The position numbers and the translations under genes are program-made. From positions 8,278,501-8,342,500 of the forward strand of contig NC_060021.1 of assembly GCF_021134715.1 (NCBI RefSeq): 64,000 nucleotides of DNA, written 5' to 3'. The DNA is from Daphnia pulex (Eukaryota > Arthropoda > Branchiopoda > Diplostraca > Daphniidae). Below, piece by piece: positions 1-64,000 of this stretch. Numbering within the stretch: position 1 is the first letter of the stretch; each line of letters starts with the position of its first letter. The notes beneath the pieces were generated by a model that was given only the letters and a program-made list of their open reading frames with translations, was not told the origin of the DNA and did not search any database.

Positions 1-1935
1 AAAATGAAGACAAACGACGATAAGATCCGGCTGCGGCTTTTGATCAATCCCTCCTCCCCTCGACCACACGCAGAGAAAAACCTACTGGGGTTGGCCCCTC
101 CTTCTGTTGAAAGGCTAAATAAGCGACGACGTCGTCGTGCTATGGTACTGCTGGTCTCCAGCAGCAGCACATCAAGGATATATTAGAAATATAAAGACAA
201 AAAGGGGCAAAGAAAACTTTTCTATATCCGCCGAGCGATCGGCTTGCCAATTTTGCGGCCGAGGGGGGTAAATCTTTTGGCTATACAAAAGATATGACGT
301 GATCCATCAGCTATCAATCACCATCTCTCTGCAGCTAGCTAGCTTGCTCTTTCAACGGCCTACAACCCTACACGTGTATTGTTATTTGTTTCAGAACTTT
401 GTCCATACAAAATCTCCCAATGAGGCAATAAGAAGAAACAAAACAAGACCAATCCATGACAAACTTTTCCATTTGGTGGTTTTTTTTTCTGAATATATAT
501 ACAGATTTGATTTGTGGCTGTGTATCGAAAGTATAGAAACGGAGCTCATTGAAGGAGGCACTCCCGCGCTTCGATGATATGATAGAGCACGAAGAAGAAG
601 AAAAACCTTGCTCAGATTTTCTATAGAAATCGTTTTTGACAATAGCTTTATACTTGTCTTTGTCGCCCTATCTCTCTCTGCTGTGAGGAAGAGTCTCCAC
701 GGTCATCTGGAAAAAATGCAATCGATTCAGCAATGGATTTACACTGTATACATGTCCAACGTTTCTTTATTTTCTTTTCAATCGTTGAAAGTAGTTTAAC
801 ACTAACAAGCTCATCGGCTTGTTCTATACTCTTTCGCCAAATGATGGCAACTTTAGATTCCCCTTATGTGTGTGTGGCCTTCTTATGACCGTCGACAACT
901 GGAAAGCTATCGTGAGTCAAAGGTACATATAAATCAAAAAAAGAAGAAGAAGAAGAAGAAACCTTACTTATATACTCGATAATCAGCTGCTGAGGATCGG
1001 CTTTGGTCTTGGCTGATGATGCGAAGGCGGATTTCCGTCCCAATAAGAGATCTATATACTCTTCTCTAGTAGTAGGTAGTCGTCTTCGAGTCTTCTTCTT
1101 CTTTTAGTTTCTTTTTCTCCCCCCTTGTCGGCTTTTTAAGAGTTTTCTTCTTCTTCTTTTACTTCTTCTACTTCTTGTCGGCGTGTGTGTGTGTTTTTTT
1201 AAGGTCGGAGAGTCTAGTAGAAAACTCTTGAGCGAACCTATTGAAACTGATCAGATGGTTCTAATTAGCGCGTGTTTCCACTTCAATTTCAGATGAGCAA
1301 AGGGAGGAGCTGATGATTCAAGAACCACTGAATGATCGGGCTCTTCGGACGACATATATCCTCCGTCGAGATGCGCGCGCAATTCGAAATAATCTGAACA
1401 AAAAAAAAATCCCAACCCCGGATCGTGGATCTGGCGAGGGTATAGACACACACACACACACACACAACAGGATCGAGAGAGTGTGTGTGTATAGTGGGTG
1501 GCGTATAATGTTATTGGATGAAAGTGATAGAGAGAAGGTTGAAAAGCAGAACGCCACCGGCTGGAACGTGTCAGTTGACTCGGCACGATCGGCAACTCAA
1601 GATCGAAGCAGCAGTGAAAAGGGCTGACATTTTTCCCGCTTGAATTTTTCAAATAATCAACCACAAGTTTCGGTTTATAGACCCTCCAACCCGAAATACC
1701 AGAAATTAGATTGAACTTCTTCGACCGCGCGGTTCGATTTTCGCTGAAACATTCGACATGGTCGTGAAATCGGCCCGGCAGCCGCCAAAAAGAGCCGACA
1801 ACAACAACGAATCGTGTTACTGTTATTACCGCCACTATTAAACATTTGATACAATTAAAAAAAAAAAGAGAAACAAGAAAACAGTTGGTGATTGATTTAA
1901 CTGCCTGGAGGAGATTTAGGAAATTGAAGCCGAGC
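1..1935. other. Upstream region and 5' leader of the DIP/lachesin gene
   Basis: No coding exon could be supported upstream of the signal-peptide exon at 1936. The stretch holds a GAA run near 940-960, pyrimidine CTT/TTC tracts at about 1090-1175 that are roughly complementary to it, and CA/GT microsatellites near 1447-1490. A promoter for the downstream gene probably lies here, but no TATA plus TCAGT pair stood out. The ORFs seen here are short or lie in simple repeats. Confidence 0.4.
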
Positions 1936-4900
1936 ATGGCTAAAAAGATGTTAGGCTCTGTGTCGCAATTGATTCTCTTCTTCTACTTCTCGGCCAATCC
2001 CGTCGCCCTGTCGGATGCTTCCACAGGTGAGCTTTCCCGTTTGCTTTTTTTATATTTTCATTTTTCCTTGCGCTCTTAATTCATTTTTTGTCTCGACCCC
2101 GCTTATATTGCTGGGTGTCGCGAGTGGCGCGATTGAATTATTAGCGGGATTAAAGTTGACAGGGGGGTACCCCGGATAGCGACTTATTGCATCACGCCGT
2201 CTATTGTTGTACGCGTGATGAAGGGGGGAAGGTGACGAAAATTTAAAAAAATATAAACGGCGGAGGAACCCACCTTTGTTCTTCACAAGTTTAGATTCTT
2301 GATGATGTTCTTTAATTTTTTGGCGCTTCCTTGTTACCTTTCTGAATTAAGAAAAAAAGTGTCGGTTGGTTGAAGGAGCCGCCAGGTCGAGATGGCGTGT
2401 GTGTAAGCTACTTAGACGATCACGAACGGGTTGTGTGTGGTGAAACATGAAGATGGGACGTATACGAGATGGAAGAGAAACTAATGTTAAGTGTGCTGGA
2501 GAGAAAAGCAAAAGAGAGAGGAGATTAGAAGAGGGCGGGCGGAGGCATTAACTCGTCGTCCGACTGTCAATTATGGAGCGAGCGAGAGAGAGCGCGACGA
2601 TCGTCCGTTTGTGTGTTCATCCGCCGAGTTTTCCTTGAGTGGTTCCGCATCATTTATTCACCAGGCAAATTCAACAACTAGCCCAAAAAAAAAATTGTTC
2701 TTAGGATATTATCGTCAACGGAGATTAGAGAGACATATGCTCTTATACATATGAATAGGTCTCTGTCGTCCCGTGCGCGGGTGGCGTTTTTATCTTTCGT
2801 TCCTTCCGGGCAGATTTGAAATTCCCGCCGCTGTCAGACGACGTCGAAATTTAACTCGAAAGAGTTTCCGGTTGGGATGTTATATAATAAATTCAAGAAT
2901 TGCGATTGAAGATCATTTTCATTTTCTCTTTATATCGAAGCTCTTCCACGAATTCTTTCTTTTGATTCTTCACCAAATTCTTCAACTTTTCAATGTCTCA
3001 TTCAAAGCCATTCGAGTGAATACCGACGACGATATACATACTTAACAACTGCTGCAAGTTGAGAGAGCATTTGATTTATTATTGACGATGATTGCCCAAA
3101 TTGAAACCGAACTTTTTCACTGGGACTGAATAGTAGATAGCCAACCACTATCTATAGCTACTGTAAGGTGAAACAAGACTCAAAACAGAAGGGGGAGAGA
3201 GGGGTGGGTGATCCCGATCGGGAATACATAAGATGAAAGACGAGGCTTCTCTTTGAACCTTCTAGCTCTGCTGTTTCTTATCTAGATTTATATATACGTA
3301 CGTACGTATATTGAGGTCTACTTTGTCTAGTGGGGTAGTAGTATATCGCCCCTCGACGCGCTATAGCTAGATATCGGACGTTGTTTGCATTTGTAAGGTC
3401 CTGGTCAGCACTTCTATTGGAATATTGGGGGCCAACTGAGTATGGAGGAGGGGAGGGGGGACCGTCAAGTCACGTCGAAAAAGTAGGTGGAGACGAAAGC
3501 TGAGAGCTTTTTCAGGGCTCTCTCTCTCTCTCTCTCCATAATATGTGTGTGTGTGTGCATTTGGGAGGAGTTGATTTTCTTCGGATTCTTATATAGTATA
3601 GACCTCCCTCCTAATACAGTCTCCCCTCCTCCTCCTCCCCAGTTCGTTAGGCCACAAGATTAATGGAATATTATTCGCCTCCCCCTCTCCGGCTTTTTTT
3701 ATTCCGCGTTCAAAAGAGTCAAATTTGGGCGTTCGACGACACGCCAAAGTCTAATATTCTTTTATGTATTTATTAAACGCCGGCTGAGGTCGCAATATAC
3801 TACGCATCGACCTTTTTAGACACCTCCGTGACACGCAAATTGCGGATGGCGGCTAAACAAAAAAAAAAATAATTTCAAATGTTGGAAAAGTCGGAACTAA
3901 ATGCTGCCGGATGTAGGTGGTCCTCTTTTTTCCGGCTGCCTTATGTGTGTGTCTTTGTAAATAAAAAAGTCACAAGGCGTAGTGTGTGAGGGGGGAGAGT
4001 TCGGACCGGTTATTATTCCAAGATTGGACACGACGGCGATAGCATCACCCCAACTGCTCTGGCAGCACTCTGATGGTTATATAAGTCGGCGACTATGTGT
4101 GTACGAAAAAAGAACCAAGAACTATTAACACATAGAGCCCATCATGGGCGCCGCGAGATTGTGATTGACAGCCTGGAGAGTGTGCGGCCCAGATTGATAT
4201 CGCCCAGGCAACCGCGTTGCACAAATCAGTTTAGAGGAGAACGCAATATAATAAGAGACCTTATATAGAATAACATTTTCGCTCTGGAAATTGGCTTTGA
4301 ATTAGAAAAAAGGAAGAAATTCCGGTGTGCGGTCGACGCGCGATTTCAATCGGCTAATTGACATCGGGTGAAACCTTTTTGCATCAATGGCCTTTAACCC
4401 GAAAACAATTAGTAGCCGCTTGCTTTCATCGTATAATAATAAAACCCCCCGTCGTGCAGCATTTCTATATTGTGCTGTGTTTGTTATTATATAAAAAAGC
4501 TGCGCATTTATCGTTGCAAAGGCTTCATTTCGGTGGTGACTAACTCGATTAAAGGCAGTTGAGCGATTGAATCAAGCGATACGGGATAGGCGCACACTAA
4601 AAATATATAGTAATGTGTCTGTGATATGGATTTCCACTGTTCGGGCACGAAATATTATTTTTCTTCTTTAAAAATCAAAATCAACGGAAACCCCGCCGTG
4701 TCGACAGGATATGTATTTTGTCCATCAACCAATTAGCGCAACACACACACACACAAGAGTGTCGAGGGTTAGGTAGGGAAAAAAAACGGCCGCTTATATC
4801 TTAAAAAAAAAAATACGCAATCCGTGTACAAGTGCCGATGATGTTGTTTTTCTATAAAAAGCGTATAGACAAAGAATATGAGCGGTACACACAGTCGGCG

Positions 4901-7900
4901 GGCGAGAGTTCACGGGACACGCAAGCAAGAAAACAGACAAAAGACAAAGTAGCTTGTGTATATGTCAGCGATAAAAACCAGTGGGGGGAGGGTGCTGCTG
5001 TGGCCTATCCACACATGTATGTATGTGCGGCTAGGAAATTCGTGTACAACAAAAAAATACACAACGCTCAGGAAAACAATAGGAAAAACGAGAAAAAAAA
5101 ATGCTGCCGGGATTTTTTTTTGTCAACATGACGTAGTGTACAACAATAGAAAAGTTGTTGTGTATTGTGTTGTTAAAAAGCTCGGCACAGCTATTACGCA
5201 ACGCGGTTCTACCCCCCGAACGCTTATGGCGCAGATAATATCAGCTGGATAGGACAAAAGTTCTTTTTTTATTTATTTCAAGGATGGGCTCGTACTTTCG
5301 TTTGATCCTGAAGAACACTCGAAAAATCGTTGGTTGATTCACCAAAAAAAAAAAAAAAAAAAAAAAAATTCTTTTTCTTTTGAATCGCCAGCCTATATAC
5401 TACGTAGACTATGTCTTATATCGGATCATATCTCTCGCTCATATCGATAGCACGCAACTTTTGTCCGCGACGACCATGCCAAAGTGTCTGTGTATATTAT
5501 ACGATATCGCCCCTTTTCTTCAGAATCTATACGGAAGCGCGCGTGTGTGTACAAAGTCTGTTGATTTAGTCTTTCTGCTGCATAATGCTGGTTTTTTTTA
5601 TTATTATTTTTTCAAAAAGGGAATAATAAACGATCAACGCGGTTATTGTTCTCCCGTTAGTTCAACCAAAAGGCCATTCAAACTAAAAGATACTTTGATC
5701 TGTCCAAGAGTGGAGTGATATTGCCAACGAGACAATGAAGAGGAGGCGGCGTGTTATTATTATTAATCGTCATCGCTCGGCGTATAATAATGAGCCAAAA
5801 ATAATAATAATCTTAAAGAAAGGAAACGGCAATATCTCTATTTGTCTAGATATCCATTTTCCTGCGTGAATTCCCGTCCGCGTCTTATAGACATTTTTTG
5901 TTTATTAGAAATTCTCTTTTGTCAGACTCTACTCATCGCTTATCAATAGAGGAGGAAGAACGTCTGGGTCGGATAAAACCCCACCGCAGTTATATGAATG
6001 TTGAATGCGTCCAATGGTTGTCCAGACTATTGATGATCTCCTTTATATCCACCTGCATATATTGTGTGGGGGGTACTATACAACAACAACAAATATGAGG
6101 AGACTAAGAGTTTTGTTTGTTTGTTTGTTTTTTTGCTGTCCTCCTGGAGTAGTGGGAGAGATATAACTCTCATAAATAATCGGAACAAATCGTCGATAAA
6201 ACGAGCGCCGAGAGAGCGCTGGAGGTGGGCCGCGACAAGCTCGTCCCACATCATCACAGCAGCCGGGCGAATACAGAAATTGTCAGTCGGCGGGAGTTTA
6301 TGAGCTAAGAGTTTCCGCCTCTGTGATATGTGTCTACTAGTATGTGGACATGTTGTAGTTTCCTCGCTCTATCTATCTATACTATTATTGCGTCGTGCAT
6401 TATGAATCAAACCATTAGCAGAATCCTGAGCAGAAGCAAACATATTTAAGCTGAGAGATGCTATAGTCTATATAGCCTATAGCTCGTGCAAAGGTTTTTT
6501 TCCATCTGCCCGCGCGCGCGTCCAGTAATCGCGTCATCAAAGAAACATCGGGTCAAACCGGCGCCCGACTATATCCCACATAGGTATAGTCTAAGATAGG
6601 CTACAGCCCGGGTTTTGTTATTGCCCATCGCTTGCGACCCACCTGGAACTTATACAGTTGCCGTATAATATCTTATTCCTTTCGGGGATCGATGCTGCTG
6701 CTGCTGGACACGTCCAGTCTGATGTTTTTTCAGGGGGGTGGCGGGGTATTTTCGCGTGACAGTGCGTGACGTCAAACGACACACACGCATCCAGGTGAGC
6801 CATAAAAGGAAATGAACCGGAAAAAAAACGGAACAAATCCTTAAAAAGAGCAGGAAAAACAAAAATCAAACGCGTTGAATTGTGGAGAGAAGTTATAGAC
6901 ATGGGCCATCGAATTTAAAGAGGAACTATAGCTCTTTCTTGTTTCTGTACTCTTTAAGGTTTTTATATAGTGGCCATATAACCCTTATAGTGTGGGACGA
7001 GCTACCTATAAATCTTCGATGCCCATTGATGAGTTGGGAATAGGTTTTTCCCGTTCAACAAGACACAAGACGACACTATTCTTCTTTTTCTTCTTCTACT
7101 TTTGTTTCTTTCTCTATTTTTTTTGGGTTGAGTTTCCTCGTGTTTTCCCAATGTCCGTCTTTGTTACTTACTTTTTATACGACCTGCGAGAACGCGGGAG
7201 GATATTGCCCAGCACGAGTTTCTCCGCGGTAGATATATATATAAATATATCCCGGCCACCGACGCCCGTTCGGGGGTTGTAAAAATAAAGAGGCTAAGGG
7301 TTGCGAGTCGTCGTCGTTGACAGAAGGAAAACCCACGTAACAAATCCCTCAGACCGCGATCCCCCAAAGGCTCCGTGACAGAAAAGAAAAAAGAAAGAAA
7401 AAGAGGTAACTTGATGGTATTAGATAGAAGACGACCGAAAGGTATACGCCCTATAAAAGTGTACATTCTCCTTTTTTTTTGTTTCCATCCTCTTACACTG
7501 GAGCATTTTCAACCTGAGATAGTCGCAGCAGTGCGGAATTCAATCGAGTTTCCTCAGTCTCCTGGTATAAGGAGCTAGGTATACAAGTTGATTCCATTAA
7601 CGTCGGGAGTCTTATCACGCTATACTATGCCGGTGGAAGGGGGGTCCGGGGCCTCTCTGTTCAACTTACCCTGAAAAACTGGGCAACCCGAATCAGAATC
7701 TATGTTTAGTGGTTCAAAGACTATTAAGCCTATATAGACATATACCAGTCAGGTTCACTTTGGTCGGCGACAGGAGCTAGTGGGGCAACTATATACGTGT
7801 GCTGTACATGCAACTATATAATAGAGAGAGAGAGAGAGAGTCGACCTTATTATACGGACTTTGCCTATAAGTCGCTCACGGGACGGTTCAGGTTAATTGA

Positions 7901-10900
7901 CAGCATCCGGGCCCCCCTTATTCCCCTCACCCACAATCCTTTTCTTAGTATATATATCCAATCAAGCTATGCACAGCACAGAAATGGAAAAATAAGGCTA
8001 GAAGGTTTCTTATGCCATCTGTGCACATTTCATGCGCGGGGTCTAATGATATTACGCCAGCACGCGATGGATAGAGCGGCTAGAGAGCAGCGCGCAATAT
8101 TACAAGAATGGCGAGCGCTGAAATCCACCAGCAAATCTCCTATAGAGACCAGCAGTGACGACACAGCGAACTCTACAATTTGGCTATATTAGTGCCCTAC
8201 ATATAGTACACACGGGGGCTAATTTTATATATGCCCGACCCGTATGATCAGAGCGAAAGAGAAAAAAAGGATTACCAAGAAGAAGAACCGCACTGTTCGC
8301 CTTGTCTGCTGTTTGTACAATAACATGTTTTTGTTGTATACACGCACACACTTTTCTTTCATGCTTAGTCGACAGTTGAGGTTCTTAAGTGAGCATCCGT
8401 GCTAATGGTGTAGAGGGAGAGGACTAAGAAAAGGAAGGCGAACCGGTGGAAATAGAATATCTACGGGACGACGAATGAGCAGCAACCCGACTTAATCCCC
8501 TATTCCCTTTTTGCTCGGGCGCCTTTTCAGAAGGAGAGCTGCTTGCTGTTGCATCTCTCTTGATGTTTATTCCTCCTTTTTTCTTTCTTTCTGTGCGCGT
8601 TATATTCCAACCGTCGTCCCATTAGAAAGGAAACTGCTGGTCTTTTTAGCCGTCCGCCCACGGCTGATTTCTATACAAACACGCAAACGTTCTAGAGCTG
8701 TATAGTAGCGCTCTTATATAATGCCCATGTTTGGCTCTAATCTTTTGGCATCCAAAAACAGCGGCAACTCTCGACGGATTTGAAAACGACGCGATTGAGC
8801 TCTGGTGCATGCATGATGCCGACGACAGAGCTGTGCAGCATCATGCAGAGACGACGACGAGTTTTACCACCCCTCCACTCCACATCCATCCGCGTCTAAC
8901 TTATTATATATATGTTAGACGTCTGGCTCTCTCCGTCGCATATTTATTCCAAGAGTTTTGAAAATGAGCGCGCCGTATATATATATCATTATATCCCCTA
9001 ATGGAAAACTATATAGCGCGTCTGTCTTTCAATTTGCTCTGCGGGAGTGATGAGGAAGCAGAAGATGATTGCCCTTTTCATTTTCAAAAATCCGTTGAGC
9101 GCGAGATGTACAGTAGATGAGGAGCGGACTTGGGATTTGGTCGTCTGTTTCATTCGCTTGTGTCTCTCGTATTCATCAAATCAACTCCAAATAATTATCA
9201 TAATTTCCTTGAAACCGATTACCCGCGCAGCATTGTCGCCGGCCCAGCAGACGGGACTCCCGCGGGTTTCCTTCGCCGAACCGGTGCCCAACGTGACGGT
9301 GGCCGTCGGCCGTGACGCTGCTCTATCGTAAGTTATAGATATCAATTTATGATTATGATTATGATTATCAATCAATTCATTTTCAATTCATTCAGCTGCG
9401 TCGTCGACAATTTGGGAAGCCATAGGGTAAGATCCAAATAAAATTTGGCATTGATTATTATTTTAAAATTAAAAATGAATTTGAATCAACTCGTCGTCGA
9501 CTTAAACATGTGTAAATCTTCTTTTCGGGAAAAAGGTGGCCTGGGTCCATCTGGATCGACAAATGATCTTAACGATCCACCGTCAAGTGGTGGCCCGGAT
9601 CGGCCGCTTTTCCGTCTCCTACGACCACCAGCGCACCTGGCACTTGCACATCCGCGGAGTCCAGCAGGAAGACGCCGGCCGCTACATGTGTCAAGTCAAC
9701 TCGGAGCCGATGATCAGCCAAGTGGGCCACGTTCACGTTGTCGGTGCGTACACATGATTTTCGTAATAGTTTATATAATATCTCTGATGAGTGACGGATC
9801 GAGTTGATAGAAAATGGTTTCTCGGTCATATGCAAATATCACCGGTAAAGGATTATACGTCTAGTTCATAATATCGGCGTGTGTGTTACCCCCTCCCGTT
9901 ATATTAATGGGCAACAGTACACACACACATAGCGACTAATCCCAAAAAAAAGGTCGTCTATCCCCTGTTCATTCCCCTCAGCACGTCGTTATTCATTCAT
10001 ATTATAAAGCGTAATGAAAGAGAGCCCGGACGCCGAATGGATACTGTATGTAATGTTCTATATAATACTCTCGAGTGTTGTACTGCTGCTGTTGCCATCA
10101 GTTCTCGGGATTTTCTCCCGTCGAGTTGATGAACCGTCACGAGCTGATCGATACCGTCAGTCAAACGGCAGCTTTTTTTTTCAAGTTTCGTCATTTTTTC
10201 GATTAGCGTTCCAACGGATTAAACAACATTAGAGCTCAACGTCGACACAAATAACTTGGGTGATTGACGCTTGATCGTTTTCTTGGGTTTTTATTTTATT
10301 ATTTTAGTGCCGCCGTCGGTGATCGATGAGGACAGTTCACCGTCGCAACTGTCCGTCAGGGAGAACGTTCGCGTTTCGCTCCTCTGCCGCGGCCGGGGCG
10401 TTCCAGCGCCGAGAGTCAACTGGAAAAGAGAAGACGGCCGACCTCTTATCGAAGGCAAGACGGGCAATCATCAAATGGAAAATTCTTCTGGCGTGACCAA
10501 ACGTGGAGGTTCGTTTACTACTCTACTACTCTTTTTTTTTTATTAATCATTAATCTTTATTTTATGGTTGGGCTAATTATCGCAGATTTGCCGGGCCGCT
10601 TGGTCGTGGCACAAGACGGAGAGGAGCTGATCTTCTCTAAAATCAGCCGGACCGATTCGGGAGCTTATTTGTGCATCGCCAGCAACGGGGTGCCGCCAAG
10701 CGTCAGCAAACGTATAACTCTCGACGTCGAGTGTAAGTTCTTCTTCTTTTTCTTCTTCTTCTTCATATAATTAGTGGCGGCCTATTAAATATCTAAAATC
10801 AAACTGTTCCCCAGTTACGTATACCTATAAAAGTACTGGTCCTCTCTCAAGATTCTATAAGCTATAGCGGCCTTAAAGGCCTCTCTGTATAGGAAGGTAT

Positions 10901-13269
10901 ATCTGCGATTAACTAATACAGATCTATACCGATAGAATATATAATATATTTTCCTTTGATCAGCCCAAGACCCATATATGTATAATACCCGCCCACGATA
11001 GCCCGCGACCCACACACACACACACGCAGACAAAATACGAGAACCAATTACAATCAGAGCGTAATCGATGAGTGACGCTCTCGAGTCTTGGCAGATTTGT
11101 TTGACGAGTTCGTCCCTTTCCATCCTTCACTTTGCCGACATCCGTGACGGCCTTTGAAGTCGCCAATCGCTTCAAGATGTGCATAGTCCCGGCCCCTCTC
11201 CATTTCGACATCAGCTCAGCTCAGCTCTCCAGAAATATGTCTTCCGTTCGTACTATTGATCACACGCTGTTGACGCAACTCAACTCCCGTTAGAACGCCG
11301 TAGATATTCGGGAGAGGTTATTGGACATCTTCCTTCTTTGGACTTGACTCCTCTCACCACATCCTTTGAGCCCCCACCTTTTCTCAGAATCGATCCTCTT
11401 TCTGTATTTTGAACGAAAAAAGTCAAAAGTCCAAAACTCTGACTGCCTTGTCCCGTGCCAATTAAATTTCACGATGATGGCCGCGCCCTTCTCCATTTCC
11501 AATTAAAGCGAACGAAATTTCCGCTCGCATGACGGCTCAGCCCCCGTGCTGTATTTCTATACATAAGATATAATACCCATGAACCATTTCCGGTGTTCAA
11601 TGTGTGAGAGCGTGTGGAACTTATTTGATGATTTTTATTATTATTTCGGCTGCTGCGAATGTTGCACGACTCTGCTGGCGTTGGTTGGTCTCTCTAATTC
11701 CTTATTGATAACACGGACAGTTGAACCGATGATGTTCGTGCCGCATCAGCTGCTCGGCTCGCCACTCGGAGGCACTTTAATCCTCGAGTGTCTGACCGAA
11801 GCTCACCCGCGACCCATCACGTTCTGGACCCGCACGGACGCCAACAACGTCAACGGCATCATGCTCCTGCCGTCCAAGCGGCTCCGGCTTGACACCTTGC
11901 ACGTCGGCTACCAGACGCAGATGAGGCTGCACATCCACCAGGTGGAGGCCCAGGACATTGGCCACTACAAGTGCGTCTCCAAGAACTCGCTGGGCGAGGC
12001 CGAAGGTTCCATCCGAGTTTACGGTACGTCGTAGATGATGATATAGAATGCAAATCGCATTAAAAATAGACGGCGTGCTGCTGTATAGTTGGCGCATATT
12101 TCCATCGGAGACTCGTCTTATCCGTTATATTCTCTCTCTGCCTTATATGTACATGTTGGGCGGCGTAGAAATGTTGTCGACTCCCCCGCCACCCAAACAG
12201 GTTGACGCTCGTCTGACTTCAACGGCAACGTCGACCTTTTCCCCAGGTATAATACTCTATTTTTGCATATCTAGTCAGCCTTAGCAGAGCAGCCATCAAA
12301 CGGTTTTATTTTTTGGTCTGGTGTCTGCTTGTGTGTGTGTGTGTGTGTGTGATACATGTCTACGGTTTTAGTCACCGTGCCTCTGTGTGTGCCGTTTGGG
12401 CTGTCAAGTTCTTGGTCGTCTTTTGAATAGTTGATGATATTCGTGTTATATTCCTACAGCGGAGCCAAGCACATTTCTGAGTTCGGTAACAAAATACACG
12501 GGTACGTGTGTGGTGCACGGGGGGTGGGGGAGTAGTGGGGAGGAGTCTCGGGATGATCCATTATTTAAAAAAGTCGCAGTGTAATATAAATCTGCTTTCA
12601 CTCAAAGTCAATCGTCGGCTAGCGGAATAGCGGATTCACAAACTTACAGACTTACAGAATAAGCAAGTGAGCCTTTTCGTCAAATAATTAATGAGCCTTA
12701 GACTACTACTCTCCGGAGAGTATGGCGTTTGTGGGAGGCAGGAAATTGAAAAGTGCCCGGCTTGTTTGTTTTGTTTTTTTCTTTGGCAAGAGGCAAAAAC
12801 ATATGTATGTATATAAATAGTTGGGGAGGTCGATCAATTTAAGGAGATCTTAGGAGATATCTAATGTTGTTGGACGTTGTTGTACACACAGCGGCGGCGA
12901 TTCCTTCGGCGGTGAACGATGCGGACAGACGGCCAGGAGAGAACGACGACAATTCGGGCGAATTCACCGAGACTGGCACTAACAGGAAAGGAAAAGCGAC
13001 TCACGAAAGCGTTCTGGGCGACCAGACTGTTCCGTACAAGAACACAGCTAAAAAGTTCAACAGCGTAGCTAATTCGCGATCTCAAGGTAAATGGTTTATT
13101 TTTGAAAAGACCAGTTTGTATACTTAGTTATTAGGTAAATCTAATGTCAATTATTTGAAAAAATTAAAAAAAATGAATTTCAGGTTCTCCAAGTACCTCA
13201 GCTCGGTGGTCGATGTCGTCGTTGATGTTGATCATCACTTGGTCTATACATTCGATTTTGTTTAGGTGA
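1936..13269 (+). CDS. Three-Ig-domain cell-surface protein, DIP/lachesin family (10 exons, 466 aa)
   Basis: Exons by splice signals and phase: 1936-2026, 9231-9327, 9396-9426, 9536-9743, 10308-10508, 10586-10732, 11721-12023, 12460-12501, 12892-13086, 13184-13269. All junctions keep frame. Exon 1 encodes a signal peptide. Ig1 has Cys64 and Cys125, with the family-typical VAWVHLDRQMILTIH and YMCQVN stretches. Ig2 has Cys169 and Cys239, and Ig3 has Cys282 and Cys343. A Ser/Thr-rich linker follows, then a short hydrophobic C-terminus (SSLMLIITWSIHSILF) ending at TGA, which fits GPI anchoring. Lachesin and Dpr-interacting proteins are IgLON-like neuronal adhesion and recognition molecules of arthropods. 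The exact orthologue (lachesin or one of the DIPs) cannot be told without a tree. The 7.2 kb first intron is unusually long beside its other introns. The 3' end is convergent with ECHDC1. Confidence 0.88.
2027..9230 (+). other. Large first intron of the DIP/lachesin gene
   Basis: The donor is ACAG|GTGAG at 2027 and the acceptor is CGCAG at 9230. No convincing hidden exon was found. The intron is rich in simple repeats: a 25 nt A-run (5344-5368), CA runs near 4741, a GA run near 7822-7840 and pyrimidine tracts near 7081-7125. It also contains a perfect 20 bp palindrome made of ACGT units at 3292-3311. Long ORFs here (for example 7797-8192) have no domain signature and run through repeats. Confidence 0.6.
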
Positions 13270-13362
13270 AAACCAGTCTAATTTCCCCCCCAATGCATTT
13301 GGCAATTTGGTGAGATCGCTGAAAAAAAGAAAGAAGAAAAATCACTCTGCTTGTAAACTCAA

Positions 13363-13368
13363 AATAAA
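13363..13368 (+). terminator. Polyadenylation signal AATAAA of the DIP/lachesin gene
   Basis: A canonical AATAAA lies 94 nt after the stop codon. It is in the short gap between this gene and the convergent ECHDC1 stop codon at 13464. Confidence 0.55.
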
Positions 13369-13463
13369 CTATTCAACTGTTCTGTATAAATACATCTGGC
13401 TTCAATACAAAATAATAATAATAATAACCACTAACCACAAACTAAATGAATTCGATTTCGGAA

Positions 13464-14470
13464 TTATTTGTGCTTGATGTTCTGCTCTAGCGCTTTCTTG
13501 TTGGCATCTCCTCCCCACAGCATGGCAAAAACTTGTCGCTCGTTTTTCAGAGACTCTTCATAAGGTACTGCACGGGCGGTCGCGACGATTTGCTTCAGTG
13601 CGTGAACGATCTCTGGCGCGTGTTTCAATTTAGACTGCAACCACTGTTTAGCCTCTTCGACGGCTTCTGGCAATTCAACAGATTTTGTGATGCCATTCGC
13701 GAGACCCATGACTACAGCTTCCGAAGCCGATATCTGACGTGAGGTTAGTAGCAATTCCAGCGCTCGGTGTTGACCCAAAAGCTGGACTAGTCTCGTGCCA
13801 CCTCCCCATCCGGTGACTACGCCCATTCTTCCTTGAACGAAACCGATTTCCCCTTTTTCAGTGAACAATCGGAAATCACAGGATGTTGCTAGTTCGGCTC
13901 CTCCACCAAGAGCTTTGCCTTGAATTAGGGCCACTGAAATCAAAGGCAACTGGTGCAGGCGTGTCAAAGTGTTGTGCATTAGAGTGGCCATCTTGTAGCC
14001 ATCATCAGGATTAGATATTTGGCGAACGGTATTTAAATCTCCCCCAGAACAAAATGTTTCTCCAACAGAATGTAAAATGATCCCTTTGCCAGCTTTCCAA
14101 TCTTCTAATGTGTTTACTGCATTCCACAGGTCAACCATCATACTACCTACATATAGAACATGAAATACAACAGTTTGTAAATGTTAAAATAAAAAAGATA
14201 TGATTTCAAATTACCACTGAGAGCATTTCGTCTTTCTGGGTGGTTGATTTTTAGAATGGCAAGTCCACTTTCATTGTCTTTCACCAACTCTATCTTCCCT
14301 CCTTCAAATTTTGAGAATTGTTCGGAAATTGTGATGACTGGTGTTTCTGGACCTGCATAGTGATTCACCCATCGCCTCTCTGCATTGAAACTCATGGTGG
14401 GAGAGTAAGGGATTTTCCTTAGTTTTGTGATGCGCAAATTTTGAATGACGCGTTTATAGTGTATGAACAT
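13464..14470 (-). CDS. ECHDC1: Ethylmalonyl-CoA decarboxylase (crotonase fold), two coding exons, 312 aa
   Basis: Coding exons are 14470-14215 and 14146-13464, with a 68 nt intron between them. The joined frame reads NALSG then SMMVDLW across the junction. Crotonase-fold landmarks are HPERRNALSG, the oxyanion-hole segments FCSGGDLNTV and ALGGGAELATSCDFRL, and GVVTGWGGGTRLVQLLG. The C-terminus includes VPYEESLKNERQVFAMLWGG. The pattern and length match animal ECHDC1 (about 300 aa), a cytosolic metabolite-repair enzyme that decarboxylates ethylmalonyl-CoA and, less well, methylmalonyl-CoA made by acetyl-CoA carboxylase side activity. The first in-frame ATG gives a basic leader of about 25 residues; a second Met (SPTMSF) could be the true start. 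A 5' UTR intron is likely (see the separate entry). Confidence 0.93.
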
Positions 14471-14488
14471 TAGGACACAGCGGAAATC

Positions 14489-14700
14489 AACTGTGAAAAA
14501 GAAGATAAAAATGGTTTACATGTATCTTCATCATTCATACAGTTGAACAATATTTGTAAAATTTATTACTATGCTGTCAAAAGATATACTTAATAATACA
14601 ATCTGAAGTAATAGATAGTATATAATCTTACTGGAACGGAAATTTAATCGTATAAAGTTAAAGCCTTAATAAAGGTCTCGTTTCCAGCACTGTGCACTGA
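14489..14700 (-). promoter_or_regulatory. Probable ECHDC1 transcription start and 5' UTR intron
   Basis: On the minus strand an acceptor (TTTTCACAG) falls just above the ATG exon, at 14489-14490. A good donor (CA|GTAAGA) lies at 14631-14630. Upstream of it is a TCAGTG initiator at 14700-14695. This suggests a noncoding first exon of about 65 nt and an intron of about 143 nt. It rests on consensus signals only. Confidence 0.4.
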
Positions 14701-14784
14701 GCACTAGCACTCACTTCGTAATTGTTTGTTTTTGTATACTGCTGCCCTCCATTGAGAGTGACAGGTACTGCACTTGCGGGGGTA

Positions 14785-14898
14785 ACTAAAACTCGGGGAA
14801 TGGAATCGGGGATCGCCATTTTCCCCGAGCTTTAGTGTGTTCAAACAAGGTGACGGCCTGACGGGTAAACAAACAACCAACGACTAAAACTCGGGGAA
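14785..14898. repeat. Three copies of a 16 bp ACTAAARCTCGGGGAA motif, two forming a hairpin
   Basis: The motif occurs at 14785-14800 (+), inverted at 14821-14836 and again direct at 14883-14898. The first two form a 16 bp stem with one mismatch and a 20 nt loop. The group lies immediately outside the left edge of the large palindrome, and I saw no counterpart at the right edge. Confidence 0.75.
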
Positions 14899-14969
14899 CT
14901 TCTTCAGCAACGGTCCATAACTCAAAGTTTCAATCATTGAATTGTTAAATTGTGGTGATCATTTGGAAA

Positions 14970-15143
14970 ATAAGTTCGTTCACGCAAAAGTTTGCTTTTG
15001 TTTCTCGGTGGCCTAACCTGACACCTGTGTTACCCACTGCTGTCCCGTTGCCTCCTATAAACGTGGATAAAACAGCAATCAAACGTCAAATCAAGGAAAT
15101 GCTAGAAACAGCCTTGAGTTTGAGTATTCAGTATGACTATTGA
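14970..15143 (+). pseudogene. 57-codon ORF, left-arm copy with lost start codon
   Basis: This has the same reading frame as the right-arm ORF at 29235-29408, but the codon aligned with the ATG is ATA (14970-14972). An alternative ATG 18 nt upstream is in frame. The product is unrecognised, with a Pro-rich middle (LPTAVPLPPINVDK) and a short predicted helix (KRQIKEMLETALSLS). It may be a remnant of a larger gene rather than a gene in its own right. Confidence 0.3.
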
Positions 15144-15784
15144 AGTTTTTTGCTTAAAACGAGAAAAATAAACAGTCCACAAGGGGATTGGCATTGGTTA
15201 TAGTTCCACGTCAGACTTCAGACAACAAAATATCAGTGTTAAAGAAAAATCAGTGAAAAGATCGTGCAAAAAACGTGTGGAATCAATGAAAGGCTTTTTA
15301 CTTACAGATTCAATAGAGAAAAAAAGTCAAGATTGATAACTTTTAATCTTTTCATTCAACATCTATTACAGCCAATCTCTTACAATGTGAACAGCAAGAT
15401 TACTAAGTGAGACTTAAGCAACTTGCTTTAGTAAAAATAACTTTCTGGCTATTTTAACGAAATCTATTATTTCTCTTTTCAGACTGACATATTTGAACCG
15501 ACATTGACGCGATGATCATTAAAAAAAACTGACGTTCGGGAAGAAATTAGCTTGGTGAGGAAACTCTTGTCATGGAGAAAAGTAATATGTGGCTGTACTC
15601 AAGCCTCCAACAAATGAACTCTTGCTGCAGTTTTAACCAAGACGGTATTTGAAAAGCCCCTTTAGAAAGAGCTATACTATCTGAGGCAGGTGACTCCCAT
15701 GATACAATTATCAAGCAAGTATAAGGTGAATCAAATTCAACTGCCTTATTTCATTTGAAAAGGCTAATACTTCGTTATATTTAG

Positions 15785-16030
15785 GCAAGGACAATTGTAA
15801 TCTGGAACTCGACGAACAGGTCAATGTTGAGAAAGAAGAAGATGACTGCTCAATACAATTAAATCAAAGAAGGACAATACGGAAGCTCTGGTGGAAGCTA
15901 TGAAAGAGTTTGGCGTTGAAGTGGATATCGATTTAATTTAACTAGTGTGAAATCCCAAAGTAGAGCCAGAAGGTCCATCTATCACCGGCACACCAATATC
16001 CAACGGAACTTACTCCACAAGACTGGCATA
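15785..16030 (+). pseudogene. Decayed coding sequence, left arm
   Basis: An acceptor-like ATATTTAG precedes protein-like text in one frame (GKDNCNLELDEQVNVEKEED). The text then continues in another frame as KKDNTEALVEAMKEFGVEVD, interrupted by TAA and TGA, and resumes in that same frame with PKVEPEGPSITGTPISNGTY. The composition looks like a once-coding acidic protein that now carries a frameshift and stops. The family was not recognised. Confidence 0.35.
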
Positions 16031-16303
16031 AGTGTAGTGCCTACTGAAATTAACTTACGAATCATAGTTCCGATGGATTCACTTTCAAGGAGAAAAGCAG
16101 TCGACAGTCCCTATAGGAGGAGAGACACTGTAACTGCCATTTGCTTAGCGATTGAGATTAGCGAAAGTCGTGGATACCATCTGTCAATCAATGCGTCTTG
16201 TCTACCGACCCGGATCCCCCGTGTGTATATCGATCCTCTCGATCCTGGTTGCTTACATCCGCCAAGTTTTTATTGACACTAGCCAGCAAAAAGCTCGCAG
16301 GTA

Positions 16304-16495
16304 AAAGTATACGGTCATGATCTTCATGTTTTTCCTACCGAGAAATCTTTTAGCAAAATGAGATTTGGGTGTCTTTATCTTAATTCTATTCTTAGAAACA
16401 TTCGCGAAGATAACGGAAAAGAGACACCAACACGGGGGAAAGAAACAAAAGGACGCCAGTTCATCCATTCTCACGCTCAAAAGAAGTTCCGTTGA
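16304..16495 (+). other. Exon-like ORF, left arm
   Basis: After an acceptor-like CTCGCAG, the frame KVYGHDLHVFPTEKSFSKMR runs open for 64 codons to TGA at 16493-16495, ending HSHAQKKFR. It is rich in Lys/Arg and has no recognised domain. It could be a terminal exon or a fragment of the decayed sequence just upstream. The same ORF is mirrored at 27883-28074 on the minus strand. Confidence 0.25.
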
Positions 16496-16904
16496 TTACT
16501 GTACCCCAAGCTTGTCTGCTTAACATTTAAGGTAAGACGACGATAGCTCTAAGCCTCTAATAAGATAAACAGCAATGGCTGTGGAAGAACTGAACAAACG
16601 CAAAAGATTCAAATCGCCGTCACTTTTTTTTATAAAGCAGGAACACATTTCTATTACCTACCTTTTGTTCGTTTCTGTCATCCAGCAGTTCCTTACTGTC
16701 TACTAGTTCGTAATCCGAAATACAAAATCGCTTTACAACTGTAAATTGAATTATACTTTGAAGATGAAATAATTAAAAAAAAAATGTCTCCTTTTTTTCT
16801 CATTTCAGGGTTGTGAGTTTGGGACCGGCGAATGTAGTTTTTAAAGTAAAATAAGTCGTCGAAGAACGCTCCGTCAACGTCAATTTTTATTTGCCAATAA
16901 ACAG

Positions 16905-17678
16905 TGCCCGAAGAGTTCATACCGAGACCGCTATTTCATGTGCCTTGGCTTGCAGGATACGAATTAGGTAATCTAAAATTGAGCGAAGATGGTGACGAGA
17001 GTTGCAACGTGGAAGCGGCTCACCTCTGGAAGATGTTTAGCGAAGATGACGTTGAAGTGAAATGCAGTATGTTTCCTCCAAGTGCTGCCAAACGCTCAGA
17101 GTCTGATTGAAAAGTGTTCGAATCCGGTCAATCGGTCTATCCATCTAATTGGTCCATTACTTCCTGGTTGATTTGATTTTCATTTTCACCATCATTTAGA
17201 GATTGACTTAACATTTGCTGTTGCCTTGTACTCTTGTAAATAGTATGTTACAGTGAATAGAAATGCATTCTGAATAACTGGCAGGTTAGCTAACCAACTG
17301 AGTGTTTTCCTTTCAGCAATCCACTGTCCAAGCACTGTTGCCCAGGTGCTGAAACGTCTGGTTGCAGACAAGGCACATGAACCAATATCACTGCCTTTTC
17401 TTCAGGTGTAGAAGTTGGACTGGTGAAGTTGTGTCGTTGTTGAAGTGCGTTTGATTTCAGCTGGGGTCGTTACCGACTTCGCAACCAGATTCTTTGCCAT
17501 TATTTGCAATCGGAATAATCAGTTTAGGTAAGTCAACGTTTACTAGACATTTCCATGTAAACTTTCGCTCTATGTCGTAATTTGTCGTAAAATGTCGCAT
17601 TGCCCAATGTCAGATGTTACGTTTGCTTCTGTGTTTGTACTTCTTTTTTTTCCAGTCGAGTTTACGGTGCAAATTTAG
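16905..17678 (+). CDS. Unrecognised four-exon gene, left-arm copy (partial)
   Basis: Exons: 16905-17066 (acceptor AACAG, donor GTATGT), 17317-17405 (acceptor TTTCAG), 17461-17527 (acceptor TTTCAG, donor GTAAGT), 17656-17678 (acceptor TTCCAG) ending in TAG. The phases agree at all three joins and give about 111 residues: PEEFIPRPLFHVPWLAGYEL, then EAAHLWKMFSEDDVEVKC, then TIHCPSTVAQVLKRLVADKA, then LGSLPTSQPDSLPLFAIGI. The first exon starts in phase, so an upstream exon ending in one base is required; if that base is A, it would make a split ATG. No domain or family was recognised. Consistent splicing over four exons argues for a real gene or a recently active one. Confidence 0.5.
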
Positions 17679-18180
17679 CCATAAGCCACGGTTTGATTTT
17701 GGAAGTGATGAAGTATTTCTAAGCCATTCGACCAAGCTTAATCGAAAGTGAACAATTCTAAGGCATGTAAGTTAATCGTTAGAGTTTTGACTTTTCGAAA
17801 GATCCATTTTTTAATCTACACCAATTTATTTTGTGAAAGCATGCCGAAGATCTTTTGCCTTTCTCATCCACGTGATCGCTGCCGTGTCATGAAGATGCTT
17901 CTTTGAGAGGGTCTCTACTATATTGTAACTTGCAAGACAAAAAAGTGATGAGAACAGGAAATCTGAATTGCTTATAATGTACTTTTAAGATAAATCAATT
18001 AGGTTAGTATATTGCTTACATTTTAGTCTACGTATGTGTGCTAAAGAGTCGTACACTCGTAAGTTACTTTAGAATGTTTAAAATGAAATTTAGGTGTATA
18101 TTTTCAACATGTTCTAACTGATGCAGTGTTTATTTATCATTTTTCAATTACCATTTTAGAGTTCAACCTGCAGACGGGCC

Positions 18181-18521
18181 GGCCAGTTTGCATGTCCTTT
18201 ACGCTTGAAGGTCGCGGTGAACATTACGTGTAAAACTGTCAATGCGGTGGTGTAGAGGTTGGGTGAGAAAGGTACGTGTTTCATCATTATCAAGCAGGTA
18301 TAATAGCCGCAAGGCTCAGCCATTTGATATTCATTTTGATATTTGTTGTTGTAGACCCATCCCCAGCAACGCCAACCTAAAGAAGAAAAGGCCAGTTTGC
18401 ATTTTCTTTATGCTCGTGTCACAGAGATCATTACATAAAACGTATCATGCGACGGCGGAGAGGTTGGGTGAGAAAGGTACGTGTTTCATCATTATCAAAC
18501 AGGTACAATACCCGCAAGGCT
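18181..18521 (+). repeat. Two-copy tandem repeat upstream of the Tyr-repeat gene (left arm)
   Basis: Units 18181-18316 and 18390-18521 both begin GGCCAGTTTGCAT and end near CCGCAAGGCT. Both contain GGTTGGGTGAGAAAGGTACG followed by TGTTTCATCATTATCAA. They differ by scattered substitutions and small indels. The position directly upstream of a TATA promoter suggests a duplicated upstream segment. The mirrored copy is at about 25857-26197. Confidence 0.75.
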
Positions 18522-18548
18522 TAAGAGGTGAGGGTGATCAAAAAATCG

Positions 18549-18586
18549 TATATAAAGGAGAGAGGAAAAGGCCAGAGACATCAGTC
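18549..18586 (+). promoter_or_regulatory. TATA box and initiator of left-arm Tyr-repeat gene A
   Basis: TATATAAAG at 18549-18557 is followed about 32 bp later by TCAGTC at 18581-18586, the arthropod initiator. A noncoding exon then runs to a donor near 18675. A 110 nt intron ends with TGTCTAG at 18784, 16 nt before the ATG at 18800. Confidence 0.6.
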
Positions 18587-18799
18587 GAGTGAGCATCTCC
18601 GACACGGCAACAACTGCTGTGCCCTATCTGTCACCATCTGCCTTCTTCACCGTATTGCCAGTTCGCATCCGTGGGTAAAATATTCTGTCTTTACATGGAG
18701 TTTTCTATTAATGTCAGTTATTTTCTGTTTGTTAATATGCAATTTATTATTGAATATTAATGTTTGAATTTGTTTACTGTCTAGTTAATAAGGCGTCGT

Positions 18800-19640
18800 A
18801 TGCTGTTGGGTGTTGTATCGTTGATTGGTGGGTCGACCACTGGTGTAATGATGTCTCCTGGGTATGGCGGATACCAAACCCGCAAACCGCGACGCCGCCG
18901 CCGCCTTACTACCCAAAACTTACGCAACGACCAGTTACTGCACCGAGGTCTAAAAGCACTACACTACTAAGGCACCGGAGTTTTATATCACAACTTTTGC
19001 TGCCCCGAGCCACTACACTGACGTCCTGAAGTATTACTCTGCCCCGAGTTACTACACCTCCAAGGCGACGGAGCATGACTACGCATGCTGCCTCATCCTA
19101 CTACACCGAGGCTCCCAAGTATTACTCTGTTCTCAGCTACTTATTGCACCGATTTTCCTAAATACTACTCTGTTCCCAGCTGCTACACCGAGGCTCCCGC
19201 TGATTACTCCACCAAAACGGTCGAATACTACACCGAAGCGGTAAAGTACTACTCTGCCCCGATCTACACAACCACAACTGAGGCGGCCAAGTATTACGCA
19301 GTCCCGACTTACTACACAGAAGCTGCTCTTTCGTACTACGTTGAACAGAAATACTACACTGATCCTCCAGCTCACTACACCACTACCTAGTACCTACGCT
19401 ACACCGCAGCCCCCAAGTACTACACCTAAGAAGCCGCCTGTTACCCAACAACGTATGCTGCCTTAGTTACTACACCGAGGCTCCTAAGTACTACATCACT
19501 AAGGCACCGGAATTCTAAACGTCTATGTATGCTGCCCCTGCCTACTACACCGAGGCCCCGCATTACAACAACAGTGAAGTGCTCAAGTACTGCACTACAA
19601 CCTAGGCTGCCCCGAGCTACTACACCTACGTCCCGAAGTA
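18800..19640 (+). pseudogene. Tyr/Thr-rich repeat protein gene A, left arm, broken
   Basis: The ATG at 18800 opens MLLGVVSLIGGSTTGV, a likely signal peptide. Extra bases in the CGCAAACCGCGACGCCG stretch, compared with copy B, shift the frame. The repeat units that follow (forms of YYTEAPKYYT, YYTTKAPE, TTTYAAPSYYT) are spread over several frames, with TAG and TAA inside. A 101-codon open piece at 19085-19390 still shows the YYT periodicity. Intact relatives would be secreted, low-complexity Tyr-rich proteins of cuticle or secretion type; the function is not known to me. Its promoter appears intact although the coding region is not. Confidence 0.7.
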
Positions 19641-19863
19641 TTACTGTGCGTAAGAGGAGTCGTCAAAAAAAAAAGAAGTCGTGCCCGAACTGCAGTGCCC
19701 TATCTGTCACCAACCGATTCCTCATCGTATAACCGATTCGCATTTATGGGTAAATATTCTTATTTTTACATTGAGTTTGAGTTTTTATCTATTTGTTGAT
19801 ATGCCTGTTAATATTTAATGTTAATGTTTTTATTTGTTTACTGTCTAGTTAATAAGGCGTCGT

Positions 19864-20665
19864 ATGTGGTTGGGTGTTGTATCGTTGATGGCTGGGTCGA
19901 CCGCTGGTGTAACGATGTCTCCTTGGTATGGCGGAAACCAAACCGCAACGCCGCCGCCTTACTACACAACAACAACTTACCCAACGACCAGTTCCTGCAC
20001 CGAGGTCTTCAAGTACTACACCACTAAAGCACCGGAGTTTTATGCTATAACTTACGCTGCCCCGAGCCACTACACTGACGCCCTGAAGTATTACTCTGCC
20101 CTGAGTTACTACACCATCTAGGCGATGGAGTACTACATGACTACGTATGCTGCTCATCCTATTACACCGAGACTTCTAAGTATTACTCTGTTCTCATCTA
20201 CTTACCGCACCTATTTTCCTAAATACTACTCTGTTCCCAGCTGCTACACCGAGGCTCCCGCTGATTACTCCACCAAAACGGTCGAGTACTACACCGAAGC
20301 GGCAAAATACTTCTCAGCCCCGATCTACACAACCACAACTGAGGCGGCCAAGTATCACGCAGTCCCGACTTGCTACACAAAAGCTGCCCTTTCGTGCTAC
20401 GTTGAACAGAAATACTACACTGATGCTCCAGTCTACTACACCATGACCTACGCCACACCTAGCTACAACACGGCAGCCCCCAAGTACTACACCGAAGGCG
20501 CCGCCTATTACACGACTACGTACGCTGCCTAGTTTACAACATCGAGGAATTTAAGTATTACCCTGCTCCAAACTACTACCAAACTGAGGTTCATGTGTAT
20601 TATACATCAGCAATTCTCCCGACTATGTCACCACTACTTACGCTGCTCCGACCTATACACCGAAG
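19864..20665 (+). pseudogene. Tyr/Thr-rich repeat protein gene B, left arm, broken
   Basis: A tandem duplicate of copy A. The ATG at 19864 opens MWLGVVSLMAGSTAGVTMSP and runs 85 codons of YYT-type repeat before TAG at 20119-20121. A second open stretch, at 20125-20532, resumes with a frameshift near 20155 and ends in TAG. Further repeat units continue to about 20665 with more breaks. The sequence upstream (19690-19860) matches the untranslated exon and intron of copy A, but its TATA box is gone and only a poly-A stretch remains. Confidence 0.7.
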
Positions 20666-22037
20666 TTCTGAAGTATTTCTCTTGTGTTGAAAGATTGCTG
20701 AAATACAAGGTTGATTGATAAATCACAAGTGCATGTCTCTATTTTCTCCTTAAGTACCTTAACTCCTGCTGATAATTGCATGATATGAGAAAATATTTCT
20801 GAGTGCTATGTACAAATAATTGATCTTGCAAAATACAAAAATAAAAATTCAAACTCATGTTTTACATTCCAATAATATTTAACTCTTTTCCTTTTTATTT
20901 TTTTCCATCATCAAAATCCAAAGTCCAACAACCAATATTTCTTTAAAATACAAAGTTCACCATCCATTATTTTCTGCTAAGTCCAGACTTTTGTTTTTGA
21001 AAAAAAATTTAAAAAAATCCCCCTTACACGAAGTTTTAAAAATTTTTATAGCGAAAAAATTCAATTCAAATATTTTGCATACAAAATTTATTTTCATAAT
21101 ATTCACATACATTTATTTTTCATGTGGCCCCCAGGGGGGGGGGCCTGTCGCTTTCTCTACCGCGATAATAACATGATGCAAGTTTTATGCAAGTTATTAT
21201 TTGTTTGGCGCAGAAAGCTGGTTTTATCTAGCAGTTCTCGACTGTTTCAAACCTGACATTGATCAGGTTGCCTCAGTCGTATACTGCATGATTGAATGAA
21301 AACTCAAAAGACAACACATCAAACTTTTAACGCAGCAACACAAAATATCACTGGCAGAGCAATTTCATATGGCATGGATGAAAACGACAACACACAAATT
21401 TTGAAGTCAGGAACCCAGATGGAACAGCTCAGCTGCAACAGCACAGCAACTTCTGGATTACACTGCAACCGCATACTGCATACAAAGGCTCAATCTGTCT
21501 TTGTCACACCTTTCACCATTTGGCTGCAACAAGGTAACCACCAGCGTTGAAGAAGTTTTGTTATACCTGTTTAAGAAAAGAAAATTATTGTCGAGAAACA
21601 GAAATTTGTACACATGCATACTCATTATAACAAAAGAATACAAAGAGTAACAGAAAACTACGCAGACCAACAGAATAACTTTGATATCTGATTCAAACTT
21701 TCATTAGAAGCAGAGCAAATCGGTCTACTCTCTAGTCATGTGAACTAAATCTGTGGTACTTTAGCAAGACATTTGATCAAAATAATTACTTTTTTCTGTT
21801 GCATGTGATGAGACGTACGCCTAAGAACAGCGGCGAGACACACGAGGCACGCCATTTAGGAAATGTACAGGCACTTCCCAAGTCTGAGTTGAATGAATTG
21901 GTTTCTACATGCTAAATCACCTGTAAATTTTCACATCAACATTTTACATTCAATAATAATAGGAAATTTAACAATAAATACCTTTTAATTTTCATCGTGA
22001 GAGAGACGTGACAACCAACAACCCACTTCTGCTGCAT

Positions 22038-22340
22038 CTGGGAACAAAATGGCCGCTAAGCGTCTCTGAAAACACTCGCGCTACCTGGTGGACATCATTC
22101 AGATACAGCCACTTGTTCCTGTTACAAATGACAACAATACAATACAATAGAACTCCAACAATTTTTATTCTTAATTATTTGCGTGCCTAATTATTATTGT
22201 CGCGTAGTGGAGTTCTACTGTCGGGCACTCTGGAACAGGAGTCTAATGGCTGTCAATAGGTGGCTGAATGATGTCCACCACCAGGTAGCGCGAGTGGGCC
22301 AGTGTCTTCAGGAATGCTTAGCGGCCATTTTGTTCCCAGA
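22038..22340. repeat. Diverged centre of the palindrome
   Basis: Within about 150 bp of the symmetry point the arms stop matching closely. Aligned inward, GCGTCTCTGAAAACAC faces GCATTCCTGAAGACAC, a 9 bp segment (TGGCCCACT type) and a GTG triplet are present on one side only, and the innermost A/T-rich stretch aligns poorly. There is essentially no unique spacer, only an old, imperfect inverted repeat. Confidence 0.8.
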
Positions 22341-23712
22341 CGCAGCAGAAGTGGGTTGTTGGTTGTCACGTCTCCCTCACGATGAAAATTAAAAGGTATT
22401 TATTGTTAAATTTCCTATTATTATTGAATGTAAAATGTTGATGTGAAAATTTACAGGTGATTTAGCATGTAGAAACCAATTCATTCAACTCAGACTTGGG
22501 AAGTGCCTGTACATTTCCTAAATGGCGTGCCTCGTGTGTCTCGCCGCTGTTCTTAGGCGTACGTCTCATCACATGCAACAGAAAAAAGTAATTATTTTGA
22601 TCAAATGTCTTGCTAAAGTACCACAGATTTAGTTCACATGACTAGAGAGTAGACCGATTTGCTCTGCTTCTAATGAAAGTTTGAATCAGATATCAAAGTT
22701 ATTCTGTTGGTCTGCGTAGTTTTCTGTTACTCTTTGTATTCTTTTGTTATAATGAGTATGCATGTGTACAAATTTCTGTTTCTCGACAATAATTTTCTTT
22801 TCTTAAACAGGTATAACAAAACTTCTTCAACGCTGGTGGTTACCTTGTTGCAGCCAAATGGTGAAAGGTGTGACAAAGACAGATTGAGCCTTTGTATGCA
22901 GTATGCGGTTGCAGTGTAATCCAGAAGTTGCTGTGCTGTTGCAGCTGAGCTGTTCCATCTGGGTTCCTGACTTCAAAATTTGTGTGTTGTCGTTTTCATC
23001 CATGCCATATGAAATTGCTCTGCCAGTGATATTTTGTGTTGCTGCGTTAAAAGTTTGATGTGTTGTCTTTTGAGTTTTCATTCAATCATGCAGTATACGA
23101 CTGAGGCAACCTGATCAATGTCAGGTTTGAAACAGTCGAGAACTGCTAGATAAAACCAGCTTTCTGCGCCAAACAAATAATAACTTGCATAAAACTTGCA
23201 TCATGTTATTATCGCGGTAGAGAAAGCGACAGGCCCCCCCCCCCTGGGGGCCACATGAAAAATAAATGTATGTGAATATTATGAAAATAAATTTTGTATG
23301 CAAAATATTTGAATTGAATTTTTTCGCTATAAAAATTTTTAAAACTTCGTGTAAGGGGGATTTTTTTAAATTTTTTTTCAAAAACAAAAGTCTGGACTTA
23401 GCAGAAAATAATGGATGGTGAACTTTGTATTTTAAAGAAATATTGGTTGTTGGACTTTGGATTTTGATGATGGAAAAAAATAAAAAGGAAAAGAGTTAAA
23501 TATTATTGGAATGTAAAACATGAGTTTGAATTTTTATTTTTGTATTTTGCAAGATCAATTATTTGTACATAGCACTCAGAAATATTTTCTCATATCATGC
23601 AATTATCAGCAGGAGTTAAGGTACTTAAGGAGAAAATAGAGACATGCACTTGTGATTTATCAATCAACCTTGTATTTCAGCAATCTTTCAACACAAGAGA
23701 AATACTTCAGAA

Positions 23713-24514
23713 CTTCGGTGTATAGGTCGGAGCAGCGTAAGTAGTGGTGACATAGTCGGGAGAATTGCTGATGTATAATACACATGAACCTCAGTTTGGT
23801 AGTAGTTTGGAGCAGGGTAATACTTAAATTCCTCGATGTTGTAAACTAGGCAGCGTACGTAGTCGTGTAATAGGCGGCGCCTTCGGTGTAGTACTTGGGG
23901 GCTGCCGTGTTGTAGCTAGGTGTGGCGTAGGTCATGGTGTAGTAGACTGGAGCATCAGTGTAGTATTTCTGTTCAACGTAGCACGAAAGGGCAGCTTTTG
24001 TGTAGCAAGTCGGGACTGCGTGATACTTGGCCGCCTCAGTTGTGGTTGTGTAGATCGGGGCTGAGAAGTATTTTGCCGCTTCGGTGTAGTACTCGACCGT
24101 TTTGGTGGAGTAATCAGCGGGAGCCTCGGTGTAGCAGCTGGGAACAGAGTAGTATTTAGGAAAATAGGTGCGGTAAGTAGATGAGAACAGAGTAATACTT
24201 AGAAGTCTCGGTGTAATAGGATGAGCAGCATACGTAGTCATGTAGTACTCCATCGCCTAGATGGTGTAGTAACTCAGGGCAGAGTAATACTTCAGGGCGT
24301 CAGTGTAGTGGCTCGGGGCAGCGTAAGTTATAGCATAAAACTCCGGTGCTTTAGTGGTGTAGTACTTGAAGACCTCGGTGCAGGAACTGGTCGTTGGGTA
24401 AGTTGTTGTTGTGTAGTAAGGCGGCGGCGTTGCGGTTTGGTTTCCGCCATACCAAGGAGACATCGTTACACCAGCGGTCGACCCAGCCATCAACGATACA
24501 ACACCCAACCACAT
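23713..24514 (-). pseudogene. Tyr/Thr-rich repeat protein gene B, right arm, broken
   Basis: Mirror of 19864-20665 with the same premature TAG, the same second open stretch (24253-23846) and the same terminal breaks. Confidence 0.7.
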
Positions 24515-24737
24515 ACGACGCCTTATTAACTAGACAGTAAACAAATAAAAACATTAACATTAAATATTAACAGGCATATCAACAAATAGATAAAAACTCA
24601 AACTCAATGTAAAAATAAGAATATTTACCCATAAATGCGAATCGGTTATACGATGAGGAATCGGTTGGTGACAGATAGGGCACTGCAGTTCGGGCACGAC
24701 TTCTTTTTTTTTTGACGACTCCTCTTACGCACAGTAA

Positions 24738-25578
24738 TACTTCGGGACGTAGGTGTAGTAGCTCGGGGCAGCCTAGGTTGTAGTGCAGTACTTGAGCACT
24801 TCACTGTTGTTGTAATGCGGGGCCTCGGTGTAGTAGGCAGGGGCAGCATACATAGACGTTTAGAATTCCGGTGCCTTAGTGATGTAGTACTTAGGAGCCT
24901 CGGTGTAGTAACTAAGGCAGCATACGTTGTTGGGTAACAGGCGGCTTCTTAGGTGTAGTACTTGGGGGCTGCGGTGTAGCGTAGGTACTAGGTAGTGGTG
25001 TAGTGAGCTGGAGGATCAGTGTAGTATTTCTGTTCAACGTAGTACGAAAGAGCAGCTTCTGTGTAGTAAGTCGGGACTGCGTAATACTTGGCCGCCTCAG
25101 TTGTGGTTGTGTAGATCGGGGCAGAGTAGTACTTTACCGCTTCGGTGTAGTATTCGACCGTTTTGGTGGAGTAATCAGCGGGAGCCTCGGTGTAGCAGCT
25201 GGGAACAGAGTAGTATTTAGGAAAATCGGTGCAATAAGTAGCTGAGAACAGAGTAATACTTGGGAGCCTCGGTGTAGTAGGATGAGGCAGCATGCGTAGT
25301 CATGCTCCGTCGCCTTGGAGGTGTAGTAACTCGGGGCAGAGTAATACTTCAGGACGTCAGTGTAGTGGCTCGGGGCAGCAAAAGTTGTGATATAAAACTC
25401 CGGTGCCTTAGTAGTGTAGTGCTTTTAGACCTCGGTGCAGTAACTGGTCGTTGCGTAAGTTTTGGGTAGTAAGGCGGCGGCGGCGTCGCGGTTTGCGGGT
25501 TTGGTATCCGCCATACCCAGGAGACATCATTACACCAGTGGTCGACCCACCAATCAACGATACAACACCCAACAGCAT
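24738..25578 (-). pseudogene. Tyr/Thr-rich repeat protein gene A, right arm, broken
   Basis: Mirror of 18800-19640, sharing its frameshift near the start and its internal stops. The open 101-codon YYT stretch is at 25293-24988. Confidence 0.7.
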
Positions 25579-25790
25579 ACGACGCCTTATTAACTAGACA
25601 GTAAACAAATTCAAACATTAATATTCAATAATAAATTGCATATTAACAAACAGAAAATAACTGACATTAATAGAAAACTCCATGTAAAGACAGAATATTT
25701 ACCCACGGATGCGAACTGGCAATACGGTGAAGAAGGCAGATGGTGACAGATAGGGCACAGCAGTTGTTGCCGTGTCGGAGATGCTCACTC

Positions 25791-25827
25791 GACTGATGTC
25801 TCTGGCCTTTTCTCTCTCCTTTATATA
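25791..25827 (-). promoter_or_regulatory. TATA box and initiator of right-arm Tyr-repeat gene A
   Basis: On the minus strand, TATATAAAG lies at 25827-25819 and TCAGTC at 25796-25791. This is the mirror of the left-arm promoter, intact apart from a one-base length change between the two elements. Confidence 0.6.
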
Positions 25828-25856
25828 CGATTTTTTGATCACCCTCACCTCTTAAG

Positions 25857-26197
25857 CCTTGCGGGTATTGTACCTGTTTGATAATGATGAAACACGTACC
25901 TTTCTCACCCAACCTCTCCGCCGTCGCATGATACGTTTTATGTAATGATCTCTGTGACCTTCGAGCATAAAGAAAATGCAAACTGGCCTTTTCTTCTTTA
26001 GGTTGGCGTTGCTGGGGATGGGTCTACAACAACAAATATCAAAATGAATATCAAATGGCTGAGCCTTGCGGCTATTATACCTGCTTGATAATGATGAAAC
26101 ACGTACCTTTCTCACCCAACCTCTACACCACCGCATTGACAGTTTTACACGTAATGTTCACCGCGACCTTCAAGCGTAAAGGACATGCAAACTGGCC
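25857..26197 (-). repeat. Two-copy tandem repeat upstream of the Tyr-repeat gene (right arm)
   Basis: Mirror of 18181-18521. A two-base length difference from the left arm (GCTCGAAGGTC versus GCTCGTGTC) lies inside the unit nearer the promoter. Confidence 0.7.
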
Positions 26198-26699
26198 GGC
26201 CCGTCTGCAGGTTGAACTCTAAAATGGTAATTGAAAAATGATAAATAAACACTGCATCAGTTAGAACATGTTGAAAATATACACCTAAATTTCATTTTAA
26301 ACATTCTAAAGTAACTTACGAGTGTACGACTCTTTAGCACACATACGTAGACTAAAATGTAAGCAATATACTAACCTAATTGATTTATCTTAAAAGTACA
26401 TTATAAGCAATTCAGATTTCCTGTTCTCATCACTTTTTTGTCTTGCAAGTTACAATATAGTAGAGACCCTCTCAAAGAAGCATCTTCATGACACGGCAGC
26501 GATCACGTGGATGAGAAAGGCAAAAGATCTTCGGCATGCTTTCACAAAATAAATTGGTGTAGATTAAAAAATGGATCTTTCGAAAAGTCAAAACTCTAAC
26601 GATTAACTTACATGCCTTAGAATTGTTCACTTTCGATTAAGCTTGGTCGAATGGCTTAGAAATACTTCATCACTTCCAAAATCAAACCGTGGCTTATGG

Positions 26700-27473
26700 C
26701 TAAATTTGCACCGTAAACTCGACTGGAAAAAAAAGAAGTACAAACACAGAAGCAAACGTAACATCTGACATTGGGCAATGCGACATTTTACGACAAATTA
26801 CGACATAGAGCGAAAGTTTACATGGAAATGTCTAGTAAACGTTGACTTACCTAAACTGATTATTCCGATTGCAAATAATGGCAAAGAATCTGGTTGCGAA
26901 GTCGGTAACGACCCCAGCTGAAATCAAACGCACTTCAACAACGACACAACTTCACCAGTCCAACTTCTACACCTGAAGAAAAGGCAGTGATATTGGTTCA
27001 TGTGCCTTGTCTGCAACCAGACGTTTCAGCACCTGGGCAACAGTGCTTGGACAGTGGATTGCTGAAAGGAAAACACTCAGTTGGTTAGCTAACCTGCCAG
27101 TTATTCAGAATGCATTTCTATTCACTGTAACATACTATTTACAAGAGTACAAGGCAACAGCAAATGTTAAGTCAATCTCTAAATGATGGTGAAAATGAAA
27201 ATCAAATCAACCAGGAAGTAATGGACCAATTAGATGGATAGACCGATTGACCGGATTCGAACACTTTTCAATCAGACTCTGAGCGTTTGGCAGCACTTGG
27301 AGGAAACATACTGCATTTCACTTCAACGTCATCTTCGCTAAACATCTTCCAGAGGTGAGCCGCTTCCACGTTGCAACTCTCGTCACCATCTTCGCTCAAT
27401 TTTAGATTACCTAATTCGTATCCTGCAAGCCAAGGCACATGAAATAGCGGTCTCGGTATGAACTCTTCGGGCA
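26700..27473 (-). CDS. Unrecognised four-exon gene, right-arm copy (partial)
   Basis: Mirror image of 16905-17678, with the same ORF, the same donor and acceptor sequences and the same stop codon. With the left copy it forms a divergently placed identical pair inside the palindrome. Which copy is expressed cannot be told from sequence. Confidence 0.5.
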
Positions 27474-28347
27474 CTGTTTATTGGCAAATAAAAATTGACG
27501 TTGACGGAGCGTTCTTCGACGACTTATTTTACTTTAAAAACTACATTCGCCGGTCCCAAACTCACAACCCTGAAATGAGAAAAAAAGGAGACATTTTTTT
27601 TTTAATTATTTCATCTTCAAAGTATAATTCAATTTACAGTTGTAAAGCGATTTTGTATTTCGGATTACGAACTAGTAGACAGTAAGGAACTGCTGGATGA
27701 CAGAAACGAACAAAAGGTAGGTAATAGAAATGTGTTCCTGCTTTATAAAAAAAAGTGACGGCGATTTGAATCTTTTGCGTTTGTTCAGTTCTTCCACAGC
27801 CATTGCTGTTTATCTTATTAGAGGCTTAGAGCTATCGTCGTCTTTTCTTAAATGTTAAGCAGACAAGCTTGGGGTACAGTAATCAACGGAACTTCTTTTG
27901 AGCGTGAGAATGGATGAACTGGCGTCCTTTTGTTTCTTTCCCCCGTGTTGGTGTCTCTTTTCCGTTATCTTCGCGAATGTTTCTAAGAATAGAATTAAGA
28001 TAAAGACACCCAAATCTCATTTTGCTAAAAGATTTCTCGGTAGGAAAAACATGAAGATCATGACCGTATACTTTTACCTGCGAGCTTTTTGCTGGCTAGT
28101 GTCAATAAAAACTTGGCGGATGTAAGCAACCAGGATCGAGAGGATCGATATACACACGGGGGATCCGGGTCGGTAGACAAGACGCATTGATTGACAGATG
28201 GTATCCACGACTTTCGCTAATCTCAATCGCTAAGCAAATGGCAGTTACAGTGTCTCTCCTCCTATAGGGACTGTCGACTGCTTTTCTCCTTGAAAGTGAA
28301 TCCATCGGAACTATGATTCGTAAGTTAATTTCAGTAGGCACTACACT

Positions 28348-28593
28348 TATGCCAGTCTTGTGGAGTAAGTTCCGTTGGATATTGGTGTGCCGGTGATAGA
28401 TGGACCTTCTGGCTCTACTTTGGGATTTCACACTAGTTAAATTAAATCGATATCCACTTCAACGCCAAACTCTTTCATAGCTTCCACCAGAGCTTCCGTA
28501 TTGTCCTTCTTTGATTTAATTGTATTGAGCAGTCATCTTCTTCTTTCTCAACATTGACCTGTTCGTCGAGTTCCAGATTACAATTGTCCTTGC
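28348..28593 (-). pseudogene. Decayed coding sequence, right arm (mirror copy)
   Basis: Mirror of 15785-16030 with the same frameshift and stop codons as far as compared. The shared damage means the decay came before the inverted duplication, or was spread by later homogenisation. Confidence 0.35.
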
Positions 28594-29234
28594 CTAAATA
28601 TAACGAAGTATTAGCCTTTTCAAATGAAATAAGGCAGTTGAATTTGATTCACCTTATACTTGCTTGATAATTGTATCATGGGAGTCACCTGCCTCAGATA
28701 GTATAGCTCTTTCTAAAGGGGCTTTTCAAATACCGTCTTGGTTAAAACTGCAGCAAGAGTTCATTTGTTGGAGGCTTGAGTACAGCCACATATTACTTTT
28801 CTCCATGACAAGAGTTTCCTCACCAAGCTAATTTCTTCCCGAACGTCAGTTTTTTTTAATGATCATCGCGTCAATGTCGGTTCAAATATGTCAGTCTGAA
28901 AAGAGAAATAATAGATTTCGTTAAAATAGCCAGAAAGTTATTTTTACTAAAGCAAGTTGCTTAAGTCTCACTTAGTAATCTTGCTGTTCACATTGTAAGA
29001 GATTGGCTGTAATAGATGTTGAATGAAAAGATTAAAAGTTATCAATCTTGACTTTTTTTCTCTATTGAATCTGTAAGTAAAAAGCCTTTCATTGATTCCA
29101 CACGTTTTTTGCACGATCTTTTCACTGATTTTTCTTTAACACTGATATTTTGTTGTCTGAAGTCTGACGTGGAACTATAACCAATGCCAATCCCCTTGTG
29201 GACTGTTTATTTTTCTCGTTTTAAGCAAAAAACT

Positions 29235-29408
29235 TCAATAGTCATACTGAATACTCAAACTCAAGGCTGTTTCTAGCATTTCCTTGATTTGACGTTTGAT
29301 TGCTGTTTTATCCACGTTTATAGGAGGCAACGGGACAGCAGTGGGTAACACAGGTGTCAGGTTAGGCCACCGAGAAACAAAAGCAAACTTTTGCGTGAAC
29401 GAACTCAT
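29235..29408 (-). CDS. Small unrecognised ORF, right-arm copy with ATG intact (57 aa)
   Basis: The ORF begins MSSFTQKFAF and ends LSIQYDY. It has no signal peptide or membrane segment and no recognised domain. It is conserved between the arms except for the start codon and a few outer-edge changes. It could be a real micro-protein, one exon of a longer gene, or chance. Confidence 0.3.
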   Translation of the reverse strand: MSSFTQKFAFVSRWPNLTPVLPTAVPLPPINVDKTAIKRQIKEMLETALSLSIQYDY

Positions 29409-29455
29409 TTTCCAAATGTTCACCACAATTTAACAATTCAACGATTGAAACTTTG

Positions 29456-32307
29456 CAACAATATGCCTAAAGCTAGCCTCACCATTTGAGAAATACATAA
29501 CAATGCAGAATCCCAGAATGTAGAGAGTAGAGTTATAGACCTTTGCAGACGAACATTCGTGGATTGGAAGCGGTGTTGCCACTGTTGCCCTTAATAACCA
29601 TAATGTTGCCATAAATTAATGACTGTTGATTGTGTAAAAAAAAATTTCTTCGCTCTTCGCGCAAGAAAATTTAATTCCGGTGGGCGCCGAGAAAATCCCC
29701 TTTTTACATAAAATTTTCTCGCGCGTTCTCATTCTTTAAGTAGGCACTGTATACCTTACAGCCTCCATCAAGTAGTGTTCATGTCATGAGTGATGTGGCT
29801 AGATCTGCAAAATTTCGAAGAACCAGGAAAAGGGCGATGATCCCGTTTTCCTTTCGATCTCTGCGACGTGCACACTTATACGTGTGTGCACTGTGCAGAT
29901 AACTTTTATGTTTGTCTATATTTGATCAGAATCATTGCAGCGCTATAAATAACTCTGTGTCTAGCTAGGGATGAGCTGTACGTCTCTGTCTTCTACTAGG
30001 TTGTACTGTACCCTCTATACTAGTATTAATAATGCACATATTTCTTTGTGCAGAAACTTGGCTTTCGTTTTTGATTATCTTTAAAACTTAAGGCATCTTA
30101 CAACAACTGCGTTATAAATTATAACCAGAGTATCCACCGTTATGCGCACAGTTGACGACGACATTGAAGAAAGATATTAAACTGTACATTTAAACGAATA
30201 TCACTAAATCTCAGTGATGTGCCTTTCGAGCTGTTCGTCTAGATGGAATACAACTTCACGGAACTGCGAAGAATAAATAAATGGGTGAACGATGGAGCCG
30301 GCCAAGTGGCTACCTACTGCCACCTAGCGCTTTACCCTCTTACTTCATCACCTCCTATATGATCACGCCATTCTTTCCCATTGCGTCATCGGTTCCTTGT
30401 TGTTACCTATTATAGGCCTGAAGAGAAAAAAACGTATTCAAATGTGTTGAGAAGAAGGAACATTTTTTCCGTGCCCTTTTTGGATGTACTAGAGATTGCA
30501 TCAACCATGATCGGAAGTTATTTCCTGCTCAACAGTATTTCACATCGTTTCCGCTATTTCCTTATATATGTATCACAATATTACTTCGCCAAATGGAAAA
30601 CAAATCGCAGCAGAATAACCTTCAACAATGTCACCGTCTCCAGTGAGCCTTCGGACGTCTATCACATCCTTTTTACCTGATTGTCACCACCGACGAACGT
30701 AAATAGGGCTCTTTAACTGGAATTAGAAAAATAAATTTCTCTGAATAATAAGTAGCTAATATAGTTTCATCCAAAAGTTGCACAAGTTAGCAAACTATAG
30801 CGATCGATAGTAGGAATAAGTTGTCCAATGCGTATAGTCATCATCTGCATTCAAGGACGACGACGACTCAAGTGATTGACGACAGCAACAAATGATGAAG
30901 TGGGTGTTTGAATGATTGACGTTTCCTGTCTTAATTGACCGCCCACTTTGCACACGCCAAAACTATCGCCAAAAAATCTAATCTGCTGCCCGTCACCTCC
31001 TCCTCACAGTGCCTGCAGTGTGTGTGCGTATGTGTGTGTGTGTGTGTATCGCGTCCTTGTATAATTATAGATATTGTCCAACACGGGATGCTATTGAAGG
31101 TATTGCCTAAAAATTCCAATGTGCAATCATGTATAGTGTCACTGTACCACCGACGTGTTGGCCAAGACCCGTCACAGCAGGTTTCTTAGCCTTTTTTTCA
31201 CGTGATTGGCGTATGATCCATCAGTCGCATTAGACGTGTCATGCATCCGATGGCCAGCTATATCATATGTAGTAGGGGATGGAAAATCCGTTGTATCAGA
31301 CAGGAGCTGATAGAACAGGGGATCAGTTTATGCAGCAGTATGCATAGGTTGCCTCTCTCTATCTTTGCTCGGATGAAATGTCTTGGCAACGTGGACAAAT
31401 CCTTAGGATCAAACTTGCAGCAGGAAAGCGGCCCAGATATACACACGCGAGTATAGCGTTTATCCTTCTTCTTATATCCACATCCCTTTCACCTTTTTTT
31501 CATTTTCCAATGCTGCTGGGCAGAGTGTCTTTTTCCTGTATAGCCCAGCTGCATGGCCCACCCCTTAACCTAAGGAACTAAAAATCAACCCAACTGTCTG
31601 ACTGACTGACTGAAGAATGCGTGTCCGTGGCTTGCCAACTTGATATCTCCTCAATCCTCATTCATATTATTCGTCCTATAGTTAAAAAGAGTTAGATAGA
31701 GTGAAGGTTTTCATCAATTTATAGTATACCTCACCAGATGTTTGTGTTTTTTTGTTGTTGTTGTTCGACCGCCCATCTCGGCTGCATAGCTTGTAAACAC
31801 ACAGAAGCCTGCAGCCCACTATGGCAACAAAACGGAGTTTATGACAACGGCTGGCTAGTTTGAACGACAACCAAGTCGAATATATCAGCTAGAAAAGAAA
31901 TGGTTTGTGACAACCGTCAGCACAAAATGAAAAAGAAGAATCCCTTTTCCAAATTGAGTCAACGATCCTTAAGGGACGAGTTCTCATGTTGAGAAGGGCC
32001 AGCATCGCCTCCGCTCCGCGGGATAAATGATCCGCGCCTCGTCTGGACGGCGAGTCGGAGACGCCATCGTGAGTCGTTGGCGGATTGGACGATTTTTCAT
32101 CTGGCAGCAGCGGCAGGCAGGTTCCCTTTATTATTATTATTATTACACCTGGTGGACAGTGGATTATGTAGGAATTTCGGTTCAGGCAAAAACATAGGAA
32201 AAAACATCGGGAGCTGGCAAAAATAGCCTGACAACAGAGCAGAAAATGAGACTTTGAATTCAACTTAAATGGTCGTTGTTGGATCAAATTTGTCTAACTT
32301 TTTTTTC
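29456..32307. other. Gene-poor region right of the palindrome
   Basis: No supported gene. It contains an imperfect inverted repeat (29658-29673 against 29709-29725, core GAGAAAATTTTA), a GT microsatellite (about 31019-31047) and an ACTG tetranucleotide run (about 31590-31610). The ORF at 30381-30680 has no domain features and is not supported. Confidence 0.5.
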
Positions 32308-32313
32308 TTTATT
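32308..32313 (-). terminator. Polyadenylation signal for the small secreted-peptide ORF
   Basis: AATAAA on the minus strand lies about 55 nt after the TAG of the ORF at 32367-32591. Its spacing supports a short 3' UTR for that candidate gene. Confidence 0.4.
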
Positions 32314-32366
32314 TCTATTAACAATTCATTGTCGCCGCCATCCGTGTTTTATGTACAAATGTCCTG

Positions 32367-32591
32367 CTAGTATCTTGGTATACGCGCAGAGAGTACGGTG
32401 CACTCTTTTGCAAACTGCCGCCGTCGCCAACGGTTGGAATGGCATTCGTCGTCCTCGTCCATCCAGTGCAACGGTTCATATCCGCGACAGTTGCGCGGAT
32501 TGGATAATACAGCAGCCGCCGCATAGAGAACAGCACACAACATCAGCAGCAGGCCAAACTCTTTTGATGTCATTGTGATGAACGAGCGCAA
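32367..32591 (-). CDS. Candidate small secreted peptide (74 aa, or 68 aa from the second Met)
   Basis: From the second Met (MTSKEFGLLLMLCAVLYAAA) the ORF has a textbook signal peptide: a charged start, a Leu-rich core and small residues before a probable cut near AAAAVLS. The mature part is about 45 residues with three Cys, an acidic patch (MDEDDE) followed by a multibasic stretch (NRWRRRQ), and the end SARIPRY. A multibasic site could be a prohormone cleavage point. The family was not recognised. An odd number of Cys suggests dimerisation or a missing exon. A downstream AATAAA supports a real transcript; no TATA box was found upstream. Confidence 0.45.
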   Translation of the reverse strand: MRSFITMTSKEFGLLLMLCAVLYAAAAVLSNPRNCRGYEPLHWMDEDDECHSNRWRRRQFAKECTVLSARIPRY

Positions 32592-33818
32592 CGTTTTGCC
32601 CTTTCTTCTCCTCCCGTTTCATTGGCTTTTTTGCAAATTTAAAAAGAAACAAACCGCCAAAAGTCGGAAGAATCGATGGCCATCTTGAATTCCGGCATCA
32701 TCCATCTCTCCTTCTTCCCCCTCTCTGGCGCCAAAATGTTGAATTTAATAAAAAAAACGTTTAAATGGATAGAATGGCAATGGAATGCTATACGGCGAAC
32801 GGGGGGCGTGTCTATAATATCTGTACTATAGCTCCTCGTTATAATCAATTAAACGAATTGGGTCTATACTTGATTGTCGTCTTCCTGTCTGAAAATGGAT
32901 CTGCATGGCGATGGACTTGCCATTGGAAAGGAGATAGAGAATAACAAGCCAACGACAGCAATTGCAAAAAGGAACATCGGGAAAGGGGAGAAGAACAAGA
33001 AAAAATTGTATGGAAATTCCAATGAGAGAAACATTTGAATACGCACCTCGTGCTTCTTCTTGGTCGCTAAAGGAATGGACGGAATGACGGCCGCAAGTTA
33101 CTTGTTTCTTTTCTCGGGTCTTCTATACTATACGTATGCTGCATTCCACACTGCCAAAAAGAAAAAGCGCAGATGAAAACGAAACAGCAGAAGCAGCAAA
33201 ACAAATCAAAGTGGAATGCAAAGAGAAATTTAGTCATCGCAAAAAACAAGCGAAGAAACAACAAAGAAAAAAAAAGAAAGAAAGAACTCGACAGAGAAAG
33301 AAACATATAAAGGCGCTGGTCATCTGCCGGTGCAAAAAGATGATGGTGGTGCGCGATGGTCAAATCATCATAAATAAATCAATCAATACATATAATCAAC
33401 AGCAGGAAGAAACAGTATATAGAATATGAGGGGCGACGCATGCAGAAAAGTACTTTGGCCCCAACAGCCGGTGGCAGGATCCCAATAACCAGATCACGAC
33501 ACATCTTTTTACGTCATCGCGCAGGCATGATGTGGGGCCCGGCCCAGCAGTCGTCTCGACGACCGCGCGCGCGCTCTATTTCTATACATGAGGCAGGTAG
33601 TATATATCCAAGCAAGTATATCTTATTCTATTCATCCGCAAAAGCTCTCCATATCAACACCGCCAAATATGGATACATACGCGTCCGTCATCAGCAGCGC
33701 ACTCTAATACATCTGCGTGTTGCGCACCGGTCGTTTAAGCGAATAATGTTGATTCATCCGACGCTGTTGCTGATGTTGATGATGCTGCGCACGACTCGAG
33801 AAAATACAGACATCAGCG
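32592..33818. other. Intergenic region, low-complexity
   Basis: No supported gene. The stretch 33130-33320 is purine-rich (AAG/AAA) on the plus strand and yields a Lys-rich ORF, typical of low-complexity DNA. The ORF at 33440-33823 (127 codons) shows no domain or splice support. Confidence 0.4.
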
Positions 33819-33850
33819 TATAAAAAGACAAGCAGAGACTCAATGGTCTA
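33819..33850 (+). promoter_or_regulatory. Candidate TATA promoter
   Basis: TATAAAAAG at 33819-33827 stands about 30 bp before TCTAGTT (33847-33853), a weak initiator. It precedes a short signal-like exon with a perfect donor (next entry). Confidence 0.3.
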
Positions 33851-33888
33851 GTTGTTGCTGTTGAAAGAGGTTTTGCTCATCGCGCCGC

Positions 33889-33948
33889 ATGTCACGGACT
33901 AACACTTTTACTCTACTGCTATGCTCTCTTCGGGCGAATGTTTGGACG
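33889..33948 (+). CDS. Candidate first coding exon (20 codons) with consensus donor
   Basis: The ATG at 33889 encodes MSRTNTFTLLLCSLRANVWT and the exon ends exactly at a GTGAGT donor, in phase 0. The middle is mildly hydrophobic. If real, it must splice to a downstream acceptor. It could be an alternative 5' exon of the large gene at 35929 or belong to an unseen gene. Support is limited to signals. Confidence 0.25.
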
Positions 33949-35457
33949 GTGAGTCACCTCTAAATCCTGTATGGTTTATGCCGGGCGCCGCGAACGTCGG
34001 TGGTACAGTTTGGAATTTTCGCGCCAATGCGGGACGGACGCTGCCACGTCCATTTTGAATTCTCTTGATTTTGTTTTGTTTCGCCTTTTTCCTTATTTTC
34101 TTTCGTTATTTTTGCTATGGTCTTGTCTCGCCTCACATCGTCAACAGCAATCGAGTCCGGCGTTCTCTCTCATTTCAGCTTTTCTTGTTCGCTTCATTGA
34201 AAGCCCGTCGAACGGCAACGAAAATGACTCGCCGTGTCCGCTATCCTCTAGAAGAAAAAATAAATAAATAAGCGAAGCCGAGGTAGTATACAGAAAAGAA
34301 AACAAAAGGACGACATTGACACATTTGCAAAGTCATTTCAGGAATTTCAGCAATGAAGGATGACGAGGCGGCGGATGGACGGACGGACGGACTGGATTTG
34401 TGGGCGGATAGGTGATGGCCGGATGCAAAAGCCAGAAAGAGATTGGGGGAAGGGGGGAAATGAGGGAAGAAGGCAAAAAGAAAAGAAAAGGTGACACGTT
34501 GCCAGTATGTTCTTCGCCACTTGCCAGCAGCAGCAGGACGGACGCGCGCGCGGAAAATAGAAAATCAAATAAATCAGATCTTTTTCTCCTTCCTTCCTGC
34601 GTCTGTTGGCTTGCGAATGATGAAGGTGGGCAGGCCAGGCAGGCAGGAATCATTCCGGGTATGCGGCTATGGTAATGCCATTCAAACCTCCTCCCATCTC
34701 ATCAAAAATCTTCCAAGGCCAACCTGGAGAATCGCAAAAAATATAACATAGTGTATATACCCTTGAAATGTTTGTTTTATTATTAGGTAGAGAGATAACA
34801 AGCAGCAGAGAGATGGAATACGTATGGCATCGATAAGGATATATATATTAGAATCAACATTTTCAATTTTTTTGAATTATACTTCTAATAATCACACTAG
34901 TCTGGCTTTCTTCTTCTTTTTTCCTCTGTGTTGTCTCCTCTTGATTTTTGCATTGCTTTTTCTTGTTCTGCGGATGTTGTTGTTGCTGTTGCACTTGTCG
35001 ATTGGATCCTTGAAACGATCTAGCGGGCAAGTCGCCCAGTTTCACTCAGGGACGCCGGAGAGCAACCCAAAACTTAATTAGTGTATTTCATTTCCACGAA
35101 ATCTCCATCATCAGCGCGACGCGAAAAAATTTGCCTGAAAGTATGATTGGATGTTATGAAAGGCCAGGACTAGCGCAAAAACTTGTTCGTCGCGGCGCGG
35201 GGTTTGTCGCGGGATTCCGGGATTGGCTTTTTGGCTTCAGGTGGAAATCAAAAAGTGCAGTCATCCGTGCTCCCCGGCGTTACTGTCATTCCCCCCCCCC
35301 ATACGATCATATACGGACGTGCTGCATAGTGCCAGACACAACTTTTTCTTGTCCTTGCCGCCACTGTCGCTCCCTGTTGTTGCGCTATTTCCTCTCCCAC
35401 TTCCCACCTCACCCCCCCCCCACCTCACTCCTCCTTCCTATTAGAAGGTTGGGCTCC
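33949..35457. other. Intergenic region upstream of the large Ig gene
   Basis: No gene supported. It holds a GGAC run near 34375-34390, TATA-rich dinucleotides near 34840 and two C-runs near 35290 and 35415. The 167-codon ORF at 35131-35634 crosses the promoter of the next gene and is taken as chance. Confidence 0.4.
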
Positions 35458-35459
35458 GC

Positions 35460-35502
35460 TATTTATAAGAGGATCCCAGCAGCAGAAACCCCAGTCAGTC
35501 AG
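35460..35502 (+). promoter_or_regulatory. TATA box and initiator of the large Ig-repeat gene
   Basis: TATTTATAAGAG (about 35459-35470) is followed about 30 bp later by a CAGTCAGTCAGTC run (about 35489-35502), which contains the TCAGTC initiator. The 5' UTR would be about 430 nt, with a short upstream ORF (MATFGRRYAV) at 35602-35634. Confidence 0.6.
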
Positions 35503-35928
35503 TCTTTTTACTCCTTTGGGGTCTGTCCTCGGCTTAACACGACAGAGATCAACGCACTACTTTGTAGGAGAAGAGCGCCCAAAGACGAACGGCCGCATAA
35601 AATGGCAACATTCGGTAGACGCTATGCTGTTTAGCCGTCAAAAGGATCACTTACATAGAGTGCGTAGATTTATTTGGAATTCATTTTTTCAGTGAAAAAA
35701 AAAAAAAACCGGCCGCGTATAGCCGCCAGACATCTTAATCACTACGATTACGAATAATCGAACACATTTGTGCAGCTCGCGAGTGTTTTTTTTGGGGGGG
35801 CTGGTAGGATAATTCGAAATTTCAAGCAGCTGCAGCTGCTGCTGGTCTCCGTTGCGTGCTCTGTGCGTGTTTCGTTGTCGACAACTGATTATAATATTCT
35901 CACCCGGTCTCCTTTTAAAAGTCCAAAC

Positions 35929-38900
35929 ATGTTGCCTACATTTTGTCGAGTGACGGGCAACAGCCGCAACCTGCCCAAACCCAACTATTTCCCCCTGTTG
36001 CCGCCCATTTCGCCCGTCGAGGCTCGCCGGATATGTCGACTGATGGGTAAATCTGTTGGCAGCTCTGAAGAGGAACTCCGCCACACGTACGTTCCTTTGA
36101 TTGAATTTGCTCGCATCTCTAAAGCCGTTAAATGTCACATAACGAGTCACGCCGACGACCAACATCACTACCAGCAGACAGCCGCGGGAAACAACGGGCT
36201 ATCGGAGAAGTGCCGCATCACGGCCAAACATCAAATCAACGAGTCATACAAATACCTTTACCCCATCATCGGAGCTAAAGATGCCAATCTCAAGCAACTC
36301 AAATCCATACTGGACAGAATGGGCAGTCGGCTGGACACTTTGACTTTCCAGCCGGGCCAGCGATTCGTCTACCAATTGGATGAAAATCACTTGAATTTAG
36401 TCCTGCCGGCCGACATGGAAGCGGCCGTCCGTCGCGGTGAGATTGAGAACCTTCTCCTAGCCAAAGATGGATCCAGCGTCCTCATTCGGCTCAAAGACGG
36501 GCCCAGTTTGACCCTGAATCTACGACCCATGACTCTGCCCGTTCCCAACGACATGCCGCCACTGCTTGAGGGAGGCGGTCAAGACGACGAAATCCTGGCG
36601 AAGCAGCGACAAATTCGACAGTACAAGAAGCGAAAAATATCCGATCCGAAAAAGAATAGCGTCTTGTCGCCAACTGCGTCACCCCCGCCGGAAGAATCCG
36701 AACAAGAGCAAGTGATTATTGCAGACTGGACCGACCGGATGGACAAAATCACGGCATACCACCGCAGTGCGGCCAATTTGCTGACTATTGGCACCGACTG
36801 GCGTGAGCTTCTGTATCCGAAAATCGACAACTGGGACTTTGAATCTCTGCCAGCTATTAAAGAAGAAGACCTGCCCGATTTGCCAGTCCGGAATTTCCAG
36901 CCCGTACAGCTGCCTGCTAACACTATGTCACCTGGTCTCATCCTCTCGAATCAAGTTCCTATTTTGAACGAAGAGTCTGTCGGGTTTGAAGCTGTGCCAG
37001 TCTTCGATGAAGTCATCCGACCGTTTAAGGGAAAACTTCCAGCCAATTTCGTACAAGAGCTGGACAAGATCACGGCCACGAAAGATTCGTCGTCCACCAG
37101 CCAGTTGAAAGATCTTTTCAGCGACGTCGAATCGCTGATGTTCCTACCTTTCATTCACGAAGTGGGAACCGTTATGACAGCGCTGGAACGCGGCAGAAAG
37201 GGATGGATGGTACGCAGCGAGCAGGACGGGGTCCGTTTCGTCGCCACTCAGCCCGTGGTGAAGAACGAAGATAAAATCCGAGCTGTAGGAGGTATGATGG
37301 TGCCGGTTGGTGAAAATGAAGAGCGTTTCGTGGTGGGCCAGCAGTCCAACACCGGATTCGTGCCGGGAAAGATGGTAGGAGAAAATTTCCAGCCCGGATG
37401 TATCGTTCAAAATCCAGAGGGAGTCGGATTTCTTCCAGGCTACACATTTGATGGTAAATTTTCTGCTGGGCAAATTATGAGAGACGGCAAGTTGTCCCAA
37501 TTCGTAAATGGTCAAGCCGTCCAGACACTTTTTGGTCCGAAATTTTTACCCGGAAGGACGATTCAAACGGACGGAGAAGGATTGAAATTCGTCGCTGGAC
37601 AAACTTCGTCTGTAGATAACAAATTCCACGTTGGACAGATATTTCAAACAGTTAACGGCCCAATGTTCATTAGCGGCGTTACTTTTGATACTCCGCAAGG
37701 CGCTCGTTTCGTTGCTGGACAGGTGGACATGGACGGCCAATTTTCAGCTGGACAGGTCTTGATGGACGGTCCCAACGGCACGCCAGAATTTACGATGGGT
37801 GAAAATGTAGAAACAGCTGACGGCCCACTGTTTCTTGCTGGCCAAAGTTACAAGACAAAGGATGGACGAACACGATTTTGCCCGGGTCGTCAAATGGTCC
37901 TTGAGGATGGCCAAAAGCGATTCGTTCCGGGTGAGACGATGTTAACGAAAGAGGGAACGCAATTCGTTGCGGGAATCTTAGCGGAGGAGAGATTCGTCCC
38001 GTGCAAAATTGACGCGACCCAAAACAACCAATTGCTGTTGGCCGCCAAAGAAGAGGAAGTTTTCTTCCGCACGGGAGTGAGCGACGGCCTGCCCATCGAC
38101 AACAGCACGTTCACTGCAATGCCTAGGAAGAAACCGGACATGGGTTACATGATCCAAGTTGATGAGAAAGTCAAATTTCTGCCCACCGAGCAAGGCCATG
38201 ACGAGTTGATGGTTGGAACCGCCAACGCTGAAGACGTCAAAGTGGTACCTGGCCAGCTGATGGAAATGGACGACACCCCGAAATTCATACCTGGAAAATC
38301 AATAGAATCTGCACTCGGCAGCATCTTTATCCCTGGCCAAGCGGTGAGGACTGGTCCCAGCAAAATTGAGCAGTTTGTGCCTGGCCAAGTCATTGATACT
38401 GGAACCTCGAAATCAGTTGAAGGTTTCACAGGACCCATCTTCTGTCCAGGTACATTATTATTTCAAGGATTTATTACAAAAATAAGATGAAGTTGGGAGC
38501 TACCTTAAGACTGACTTTTAACCAAATAACCAGTTTATTTTAACCAGTTAAAAGAATTTAGTTAAAGGACTAGTTCCAAAAAAGGATTGATACCAAATTT
38601 TACTATCTATATCATTTTAACCAAAATCAAAACAGGTCAAATGGTCAACTGTGAAAGTGGCAAGAAATTCGTACCTGGACAAGTATTTGGTAGTAAAACT
38701 GGTCCTCGATTCGTGCCGGGCAAGATTTTGCTGAGTCCGTCGGGCGCTAGCACCTTTATTCCGGGTCAGGTACTCTACAGTAGTGACCGTGGCTCGGTTT
38801 TCGTTCCTGGCAATATTGTGGATACAAATGCGGGTAAGAATAACAACCTCAAATGTTCCCCTTCAATATATTTTTTATTTTAAAAGTTTTAGTAGTAGTT

Positions 38901-41900
38901 ATGAAAAATGCTAGAACTAAAATAAAAAAAATAAAATAACAATGATGTATGGAATTTGGCACCGCTTTTTAAAATACGTAATTCGATGACGCGTTGCATT
39001 TTCGGTCATATTTCTAATATTTCTCATCCAAAAAATTATACAAAACTAAAAACTAATGAGAAAATTTGAGAAGCAGCAGATTGATAAATGCCAAACACGC
39101 AATCAAAAACTGTATGAATTGGAATCTTTACAGGCCCTTACTTTGTGCCTGGCCGAGTTGTCGACTTGCCCAACGGTGGCATTAAATTTTTGGCTGGCGA
39201 GATGATCGAGACAGACACTGGACCTCGCTATGTAACGGAACACGAAACTGATTTGGACTTGTTGGATGAAACGGAAGACCAGAAAGAAATCGTCGTTCAG
39301 GGTTTCCCCGTGACACCCGAGGAGTTGCGCCTTATCACAGCCTATCCATTTGCCGCGTTGCACTACCCGTTAAAAGATGGGGAATCCATCATTAACTCGC
39401 GCATGTTGAGACAAATGGCTGCAGCTGGAATAGCCGTCAGCAAGTTAACCAACAACCCCAACGCTAACAATAATAGTGGAGACGTCAAGGTCGTGGCACC
39501 AAAAGACATTGACGAATCGATTTTGGGCGCAAACGTGTTCCGAACGACCGAACCAGAGCTACCCAAACCGAAAAAAAAAGTTGCTCCCGTTATTCTTGGC
39601 GACAAACTGCCCGAAAAAACCAAAGTGCTGGAGGCAGAGCCTCTCAAATTAGCGGTGAAGGTTGAAGGCGATCCCCCGCCCGACGTAAAATGGTTCAAGG
39701 ATCCTCCCGGACAAGAGGTAGTTTCCGACGAGAGGACCAACATTACCTTGTCGTCTGAAGGTATGGCTGAATTGGAAATCAACTCTGCCGACCCAGAAAA
39801 GGATTCAGGAAAATATACAATGGTGGCCGTGAACGAGACGGGTCAAGTCACTTGCGAGACAACTGTCGACGTCCAAAAGAAAAGCCAAGAGCCAACTCTT
39901 TTAGGTGAAAAATTACCCGTCGACACCAAAGTAATGGAAGGAGAGCCCTTGAAATTGAAAATTTCAATTGGTGGCAATCCTCTGCCGGATGTCAAATGGT
40001 ACAAGGATCCGCCTGGTACGGAATTGATTCCGGATGAGCGCATGACCATCAAATTATCTTTGGACGGCACTGCAGAACTCGAAATCGCCTCTGCCGATTC
40101 AACTTGTGACTCTGGTCAGTATAAAATGGTAGCTGTCAATCCAACTGGCCAGTTAGTTGCTCAGACTAATGTCAAAGTTGAGAAGAAACCCAAGAAAGCC
40201 ACAATCGAAGAAGGTCTCCCTGCCAAAATGACGACATATCAAGGCCAGCTTTTGAAACTTTCAGCCAAAGTTAGCGGTCATCCTCCGCCGGATGTCAAAT
40301 GGTACAAAGATCCTCCTGGCAATCAGATCATTCCCGATGAGAGAACGACTATTGAATTGCTACCGGACGGAACCGCCACATTAGAAATTGCTTCAGTCGA
40401 TCCAGCAAAAGATTCCGGCCAGTATAAAATGGTCGCGGTGAATGCGACGGGCCAAGCTACAAGCCAAACTGCTGTGGAAGTTTCGAAAAAGCCGATGAAG
40501 GCTACAGTCGACGAGAACTTGGCCTCTTCCGTGATTGCGTATCACGGTGATCCGCTAAAATTAAAATTAAAAGTCAGCGGAAATCCCTTGCCAAGCGTCA
40601 AATGGTTCAAAGATGACAAAGAACTGGTTTCCAACGATCGTATAGACATCAAGTTGTCACCGGACGGAACGGCAGAGCTGGAAATCGCTTCAGCTGACTC
40701 GTCTAAAGACTCCGGCCAATACAAAATGGTGGCTGTAAATGCCACCGGTCAATGTACTAGCCAAACGACCGTCGATGTTCAAAAGAACAAACCTAAGAAA
40801 GCCACAATAGAAGAGAACCTTGCGTCATCGTTGACGACTTATCACGGCGATCCAATGAAGTTGAAGATAAAGCTTGGCGGATTCCCACTTCCGGATGTGA
40901 AATGGTTCAAAGATGACAAAGAACTTATTTCGAGTGAGCGAATAATTATGAAATTGACACCGGACGGAACTGCGGAACTAGAAATCCCTTCGGCCGATTT
41001 AGTTAAAGATCCAGGCCAATACAAAATGATCGCAGTCAATGCACTAGGTCAAGTGACTGCCCAAACTATCGTCCAAGTCCAGAAGAAAGATGAAGCGCCG
41101 GCTCTTGAAGGCAACAAACTTCCGACGGAAACAAAAGTAATGGAGACGGAACCGCTCCAATTGTCCGTCAAACTTAGTGGACATCCTCTACCGGAAGTCA
41201 AATGGTACAAAGATCCTCCGGGTAGTGAAATCGTTTCCAGCGATCGGGTGGACATCAAATTGCTACCAGATGGAACGGCAAAATTAGAAATCGCCTCCGC
41301 AGATTCAGCCACTGACTCCGGGCGATACAAAATGGTTGCCGTTAATTCAATGGGTGAAGTAATTAGCGAAACGGCCGTTCATGTTGAGAAAAAACCAAAG
41401 AAGGCCACAATCGAAGAAGCCCTACCGGAAAAAGTAACGACTTTCCAGGGACAGCTTTTGAAACTTTCAGCTAAAGTTAGCGGACATCCTCCGCCGGAAG
41501 TCAAATGGTACAAGGATCCGCCAGGCAGTGAATTGGTTACCGATGAGAGAACGACTGTTGAATTGCTACCGGACGGAACCGCCAAATTAGAAATTTCTTC
41601 GGTCGATCCAGCAAAAGATTCCGGCCAGTATAAAATGGTAGCGGTAAATGCGACGGGTCAAGTAACCAGTCAAAGTGCCGTCGAAGTCTCAAAGAAACCA
41701 ATGAAAGCCACTATTGACGAGAGTTTGGCGTCTTCAGTGATTGCGTATCACGGTGATCCGCTAAAATTAAAGGTATTAAAGGTAAAAGTAATTTTATTTT
41801 AGATTTATTTCTAATTTAAGTAATTGAATTAGGTCAAAGTCAGCGGCAACCCTTTGCCTAGTGTCAAATGGTACAAAGGTGACAAAGAACTGGTTTCGAC

Positions 41901-44900
41901 TGAGCGGATAGAAATCAAATTGTCGCAAGATGGAACTGCGGAACTCGACATAGCCTCGGCGGATTCGGAAATAGACTCCGGAGTGTATAAGATGGTGGCC
42001 ATCAATGAAACGGGCCAAAGTGTTTGCGAGACGGCCGTCGACGTCCAGAAAAACAAACCAAAGAAAGCTTCGATCGAAGAAAACTTGTCCGCATTGGTGA
42101 CAGCCTATCACGGAGAACCGTTAAAATTAAAGGTAAAAATGATAGCTTTATCATTAGATTTATTCATTAAATTTATAAATAATTATCGTTTTAAATTTAG
42201 GTCAAAGTCAGTGGCCATCCTCTTCCAGATGTGAAATGGTATAAAGGAGAAAAGGAACTGAAGACCACTTCGCGTATGAAAATCAGATTATCGCCGGATG
42301 GAATAGCTGAATTTGAAATCCCATCGGCCGATTCGGCTAAAGATTCAGGCCAGTATAAAATGGTGGCTGTGAACGCAAGTGGGCAAGTCACCAGCCAATC
42401 CATCGTCGATGTCCAAAGAAATAAACCAAAGCAAGTCACTATCGATGAGGCTCTGTCTTCATCAGTCATCGCCTTTCACGGAGAGCCGCTAAAGCTAAAG
42501 CTGAAATTGTCTGGCTTTCCTTTGCCAGACGTGAAATGGTTCAAAGATGAAAAAGAACTGACTGCTAACGAGCGCATGCAAATTAAGTTGTCAGCGGACG
42601 GAACAGCGGAATTTGAAATCGCTTCTGCAGATTTTGCAAAAGACTCCGGAGAATACAAAATCGTCGCCGTAAATCCAATGGGTCAAGTCACAAGTCAAAC
42701 TTTAGTCGACATTCAAAAGAAAACTGAAGCTCCAACTATCGTGGGGGATAAACTCTCTGCAGAAACAAAGGTGATGGAGACGGAGCCGTTGCACTTAAAA
42801 GTGCAAGTGGGTGGCAATCCGCTGCCGGATGTCAAATGGTACAAAGATCCTCCTGGCCATGAGTTGTTTCCCGATGAGCGGATGACTATTAAATTATCAC
42901 CGGACGGTACTGCTGAGCTCGAAATCGCCTCAACTGATTCAACATGCGATTCGGGTGAGTATAAAATGGTTGCCGTGAATCCCACGGGCCAGCTAACGTC
43001 CCAGACAAAGGTCAATGTCGAAAAGAAACCAAAGACAGCCACGATTGACAGCGATCTACCACCAAAGATTACTGCATACCAAGGACAAATGCTTAAATTA
43101 ACGGCCAAGGTGAGTGGTCATCCTTTGCCAGTTGTCAAATGGTATAAGGGCGATCCACCTGGAAAAGAACTGGTTAATGATGAGCGGACGACAATCAGAT
43201 TGCTGGAGTACGGAACTGCCGAACTTGAAATTATGTCGGTTGACCCAGACAAGGATGCTGGCCAGTATCGAATGGTGGTTATAAACTCTTTGGGTGAAGT
43301 TAGCACTAAAACTGTCGTCCACGTCTCCAAGAAACCGAAGAAAGCCACAATCGACGAGGCTCTTTCATCGTTGATGATAGCCTATCACGGTGAATTGCTT
43401 CAACTTAAACTGAAAATTAGTGGCAATCCGCTACCTGACGTTAAATGGTACAAAGACGACCAAGAATTAACTTCTGATGAGCGCATAGCTATCCAATTGC
43501 TACCTGACGGAACCGCAGAATTGAACATTGCTTCTGCCGATTCGGCCCAAGATTCTGGCAATTATAAAATAGTCGCCGTGAATGCAACTGGCCAAGTAAC
43601 CAGTGAAACAACCGTCGACGTCCAAAGGTATAAACCCAAAAAAGCAACTATCGAAGAGAACTTGGCATCATCGGTCATCGCTTTCCACGGCGAACAAATG
43701 AAACTCCAGTTAAAGTTGAGTGGCCATCCTCTACCGGACGTCAAATGGTTTAAAGATGACAACGAATTATTTGCTACAGAGCGAATAATTATGAAACTCT
43801 TACCGGATGGAACGGCAGAACTGGAAATTCCTTCAGCCGATTCAGCCCAAGATTCAGGACAATACAAAATGGTTGCTGTGAATGCGACCGGGCAAGTGAC
43901 GAGCCAAACCAATGTCGATGTCCAAAAGTGCAGGCCAAAGGAAGCCACAATCGACGAAGCGCTGTCGGAATCGTTAGTTGCATACCATGGACAGCAAATG
44001 AAACTCTCACTTAAAATCAGCGGACACCCTCTCCCAGAAGTGAAATGGTTCAAAGACGGGAAAGAACTGAAGGCTAATGAGAGGATGACCATTAAATTAT
44101 CTTCGGACGGAACTGCAGAACTTGAGATCGCCTCGGCTGATGCAGCCAAAGACTCTGGACTCTACAAAATGGTTGCGGTGAATCCAATGGCTCAAGTTAC
44201 CAGCCAGACAGCCGTCGACGTCCAACATAAAACCGAAGCACCGGTACTTCTGGGTGATAAATTGCCTGTAGAAACTAAAGTGGTCGAAGACGACACGTTA
44301 CGATTGAGTGTCAAAGTTGGCGGTAATCCATTGCCGGACGTTAAGTGGTTCAAAGACGGCCAAGGAATTGTTGCCGACGAGCGGACGGAGATCGAGTTGC
44401 TTTCGGATGGAACTGCAAAATTGGAAATTGCCAAAGCAGATCCGGTGAAAGATGCTGGAGTTTACAAAATGGTGGCCAAAAACGCCACCGGTCAAATTAC
44501 CAGTCAGACTACAGTTAACGTCGAGGAAAAATTAAAGGAGGCTAAAATCGAGGAAGCTCTGTCATCTAAAATGACGGCATTCCAGGGACAGCCAATTAAA
44601 CTAAATTCTAAAGTTTCTGGCAATCCTTTGCCGGACGTGAAATGGTACAAGGATGGCAATGAACTCACTCCTGATGAACGAACGACTGTAACATTGCTAC
44701 CGGACGGAACTGCAGCATTAGAAATCACTTCCGCAGATGCAGCTGTAGATTCCGGACAGTATAAAATGGTGGCCGAGAATCCGTTAGGTCAAGATACCAG
44801 CGAGACTGCGGTTCGGGTCACGAAGAAACCCAAAAAAGCCACGGTCGACGAGGAACTGTCCTCTACAGTAACAGCCTACCACGGCGACCCAATGAAATTG

Positions 44901-47069
44901 AAAGTCCGAGTAAGTGGCAATCCTTTACCGGAAGTGAAGTGGTACAAAGATAACGAAGAACTCATCCCCGACGAGCGATTGGACATCAGATTATTAGCGG
45001 ATGGAACTGCAGAAATCGAAATTGCTTCAGCGGATTGTGTCACCGATTCTGGCCTGTACAAAATGGTCGCAATAAATCCGACGGGACAAAGTACCAGCCA
45101 AACTACTGTCGATGTTAAGAGGTATAAGCCAAAGTTACCGACGATCGACGAGACCCTACCGCCTTCAGTAACTGCTGTCCAGGGACAACCGCTTAAGCTG
45201 TCTGGAAAAGTAAGCGGCCACCCCAAACCGGAGGTGAAATGGCTGAAAGACGGCCGACTCATTCGATCTGGCAACGCCACCATGTCTCATTTGCCGGACG
45301 GAACTGTATCTTTAGAAATCAAATCTGCCAAGACGGAAGACGCTGGTAGATACACCCTGTCGGTGCTGAACGAACTGGGTGAAAATGAATGCGACACGGA
45401 CGTCGCAATCCAGGCACTCCCGGCGGAGCCACCGGTTCAGCGAGACTTCATGTCCGACCCGTTGATCCTCGACTTTTTCAAGCGCATCAAAACTGATTTG
45501 GAATCGGTGGAAAATGATCCGTACATCAGGGAGACTTTGGAAGCGGCCGAGACTCTTGCGCAGACTGGTGGCCGACAAGATTTAGCCAGTACCATCCGCA
45601 CCTTGCTGGACATTCTCAAAAACACGGAACGCGATCCGGAAGTCGTCGAACTCATTTTCGGAGTCCTCCGTTCGAGACAAAGTAAAAAACCTCCCAGTGG
45701 AGCAGACACATCAGCATTGCACGGATTGTTGGGCAGGGCCTTGACAAATAAATTGGGATGGGCAAAATCGCCTATTGGTGCTGATGTTCCTGGCTCCATT
45801 CAAACTAAAACTTTGGATCTCAAAGGTTTAGACGGCCAGAACGCATATCAAAATGGATGCAAATCTCCGATCGACGAAGCTAAAATGATCGACAAATGGC
45901 AATATTTGAATGGCCCTGTCGATAACAGCATCAACAACAGCAACACCAACAGCGGTCGGTTGCGTAAAATTTCAGCTGAAAGGCGCCATCCGCGTCGGGT
46001 GACGTCACGTAGTTCTTCTTTCGCTCGCAATATGGACCTATCTGAAGAAGCTAGCGACGATCCAGATCTCGAAGAATCCGAATTGGGTATCAATGCTGCT
46101 CCTAGAGTTTTCGATCCCAACAACCCGATCCCTACCGTCATCAACAGCGCCAAAGATATTTCGCACTATGTAATCGACACTTTGCGTTACTCTCGCGACG
46201 AGGCTAAAAAGGAATACTACACACAGAAAATTATGGAAGCGGTGGGTCTCAGCTATTCAGGCCCTCGGTCGTCCAGTAACGAATCGGACGACGGATGGAA
46301 ATCCGCACCAGCGTCACGCAAATCCAGCAACAATCCATCGCGCAAGACTTCGCAAAACTCTCCCGCTTCGGCCTGCATTATTTTGAAGGATTTCTTGCAG
46401 ACCATCGTGCCAGCAGAGGCGGCCCACAATGTACTGATCGGCCAAATCGATTACATGATCATCGATGACGAAGGAGTGCGGTACTTTGAATCGGCTCATG
46501 GGTTCGCCAGCCGCCGTAATAGCCGATACGATATTCGCCTGGCGGCCCAGGAAACCCTGAAGGCCAATCGATCACGTAGTGGAAGCGTGGAGCCAACAAA
46601 CACCGCTATAAACGAAGATGCAGCAGCCGCACAGGGGCCTTGGCCTTGGGCCGATGTTGGGCCGCGTTCCCGCCGTGCCAGCATCGACGAATTCCGCAAA
46701 AGATTGCTGGAACAGGACGCCACGATTTCAAGCAAAGCTCGGCGCAGTTCCAGTCGGGAGCGCCCACCTTCCGGTAGCTTCCATTCGATCCATCAACAGC
46801 ATGGGCGACACTCGGTGGCAGCTTTCCCTCTCAGCCGCACAAGCAGCAGTGGCTACGTTTCACCCATGGCGTCGGCTAGGAGCCGAAGAGGCAGTTTGGC
46901 AGAGGATTACTGCGCTCTGTATGGATTAAATGCCGCCGGAGCCGCCAACGCGGCTCTCCTTCGCAAGCGCAAAGTAGGAACAGCCGGAACGATGGACGTA
47001 GCGGGCAACACCATCAGCAGCAATCGAACGAAAAGATTTAGTCAAGCATCTTTCGATGAGTCTTATTAA
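35929..47069 (+). CDS. Giant F-x-x-G-repeat and 19-Ig-domain protein, titin/obscurin-like (about 3,508 aa)
   Basis: Exons: 35929-38449, 38636-38833, 39134-41772, 41833-42132, 42201-47069. All joins are in phase. The start is the first ATG in frame (AAACATG); the open frame extends further up without ATG. Residues 1 to about 440 are a unique region. Residues about 440-970 hold about 29 units of FVPGQ/FVAGQ/FLPGR type, spaced some 16 residues. Residues about 1056-2955 hold 19 I-set Ig domains, each with PxxxVKWYKD or VKWFKD, a DGTAELEI strand and DSGQYKMVAVN. Both disulfide Cys positions are replaced (by Val, Leu, Met and similar). The C-terminus has a helical acidic region (DPLILDFFKRIKTDLESVEN) and a Ser/Arg-rich tail (RRGS, RRASIDEF). 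Tandem intracellular Ig chains are typical of muscle or cytoskeletal scaffolds. No kinase or Fn3 domain is present. Automatic annotation may call it titin-like; the orthologue is uncertain. Confidence 0.85.
39583..45417 (+). repeat. Nineteen tandem Ig-coding repeats with five-domain higher-order period
   Basis: Each unit is about 285-300 bp. Five linker classes recur in order: GDKLPxETKV type (domains 1, 2, 6, 11, 16), then EALPxK...TxFQGQ, then SSVIAYHGD, then IEENLASS, then IDEALSxS. Classes 6-10 and 11-15 repeat with a coding period of about 1.5 kb, 16-18 begin a third round, and 2-5 form a shorter round lacking one class. The two introns at 41773 and 42133 fall at the same place in two neighbouring domains (after KLK, before VKVSG). 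Confidence 0.85.
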
Positions 47070-47413
47070 TGGATCCCTTGAAAAAAAAAATTGCTGTTGA
47101 TTCTTTTTGCTGTTGTCGTTTGTATACGAATTTCTATTCTCGATTGATCATCACTTTTGATTTTTTGGGATGGCAAGGAAAAAAAGGAAAAAAATGATCC
47201 TAACGTTAATGGATAAATATCTGACAAGCTCCCTGCCTAAAGTCCTGCCACAAAATCTGACGAGTTGTTTCTTTTGATTTTATGTCAGGTTTGATTACGA
47301 GTGTGATTTTTTTTCGTTACATTTTTTGTTTTGATCTTGGGGTTGTTGTTGAATTTGAAATTGTTGACACCAAAAAGAGGGGAGGAACGCACAATAAGGA
47401 AACGGAAAATAAA
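47070..47413 (+). terminator. 3' UTR of the large Ig gene with AATAAA
   Basis: Non-coding, T-rich sequence after the stop codon. A canonical AATAAA lies at 47408-47413, about 340 nt downstream. Further A/T-rich sequence follows to about 47830, so longer 3' ends are possible. Confidence 0.5.
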
Positions 47414-48423
47414 ATTGGAAACGGTGTTCCTCACATTTGATGACCCACTTCAATGATGATACTGAATTAATTGGTCATGTAGTGTGGTATTTTTCAGTAC
47501 GATAGTGTTTTTTGAAAATAGCCTCATGTCCCTTCAAATTGAATTTTTTGTAGTTATTTCGTGTTAGTGAATCCACGGTGTTTGCTGTGTATAGAATTGT
47601 ACCTCTCCACCCGTCATTCACACAATTGGTAAATCCCCCTGATTCCTGCTTGATCGTGTAAATATAATCGACACGTTTTAACTGAAAACAAGTAAAAAAA
47701 AATCAAAGCGGAGTCTTTTTTCATCCCTAGTGAATAATAATCTAATCTAAATTTTTTAGGAGATAGATAAAACATAAATGAATCCATCAATCAAATCAAG
47801 TGCGCTGTGCACCGCTCAATAATACACCTCAATGAAAACCACAAACTAAGTCTATTTTACTTTATAGGGCCCACAGAAGTAACTAGATCAAAAGCAAAAT
47901 TGACTTTTTCGAATTTTGATTGGCAAAAAGAAACGAGACTAGAAAAAAGTTGTTGAAGAAGGCAACATTTTTGCATTTTCAATGTCTGAAATATACATGC
48001 GCCCCTAGGAGGTCGAATATTTCCAGACTTTGACATTCACGACAGAAAGTAAGAAAACACTCCAAATGTCCCACAGTAACGATTTTTTGGACGATTTCCA
48101 TACAGGCTCCCGTGTGGGCAGTGCGTTAATAGGCTATTACCGTATCTTGGTTATTATGCAAATTTTAGGATGGCGTCAATCGGCCACTTCGTGTCAATGT
48201 ATTTATTCATTTTATTAAGTAATATAATTTTACGTTGATTTTAAGTCTTAATGCATTGCGATCCATATTATGTTTATTTGTTTTCGTTCAGGTTATAGTA
48301 TTCACGTAAAGCGTGAGCAGTTCACTAACACCAGCAGTGTAATATTAATGACAATAACTCTTTATGTTGTTGGATGCTTTCAAGTTTAACCTGCTGACCT
48401 TGGTTTTTTCTTTACATTTTTCA

Positions 48424-48971
48424 GTTGTCTACAGTGGAACGCGGCCCACATTACTTGGCAGAAGGACTTGGCACCCAGCCGAAACTGGAGTCAAGAGACG
48501 CTATATGGCACAGGAAATCAACAAGCAATTTAAGACTATGTCAGGCGTGACGAAATTAGTTAATTTCGTCGAGAGGGACAGTTATTTGCATTGCAGTTGG
48601 AATAATAAGGACAAGGTTATTTTGTTATTTTTGCTTCCAGTTCACCTTTTCCAGAACTATACACACTTTATACGCCTAATACTAATTATTACTTCGCCAC
48701 TATATAACCTAGAAGGTCACGTAATGTGTAGGTAATGTTACCCCCTACCCGTATTCTCTTTCGTTTCATTCAGCTTGAGTTAAAAAACACAGACGACGAA
48801 ATAATAGCTGTCAAAACGAGTCGCGTCGAGTCAGCTGGACTGCCATATTCTCTTTGGCGCGCTGCGCTGGCCGCAGTCGTTGGGTTATATTGCCTTCTCT
48901 GCATTCCAGCGCGTCTGCGTATCCATCAGCACCGACATCGAATTCCGCCCCAACTCTTCTTTTCGAGTTAG
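48424..48971 (+). other. Unresolved two-exon ORF candidate
   Basis: An open piece after the acceptor TTTTTCAG (48424) reads TRPTLLGRRTWHPAETGVKR and later LVNFVERDSYLHCSWNNKDK. It ends at a GT at 48616, and an acceptor ATTCAG at about 48773 continues in frame with LELKNTDDEIIAVKTSRVES to a stop at 48969-48971. No family was recognised. A minus-strand ORF (49023-48811, MSSPAANVTSASVQTETTNS) overlaps the second piece, and only one strand can be right. The local G/C rise to about 49050 hints that something coding is here. Confidence 0.25.
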
Positions 48972-49023
48972 TCGTCTCTGTCTGTACAGATGCGCTTGTG
49001 ACATTGGCTGCAGGAGAACTCAC

Positions 49024-50988
49024 GACTTCTCGTTCTATTAGATCTGCTCTTATTTGTCTCGTGAAATCACCATGGTGGAATTATTATTGCTTTGGCGTAC
49101 GAACAAAAATCTTCACCCACGGAATGTATAGATCCGTCTCATTTCAGTAAATCCACTTCGAATTCCATTGTCATTTTTATATGAGCATCAATAGGTTGAA
49201 TTCGCCAAAGACCTTGATGCTTGGATATAATAAGCTTTCAGATTCAATTAGTCAGATACCAAGAATTTTTTGGTCCGTATCCCATATTTTCGTAATTATT
49301 TTTTTTTAGCACAAGATTAGCTTTTGAAAATTTACAGGGTCTTTCTGAATTCTGTAATATTCTTATTAATCCATATTGCATTCAAAACACTTCTAAAAAC
49401 GACTATAAGATACGCCTATTCAATTAAGATTCAAAATTTTTCTATATGTGCGAAGCCATGCCATCGAGCAAGGAATGTATGAAAAATTCAACGGACAATG
49501 ATACTGAAAATTCCAGCAGGTTTCCAAGTGCAAGATAAAAGTCATTACTGTCCTTGAGAATAATCTCGCACAGTCGGGAAAAAATTTTTTTTTTATCAAA
49601 CAACAAAAAACATATCTTTTTGTTGATTCTATTTTGATGCCGAAAAAAGCTGTAGAAAAGGGTGATGTAATACGGCCATGACAATTTGTGATGTAAATTT
49701 AATTGAAACTAGTTCGTCCACGTCCACTAGATGGAACTTCTTTTCACCATAAATAAGTCAGGGTCTTACGTATGCTCTTTTTAGTAATAAAAAAAAATAC
49801 GTTTATTATAGGAAGTGCCGGTGGGATGGCAAACCTCCTCTTGAAGGAAAAAATTTTTCAAGTTGCACTTGCTTGAAGTGTTTCGAGTTCAAATACTTTC
49901 TGAATTCGATTGTTAACCCACAAACAAAGTTGCGAGGTACAGTACAAAAACAGGCCTGATCTACAGTCGTTTACACGTGAGCTTTTGAATGAAACCCTGA
50001 CTGAAAACCCAAAACAGCAAGATAAAACAGTTTCACCCAACTACATGTCCCAGGAATAAAGGTTAACCAATTGAAAAACAGTTTTGTGGACTTGGTGTTT
50101 AATCCTTAGAATATTGGGCAAATTGTAATTTCTTCCTAGTAAAGCAAAGGAATGTTCAGATCCCAATGCTTCGTCGTCGACACATCCTTCCTGCCATACC
50201 AGGCCGTAAATCCCCTCTCAACAAGGACATTGCAGACCCTTGACAAATTGTTGCTTTTAATACGAATTCAATGAAAGTGGAATTTACTGCGAATATTGCA
50301 ACTGAAATGTTACATTTAAAAACATGAGATATAAATTTTACACGAATATTCTCGAACATTAAAAAAATGAATAAATCCAGTACTAGCAAAATAATGAAAA
50401 CGAGACCCCAATTTTTCGCCTCTTACCTCACCGAAAAAATAAAAAAACAACGGCATATGCAATGGCCCGTAGTCGCTTTAGTTCACTTATCGTAAATATG
50501 AGTTTAAAGAACATCACAGAGTTGGCTCAAAATGGAATCGAGCAGTCACCAACACTGCGCAGGACTTGATCCATTCTTCTCAGATTTCACATAGCAAATC
50601 TGAGTCAAATTTTTCCGTACGACACTTAACTCGAGTCTTCTCGAGGTAAGAATCGTTAGTGCCATCCCATCATTCTGTGGAAATTGTTGCAGGAAAACAA
50701 ATCGCAACCATAAAATAAAATTATGTTGTTTGTTTGGGATAGGAAAAAAAGATTTCAGTCTCCTGCTGACCTGACCATCACTACAACTCTATTTGCATCA
50801 AAGGAAGCCTCACCAGTTAATCCAACCAACTGTCCGATTGCCTTGCAAAAGATCAATTCTGTGCTGCGGCTGCCGCTACCGTGAAAAGTCAAAATGCGGT
50901 CGAATTTGAATTCCTGGTTACTTTTACTGAATGATCAACGGATATCAGTCGGTTCGTAAGTGGATTCAAAAGAAACGAAAAGAAATAA
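49024..50988. other. Intergenic, A/T-rich
   Basis: No supported gene. About 49880-50060 resembles 51345-51510 (both contain AAAATTGCGAGGTA or AAAGTTGCGAGGTA, a CCCTGA segment and a CAGGAATAA end), suggesting an old dispersed duplication. Confidence 0.4.
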
Positions 50989-50996
50989 CGAGGAGG

Positions 50997-51252
50997 CAAG
51001 GGGTCCGCAACTCAAATTTACTACAATAAAAAAGGTAAAAAAGCAAAAAAAAGTGAAAAAAGGAAAAAAAAAGGAAATTTACTTTACGTGCTAAAAGAAG
51101 GGCGCGCGCGAACGAACCCCCCCTCCTCCCCATCCCCTCCCTACCCTTTTATTTTCGCTTGAAGGAAAGCCTATCTCACAAGTAAAAAAGGAAAAATAAA
51201 GTAAGGAAAAAGTAAAAAAAATAAAAAGTAAATTTGAGTTGCGGACCCCTTG
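50997..51252. mobile_element. 256 bp hAT-type MITE with 8 bp target-site duplication
   Basis: Terminal inverted repeats CAAGGGGTCCGCAACTCAAA and the matching TTTGAGTTGCGGACCCCTTG extend to about 26 bp (through TTTACT). Both ends are flanked by the direct repeat CGAGGAGG (50989-50996 and 51253-51260). An 8 bp duplication and CA-GGGGTC-type ends are characteristic of the hAT superfamily. The interior is A-rich with a CT-rich block and a GCGCGCG tract and has no ORF, so the element is non-autonomous. Perfect termini and duplication suggest a fairly recent insertion. Confidence 0.88.
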
Positions 51253-51669
51253 CGAGGAGGTGCCGGTGTGGCGGCAGGTCCCTAAAGCACAAGCACTTTT
51301 ATAATTGCAAAGTCATTGTTTGAAGTTTAAAATTAAATAATTTTTCAGAATTTGATTGTTTACCCGCAGACAAAATTGCGAGGTATAAAACAAGCCTAAT
51401 GTGCAATTGCTCTACAATACATGATTTATTTAATTAACCCTGATTGAGATAACAAAAACGGCAAGAGAAAACTTGCAATCAACAATCTAGCTCAGGAATA
51501 ATCATATTCCGTACTCCGCAACGCAACGATTTATAATAAACGCCTCCAAATAGTCAAAAAAGGAAGAAATGAGATGAATTTGTCCTACCTTTATGCCTGG
51601 GAAATCCACAGCCAGGCATCCAAAAGGGCTCCATCCACAGCAAAGTTGAATCCACGACCAGCAAGGATA

Positions 51670-52665
51670 GGTAAAAGGGAGTCCTCGTGAATACACCCAC
51701 ATTCTCATGGGCGTACACGAGGACATTTAAAGAAAGGGGAAAATGAGAGATCCGTAACTCGGCCGTCATCGGTAGTTTTTCCAATGCAAAGGGATGCTGT
51801 TTATCTAAATAACAAATTTCAACAATGAGTTACGAAAAATATATTACATTTAAACAATAACATGTAAGGAAAAATTGAAAATAAGACAGTGGGTAAACCA
51901 GGGGTATACCATAATTGCTAATAAACAGGAGAATCGAAGGTTCCCATGTAATACACTGCATTTATGCAAGTCAAGCATCATAAAAGAAATCTGGCAGGTC
52001 ACATATCCAGGTTAATAAAAGTAACAAAAATGATTACCTAAACGGTTATCCTATGATTATTTTGCTGTTGATGACACTATGACAGGAGATCCAGCACAAG
52101 CAACACTTTGCTGTTATGATGGCTGGCTCAGGCTCAGGTCTCAAATCTGCATAGAGAAAAAGGTTACATTTAGTGCAAACAAAACGCCATCGACAAGGGG
52201 ATAAATAATCCCTAGACGCCAAGCAGGAAAGGAAAAGGGTGAATATACACACACATTCACATGTACATGAGGAAAGAGTTTTTCCAATTAAACTAGGATC
52301 TGCTTATCCTAACAAAAACAAAAAAATGGGTTACGAAAAAAATAATGCAGAGACAACAAGTAAGGAAAAGTTATAAAGAGGACATTGGGTAACCCATTAT
52401 TGTTAATAAACAGGATTACTTAAGGTTTACAGGTAATACCCATTTATGCAAGTTTCAGGTACATTGAAATATACGGCAGGTCACAGGTTAATAAAAATAA
52501 CAAAAATCATTACCCAATTGATGATGTTGAGATTGTTGGATGATGACGGGTCAGTATCAAAACTTGTACATCTTGTGGTTACGATGGCTGGCTCCAGGCC
52601 TGAAATCTGCACAAAGGTAAAAGTTAGAATGTAAGCAAACAAACTCTACCATGCATTGGCAACGA
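51670..52665. repeat. Diverged two-copy tandem duplication (unit about 480-550 bp)
   Basis: Copy 1 (about 51670-52190) and copy 2 (about 52240-52665) share ordered blocks: GTGAATACACCCACATTC-type, GAGTTACGAAAAA or GGGTTACGAAAAA, CATGTAAGGAAAA or CAAGTAAGGAAAA, TAATAAACAGGA, CATTTATGCAAGT, GGCAGGTCACA, GGTTAATAAAA, ATGGCTGGCTC and AAATCTGCA. Many indels separate them. No ORF spans the blocks, so the unit is non-coding or RNA-coding. Confidence 0.6.
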
Positions 52666-53411
52666 GCATACATGATAAATGCTAGTCACTGTAGTCGGGC
52701 TCGGGCACCAACATTTCACAAATTTGGAACAGGCTCCTGCTCGTTTGTATAAGCTCCTGATATCATTCCATTTGTATTCTTAGTTTCATTTAGTACCTGA
52801 CCTGATGGAATGGAGAGCATGAGAAATCACTATACAACAAAGTTCACACGACGATCAAATTTTATTTTGTTCTTCTATATCTGTTGCAAGTTGCAGCCAT
52901 GTTGCCTACACGTTTCCAATCCGTTCAGTTTTCTATAATAAAAAGTATCTGACTGAACCTTCGTCTCTTTTTGCTTTTTCGAAACTGTGAAACATAACGA
53001 GAGCAGACGACACAAATCGGCCGCTGTAAGATATCAAAGAAACCCGCCAAAATCAAAGAAAAGAAAAAGGGAAGAAATTTTCAAACATAAAAAAAAAAAT
53101 GCGATTGCAAGAGGTTATTGGGCAGAAACCCAAGTGAGAGATACGAAAAATAAAAACGTTGCAATCTATCAGAGACATATGATCTTCCTACTAATAAGGG
53201 AACTCTTCTCTCTTGAAGCAACAAGCAAATATGTCTCGATAAAGAAATTAGCTTGAACATCCGCTCGCAACTTGTTGGTTTAGCTTTTGAGGACTGCTGT
53301 GTACACAGTCAAAACAACAACCGATACCGTTTCAAGGCCAGTGGTTGCGTGGACTCAGTTGAAGTTAGATGCTGTTGGTGAAGAGACGTCCACATATAGC
53401 TCTTCGAGGGT
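52666..53411. other. Intergenic and probable NAGLU 5' flank
   Basis: The Lys/Arg-rich ORF at 52987-53256 is low-complexity and lacks an ATG, and is not supported. A TCAGTT initiator at 53355-53360 lies about 52 nt before the NAGLU ATG and is a plausible transcription start; no clear TATA box precedes it. Confidence 0.4.
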
Positions 53412-56400
53412 ATGGCGAACGTTGGCAACTCTTCGCATCTTATTCTTGTGCTGATTTTTTCCATTTGTCAAGGAGGTAAGAAATTTACTAAGTAACATCT
53501 CTCCCATAAAGTAAACTCGGTGTCAAAATTCTACATGTGGAAAAGCAAAAAGCACTGAAAGTGCTAGCTACTCTTATCTTTGGCGATAGTGCGCTTGACT
53601 AAAAAAAGGGGGGGGGAAGCAGAGTCGATAACCGAAATTGAATTTTACTGATTAGATTACATCTGTTTACTGGGTTTGGGCGGCTTCCTAAAAACCTACA
53701 CCTACCTCACAAAATTCGGGATTAACTTTTGTATTTCAAATGTTGTATGGAGGTCTCGGCGGATCACTAGATAACATCCGTACCCAAACTTCCGTGGATA
53801 TCCAAGCACAAGCCGTCAGAGACCTAATTGAACGCCTGCTTCCCGAACGTGCAAGTGAATTTGATGTCAAAGTTGAGCCTGGCTTGCTCGAAGACGAAAA
53901 TGGATACTTTCAAGTAAAGATTCAAGTTCTTTTGGCTTTAGAGTAAAATGTAAAAAAAAAAAAATTATCTTACTTACAGGTTATCAAAACGCCAGAAAAC
54001 ACTACGGTGTTCCTTCAAGGATCCACTGGTGTGATGGCTGCCTGGGGATTCCATTATTATTTGACTCAATTATGTCATTGTCAAGTTTCGTGGGATGCAG
54101 ATCAATTGGACTTACCCGCCATTTTACCAGAAATTTCAGTGCGAATCACTTCTCTTGACAAGTAAAATTAAATCCAACAACTCAAAATAATCACCAATCT
54201 AATGACGATTTCTTTTTAAAATACAAAATGTATGCAGATTCCGCTACTATCAGAACACATGCACTTCCAGTTATAGTTTCGCTTGGTGGAAGTGGCCGCG
54301 ATGGGAGCGTGAAATTGATTGGATGGCAATGAACGGGATCAATTTGCCCTTAGCTTTTACCGGACAAGAGATCATTTGGCAGCGCGTCTACTTGGGATTG
54401 GGTCTCAAACAGGAAGACCTTGATGAACACTTTGCAGGCCCAGCCTTCTTTGCCTGGTAGTATTTTGTTTTGCACCACAATTTTAAGTTAGGTAGCTTGC
54501 CTTACACAATTTTAAAAATTAATCTGATTTTCCAGGCAAAGAATGGGAAATTTTCGCGCTTGGGTAAATTTAAACATTTTCCTTTATTACATAATGATTG
54601 GACAACATTTAGCTATTTTTCTTGTTACAGGGTGGCCCGTTAAGCGACAACTGGCAACAGGCGACTCTTATCCTTCAACACAAGATACTGGAGCGAATGC
54701 GTTCCTTTGGGATGACTCCTGTCCTTCCAGCTTTTGCTGGGCATGTCCCAAGGGCCATGGAAAGGTATTGTAATCCACAAAATTGAACTGAAAAGCGTCT
54801 TTCCTGTTGCTGAATTTTTTCATTGTAAGACATTTATTAATTTCGCCCATAGAGTTTATCCTAACGCGAGTTACACACATCTGACTTCATGGTTAAACTT
54901 CCAAGACCAGTATTGTTGGTGAGTTCCTCAACACTCGAACGCATCGTCGCCACGACTGTTTACTATACACTATGTTCATTATGTTTATGTTTAACGAGAA
55001 AGTTCAAATTGTTTGCCTTGTTTCTAACTTACATCAAGACTTTTTTGTTATTTTTACAGTCCCTTATTCCTTCAACCAACCGAACCGCTGTTTACTGAAA
55101 TCGGATCACGGTTTATTAAAGAGGTAGGCCACCCAAAAGTCACGGGTAAATTTGGGTTTCTGGGCGCTGACAAATTCTACATTCTACTTTGTATTTTAAA
55201 ATAAACAACGTATAGATGGCTTTGGAATTTGGCTCGGATCACATATACAATTGCGATGTTTTCAATGAAGTGCGACCCACGCAGGCAGATCCCGTCTTTG
55301 TATCATCTGTCGGAACCGCCGTTTTCAACGCCATGACAACAGCGGACCCTGACGCCATTTGGTTGTTACTTCACATACATTTATTTAAAAGGCATTGTAT
55401 AACCTTTTTTTTAATGGAATAAGGTTGATGCAAGGTTGGCTTTTTAAAAGTGATGCGGAGTATTGGACAGCTGATTTGTCAAAGGCTTTACTAACTTCTG
55501 TTCCCCAGGTAACGTTTTGATTGTTCTTCGTTGTAAGATTAAACGAATATAATACCGTGTTTACTTTCTAAAGGGCCGTATGCTGATTTTAGACCTTCAA
55601 GCTGAACTGGATCCTCAATACATCAGACTCAATTCTTTTTACGGGCAGCCTTTTGTGTTCTGTCTGCTGCATAATTTTGGAGGAACGTTGGGTCTCAACG
55701 GTGCTATTCAAATAATATCCCAGGTAAAAATCTATTCTTGAAGTTAATCTAAAAATATAACTGTAAAAAAAATGGCATTTCATTTTTATACGGAAGCGCG
55801 TCATTGACGCTAGGAATTTCCCGAATTCGACGATTGTAGGTACGGGACTGACTATGGAGGGGATAGACCAAAATTACGTCGTTTATGATAAAATGCTTGA
55901 GATGGGTTGGAGAGATAAAGTGCCAAACTTGAATCAGTGGTAAGATTTCTTCAAGTGAGACGCGCACCTTGCTACATTTTCAAATATTTATTGAATTTAC
56001 TGTTAAGGTTTGACGAATACACGGTGAGAAGGTACGGAATCAACAACACAGCTGTTATGTCTGCTTGGCGGTTCTTACAGGTAAGATTTTATTTATTTTA
56101 ATTTTGTTATTGAAGAAACATTATCCGCCTACCAAAAAGTACCAATCTGTGGACGGAAGTAGAAAACGAAGTCAAAAAAGAAATTTTTTAAAAAAGCGTT
56201 GAACTGATAATGTTGCGTTAGTTTCGAGTTGATTATTTTCAATTGAAATTAAACAAACAACGGTGCCTTTGGGATATATGAAAACAGCGAAGCGTGTACA
56301 ACGCGTCCAACAAAGTCGCTCGCTATAGATATATTGTTCTCACTCGTCGACCTAGCCTCGTCTTCAAACCACCACCCCCGGTAAAGTTTCATCTTAATCT

Positions 56401-57761
56401 ACCAAATTATCTTCTCTTCTTTCTCTTTTTCGCCTATTATGTGTTCGAAATATAAAAACCAAATTTCTGGCTGCAATAACTGACTGACGTGGGATTGTGC
56501 ACACGCGCTTCCAACCTAACAGAATAGCGTTTACAATGATTCCTCCCGTCGTTCTTTTCGCGGACAGTATGTGTTAGTCACACGACCCGCACTTTGGCAA
56601 TTGCCGTTTGTAAGTAGACGTGATGCTCTATAACATTGTCAAATTGTCTTCCTCTGTTCTTATTCTGCACTTGGAGAAAAAAAAAAGACAAATATTTCTC
56701 GTTAATGAACAGTACCAAGCATAATTGTCTTTGATTTTTCACAGGTGTGGTACAATCCTCACGAAGTTATTTTAGCCTGGGATCACCTCATTTCCGGTTT
56801 GATGACCGAGCCCTTATTATCCAACGCTTCCAACTTCCGTCACGATATGGTCGATTTGACGAGACAATCCATGCAGGAAATTTTTCATCTTTTATACAGC
56901 AAACTGTTGGAGGTTTACCTAGAGAAGAACTCGACCGCCATAGAGTAACTTTTAATATTTGTCCTTTTATTTCAAATGTCCGTGAACTTTAATTTTTTTT
57001 TTCAGGGGGATCGCTTATAAAATGATTGATTTATTACAAGATCTGGACGAATTACTCCAAACTGGGAAAAAATTTCTTTTAGGCAAATGGATAGCTGACG
57101 CCAAATCTTGGGGAACGACTGAAGGGGTATTTTTGTGATTGGATAACCTCCCGAAAAGAATTGTTGTTCACGTTTAATCTTTGCTACTGCAAATTCCACA
57201 GGAAAAATTACAGTACGAGTGGAATGCTAGAAATCAAATCACTCTCTGGGGTCCGCGAGGAGAGATACGAGATTACGCCACCAAGCAGTGGGCCGGAGTA
57301 GTAGCCGATTACTATAAACCTCGCTGGGAGGTTTTTATCAGAGAAATGCAAATGTCCCTGGATGAGAATAGAGCATTCAATAAGAAGGCCTATGAATCTC
57401 TTGTCTTTACTGCGGTAGAAGAACCTTTCACGACGAGCACCAAGCATTATCCAGACGTGCCAATAGGTAAGAATGGTAGTTAATGCTATTGCAAATAAAA
57501 TCACTAGGTGAATAATACTCAAACCACTCTCCATCAAAATGAAACACAGGGGATCCCATAGTGAAGGTGATGACGCTCTACGATAAATGGAGGAAGATTT
57601 ATCAACAAGACAGCCAAAGCCTCTCTACGAAAGCTCGAAAATTGTGGCGTGGTCAATCACTGCCCGACGACAAAGTTAAATCCGCCAAAATCAAGCAGCA
57701 TCCACGCAAGCAACCACTGTCCACTACCAACAAAACTCCCCCAATCGTCCCGGCTCAATAG
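53412..57761 (+). CDS. NAGLU: Alpha-N-acetylglucosaminidase, GH89 lysosomal enzyme (18 exons, 799 aa)
   Basis: Exons: 53412-53475, 53753-53913, 53980-54161, 54238-54456, 54536-54563, 54631-54764, 54853-54918, 55060-55123, 55216-55361, 55424-55508, 55574-55723, 55797-55939, 56008-56080, 56523-56609, 56745-56944, 57006-57126, 57202-57466, 57550-57761. Every join keeps frame. The enzyme removes terminal alpha-GlcNAc from heparan sulfate in the lysosome. A signal peptide ([13 protein letters not shown]) starts it. GH89 landmarks are [55 protein letters not shown] and [14 protein letters not shown]. The expected catalytic Glu residues are present at 324 (DVFNEVRP) and 454 ([12 protein letters not shown]), spaced 130 residues as in the human enzyme (E316 and E446). 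Late motifs are [20 protein letters not shown] and YYKPRW. Length is close to the human protein plus a basic C-terminal tail. AATAAA at 57877-57882. Confidence 0.96.
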
Positions 57762-57876
57762 TTACGTACCATACACACTTTTTGTTTAGAAAATAATTTT
57801 ACCTATAATCAATCAAACGCTTACGTACCTGACGTATGTATTGACGTATCGATCCGGAATCACATTCAATAGTCAC

Positions 57877-57882
57877 AATAAA
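57877..57882 (+). terminator. Polyadenylation signal of NAGLU
   Basis: AATAAA lies about 115 nt after the NAGLU stop codon and about 400 nt before the next ATG. Confidence 0.6.
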
Positions 57883-58285
57883 ATTTCCCCTCGATTTCTA
57901 GTGTACCGTTTCTCATGACTTGCACATGTCATCTTGAAGGATTTATCTCCGATACTGAGTCATGACTCATGATGTTCAAATATAGACCATGAATAATATA
58001 TAATAGCCTAGAGAAATTTTGCCGGGTAAAATATCGACTTTGCTTTGTGTATCTTGCTGATGTAGACGCTTTGTTTCTCGACAGAAGGGATGTGGTTGAT
58101 TGACGTTATCACTTATCAGTTCGCGGTTGTTCGATAACACATTTTCTTTCTATAGCTCCGGTGCTTGCGTGCGCTACGTGACGACGTGCGTCCACCGCGC
58201 ACTAGCCCAGTGATCGCCTGAAGAGTAAAGCGTCGATATTATTCTTTCTCGTGAGTGATTCTCTATTTAACATTGTCTAGTCATC

Positions 58286-59727
58286 ATGGGCACCCTTTTA
58301 GGCCACATGCTTCCCGGCACTTTTTTCATCCTGTTCGCTGTCTGGTGGCTGATTTCTATAACGCGAAGGTACGACGCAAAATCTCGTAGTAGTTTCTGGA
58401 ACATTTCCCAATAAATCTATTCATGTTCTATCCATTTTTTTTTGTTTTCCCAATAAATTTACTGTACAGGTATTACCGATCTCGCATTTCACGACATGGA
58501 GAGGAATACAGAAGCAGTACCATGTATCTCAGTTCTTGTCTTCCGAGAGTCCCCATCGAAGGCATCTTAAAAATTGTGGCTACTTCAATAGGAATAGCAG
58601 GTATATAACATCAACATGCACAACAAATTAAGTTTAAAAATGAGATAACGTCTTTATTTTGGTCAACGCGTTGATTTTATCAATGGTGATTGTGCTGAGA
58701 TAAAGGCGGTATCTATGGCAACGATGAATAATGCCTCACCTCGTGTGAGATGAATATAGCTACATAACCTTTCGTATGAATCACGTAACAAATCTGGAAT
58801 ATTCTTATTCATTTCAAGGGGAAACGGCGACTGGATTTGAGAATGGCCATTGGACACACTGGGGCAACGCTCAACATATTTCCATGTTTCTTTTCTTTGG
58901 TAAACAAAAATTCCTTCTTCAAGAAAATCAGTTGAAAAGTATACTAAAAATGAAGTTACTTTGTTATACAGGCTTTACGGGTGTCGTGGATGTCCTCTAT
59001 TTTTACAAAGTCGATCTGCCACCGGGTCTCGACTACGCTGCAGCTTTCCTTGCGTTTAGTATCGAAGGGTTCTTATTTGGGAACCACCTTCACGGCAGGT
59101 CTCACATGGACGTGATGGTTCGTTCGTCAATGTGAAGCACACACTCCTCAAACACGATAAGCGATAACGAAGACATTTCATTTCATAAATTTAGGTTCAT
59201 ATGTATTTGTTCTATGTCATCATGGCGTGCGTGGTGTGCGTGGCTCTTGAAGCTCGTTACCGGGAAAACGTAACAGTTGCCCTAGCTAGAACCTATTTTA
59301 CATTTTTACAAGGGACGTGGTTCTATCAGATCGGGTTCATCTTGTATCCCCCAGGTAGTATGGCTCCATGGGATATGGAAGATCACGAGCAAATGATGAT
59401 TATAACCATGCTTTTCAGCTGGTAAGTAGTCAAGGCTAAAAATAATTTACTGTCTAATATCTTAAGTCAAACTCTAATATACTTTTTTTTTTAAATAATA
59501 CCGTCAGGCATTGCGCAATTGTGGCAGTCACTATGTTCGTCATTGTCCTTGTGGTTGGAAAAATTGTCAAGAGGGGCACCATCGCAGACGACTTCGACCG
59601 TACCGATATCCAATATCAAAAGGTTAGTATGAATGGCTTGAAAGGCGGCCAAAGTTCCCGACCAATTATTTCAAACGGTTCTACTTTGAGACAAACATTT
59701 GACGAAACAAGCGAAGATGAGGTTTAA
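58286..59727 (+). CDS. TMEM45-like multi-pass membrane protein (six exons, 295 aa)
   Basis: Exons: 58286-58368, 58470-58600, 58819-58899, 58972-59117, 59195-59421, 59508-59727, all in phase. The product has about seven hydrophobic segments: residues about 8-27 (MLPGTFFILFAVWWLISI), 62-80, 95-115, 121-145, 148-168, 178-203 and 215-245. TMEM45/DUF716 landmarks are GHMLPGTFFILFAVWW at the start, WGNAQHISMFLFFG, FSIEGFLFGNHLHGRSHMD, FTFLQGTWFYQIGFILYPP and WDMEDHEQMM. The hydrophilic tail is acidic (FDETSEDEV). Vertebrate TMEM45 proteins are endomembrane proteins of unclear function. The donor of exon 4 (ATG|GTTCGT) is weak but is the only one that keeps frame. It is a tandem neighbour of NAGLU on the same strand, with its own AATAAA at 59842-59847. 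Confidence 0.88.
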
Positions 59728-59841
59728 TCAACAGTGGCATATGGGTCATCGTCAACATTGTGAACCCCAAGCAGCAATACCTATTACTTTCTTTTTACAC
59801 CCTCTCGATTTGTCCTACTGCTGCAATCAATAATTTTATAT

Positions 59842-59847
59842 AATAAA
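59842..59847 (+). terminator. Polyadenylation signal of the TMEM45-like gene
   Basis: AATAAA lies about 115 nt after the stop codon, between this gene and the convergent gene ending at 60409. Confidence 0.6.
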
Positions 59848-60088
59848 CTGTTTTGGTTTATCGTCAATATGATGAATAATGCATTTTATATATCAACACA
59901 TTCTCTCCATGATTAATTCACTTATATAACTTAAGAGCAGTGTCGCCCTCCCCATGAATTGCGTCGAATGATAATAGCTGATGAGGCAAAGTGTAATTTT
60001 ATTTAGTGTGTAATTATACTCGTGTGTTGCAGACACACGCCGTTGGAAAGTAAAAATAAACGCCCGATCAAACTTCCATTAAAAGCGG

Positions 60089-60094
60089 TTTATT
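60089..60094 (-). terminator. Possible polyadenylation signal of the G-domain gene
   Basis: TTTATT on the plus strand (AATAAA on the minus strand) lies about 315 nt after the stop codon at 60409. Confidence 0.35.
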
Positions 60095-60170
60095 TCTCGG
60101 TTACAATATGTTACGGAAACACATGTAAAGGTTAGGACATTATTACAATGAAGAACGTAGTAAAAAAAAA

Positions 60171-60355
60171 ATGAAACTTCAATTCCGAATTTTTCTCAAA
60201 ACCCATAACGATTTGGTTCTACCGTTTACCGAAAATAAGGTTAACATTATAAGAATGGAGAACACATTTTAAAAAAATTAAAACTTGAAATTCGAGTATT
60301 TTCTCAAAAACCAATAACGATGTGGTTTTACAGTTTAGAGAAAATGAGATTTGAA
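60171..60355. repeat. Diverged direct repeat of about 75 bp in the 3' region
   Basis: 60171-60245 and about 60281-60355 share TTCTCAAAA-CC-ATAACGAT-TGGTT and flanking A/T-rich sequence, with scattered substitutions. It lies in the presumed 3' UTR of the minus-strand gene. Confidence 0.55.
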
Positions 60356-60408
60356 AATAAACTTCCGAGTTAAAAAAAAAAGTTGTTGATTATTTTAACA
60401 GCTTTTAG

Positions 60409-63400
60409 TTAAAATTTGGACTTGGAAAACATTTTCGGCAACAAGTGGAAACCCCATTTCTTAACATCTAGAAATGAACTGTCACGAGAACTTACTTCAT
60501 CATGTTCGCTGCCGACTGAAGAATGGCCGTTATTCGTCAAAGAATCCGCTCTAGCAAGTTCCGGAACATCCTTTTGCGACACTATTAAATGAAGTAGATT
60601 GTCGAACGTTTGAATCCTGGACGAGCTTCGGGCAAGGCTCTTCAACGTTTTGACGTAATCGGAAACAATTGTTGTCTTGGAGTTCAAGCCCGAGGCCCCC
60701 AAAGATTCTTCTAACAACGACACCCCTTTCAACTTGGCTTCATAAAGTTCGTGTTGACATTGCACCAGCAGCTCTCCAATCGACAATTTACGACCTTGTT
60801 TGATTTCGTAAGTTTCTTTCATGTCTTGAAGTGTTTTCTTGACTTTCACTTTCGCCCACTGAAACTCGTACTGGTCGAAGCCGTGCATTTTTCCTGGGCA
60901 CAAACATAATTTGTTGCAGCAGGGTCGTGGAAATGAAGGATGTTCTTCAATTCTATTTCGGTCCTTGGAAGAAAAGGATTTTTCGCAGGAAAAGGAACAA
61001 TTTCGGCAATTATAAGCCCACTTTGATCCACGGCAAGCGATTTTAATGACAACTGGTTCTTCAACTTCAATTTCGTAGTTCCTGTAACTTTCGAATTCAC
61101 TGCTAAAATGAGTCACCATCTGCTTGAATTTTTCGATGTTTTCAATGTTGCAAAAGGCGATATCCAATTGCAGTTCAATATCATGTAGTAACTTCTTGAG
61201 GCGAATTTTTGAGTTAACTTCCTGTTCCACTTCATCCAAATGGTGGTCGGGCATTACTGATAGGTTTTCAAAAAAAGACTGGAAATTCGAGCGACCTAGG
61301 TCCCAGAAGAGTTGATCAAATTTCATTGCATCTTCAGCATCATCAAGATTGGGAACGTTTGTTGCATAGAGGGCCGAGTTGTTGAATTTGTGATATGGGA
61401 TAGGGACGTCCTGCTCGTCACGAAATCCAGAAATGCAGGCTTCACGAATTGCCTGCAAAACAGGAGGTTTCACGCCATTGGAGAAGGTTACTAGCAACCT
61501 CAAGTTTTTGCGGACATCGCTTCCAAAGATGTTAGAAACTGACTCCAAAATGTACTGCTGTGTGGGCGTCAGTCTGCAGTCCGCCGATGATGCAACGAAG
61601 CAAACAGCACTAACAAAATCGAATTTTTCAAGCGTCTCAGGATGCGAGAGAAATTGACCAATGTTTCGAGTGACCTCCCGGTCACGTTCTAATCCTCGAA
61701 TGTCGCCATAACCTGTATGAAAAGGAAAACAAAATCAAAATCAAATAAACACTCAGTTCACACTTTAATATTTAACCAGTATTACCGGGTGTATCGATGA
61801 TAGTAAAGTCGTACGGTATCTTCATCCCTTCCATGTAGTGAATGTGAAAAGAAGTGACAGAAGTTGTCTGACTGAGGTTTTCATTTTGAATTGCTTCATT
61901 AACAACGCAGAAGCGGAATGGATCACTCCATTCCACACCAAGGATGTAATTTATCATTCCGTTGACGACAGCACTTTTACCACAACCGGCAGCACCCAAC
62001 AGGACTACAACCTTGTGACCACGTTCTTTCTTTTTAGAGGGTTTACCAATGTCAAACCATCGAAATTCTTGATTGGGGCTAGTCCTCTCGTTGGCTTTCA
62101 GAAGATAAATAGCAGGATCGCCTTCTTTTAGACACCGGCAATCGCGGACAATTTCTTGAGCTAAATTTAGTGCCGATTTCTTTGGATCAATGTAACCAAA
62201 AGATCCTATTTCGTTTCCTTGGATTGTTTCAGCATCAAGTGTGATTACGTTTTTTATCTTGGACGCATCAGCACAGTCGTTGTGTTCGTAAGTAGAAAGT
62301 GATAAACTTCGATTTTTTGCAATGGCTCCAATCTGCTTCGGCGAAACGTGGAAAGACAACGGAGGGATACCAAGTAAACTTCTACTTTTCGCCGGGGATG
62401 TTAAAGGAATGAAGTCACGTTGATTCGAAGACGACAGAAAGGGCCGATTAAAGTCTTGAATAGCTCCATCTTCAAGGTTATTAGAGGCTACCAATATTGT
62501 ATAGCAGTAACTCTTTGGAGCATTTTCACAAAACAAATTGAGTTTGGTTCGAAAAGTTTCCACATCTTTTTGATTTGCTTCTAAAATCTCAAAAGTAGTC
62601 CAAAGATCTTCACTTTCGTCCATAAACAAGCTTTTCTTCAATTTAGATATCACAGGATCGTCAATTAGCTTCGTTTTGAATACAAAGGATTTCGCATGTT
62701 GTCCAGGTTTGATGTCTCCGATGACCAGTTCTTCAGCTTTCCATGGGATGTCAACGTTTTCTAGCAGGGATTTAAGAAGAAATAGCTCTTGCTGTCGAGT
62801 GACAAGCCATTCCATTAGCACGTCGTCCAAAAAGAAATTGTAAATGATTTCGCGGCAAACTTTCTTCACGCTTTCTTTCGAAATACCACATCTTCTATAT
62901 CCAATCAAAGTTGAAGATGAGGTGCAAGAAATGTAGTTGTTAAGGGTTTGAATGCATTTCTGGAATTCTTTAAGGCGAAACGATAGATGAGGAATCGTAG
63001 GCAGGAATGAGTCTTTTAGAAGGAATTGACACCGTGAATGAACTTGCAGAAGAATGCTCTTGAGCGAGAAAAGCTTCGACACCAAGTCTGGTTCTAAATC
63101 GCGATTCGGTGGTCCATAAACTTTCAAGCTTTCTAGTGAGCAAAGAGACATTTTAACTGGGACATAACAAGCTTTATCACAGCAACGAAGAAGTTTCTGA
63201 AGAGCACTGAGACAAGTGGAAAAGTCGTCGTCTTGAGAAAAGCAACCCCATTTTAGATCAGTACAGAGATACCAAGATGATTTCGTCAGAATAGAAAAAT
63301 CAGATGAATCTTGATCTGCGAGGTGAATTTCATCATTCAGGTTGGAGAACGTTTTCTTGGCCCATAAAAACAACTGATTTTCAGCGTAGATTTTCTCTTC

Positions 63401-63952
63401 AGTTGAAGAAGTTGGAAGCTCGAAGTTAAATAAAGCATTAAAGCCATGAACTATTTCTGAAACAACATGGGTGGGTCTATCAAGTGACTGGACCTCCTTT
63501 ATCTTTACGCTGCCAATGAAATCTGTTGGGTCACAGATCTCATGGCGGATGCACGCAGTCAGGAAAACAGTAACACAGGCCACATGTAGATTTTCTGAGC
63601 TAGGTTTTTGAAATAAATACTCGGAGCACCACAGTTCTTCAGATGGAACCAATTGTGCCAAAATGCTGGCTTGAAGATGAGATTTCAGTTTTAGGTGTGC
63701 CCATTTCTCTTCTTCTGATGGATCAATAAGAATCTTCACACAAGACTTGACTAGACCATTTTGGCTCATGTTTGTTTCCTTGCATTTTATGGAACATGAA
63801 AACCCTAGATAATATTGTATGTTAATGCAGTTACTTATAGAAAATCTAAAGAATTTCACATTACCATTTGGGATGATTTTGTCACGAGAGTAATCATACA
63901 GATCTCCAAGGGCAACTGAACGCCCCAATGTTGGAAGATTAATTTTCTCCAT
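60409..63952 (-). CDS. Large protein with stonustoxin-like N-terminal regions and an AIG1/septin-like G domain (1,136 aa)
   Basis: Exons: 63952-63865, 63804-61786, 61712-60409. The first intron is 60 nt and in frame, so read-through is also open. The N-terminus (LPTLGRSVALGDLYDYSRD) matches the start of stonustoxin-like (SNTX-type) proteins. A later stretch (about residues 430-560, including EWLVTRQQELFLLKSLLEN) resembles their thioredoxin-like region. Near residue 630 is a P-loop (GAAGCGKSAVVNG), then a switch-like TTSVTSFHIHY, a G3 motif (IIDTPGYGD, formed across the second join) and LLVTFSNG at the G4 position. The C-terminal third has a Cys cluster (CRNCSFSC to CLCPG) and helical segments. 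Such G-domain proteins are multigene families in fish and invertebrates, thought to act in the cytoplasm, perhaps in defence; no toxin role is implied. The ATG is 48 nt from the window end, so upstream noncoding exons may be outside. Confidence 0.8.
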
Positions 63953-64000
63953 TCCTTTAAAAAATGTACATAAATTAATACGGTGAATATATACGTAGGT

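What the first reader, a model, noticed from the sequence alone, without database searches (positions are those of the whole stretch)
14923..29455. A 14.5 kb palindrome with near-identical 7.2 kb gene-bearing arms
Coordinates pair as x and 44378-x over the whole interval, with only a handful of differences seen by eye in some 7 kb. The flanks are unrelated and no transposon ends or target-site duplication appear at the borders. Very large palindromes with near-identical arms are best known from sex chromosomes and are kept similar by arm-to-arm gene conversion. One in an arthropod holding genes would be notable. The alternative is an assembly artefact, but the arms differ by real substitutions and one differs in a start codon.
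Basis: seen in the sequence. Interest (0 to 1): 0.88.

Follow-up and report, generated by a model that had tools for sequence, protein, structure and literature searches.

The report
Dispersed Daphnia palindromes with converting arms
A water-flea chromosome carries a 14.5 kb mirror-image DNA repeat that belongs to a family of such repeats spread over many chromosomes, in which the two halves of each copy seem to keep overwriting one another and so stay nearly identical, although the genes inside look dead.

Summary
The palindrome is real: 14923-29455, centre near 22189; about 7.0 kb of each arm differs by 7 events, with further differences at the outer border and in a degenerate centre. The genome is Daphnia pulex. 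It is one of a family: of 71 clusters of the arm peptide (150 of 919 candidates scored), 27, on ten contigs, carry both strands, all in the same order. In the seven palindromes read in full, arm cores are 98.8-100% alike within a locus; between loci they are 88.5-98.1% alike, and all seven arm pairs are sisters in a tree. Differences crowd at arm ends; four loci share one exact junction; one spacer is flipped against shared flanks. Best reading: an old palindrome, copied around the genome, kept symmetric by arm-to-arm gene conversion with occasional crossover. The arms hold apparently broken, near-neutrally evolving gene pieces; 15 pieces scanned reached no Pfam cut-off. The right border is ancestral, the left derived (10 of 10 repeats). 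How the family spread is open; no reads or second assembly were available.

The parts
14923..22072 (+). left arm of the palindrome
22305..29455 (-). right arm of the palindrome
22002..22375 (.). degenerate centre, about 73% self-complementary; most of the ~1.1 kb spacer found in other family members is missing here
18163..22001 (+). family-wide arm core, left copy (start is where several paralogous loci begin to match)
22377..26215 (-). family-wide arm core, right copy (mirror coordinates, within a few bases because of indels)
17177..18162 (+). 'A' flank, left copy: present on both arms here and at C5:9.09, on one side only at C5:9.29, 9.71, 9.87
26216..27201 (-). 'A' flank, right copy (mirror coordinates)
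14923..17176 (+). outer arm sequence, left copy: in both arms here, not matched at other palindromes; 14923 to about 16500 is an old dispersed repeat
27202..29455 (-). outer arm sequence, right copy (mirror coordinates)
29456..29488 (-). continuation of the dispersed repeat beyond the right border; absent at the left border, so the right junction is ancestral and the left (14922/14923) derived
18612..19494 (+). Tyr-rich repeat gene piece, copy 1, left arm (apparently broken)
19688..20561 (+). Tyr-rich repeat gene piece, copy 2, left arm; holds the 135-aa frame 20125-20532
23817..24690 (-). Tyr-rich repeat gene piece, copy 2, right arm; holds the 135-aa frame 23846-24253
24884..25765 (-). Tyr-rich repeat gene piece, copy 1, right arm (apparently broken)
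22207..22223 (+). 17-base motif that also occurs near the start of a one-armed unit (L068); possible fold-back site

Best explanation
The window holds one member of a family of dispersed palindromes in the Daphnia pulex genome. Two inverted arms (a family-wide core of about 3.8 kb, extended by further sequence at some loci) flank a short spacer. SHOWN from sequence: arms within a locus are nearly identical while loci differ by about 2-12%; arm differences are concentrated at arm ends; all seven fully read palindromes have sister arms although four of them share one exact centre junction; one spacer is inverted relative to shared flanks; and both arms here carry outer sequence that other palindromes do not match. 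INFERRED: strand exchange between the arms, within a chromatid or between sisters, repeatedly copies one arm onto the other (gene conversion) and is sometimes resolved as a crossover, which flips the spacer. Tracts that run past the old arm end would lengthen the arms outward (here right flank copied to the left, ending at 14923) or inward (C5:9.71). No working gene was found that would explain selection for symmetry, so homogenisation is probably a mechanical result of the inverted arrangement. The palindrome probably spread as a unit; whether by duplication or transposition is not shown.
For: Within-locus core identity 98.8-100% in 7 of 7 palindromes against 88.5-98.1% between loci; 7 of 7 arm pairs sisters at 100/100; exact shared junction with a 12-bp filler in C5:9.09, 9.29, 9.71, 9.87 and a roughly continuous match to it at 10 loci on 5 contigs, three of these at only 73-76%; edge-loaded differences; spacer flipped in 9.87 relative to 9.29 and 9.71 by flanks A/B; spacer end doubled at both arm ends in 9.71; 27 of 71 clusters with both strands, 27 of 27 in the same order, against 2 of 38 in a control repeat.
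Against: One assembly and no reads. The flip rests on one locus of three. Edge statistics are partly built in, because local alignments end where similarity fades, and the outer edges of 9.29, 9.71 and 9.87 lie in a short tandem repeat. 9.71 and the window are the weakest for the edge pattern (8 of 15 and 9 of 16 events). The 9.29 and 9.71 spacers are 99.4% alike while their arms are about 94% alike, which simple within-locus conversion does not predict. Centres of 11.24 and the window differ from the shared junction, so more than one origin is possible.
Confidence: 0.72

Rival explanations
1. Each palindrome was made separately and fairly recently by fold-back copying of a pre-existing single arm plus spacer; arms are alike because each inversion is young.
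For: One-armed units exist: of 27 spacers examined, 9 have an arm only at one particular end and 3 only at the other. The window centre and 11.24 have junctions unlike the shared one, and a short motif is present near a possible fold-back point. Outer arm sequence differs from locus to locus.
Against: Four loci share the exact junction and filler and yet their arms group by locus. Young inversions predict evenly spread differences, not edges several percent diverged beside almost identical interiors.
Confidence: 0.15
2. The family is a giant foldback (long inverted-repeat) DNA transposon; arm identity reflects recent insertion rather than conversion.
For: Same unit on ten contigs; a shared junction on five contigs; one-armed copies could be truncated insertions.
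Against: No common outer terminus or target duplication among the seven loci read; no transposase domain in the 15 pieces scanned, though the spacer was not scanned against Pfam; edge-loaded differences and spacer flip need arm recombination anyway.
Confidence: 0.2
3. Assembly or polishing artefact: fold-back or haplotype joins, or reads from two arms averaged so that interiors look identical.
For: Single assembly with no read evidence; polishing could homogenise near-identical interiors while anchored edges keep differences; spacer orientation in long inverted repeats can be misassembled.
Against: A fold-back join predicts a perfect centre, but the centre is about 27% diverged. A haplotype join predicts even differences, not edge-loaded ones. 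At 9.09 the inner edge has 58 events in the last 0.7 kb and the adjoining interior almost none; divergence of that order would not confuse reads. Outer sequences and spacers differ between loci.
Confidence: 0.08
4. The palindromes are hairpin-RNA loci: transcripts fold and give small RNAs that silence related genes, and symmetry is selected.
For: Arms carry gene pieces related to many other copies in the genome (150 of 919 candidates scored). Drosophila hairpin-RNA loci are a precedent (PMC10292708, PMC10317233: listing and start of abstract only).
Against: No RNA data. Arms of 4-7 kb with spacers up to 1.2 kb are long for such loci (recalled). No Rfam match in 14000-30500. Identity also covers outer sequence unrelated to the gene pieces.
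Confidence: 0.05

Closest known systems
Primate Y-chromosome palindromes with arm-to-arm gene conversion (P6: PMC3723533, passages)
   Same: Large inverted arms over 99% alike, a spacer, concerted evolution, rare inversions.
   Different: Here apparently not on a sex chromosome, arms of 4-7 kb, one related family at many sites, no working genes found, arm ends that seem to grow locus by locus.
C. elegans inverted gene pairs (PMC1803023: abstract, one results subsection and discussion)
   Same: Inverted structure better kept than sequence; kb-scale arms (2207 bp at 99.7% in one case) on ordinary chromosomes.
   Different: Those hold paralogous genes at fixed loci compared between species; here broken gene pieces at many dispersed loci compared within one genome.
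Palindromes of Adineta vaga and Folsomia candida (PMC7953838 and PMC5490193, passages)
   Same: Inverted duplications in invertebrate genomes with parthenogenesis.
   Different: Those are blocks of several genes found by collinearity, and in F. candida Ks spread widely rather than looking concerted; D. pulex was not screened in the survey.
Galileo and other foldback transposons (PMC4168063, passages)
   Same: Dispersed units dominated by long inverted repeats around a short centre.
   Different: Galileo has 7-8 bp target duplications and, in the passage read, a copy with 1575-bp inverted repeats described as second longest; here no common terminus or target duplication was found and arms are 4-7 kb.

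Membership tests
Gene-converting palindromes (primate Y type) | Large inverted arms of 99% identity or more around a spacer or centre | tested here: met
   Window arms: 7 events over ~7.0 kb; cores of six others 98.8-100%
Gene-converting palindromes (primate Y type) | Arms more alike within a locus than to related copies (concerted evolution) | tested here: met
   7 of 7 arm pairs sisters at 100/100; related copies are other loci of one genome, not orthologues of other species
Gene-converting palindromes (primate Y type) | Occasional inversion by arm crossover | tested here: met
   One spacer of three flipped relative to shared flanks; not checked with reads
Gene-converting palindromes (primate Y type) | Working genes in the arms | tested here: not met
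   Broken-looking pieces, dN/dS 0.57 and 1.1, no Pfam match among 15 pieces; weak constraint on the 135-aa frame not excluded
Gene-converting palindromes (primate Y type) | On a sex chromosome | not testable with these tools
   Environmental sex in Daphnia is recalled
Foldback / long-TIR DNA transposon | Same outer terminus in all copies | tested here: not met
   Outer arm ends differ among the seven loci; later arm growth could have hidden a terminus
Foldback / long-TIR DNA transposon | Target-site duplication | tested here: inconclusive
   None seen at the arm ends printed; true insertion ends not known
Foldback / long-TIR DNA transposon | Transposase in the element or an autonomous relative | tested here: inconclusive
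   None among 15 window pieces; the spacer and relatives were not scanned against Pfam
C. elegans-type maintained inverted gene pairs | Intact paralogous gene pair in the arms | tested here: not met
C. elegans-type maintained inverted gene pairs | Inverted structure conserved between species | not testable with these tools
   No other Daphnia genome was available
Hairpin-RNA loci | Small RNAs from the arms | not testable with these tools
   No RNA data

The most novel reading that the evidence does not exclude
D. pulex carries a self-perpetuating class of palindrome. A single ancestral palindrome spread as a unit to at least ten sites on five chromosomes (27 both-strand loci on ten are candidates). 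At its sites arm-to-arm recombination keeps the arms identical, flips the centre, and extends the arms outward into new flanking DNA and inward into the spacer, with no gene under selection. Palindromy itself would be the heritable, growing unit, outside any sex chromosome.
Probability: 0.4. Interest if true: 0.8.

Novelty: new variant of a known kind. Interest (0 to 1): 0.62.

Why it matters
Arm-to-arm conversion is best known from sex chromosomes, where it is often explained as protecting genes that lack a meiotic partner. Related palindromes at many sites on ordinary chromosomes of a laboratory animal, with broken-looking genes inside, would suggest that conversion and arm growth need no gene-protecting selection. 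They would also give replicated, marker-bearing loci for measuring conversion rate, tract length, inversion rate and GC bias, in sexual and asexual clones of one species and in mutation-accumulation lines.

Tried and rejected
Fold-back or haplotype artefact: not the main reading, because the centre is diverged and differences crowd at edges, but kept as a rival since no reads were available. Working genes in the arms: not supported. Simple transposon insertion: no common terminus. RNA family: no Rfam match in 14000-30500. An independent Daphnia record in viral contigs: four stretches matched a pattern but none was a relative, and a 25-base pattern had no match (the tool says records near the window's genome may be left out). 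Spacer peptide search: one 35-aa hypothetical hit. Single-strand fold of the centre (z -20.6) only restates that it is a degenerate palindrome. tRNAs: none in the window.

Rows dropped or not examined: 27 both-strand clusters were found, but both arms were read for 7 (the window and six others); the other 20 rest on coordinates and, for some, one arm. In one search two partial arms (C5:8.04 right, C7:11.20 left) were dropped before the matrix and tree because they covered under 2.5 kb of the query; C5:7.92, C4:1.44, C12:9.40, C5:9.97, C5:8.04 and C7:11.20 enter with one arm each. Genome searches score only the best candidates (32 of 777, 150 of 919, 40 of 188, 40 of 177, 40 of 178), so counts are lower bounds and 'none seen' may be a miss. 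In the control (59 rows) the window's own pair fell outside the 12 kb clustering limit. The ten dispersed repeats are the ten distinct fetched places that reach the terminus, five from the left-border and five from the right-border search; unfetched places were not compared.

Papers: searches. None of the listings showed a report of this family in D. pulex; this covers only the held open-access library and those terms.
Full report
WHAT IS THERE. Self-comparison of the window gives one dominant inverted match, 14923-29455, pairing x with 44378-x. The arm alignment has three zones: 3 substitutions in the outermost 50 bp; 7 events over about 7.0 kb of interior, the longest identical run 2456 bp; and a centre, 22002-22375, that still pairs with itself at about 73%. 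So the centre is a decayed palindrome and not a perfect fold-back.

WHERE IT COMES FROM. The window is C5:8278501-8342500 of a 133,188,837-base, 13-contig genome. Protein hits carry Daphnia pulex names on contigs of 10,745,562 and 9,193,997 bases, the lengths of C12 and C4 here; a third named hit lies on a contig of 11,979,496 bases, close to but not equal to C5 (11,977,500). That this is the D. pulex reference assembly, and that Daphnia sex is environmental, is recalled.

IT IS A FAMILY. Searching the own genome with 16480-21950 returned paralogous copies arranged as inverted pairs around a short centre (32 of 777 candidates scored). With the 135-aa arm peptide, 150 of 919 candidates were scored. 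They form 71 clusters; 27, on ten contigs, have both strands, and 27 of 27 run plus then minus; 44 have one strand. A control with another dispersed repeat (59 rows) gave 2 of 38 clusters with both strands. Of 27 spacer copies examined, 12 have arms on both sides, 9 only at the 1131 end, 3 only at the other end and 3 had none seen.

CONCERTED ARMS. Both arms could be read for seven palindromes: the window and C5:9.09, 9.29, 9.71, 9.87, 11.24 and C2:1.21. Core identity within a locus is 98.8-100%; between the 13 loci compared it is 88.5-98.1%. In an IQ-TREE tree of 20 arms all seven pairs are sisters with 100/100 support. C5:9.09, 9.29, 9.71 and 9.87 share one exact left junction, including a 12-bp filler, and a roughly continuous match to the junction region is found at ten loci on five contigs, three of them at only 73-76% (40 of 178 candidates scored). 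The four at least descend from one palindrome, yet their arms group by locus: the arms were homogenised after the copies separated.

EDGE PATTERN. Arm differences in the outer and inner 10% of the arm are 9 of 16 (window), 11 of 12 (9.87), 8 of 15 (9.71), 19 of 20 (11.24), 14 of 16 (C2:1.21) and 43 of 44 (9.29); at 9.09, 89 of 91 lie in the first 1/12 or last 2/12. The p-values are descriptive, because local alignments end where similarity fades. In 9.29, 9.71 and 9.87 the outer edge lies in a short tandem repeat and is weak evidence. The cleanest cases are the window, 9.09, and the inner edges of 9.29, 11.24 and C2:1.21; 9.71 and 9.87 show no inner-edge excess. At 9.09 the last 0.7 kb before the spacer has 58 events, after which the interior has almost none, a step that reads would not confuse.

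CROSSOVER AND ARM GROWTH. Flank types A and B are each homologous across 9.29, 9.71 and 9.87, while A and B share only up to about 200 bp. Reading B to A, the spacer has one orientation in 9.29 and 9.71 and the opposite in 9.87, as expected from a crossover between arms. In 9.71 the first 68 bp of the spacer stand in inverted copies at both ends, so those arms have grown inward. In the window both arms run on through A flank and then through sequence (14923-17176 and its mirror) that no scored match at another palindrome covers and that the fetched 9.09 locus lacks; 9.09 in turn has about 1 kb of symmetric outer sequence that does not match the window. So arms appear to grow outward locus by locus.

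POLARITY AT THE WINDOW BORDERS. The outer border lies within the end of an old repeat scattered through the genome. In 10 of 10 fetched copies compared, the sequence continues more as on the right side than as on the left, and every copy scores higher against the right version. The right border is thus the original junction, and the left border, 14922/14923, marks where copying stopped.

GENES. Each arm carries two tandem copies of a Tyr-rich repeat gene piece. In the 16 stretches examined the motif-bearing frames are short, the longest 233 aa, and shift between readings; introns are not excluded for every break. Among 13 loci pooled dN/dS is 0.57 for the 135-aa frame and 1.1 for the N-terminal piece, with differences nearly even over codon positions. 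None of 15 window arm or centre pieces reached a Pfam cut-off. The frame of about 130 aa that stays open in many copies leaves weak constraint on that piece possible. No Rfam family matches 14000-30500.

MECHANISM. The evidence fits repeated arm-to-arm gene conversion with occasional crossover, plus extension of tracts across arm ends. How copies reached other chromosomes is not shown. A long-TIR transposon lacks a common terminus here; separate fold-back inversions do not explain the edges or the shared junction, but may explain the centres of 11.24 and the window. One fact stands unexplained: the 9.29 and 9.71 spacers are 99.4% alike while their arms are about 94% alike, perhaps an exchange between loci.

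WHAT IS KNOWN. P6 on the human Y shows conversion tracts of kilobases and rare inversions (PMC3723533, passages). C. elegans has inverted gene pairs whose structure is better kept than sequence (PMC1803023: abstract, one results subsection and discussion). A survey of parthenogenetic animals counted 19 palindromes in A. vaga and 15 or 16 (table or text) in F. candida but could not screen D. pulex for lack of an annotation (PMC7953838, passages); the F. candida palindromes did not look concerted (PMC5490193, passages). Nine searches listed no report of this family.

LIMITS.

Noticed in passing
window 39118-47066 (+): Two long open frames (894 and 1622 aa) made of tandem immunoglobulin I-set domains, like a giant muscle protein (the comparison to muscle proteins is recalled).
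   Followed up: partly
window 13467-14183 (-): Enoyl-CoA hydratase-like frame (ECH_1, E 2.1e-33) about 0.7 kb outside the left palindrome border.
   Followed up: no
G000:C6:3526118 (+) and 3537699 (-): Two copies of part of the outer dispersed repeat in inverted order 11.6 kb apart with equal scores; could be another palindrome.
   Followed up: no
C5:9.29 and C5:9.71 spacers (L065/L064, L053/L056): Spacers 99.4% identical although the arms of the two loci are about 94% identical; may be exchange between loci.
   Followed up: partly
G000 C8:13344189, C12:8319032, C11:1007326: Spacer-like sequence at 75-77% identity, matching spacer positions 16-1099; these looked like older relatives of the spacer, arms not checked.
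   Followed up: no
G000 C4, 1.26-6.1 Mb: Of the 44 one-stranded clusters of the arm peptide many lie on C4, where only one both-strand cluster was found, so C4 may hold mainly one-armed units.
   Followed up: no
window 61775-64000 (-): 742-aa open frame running off the window with only sub-threshold matches, among them P-loop ATPase families.
   Followed up: no
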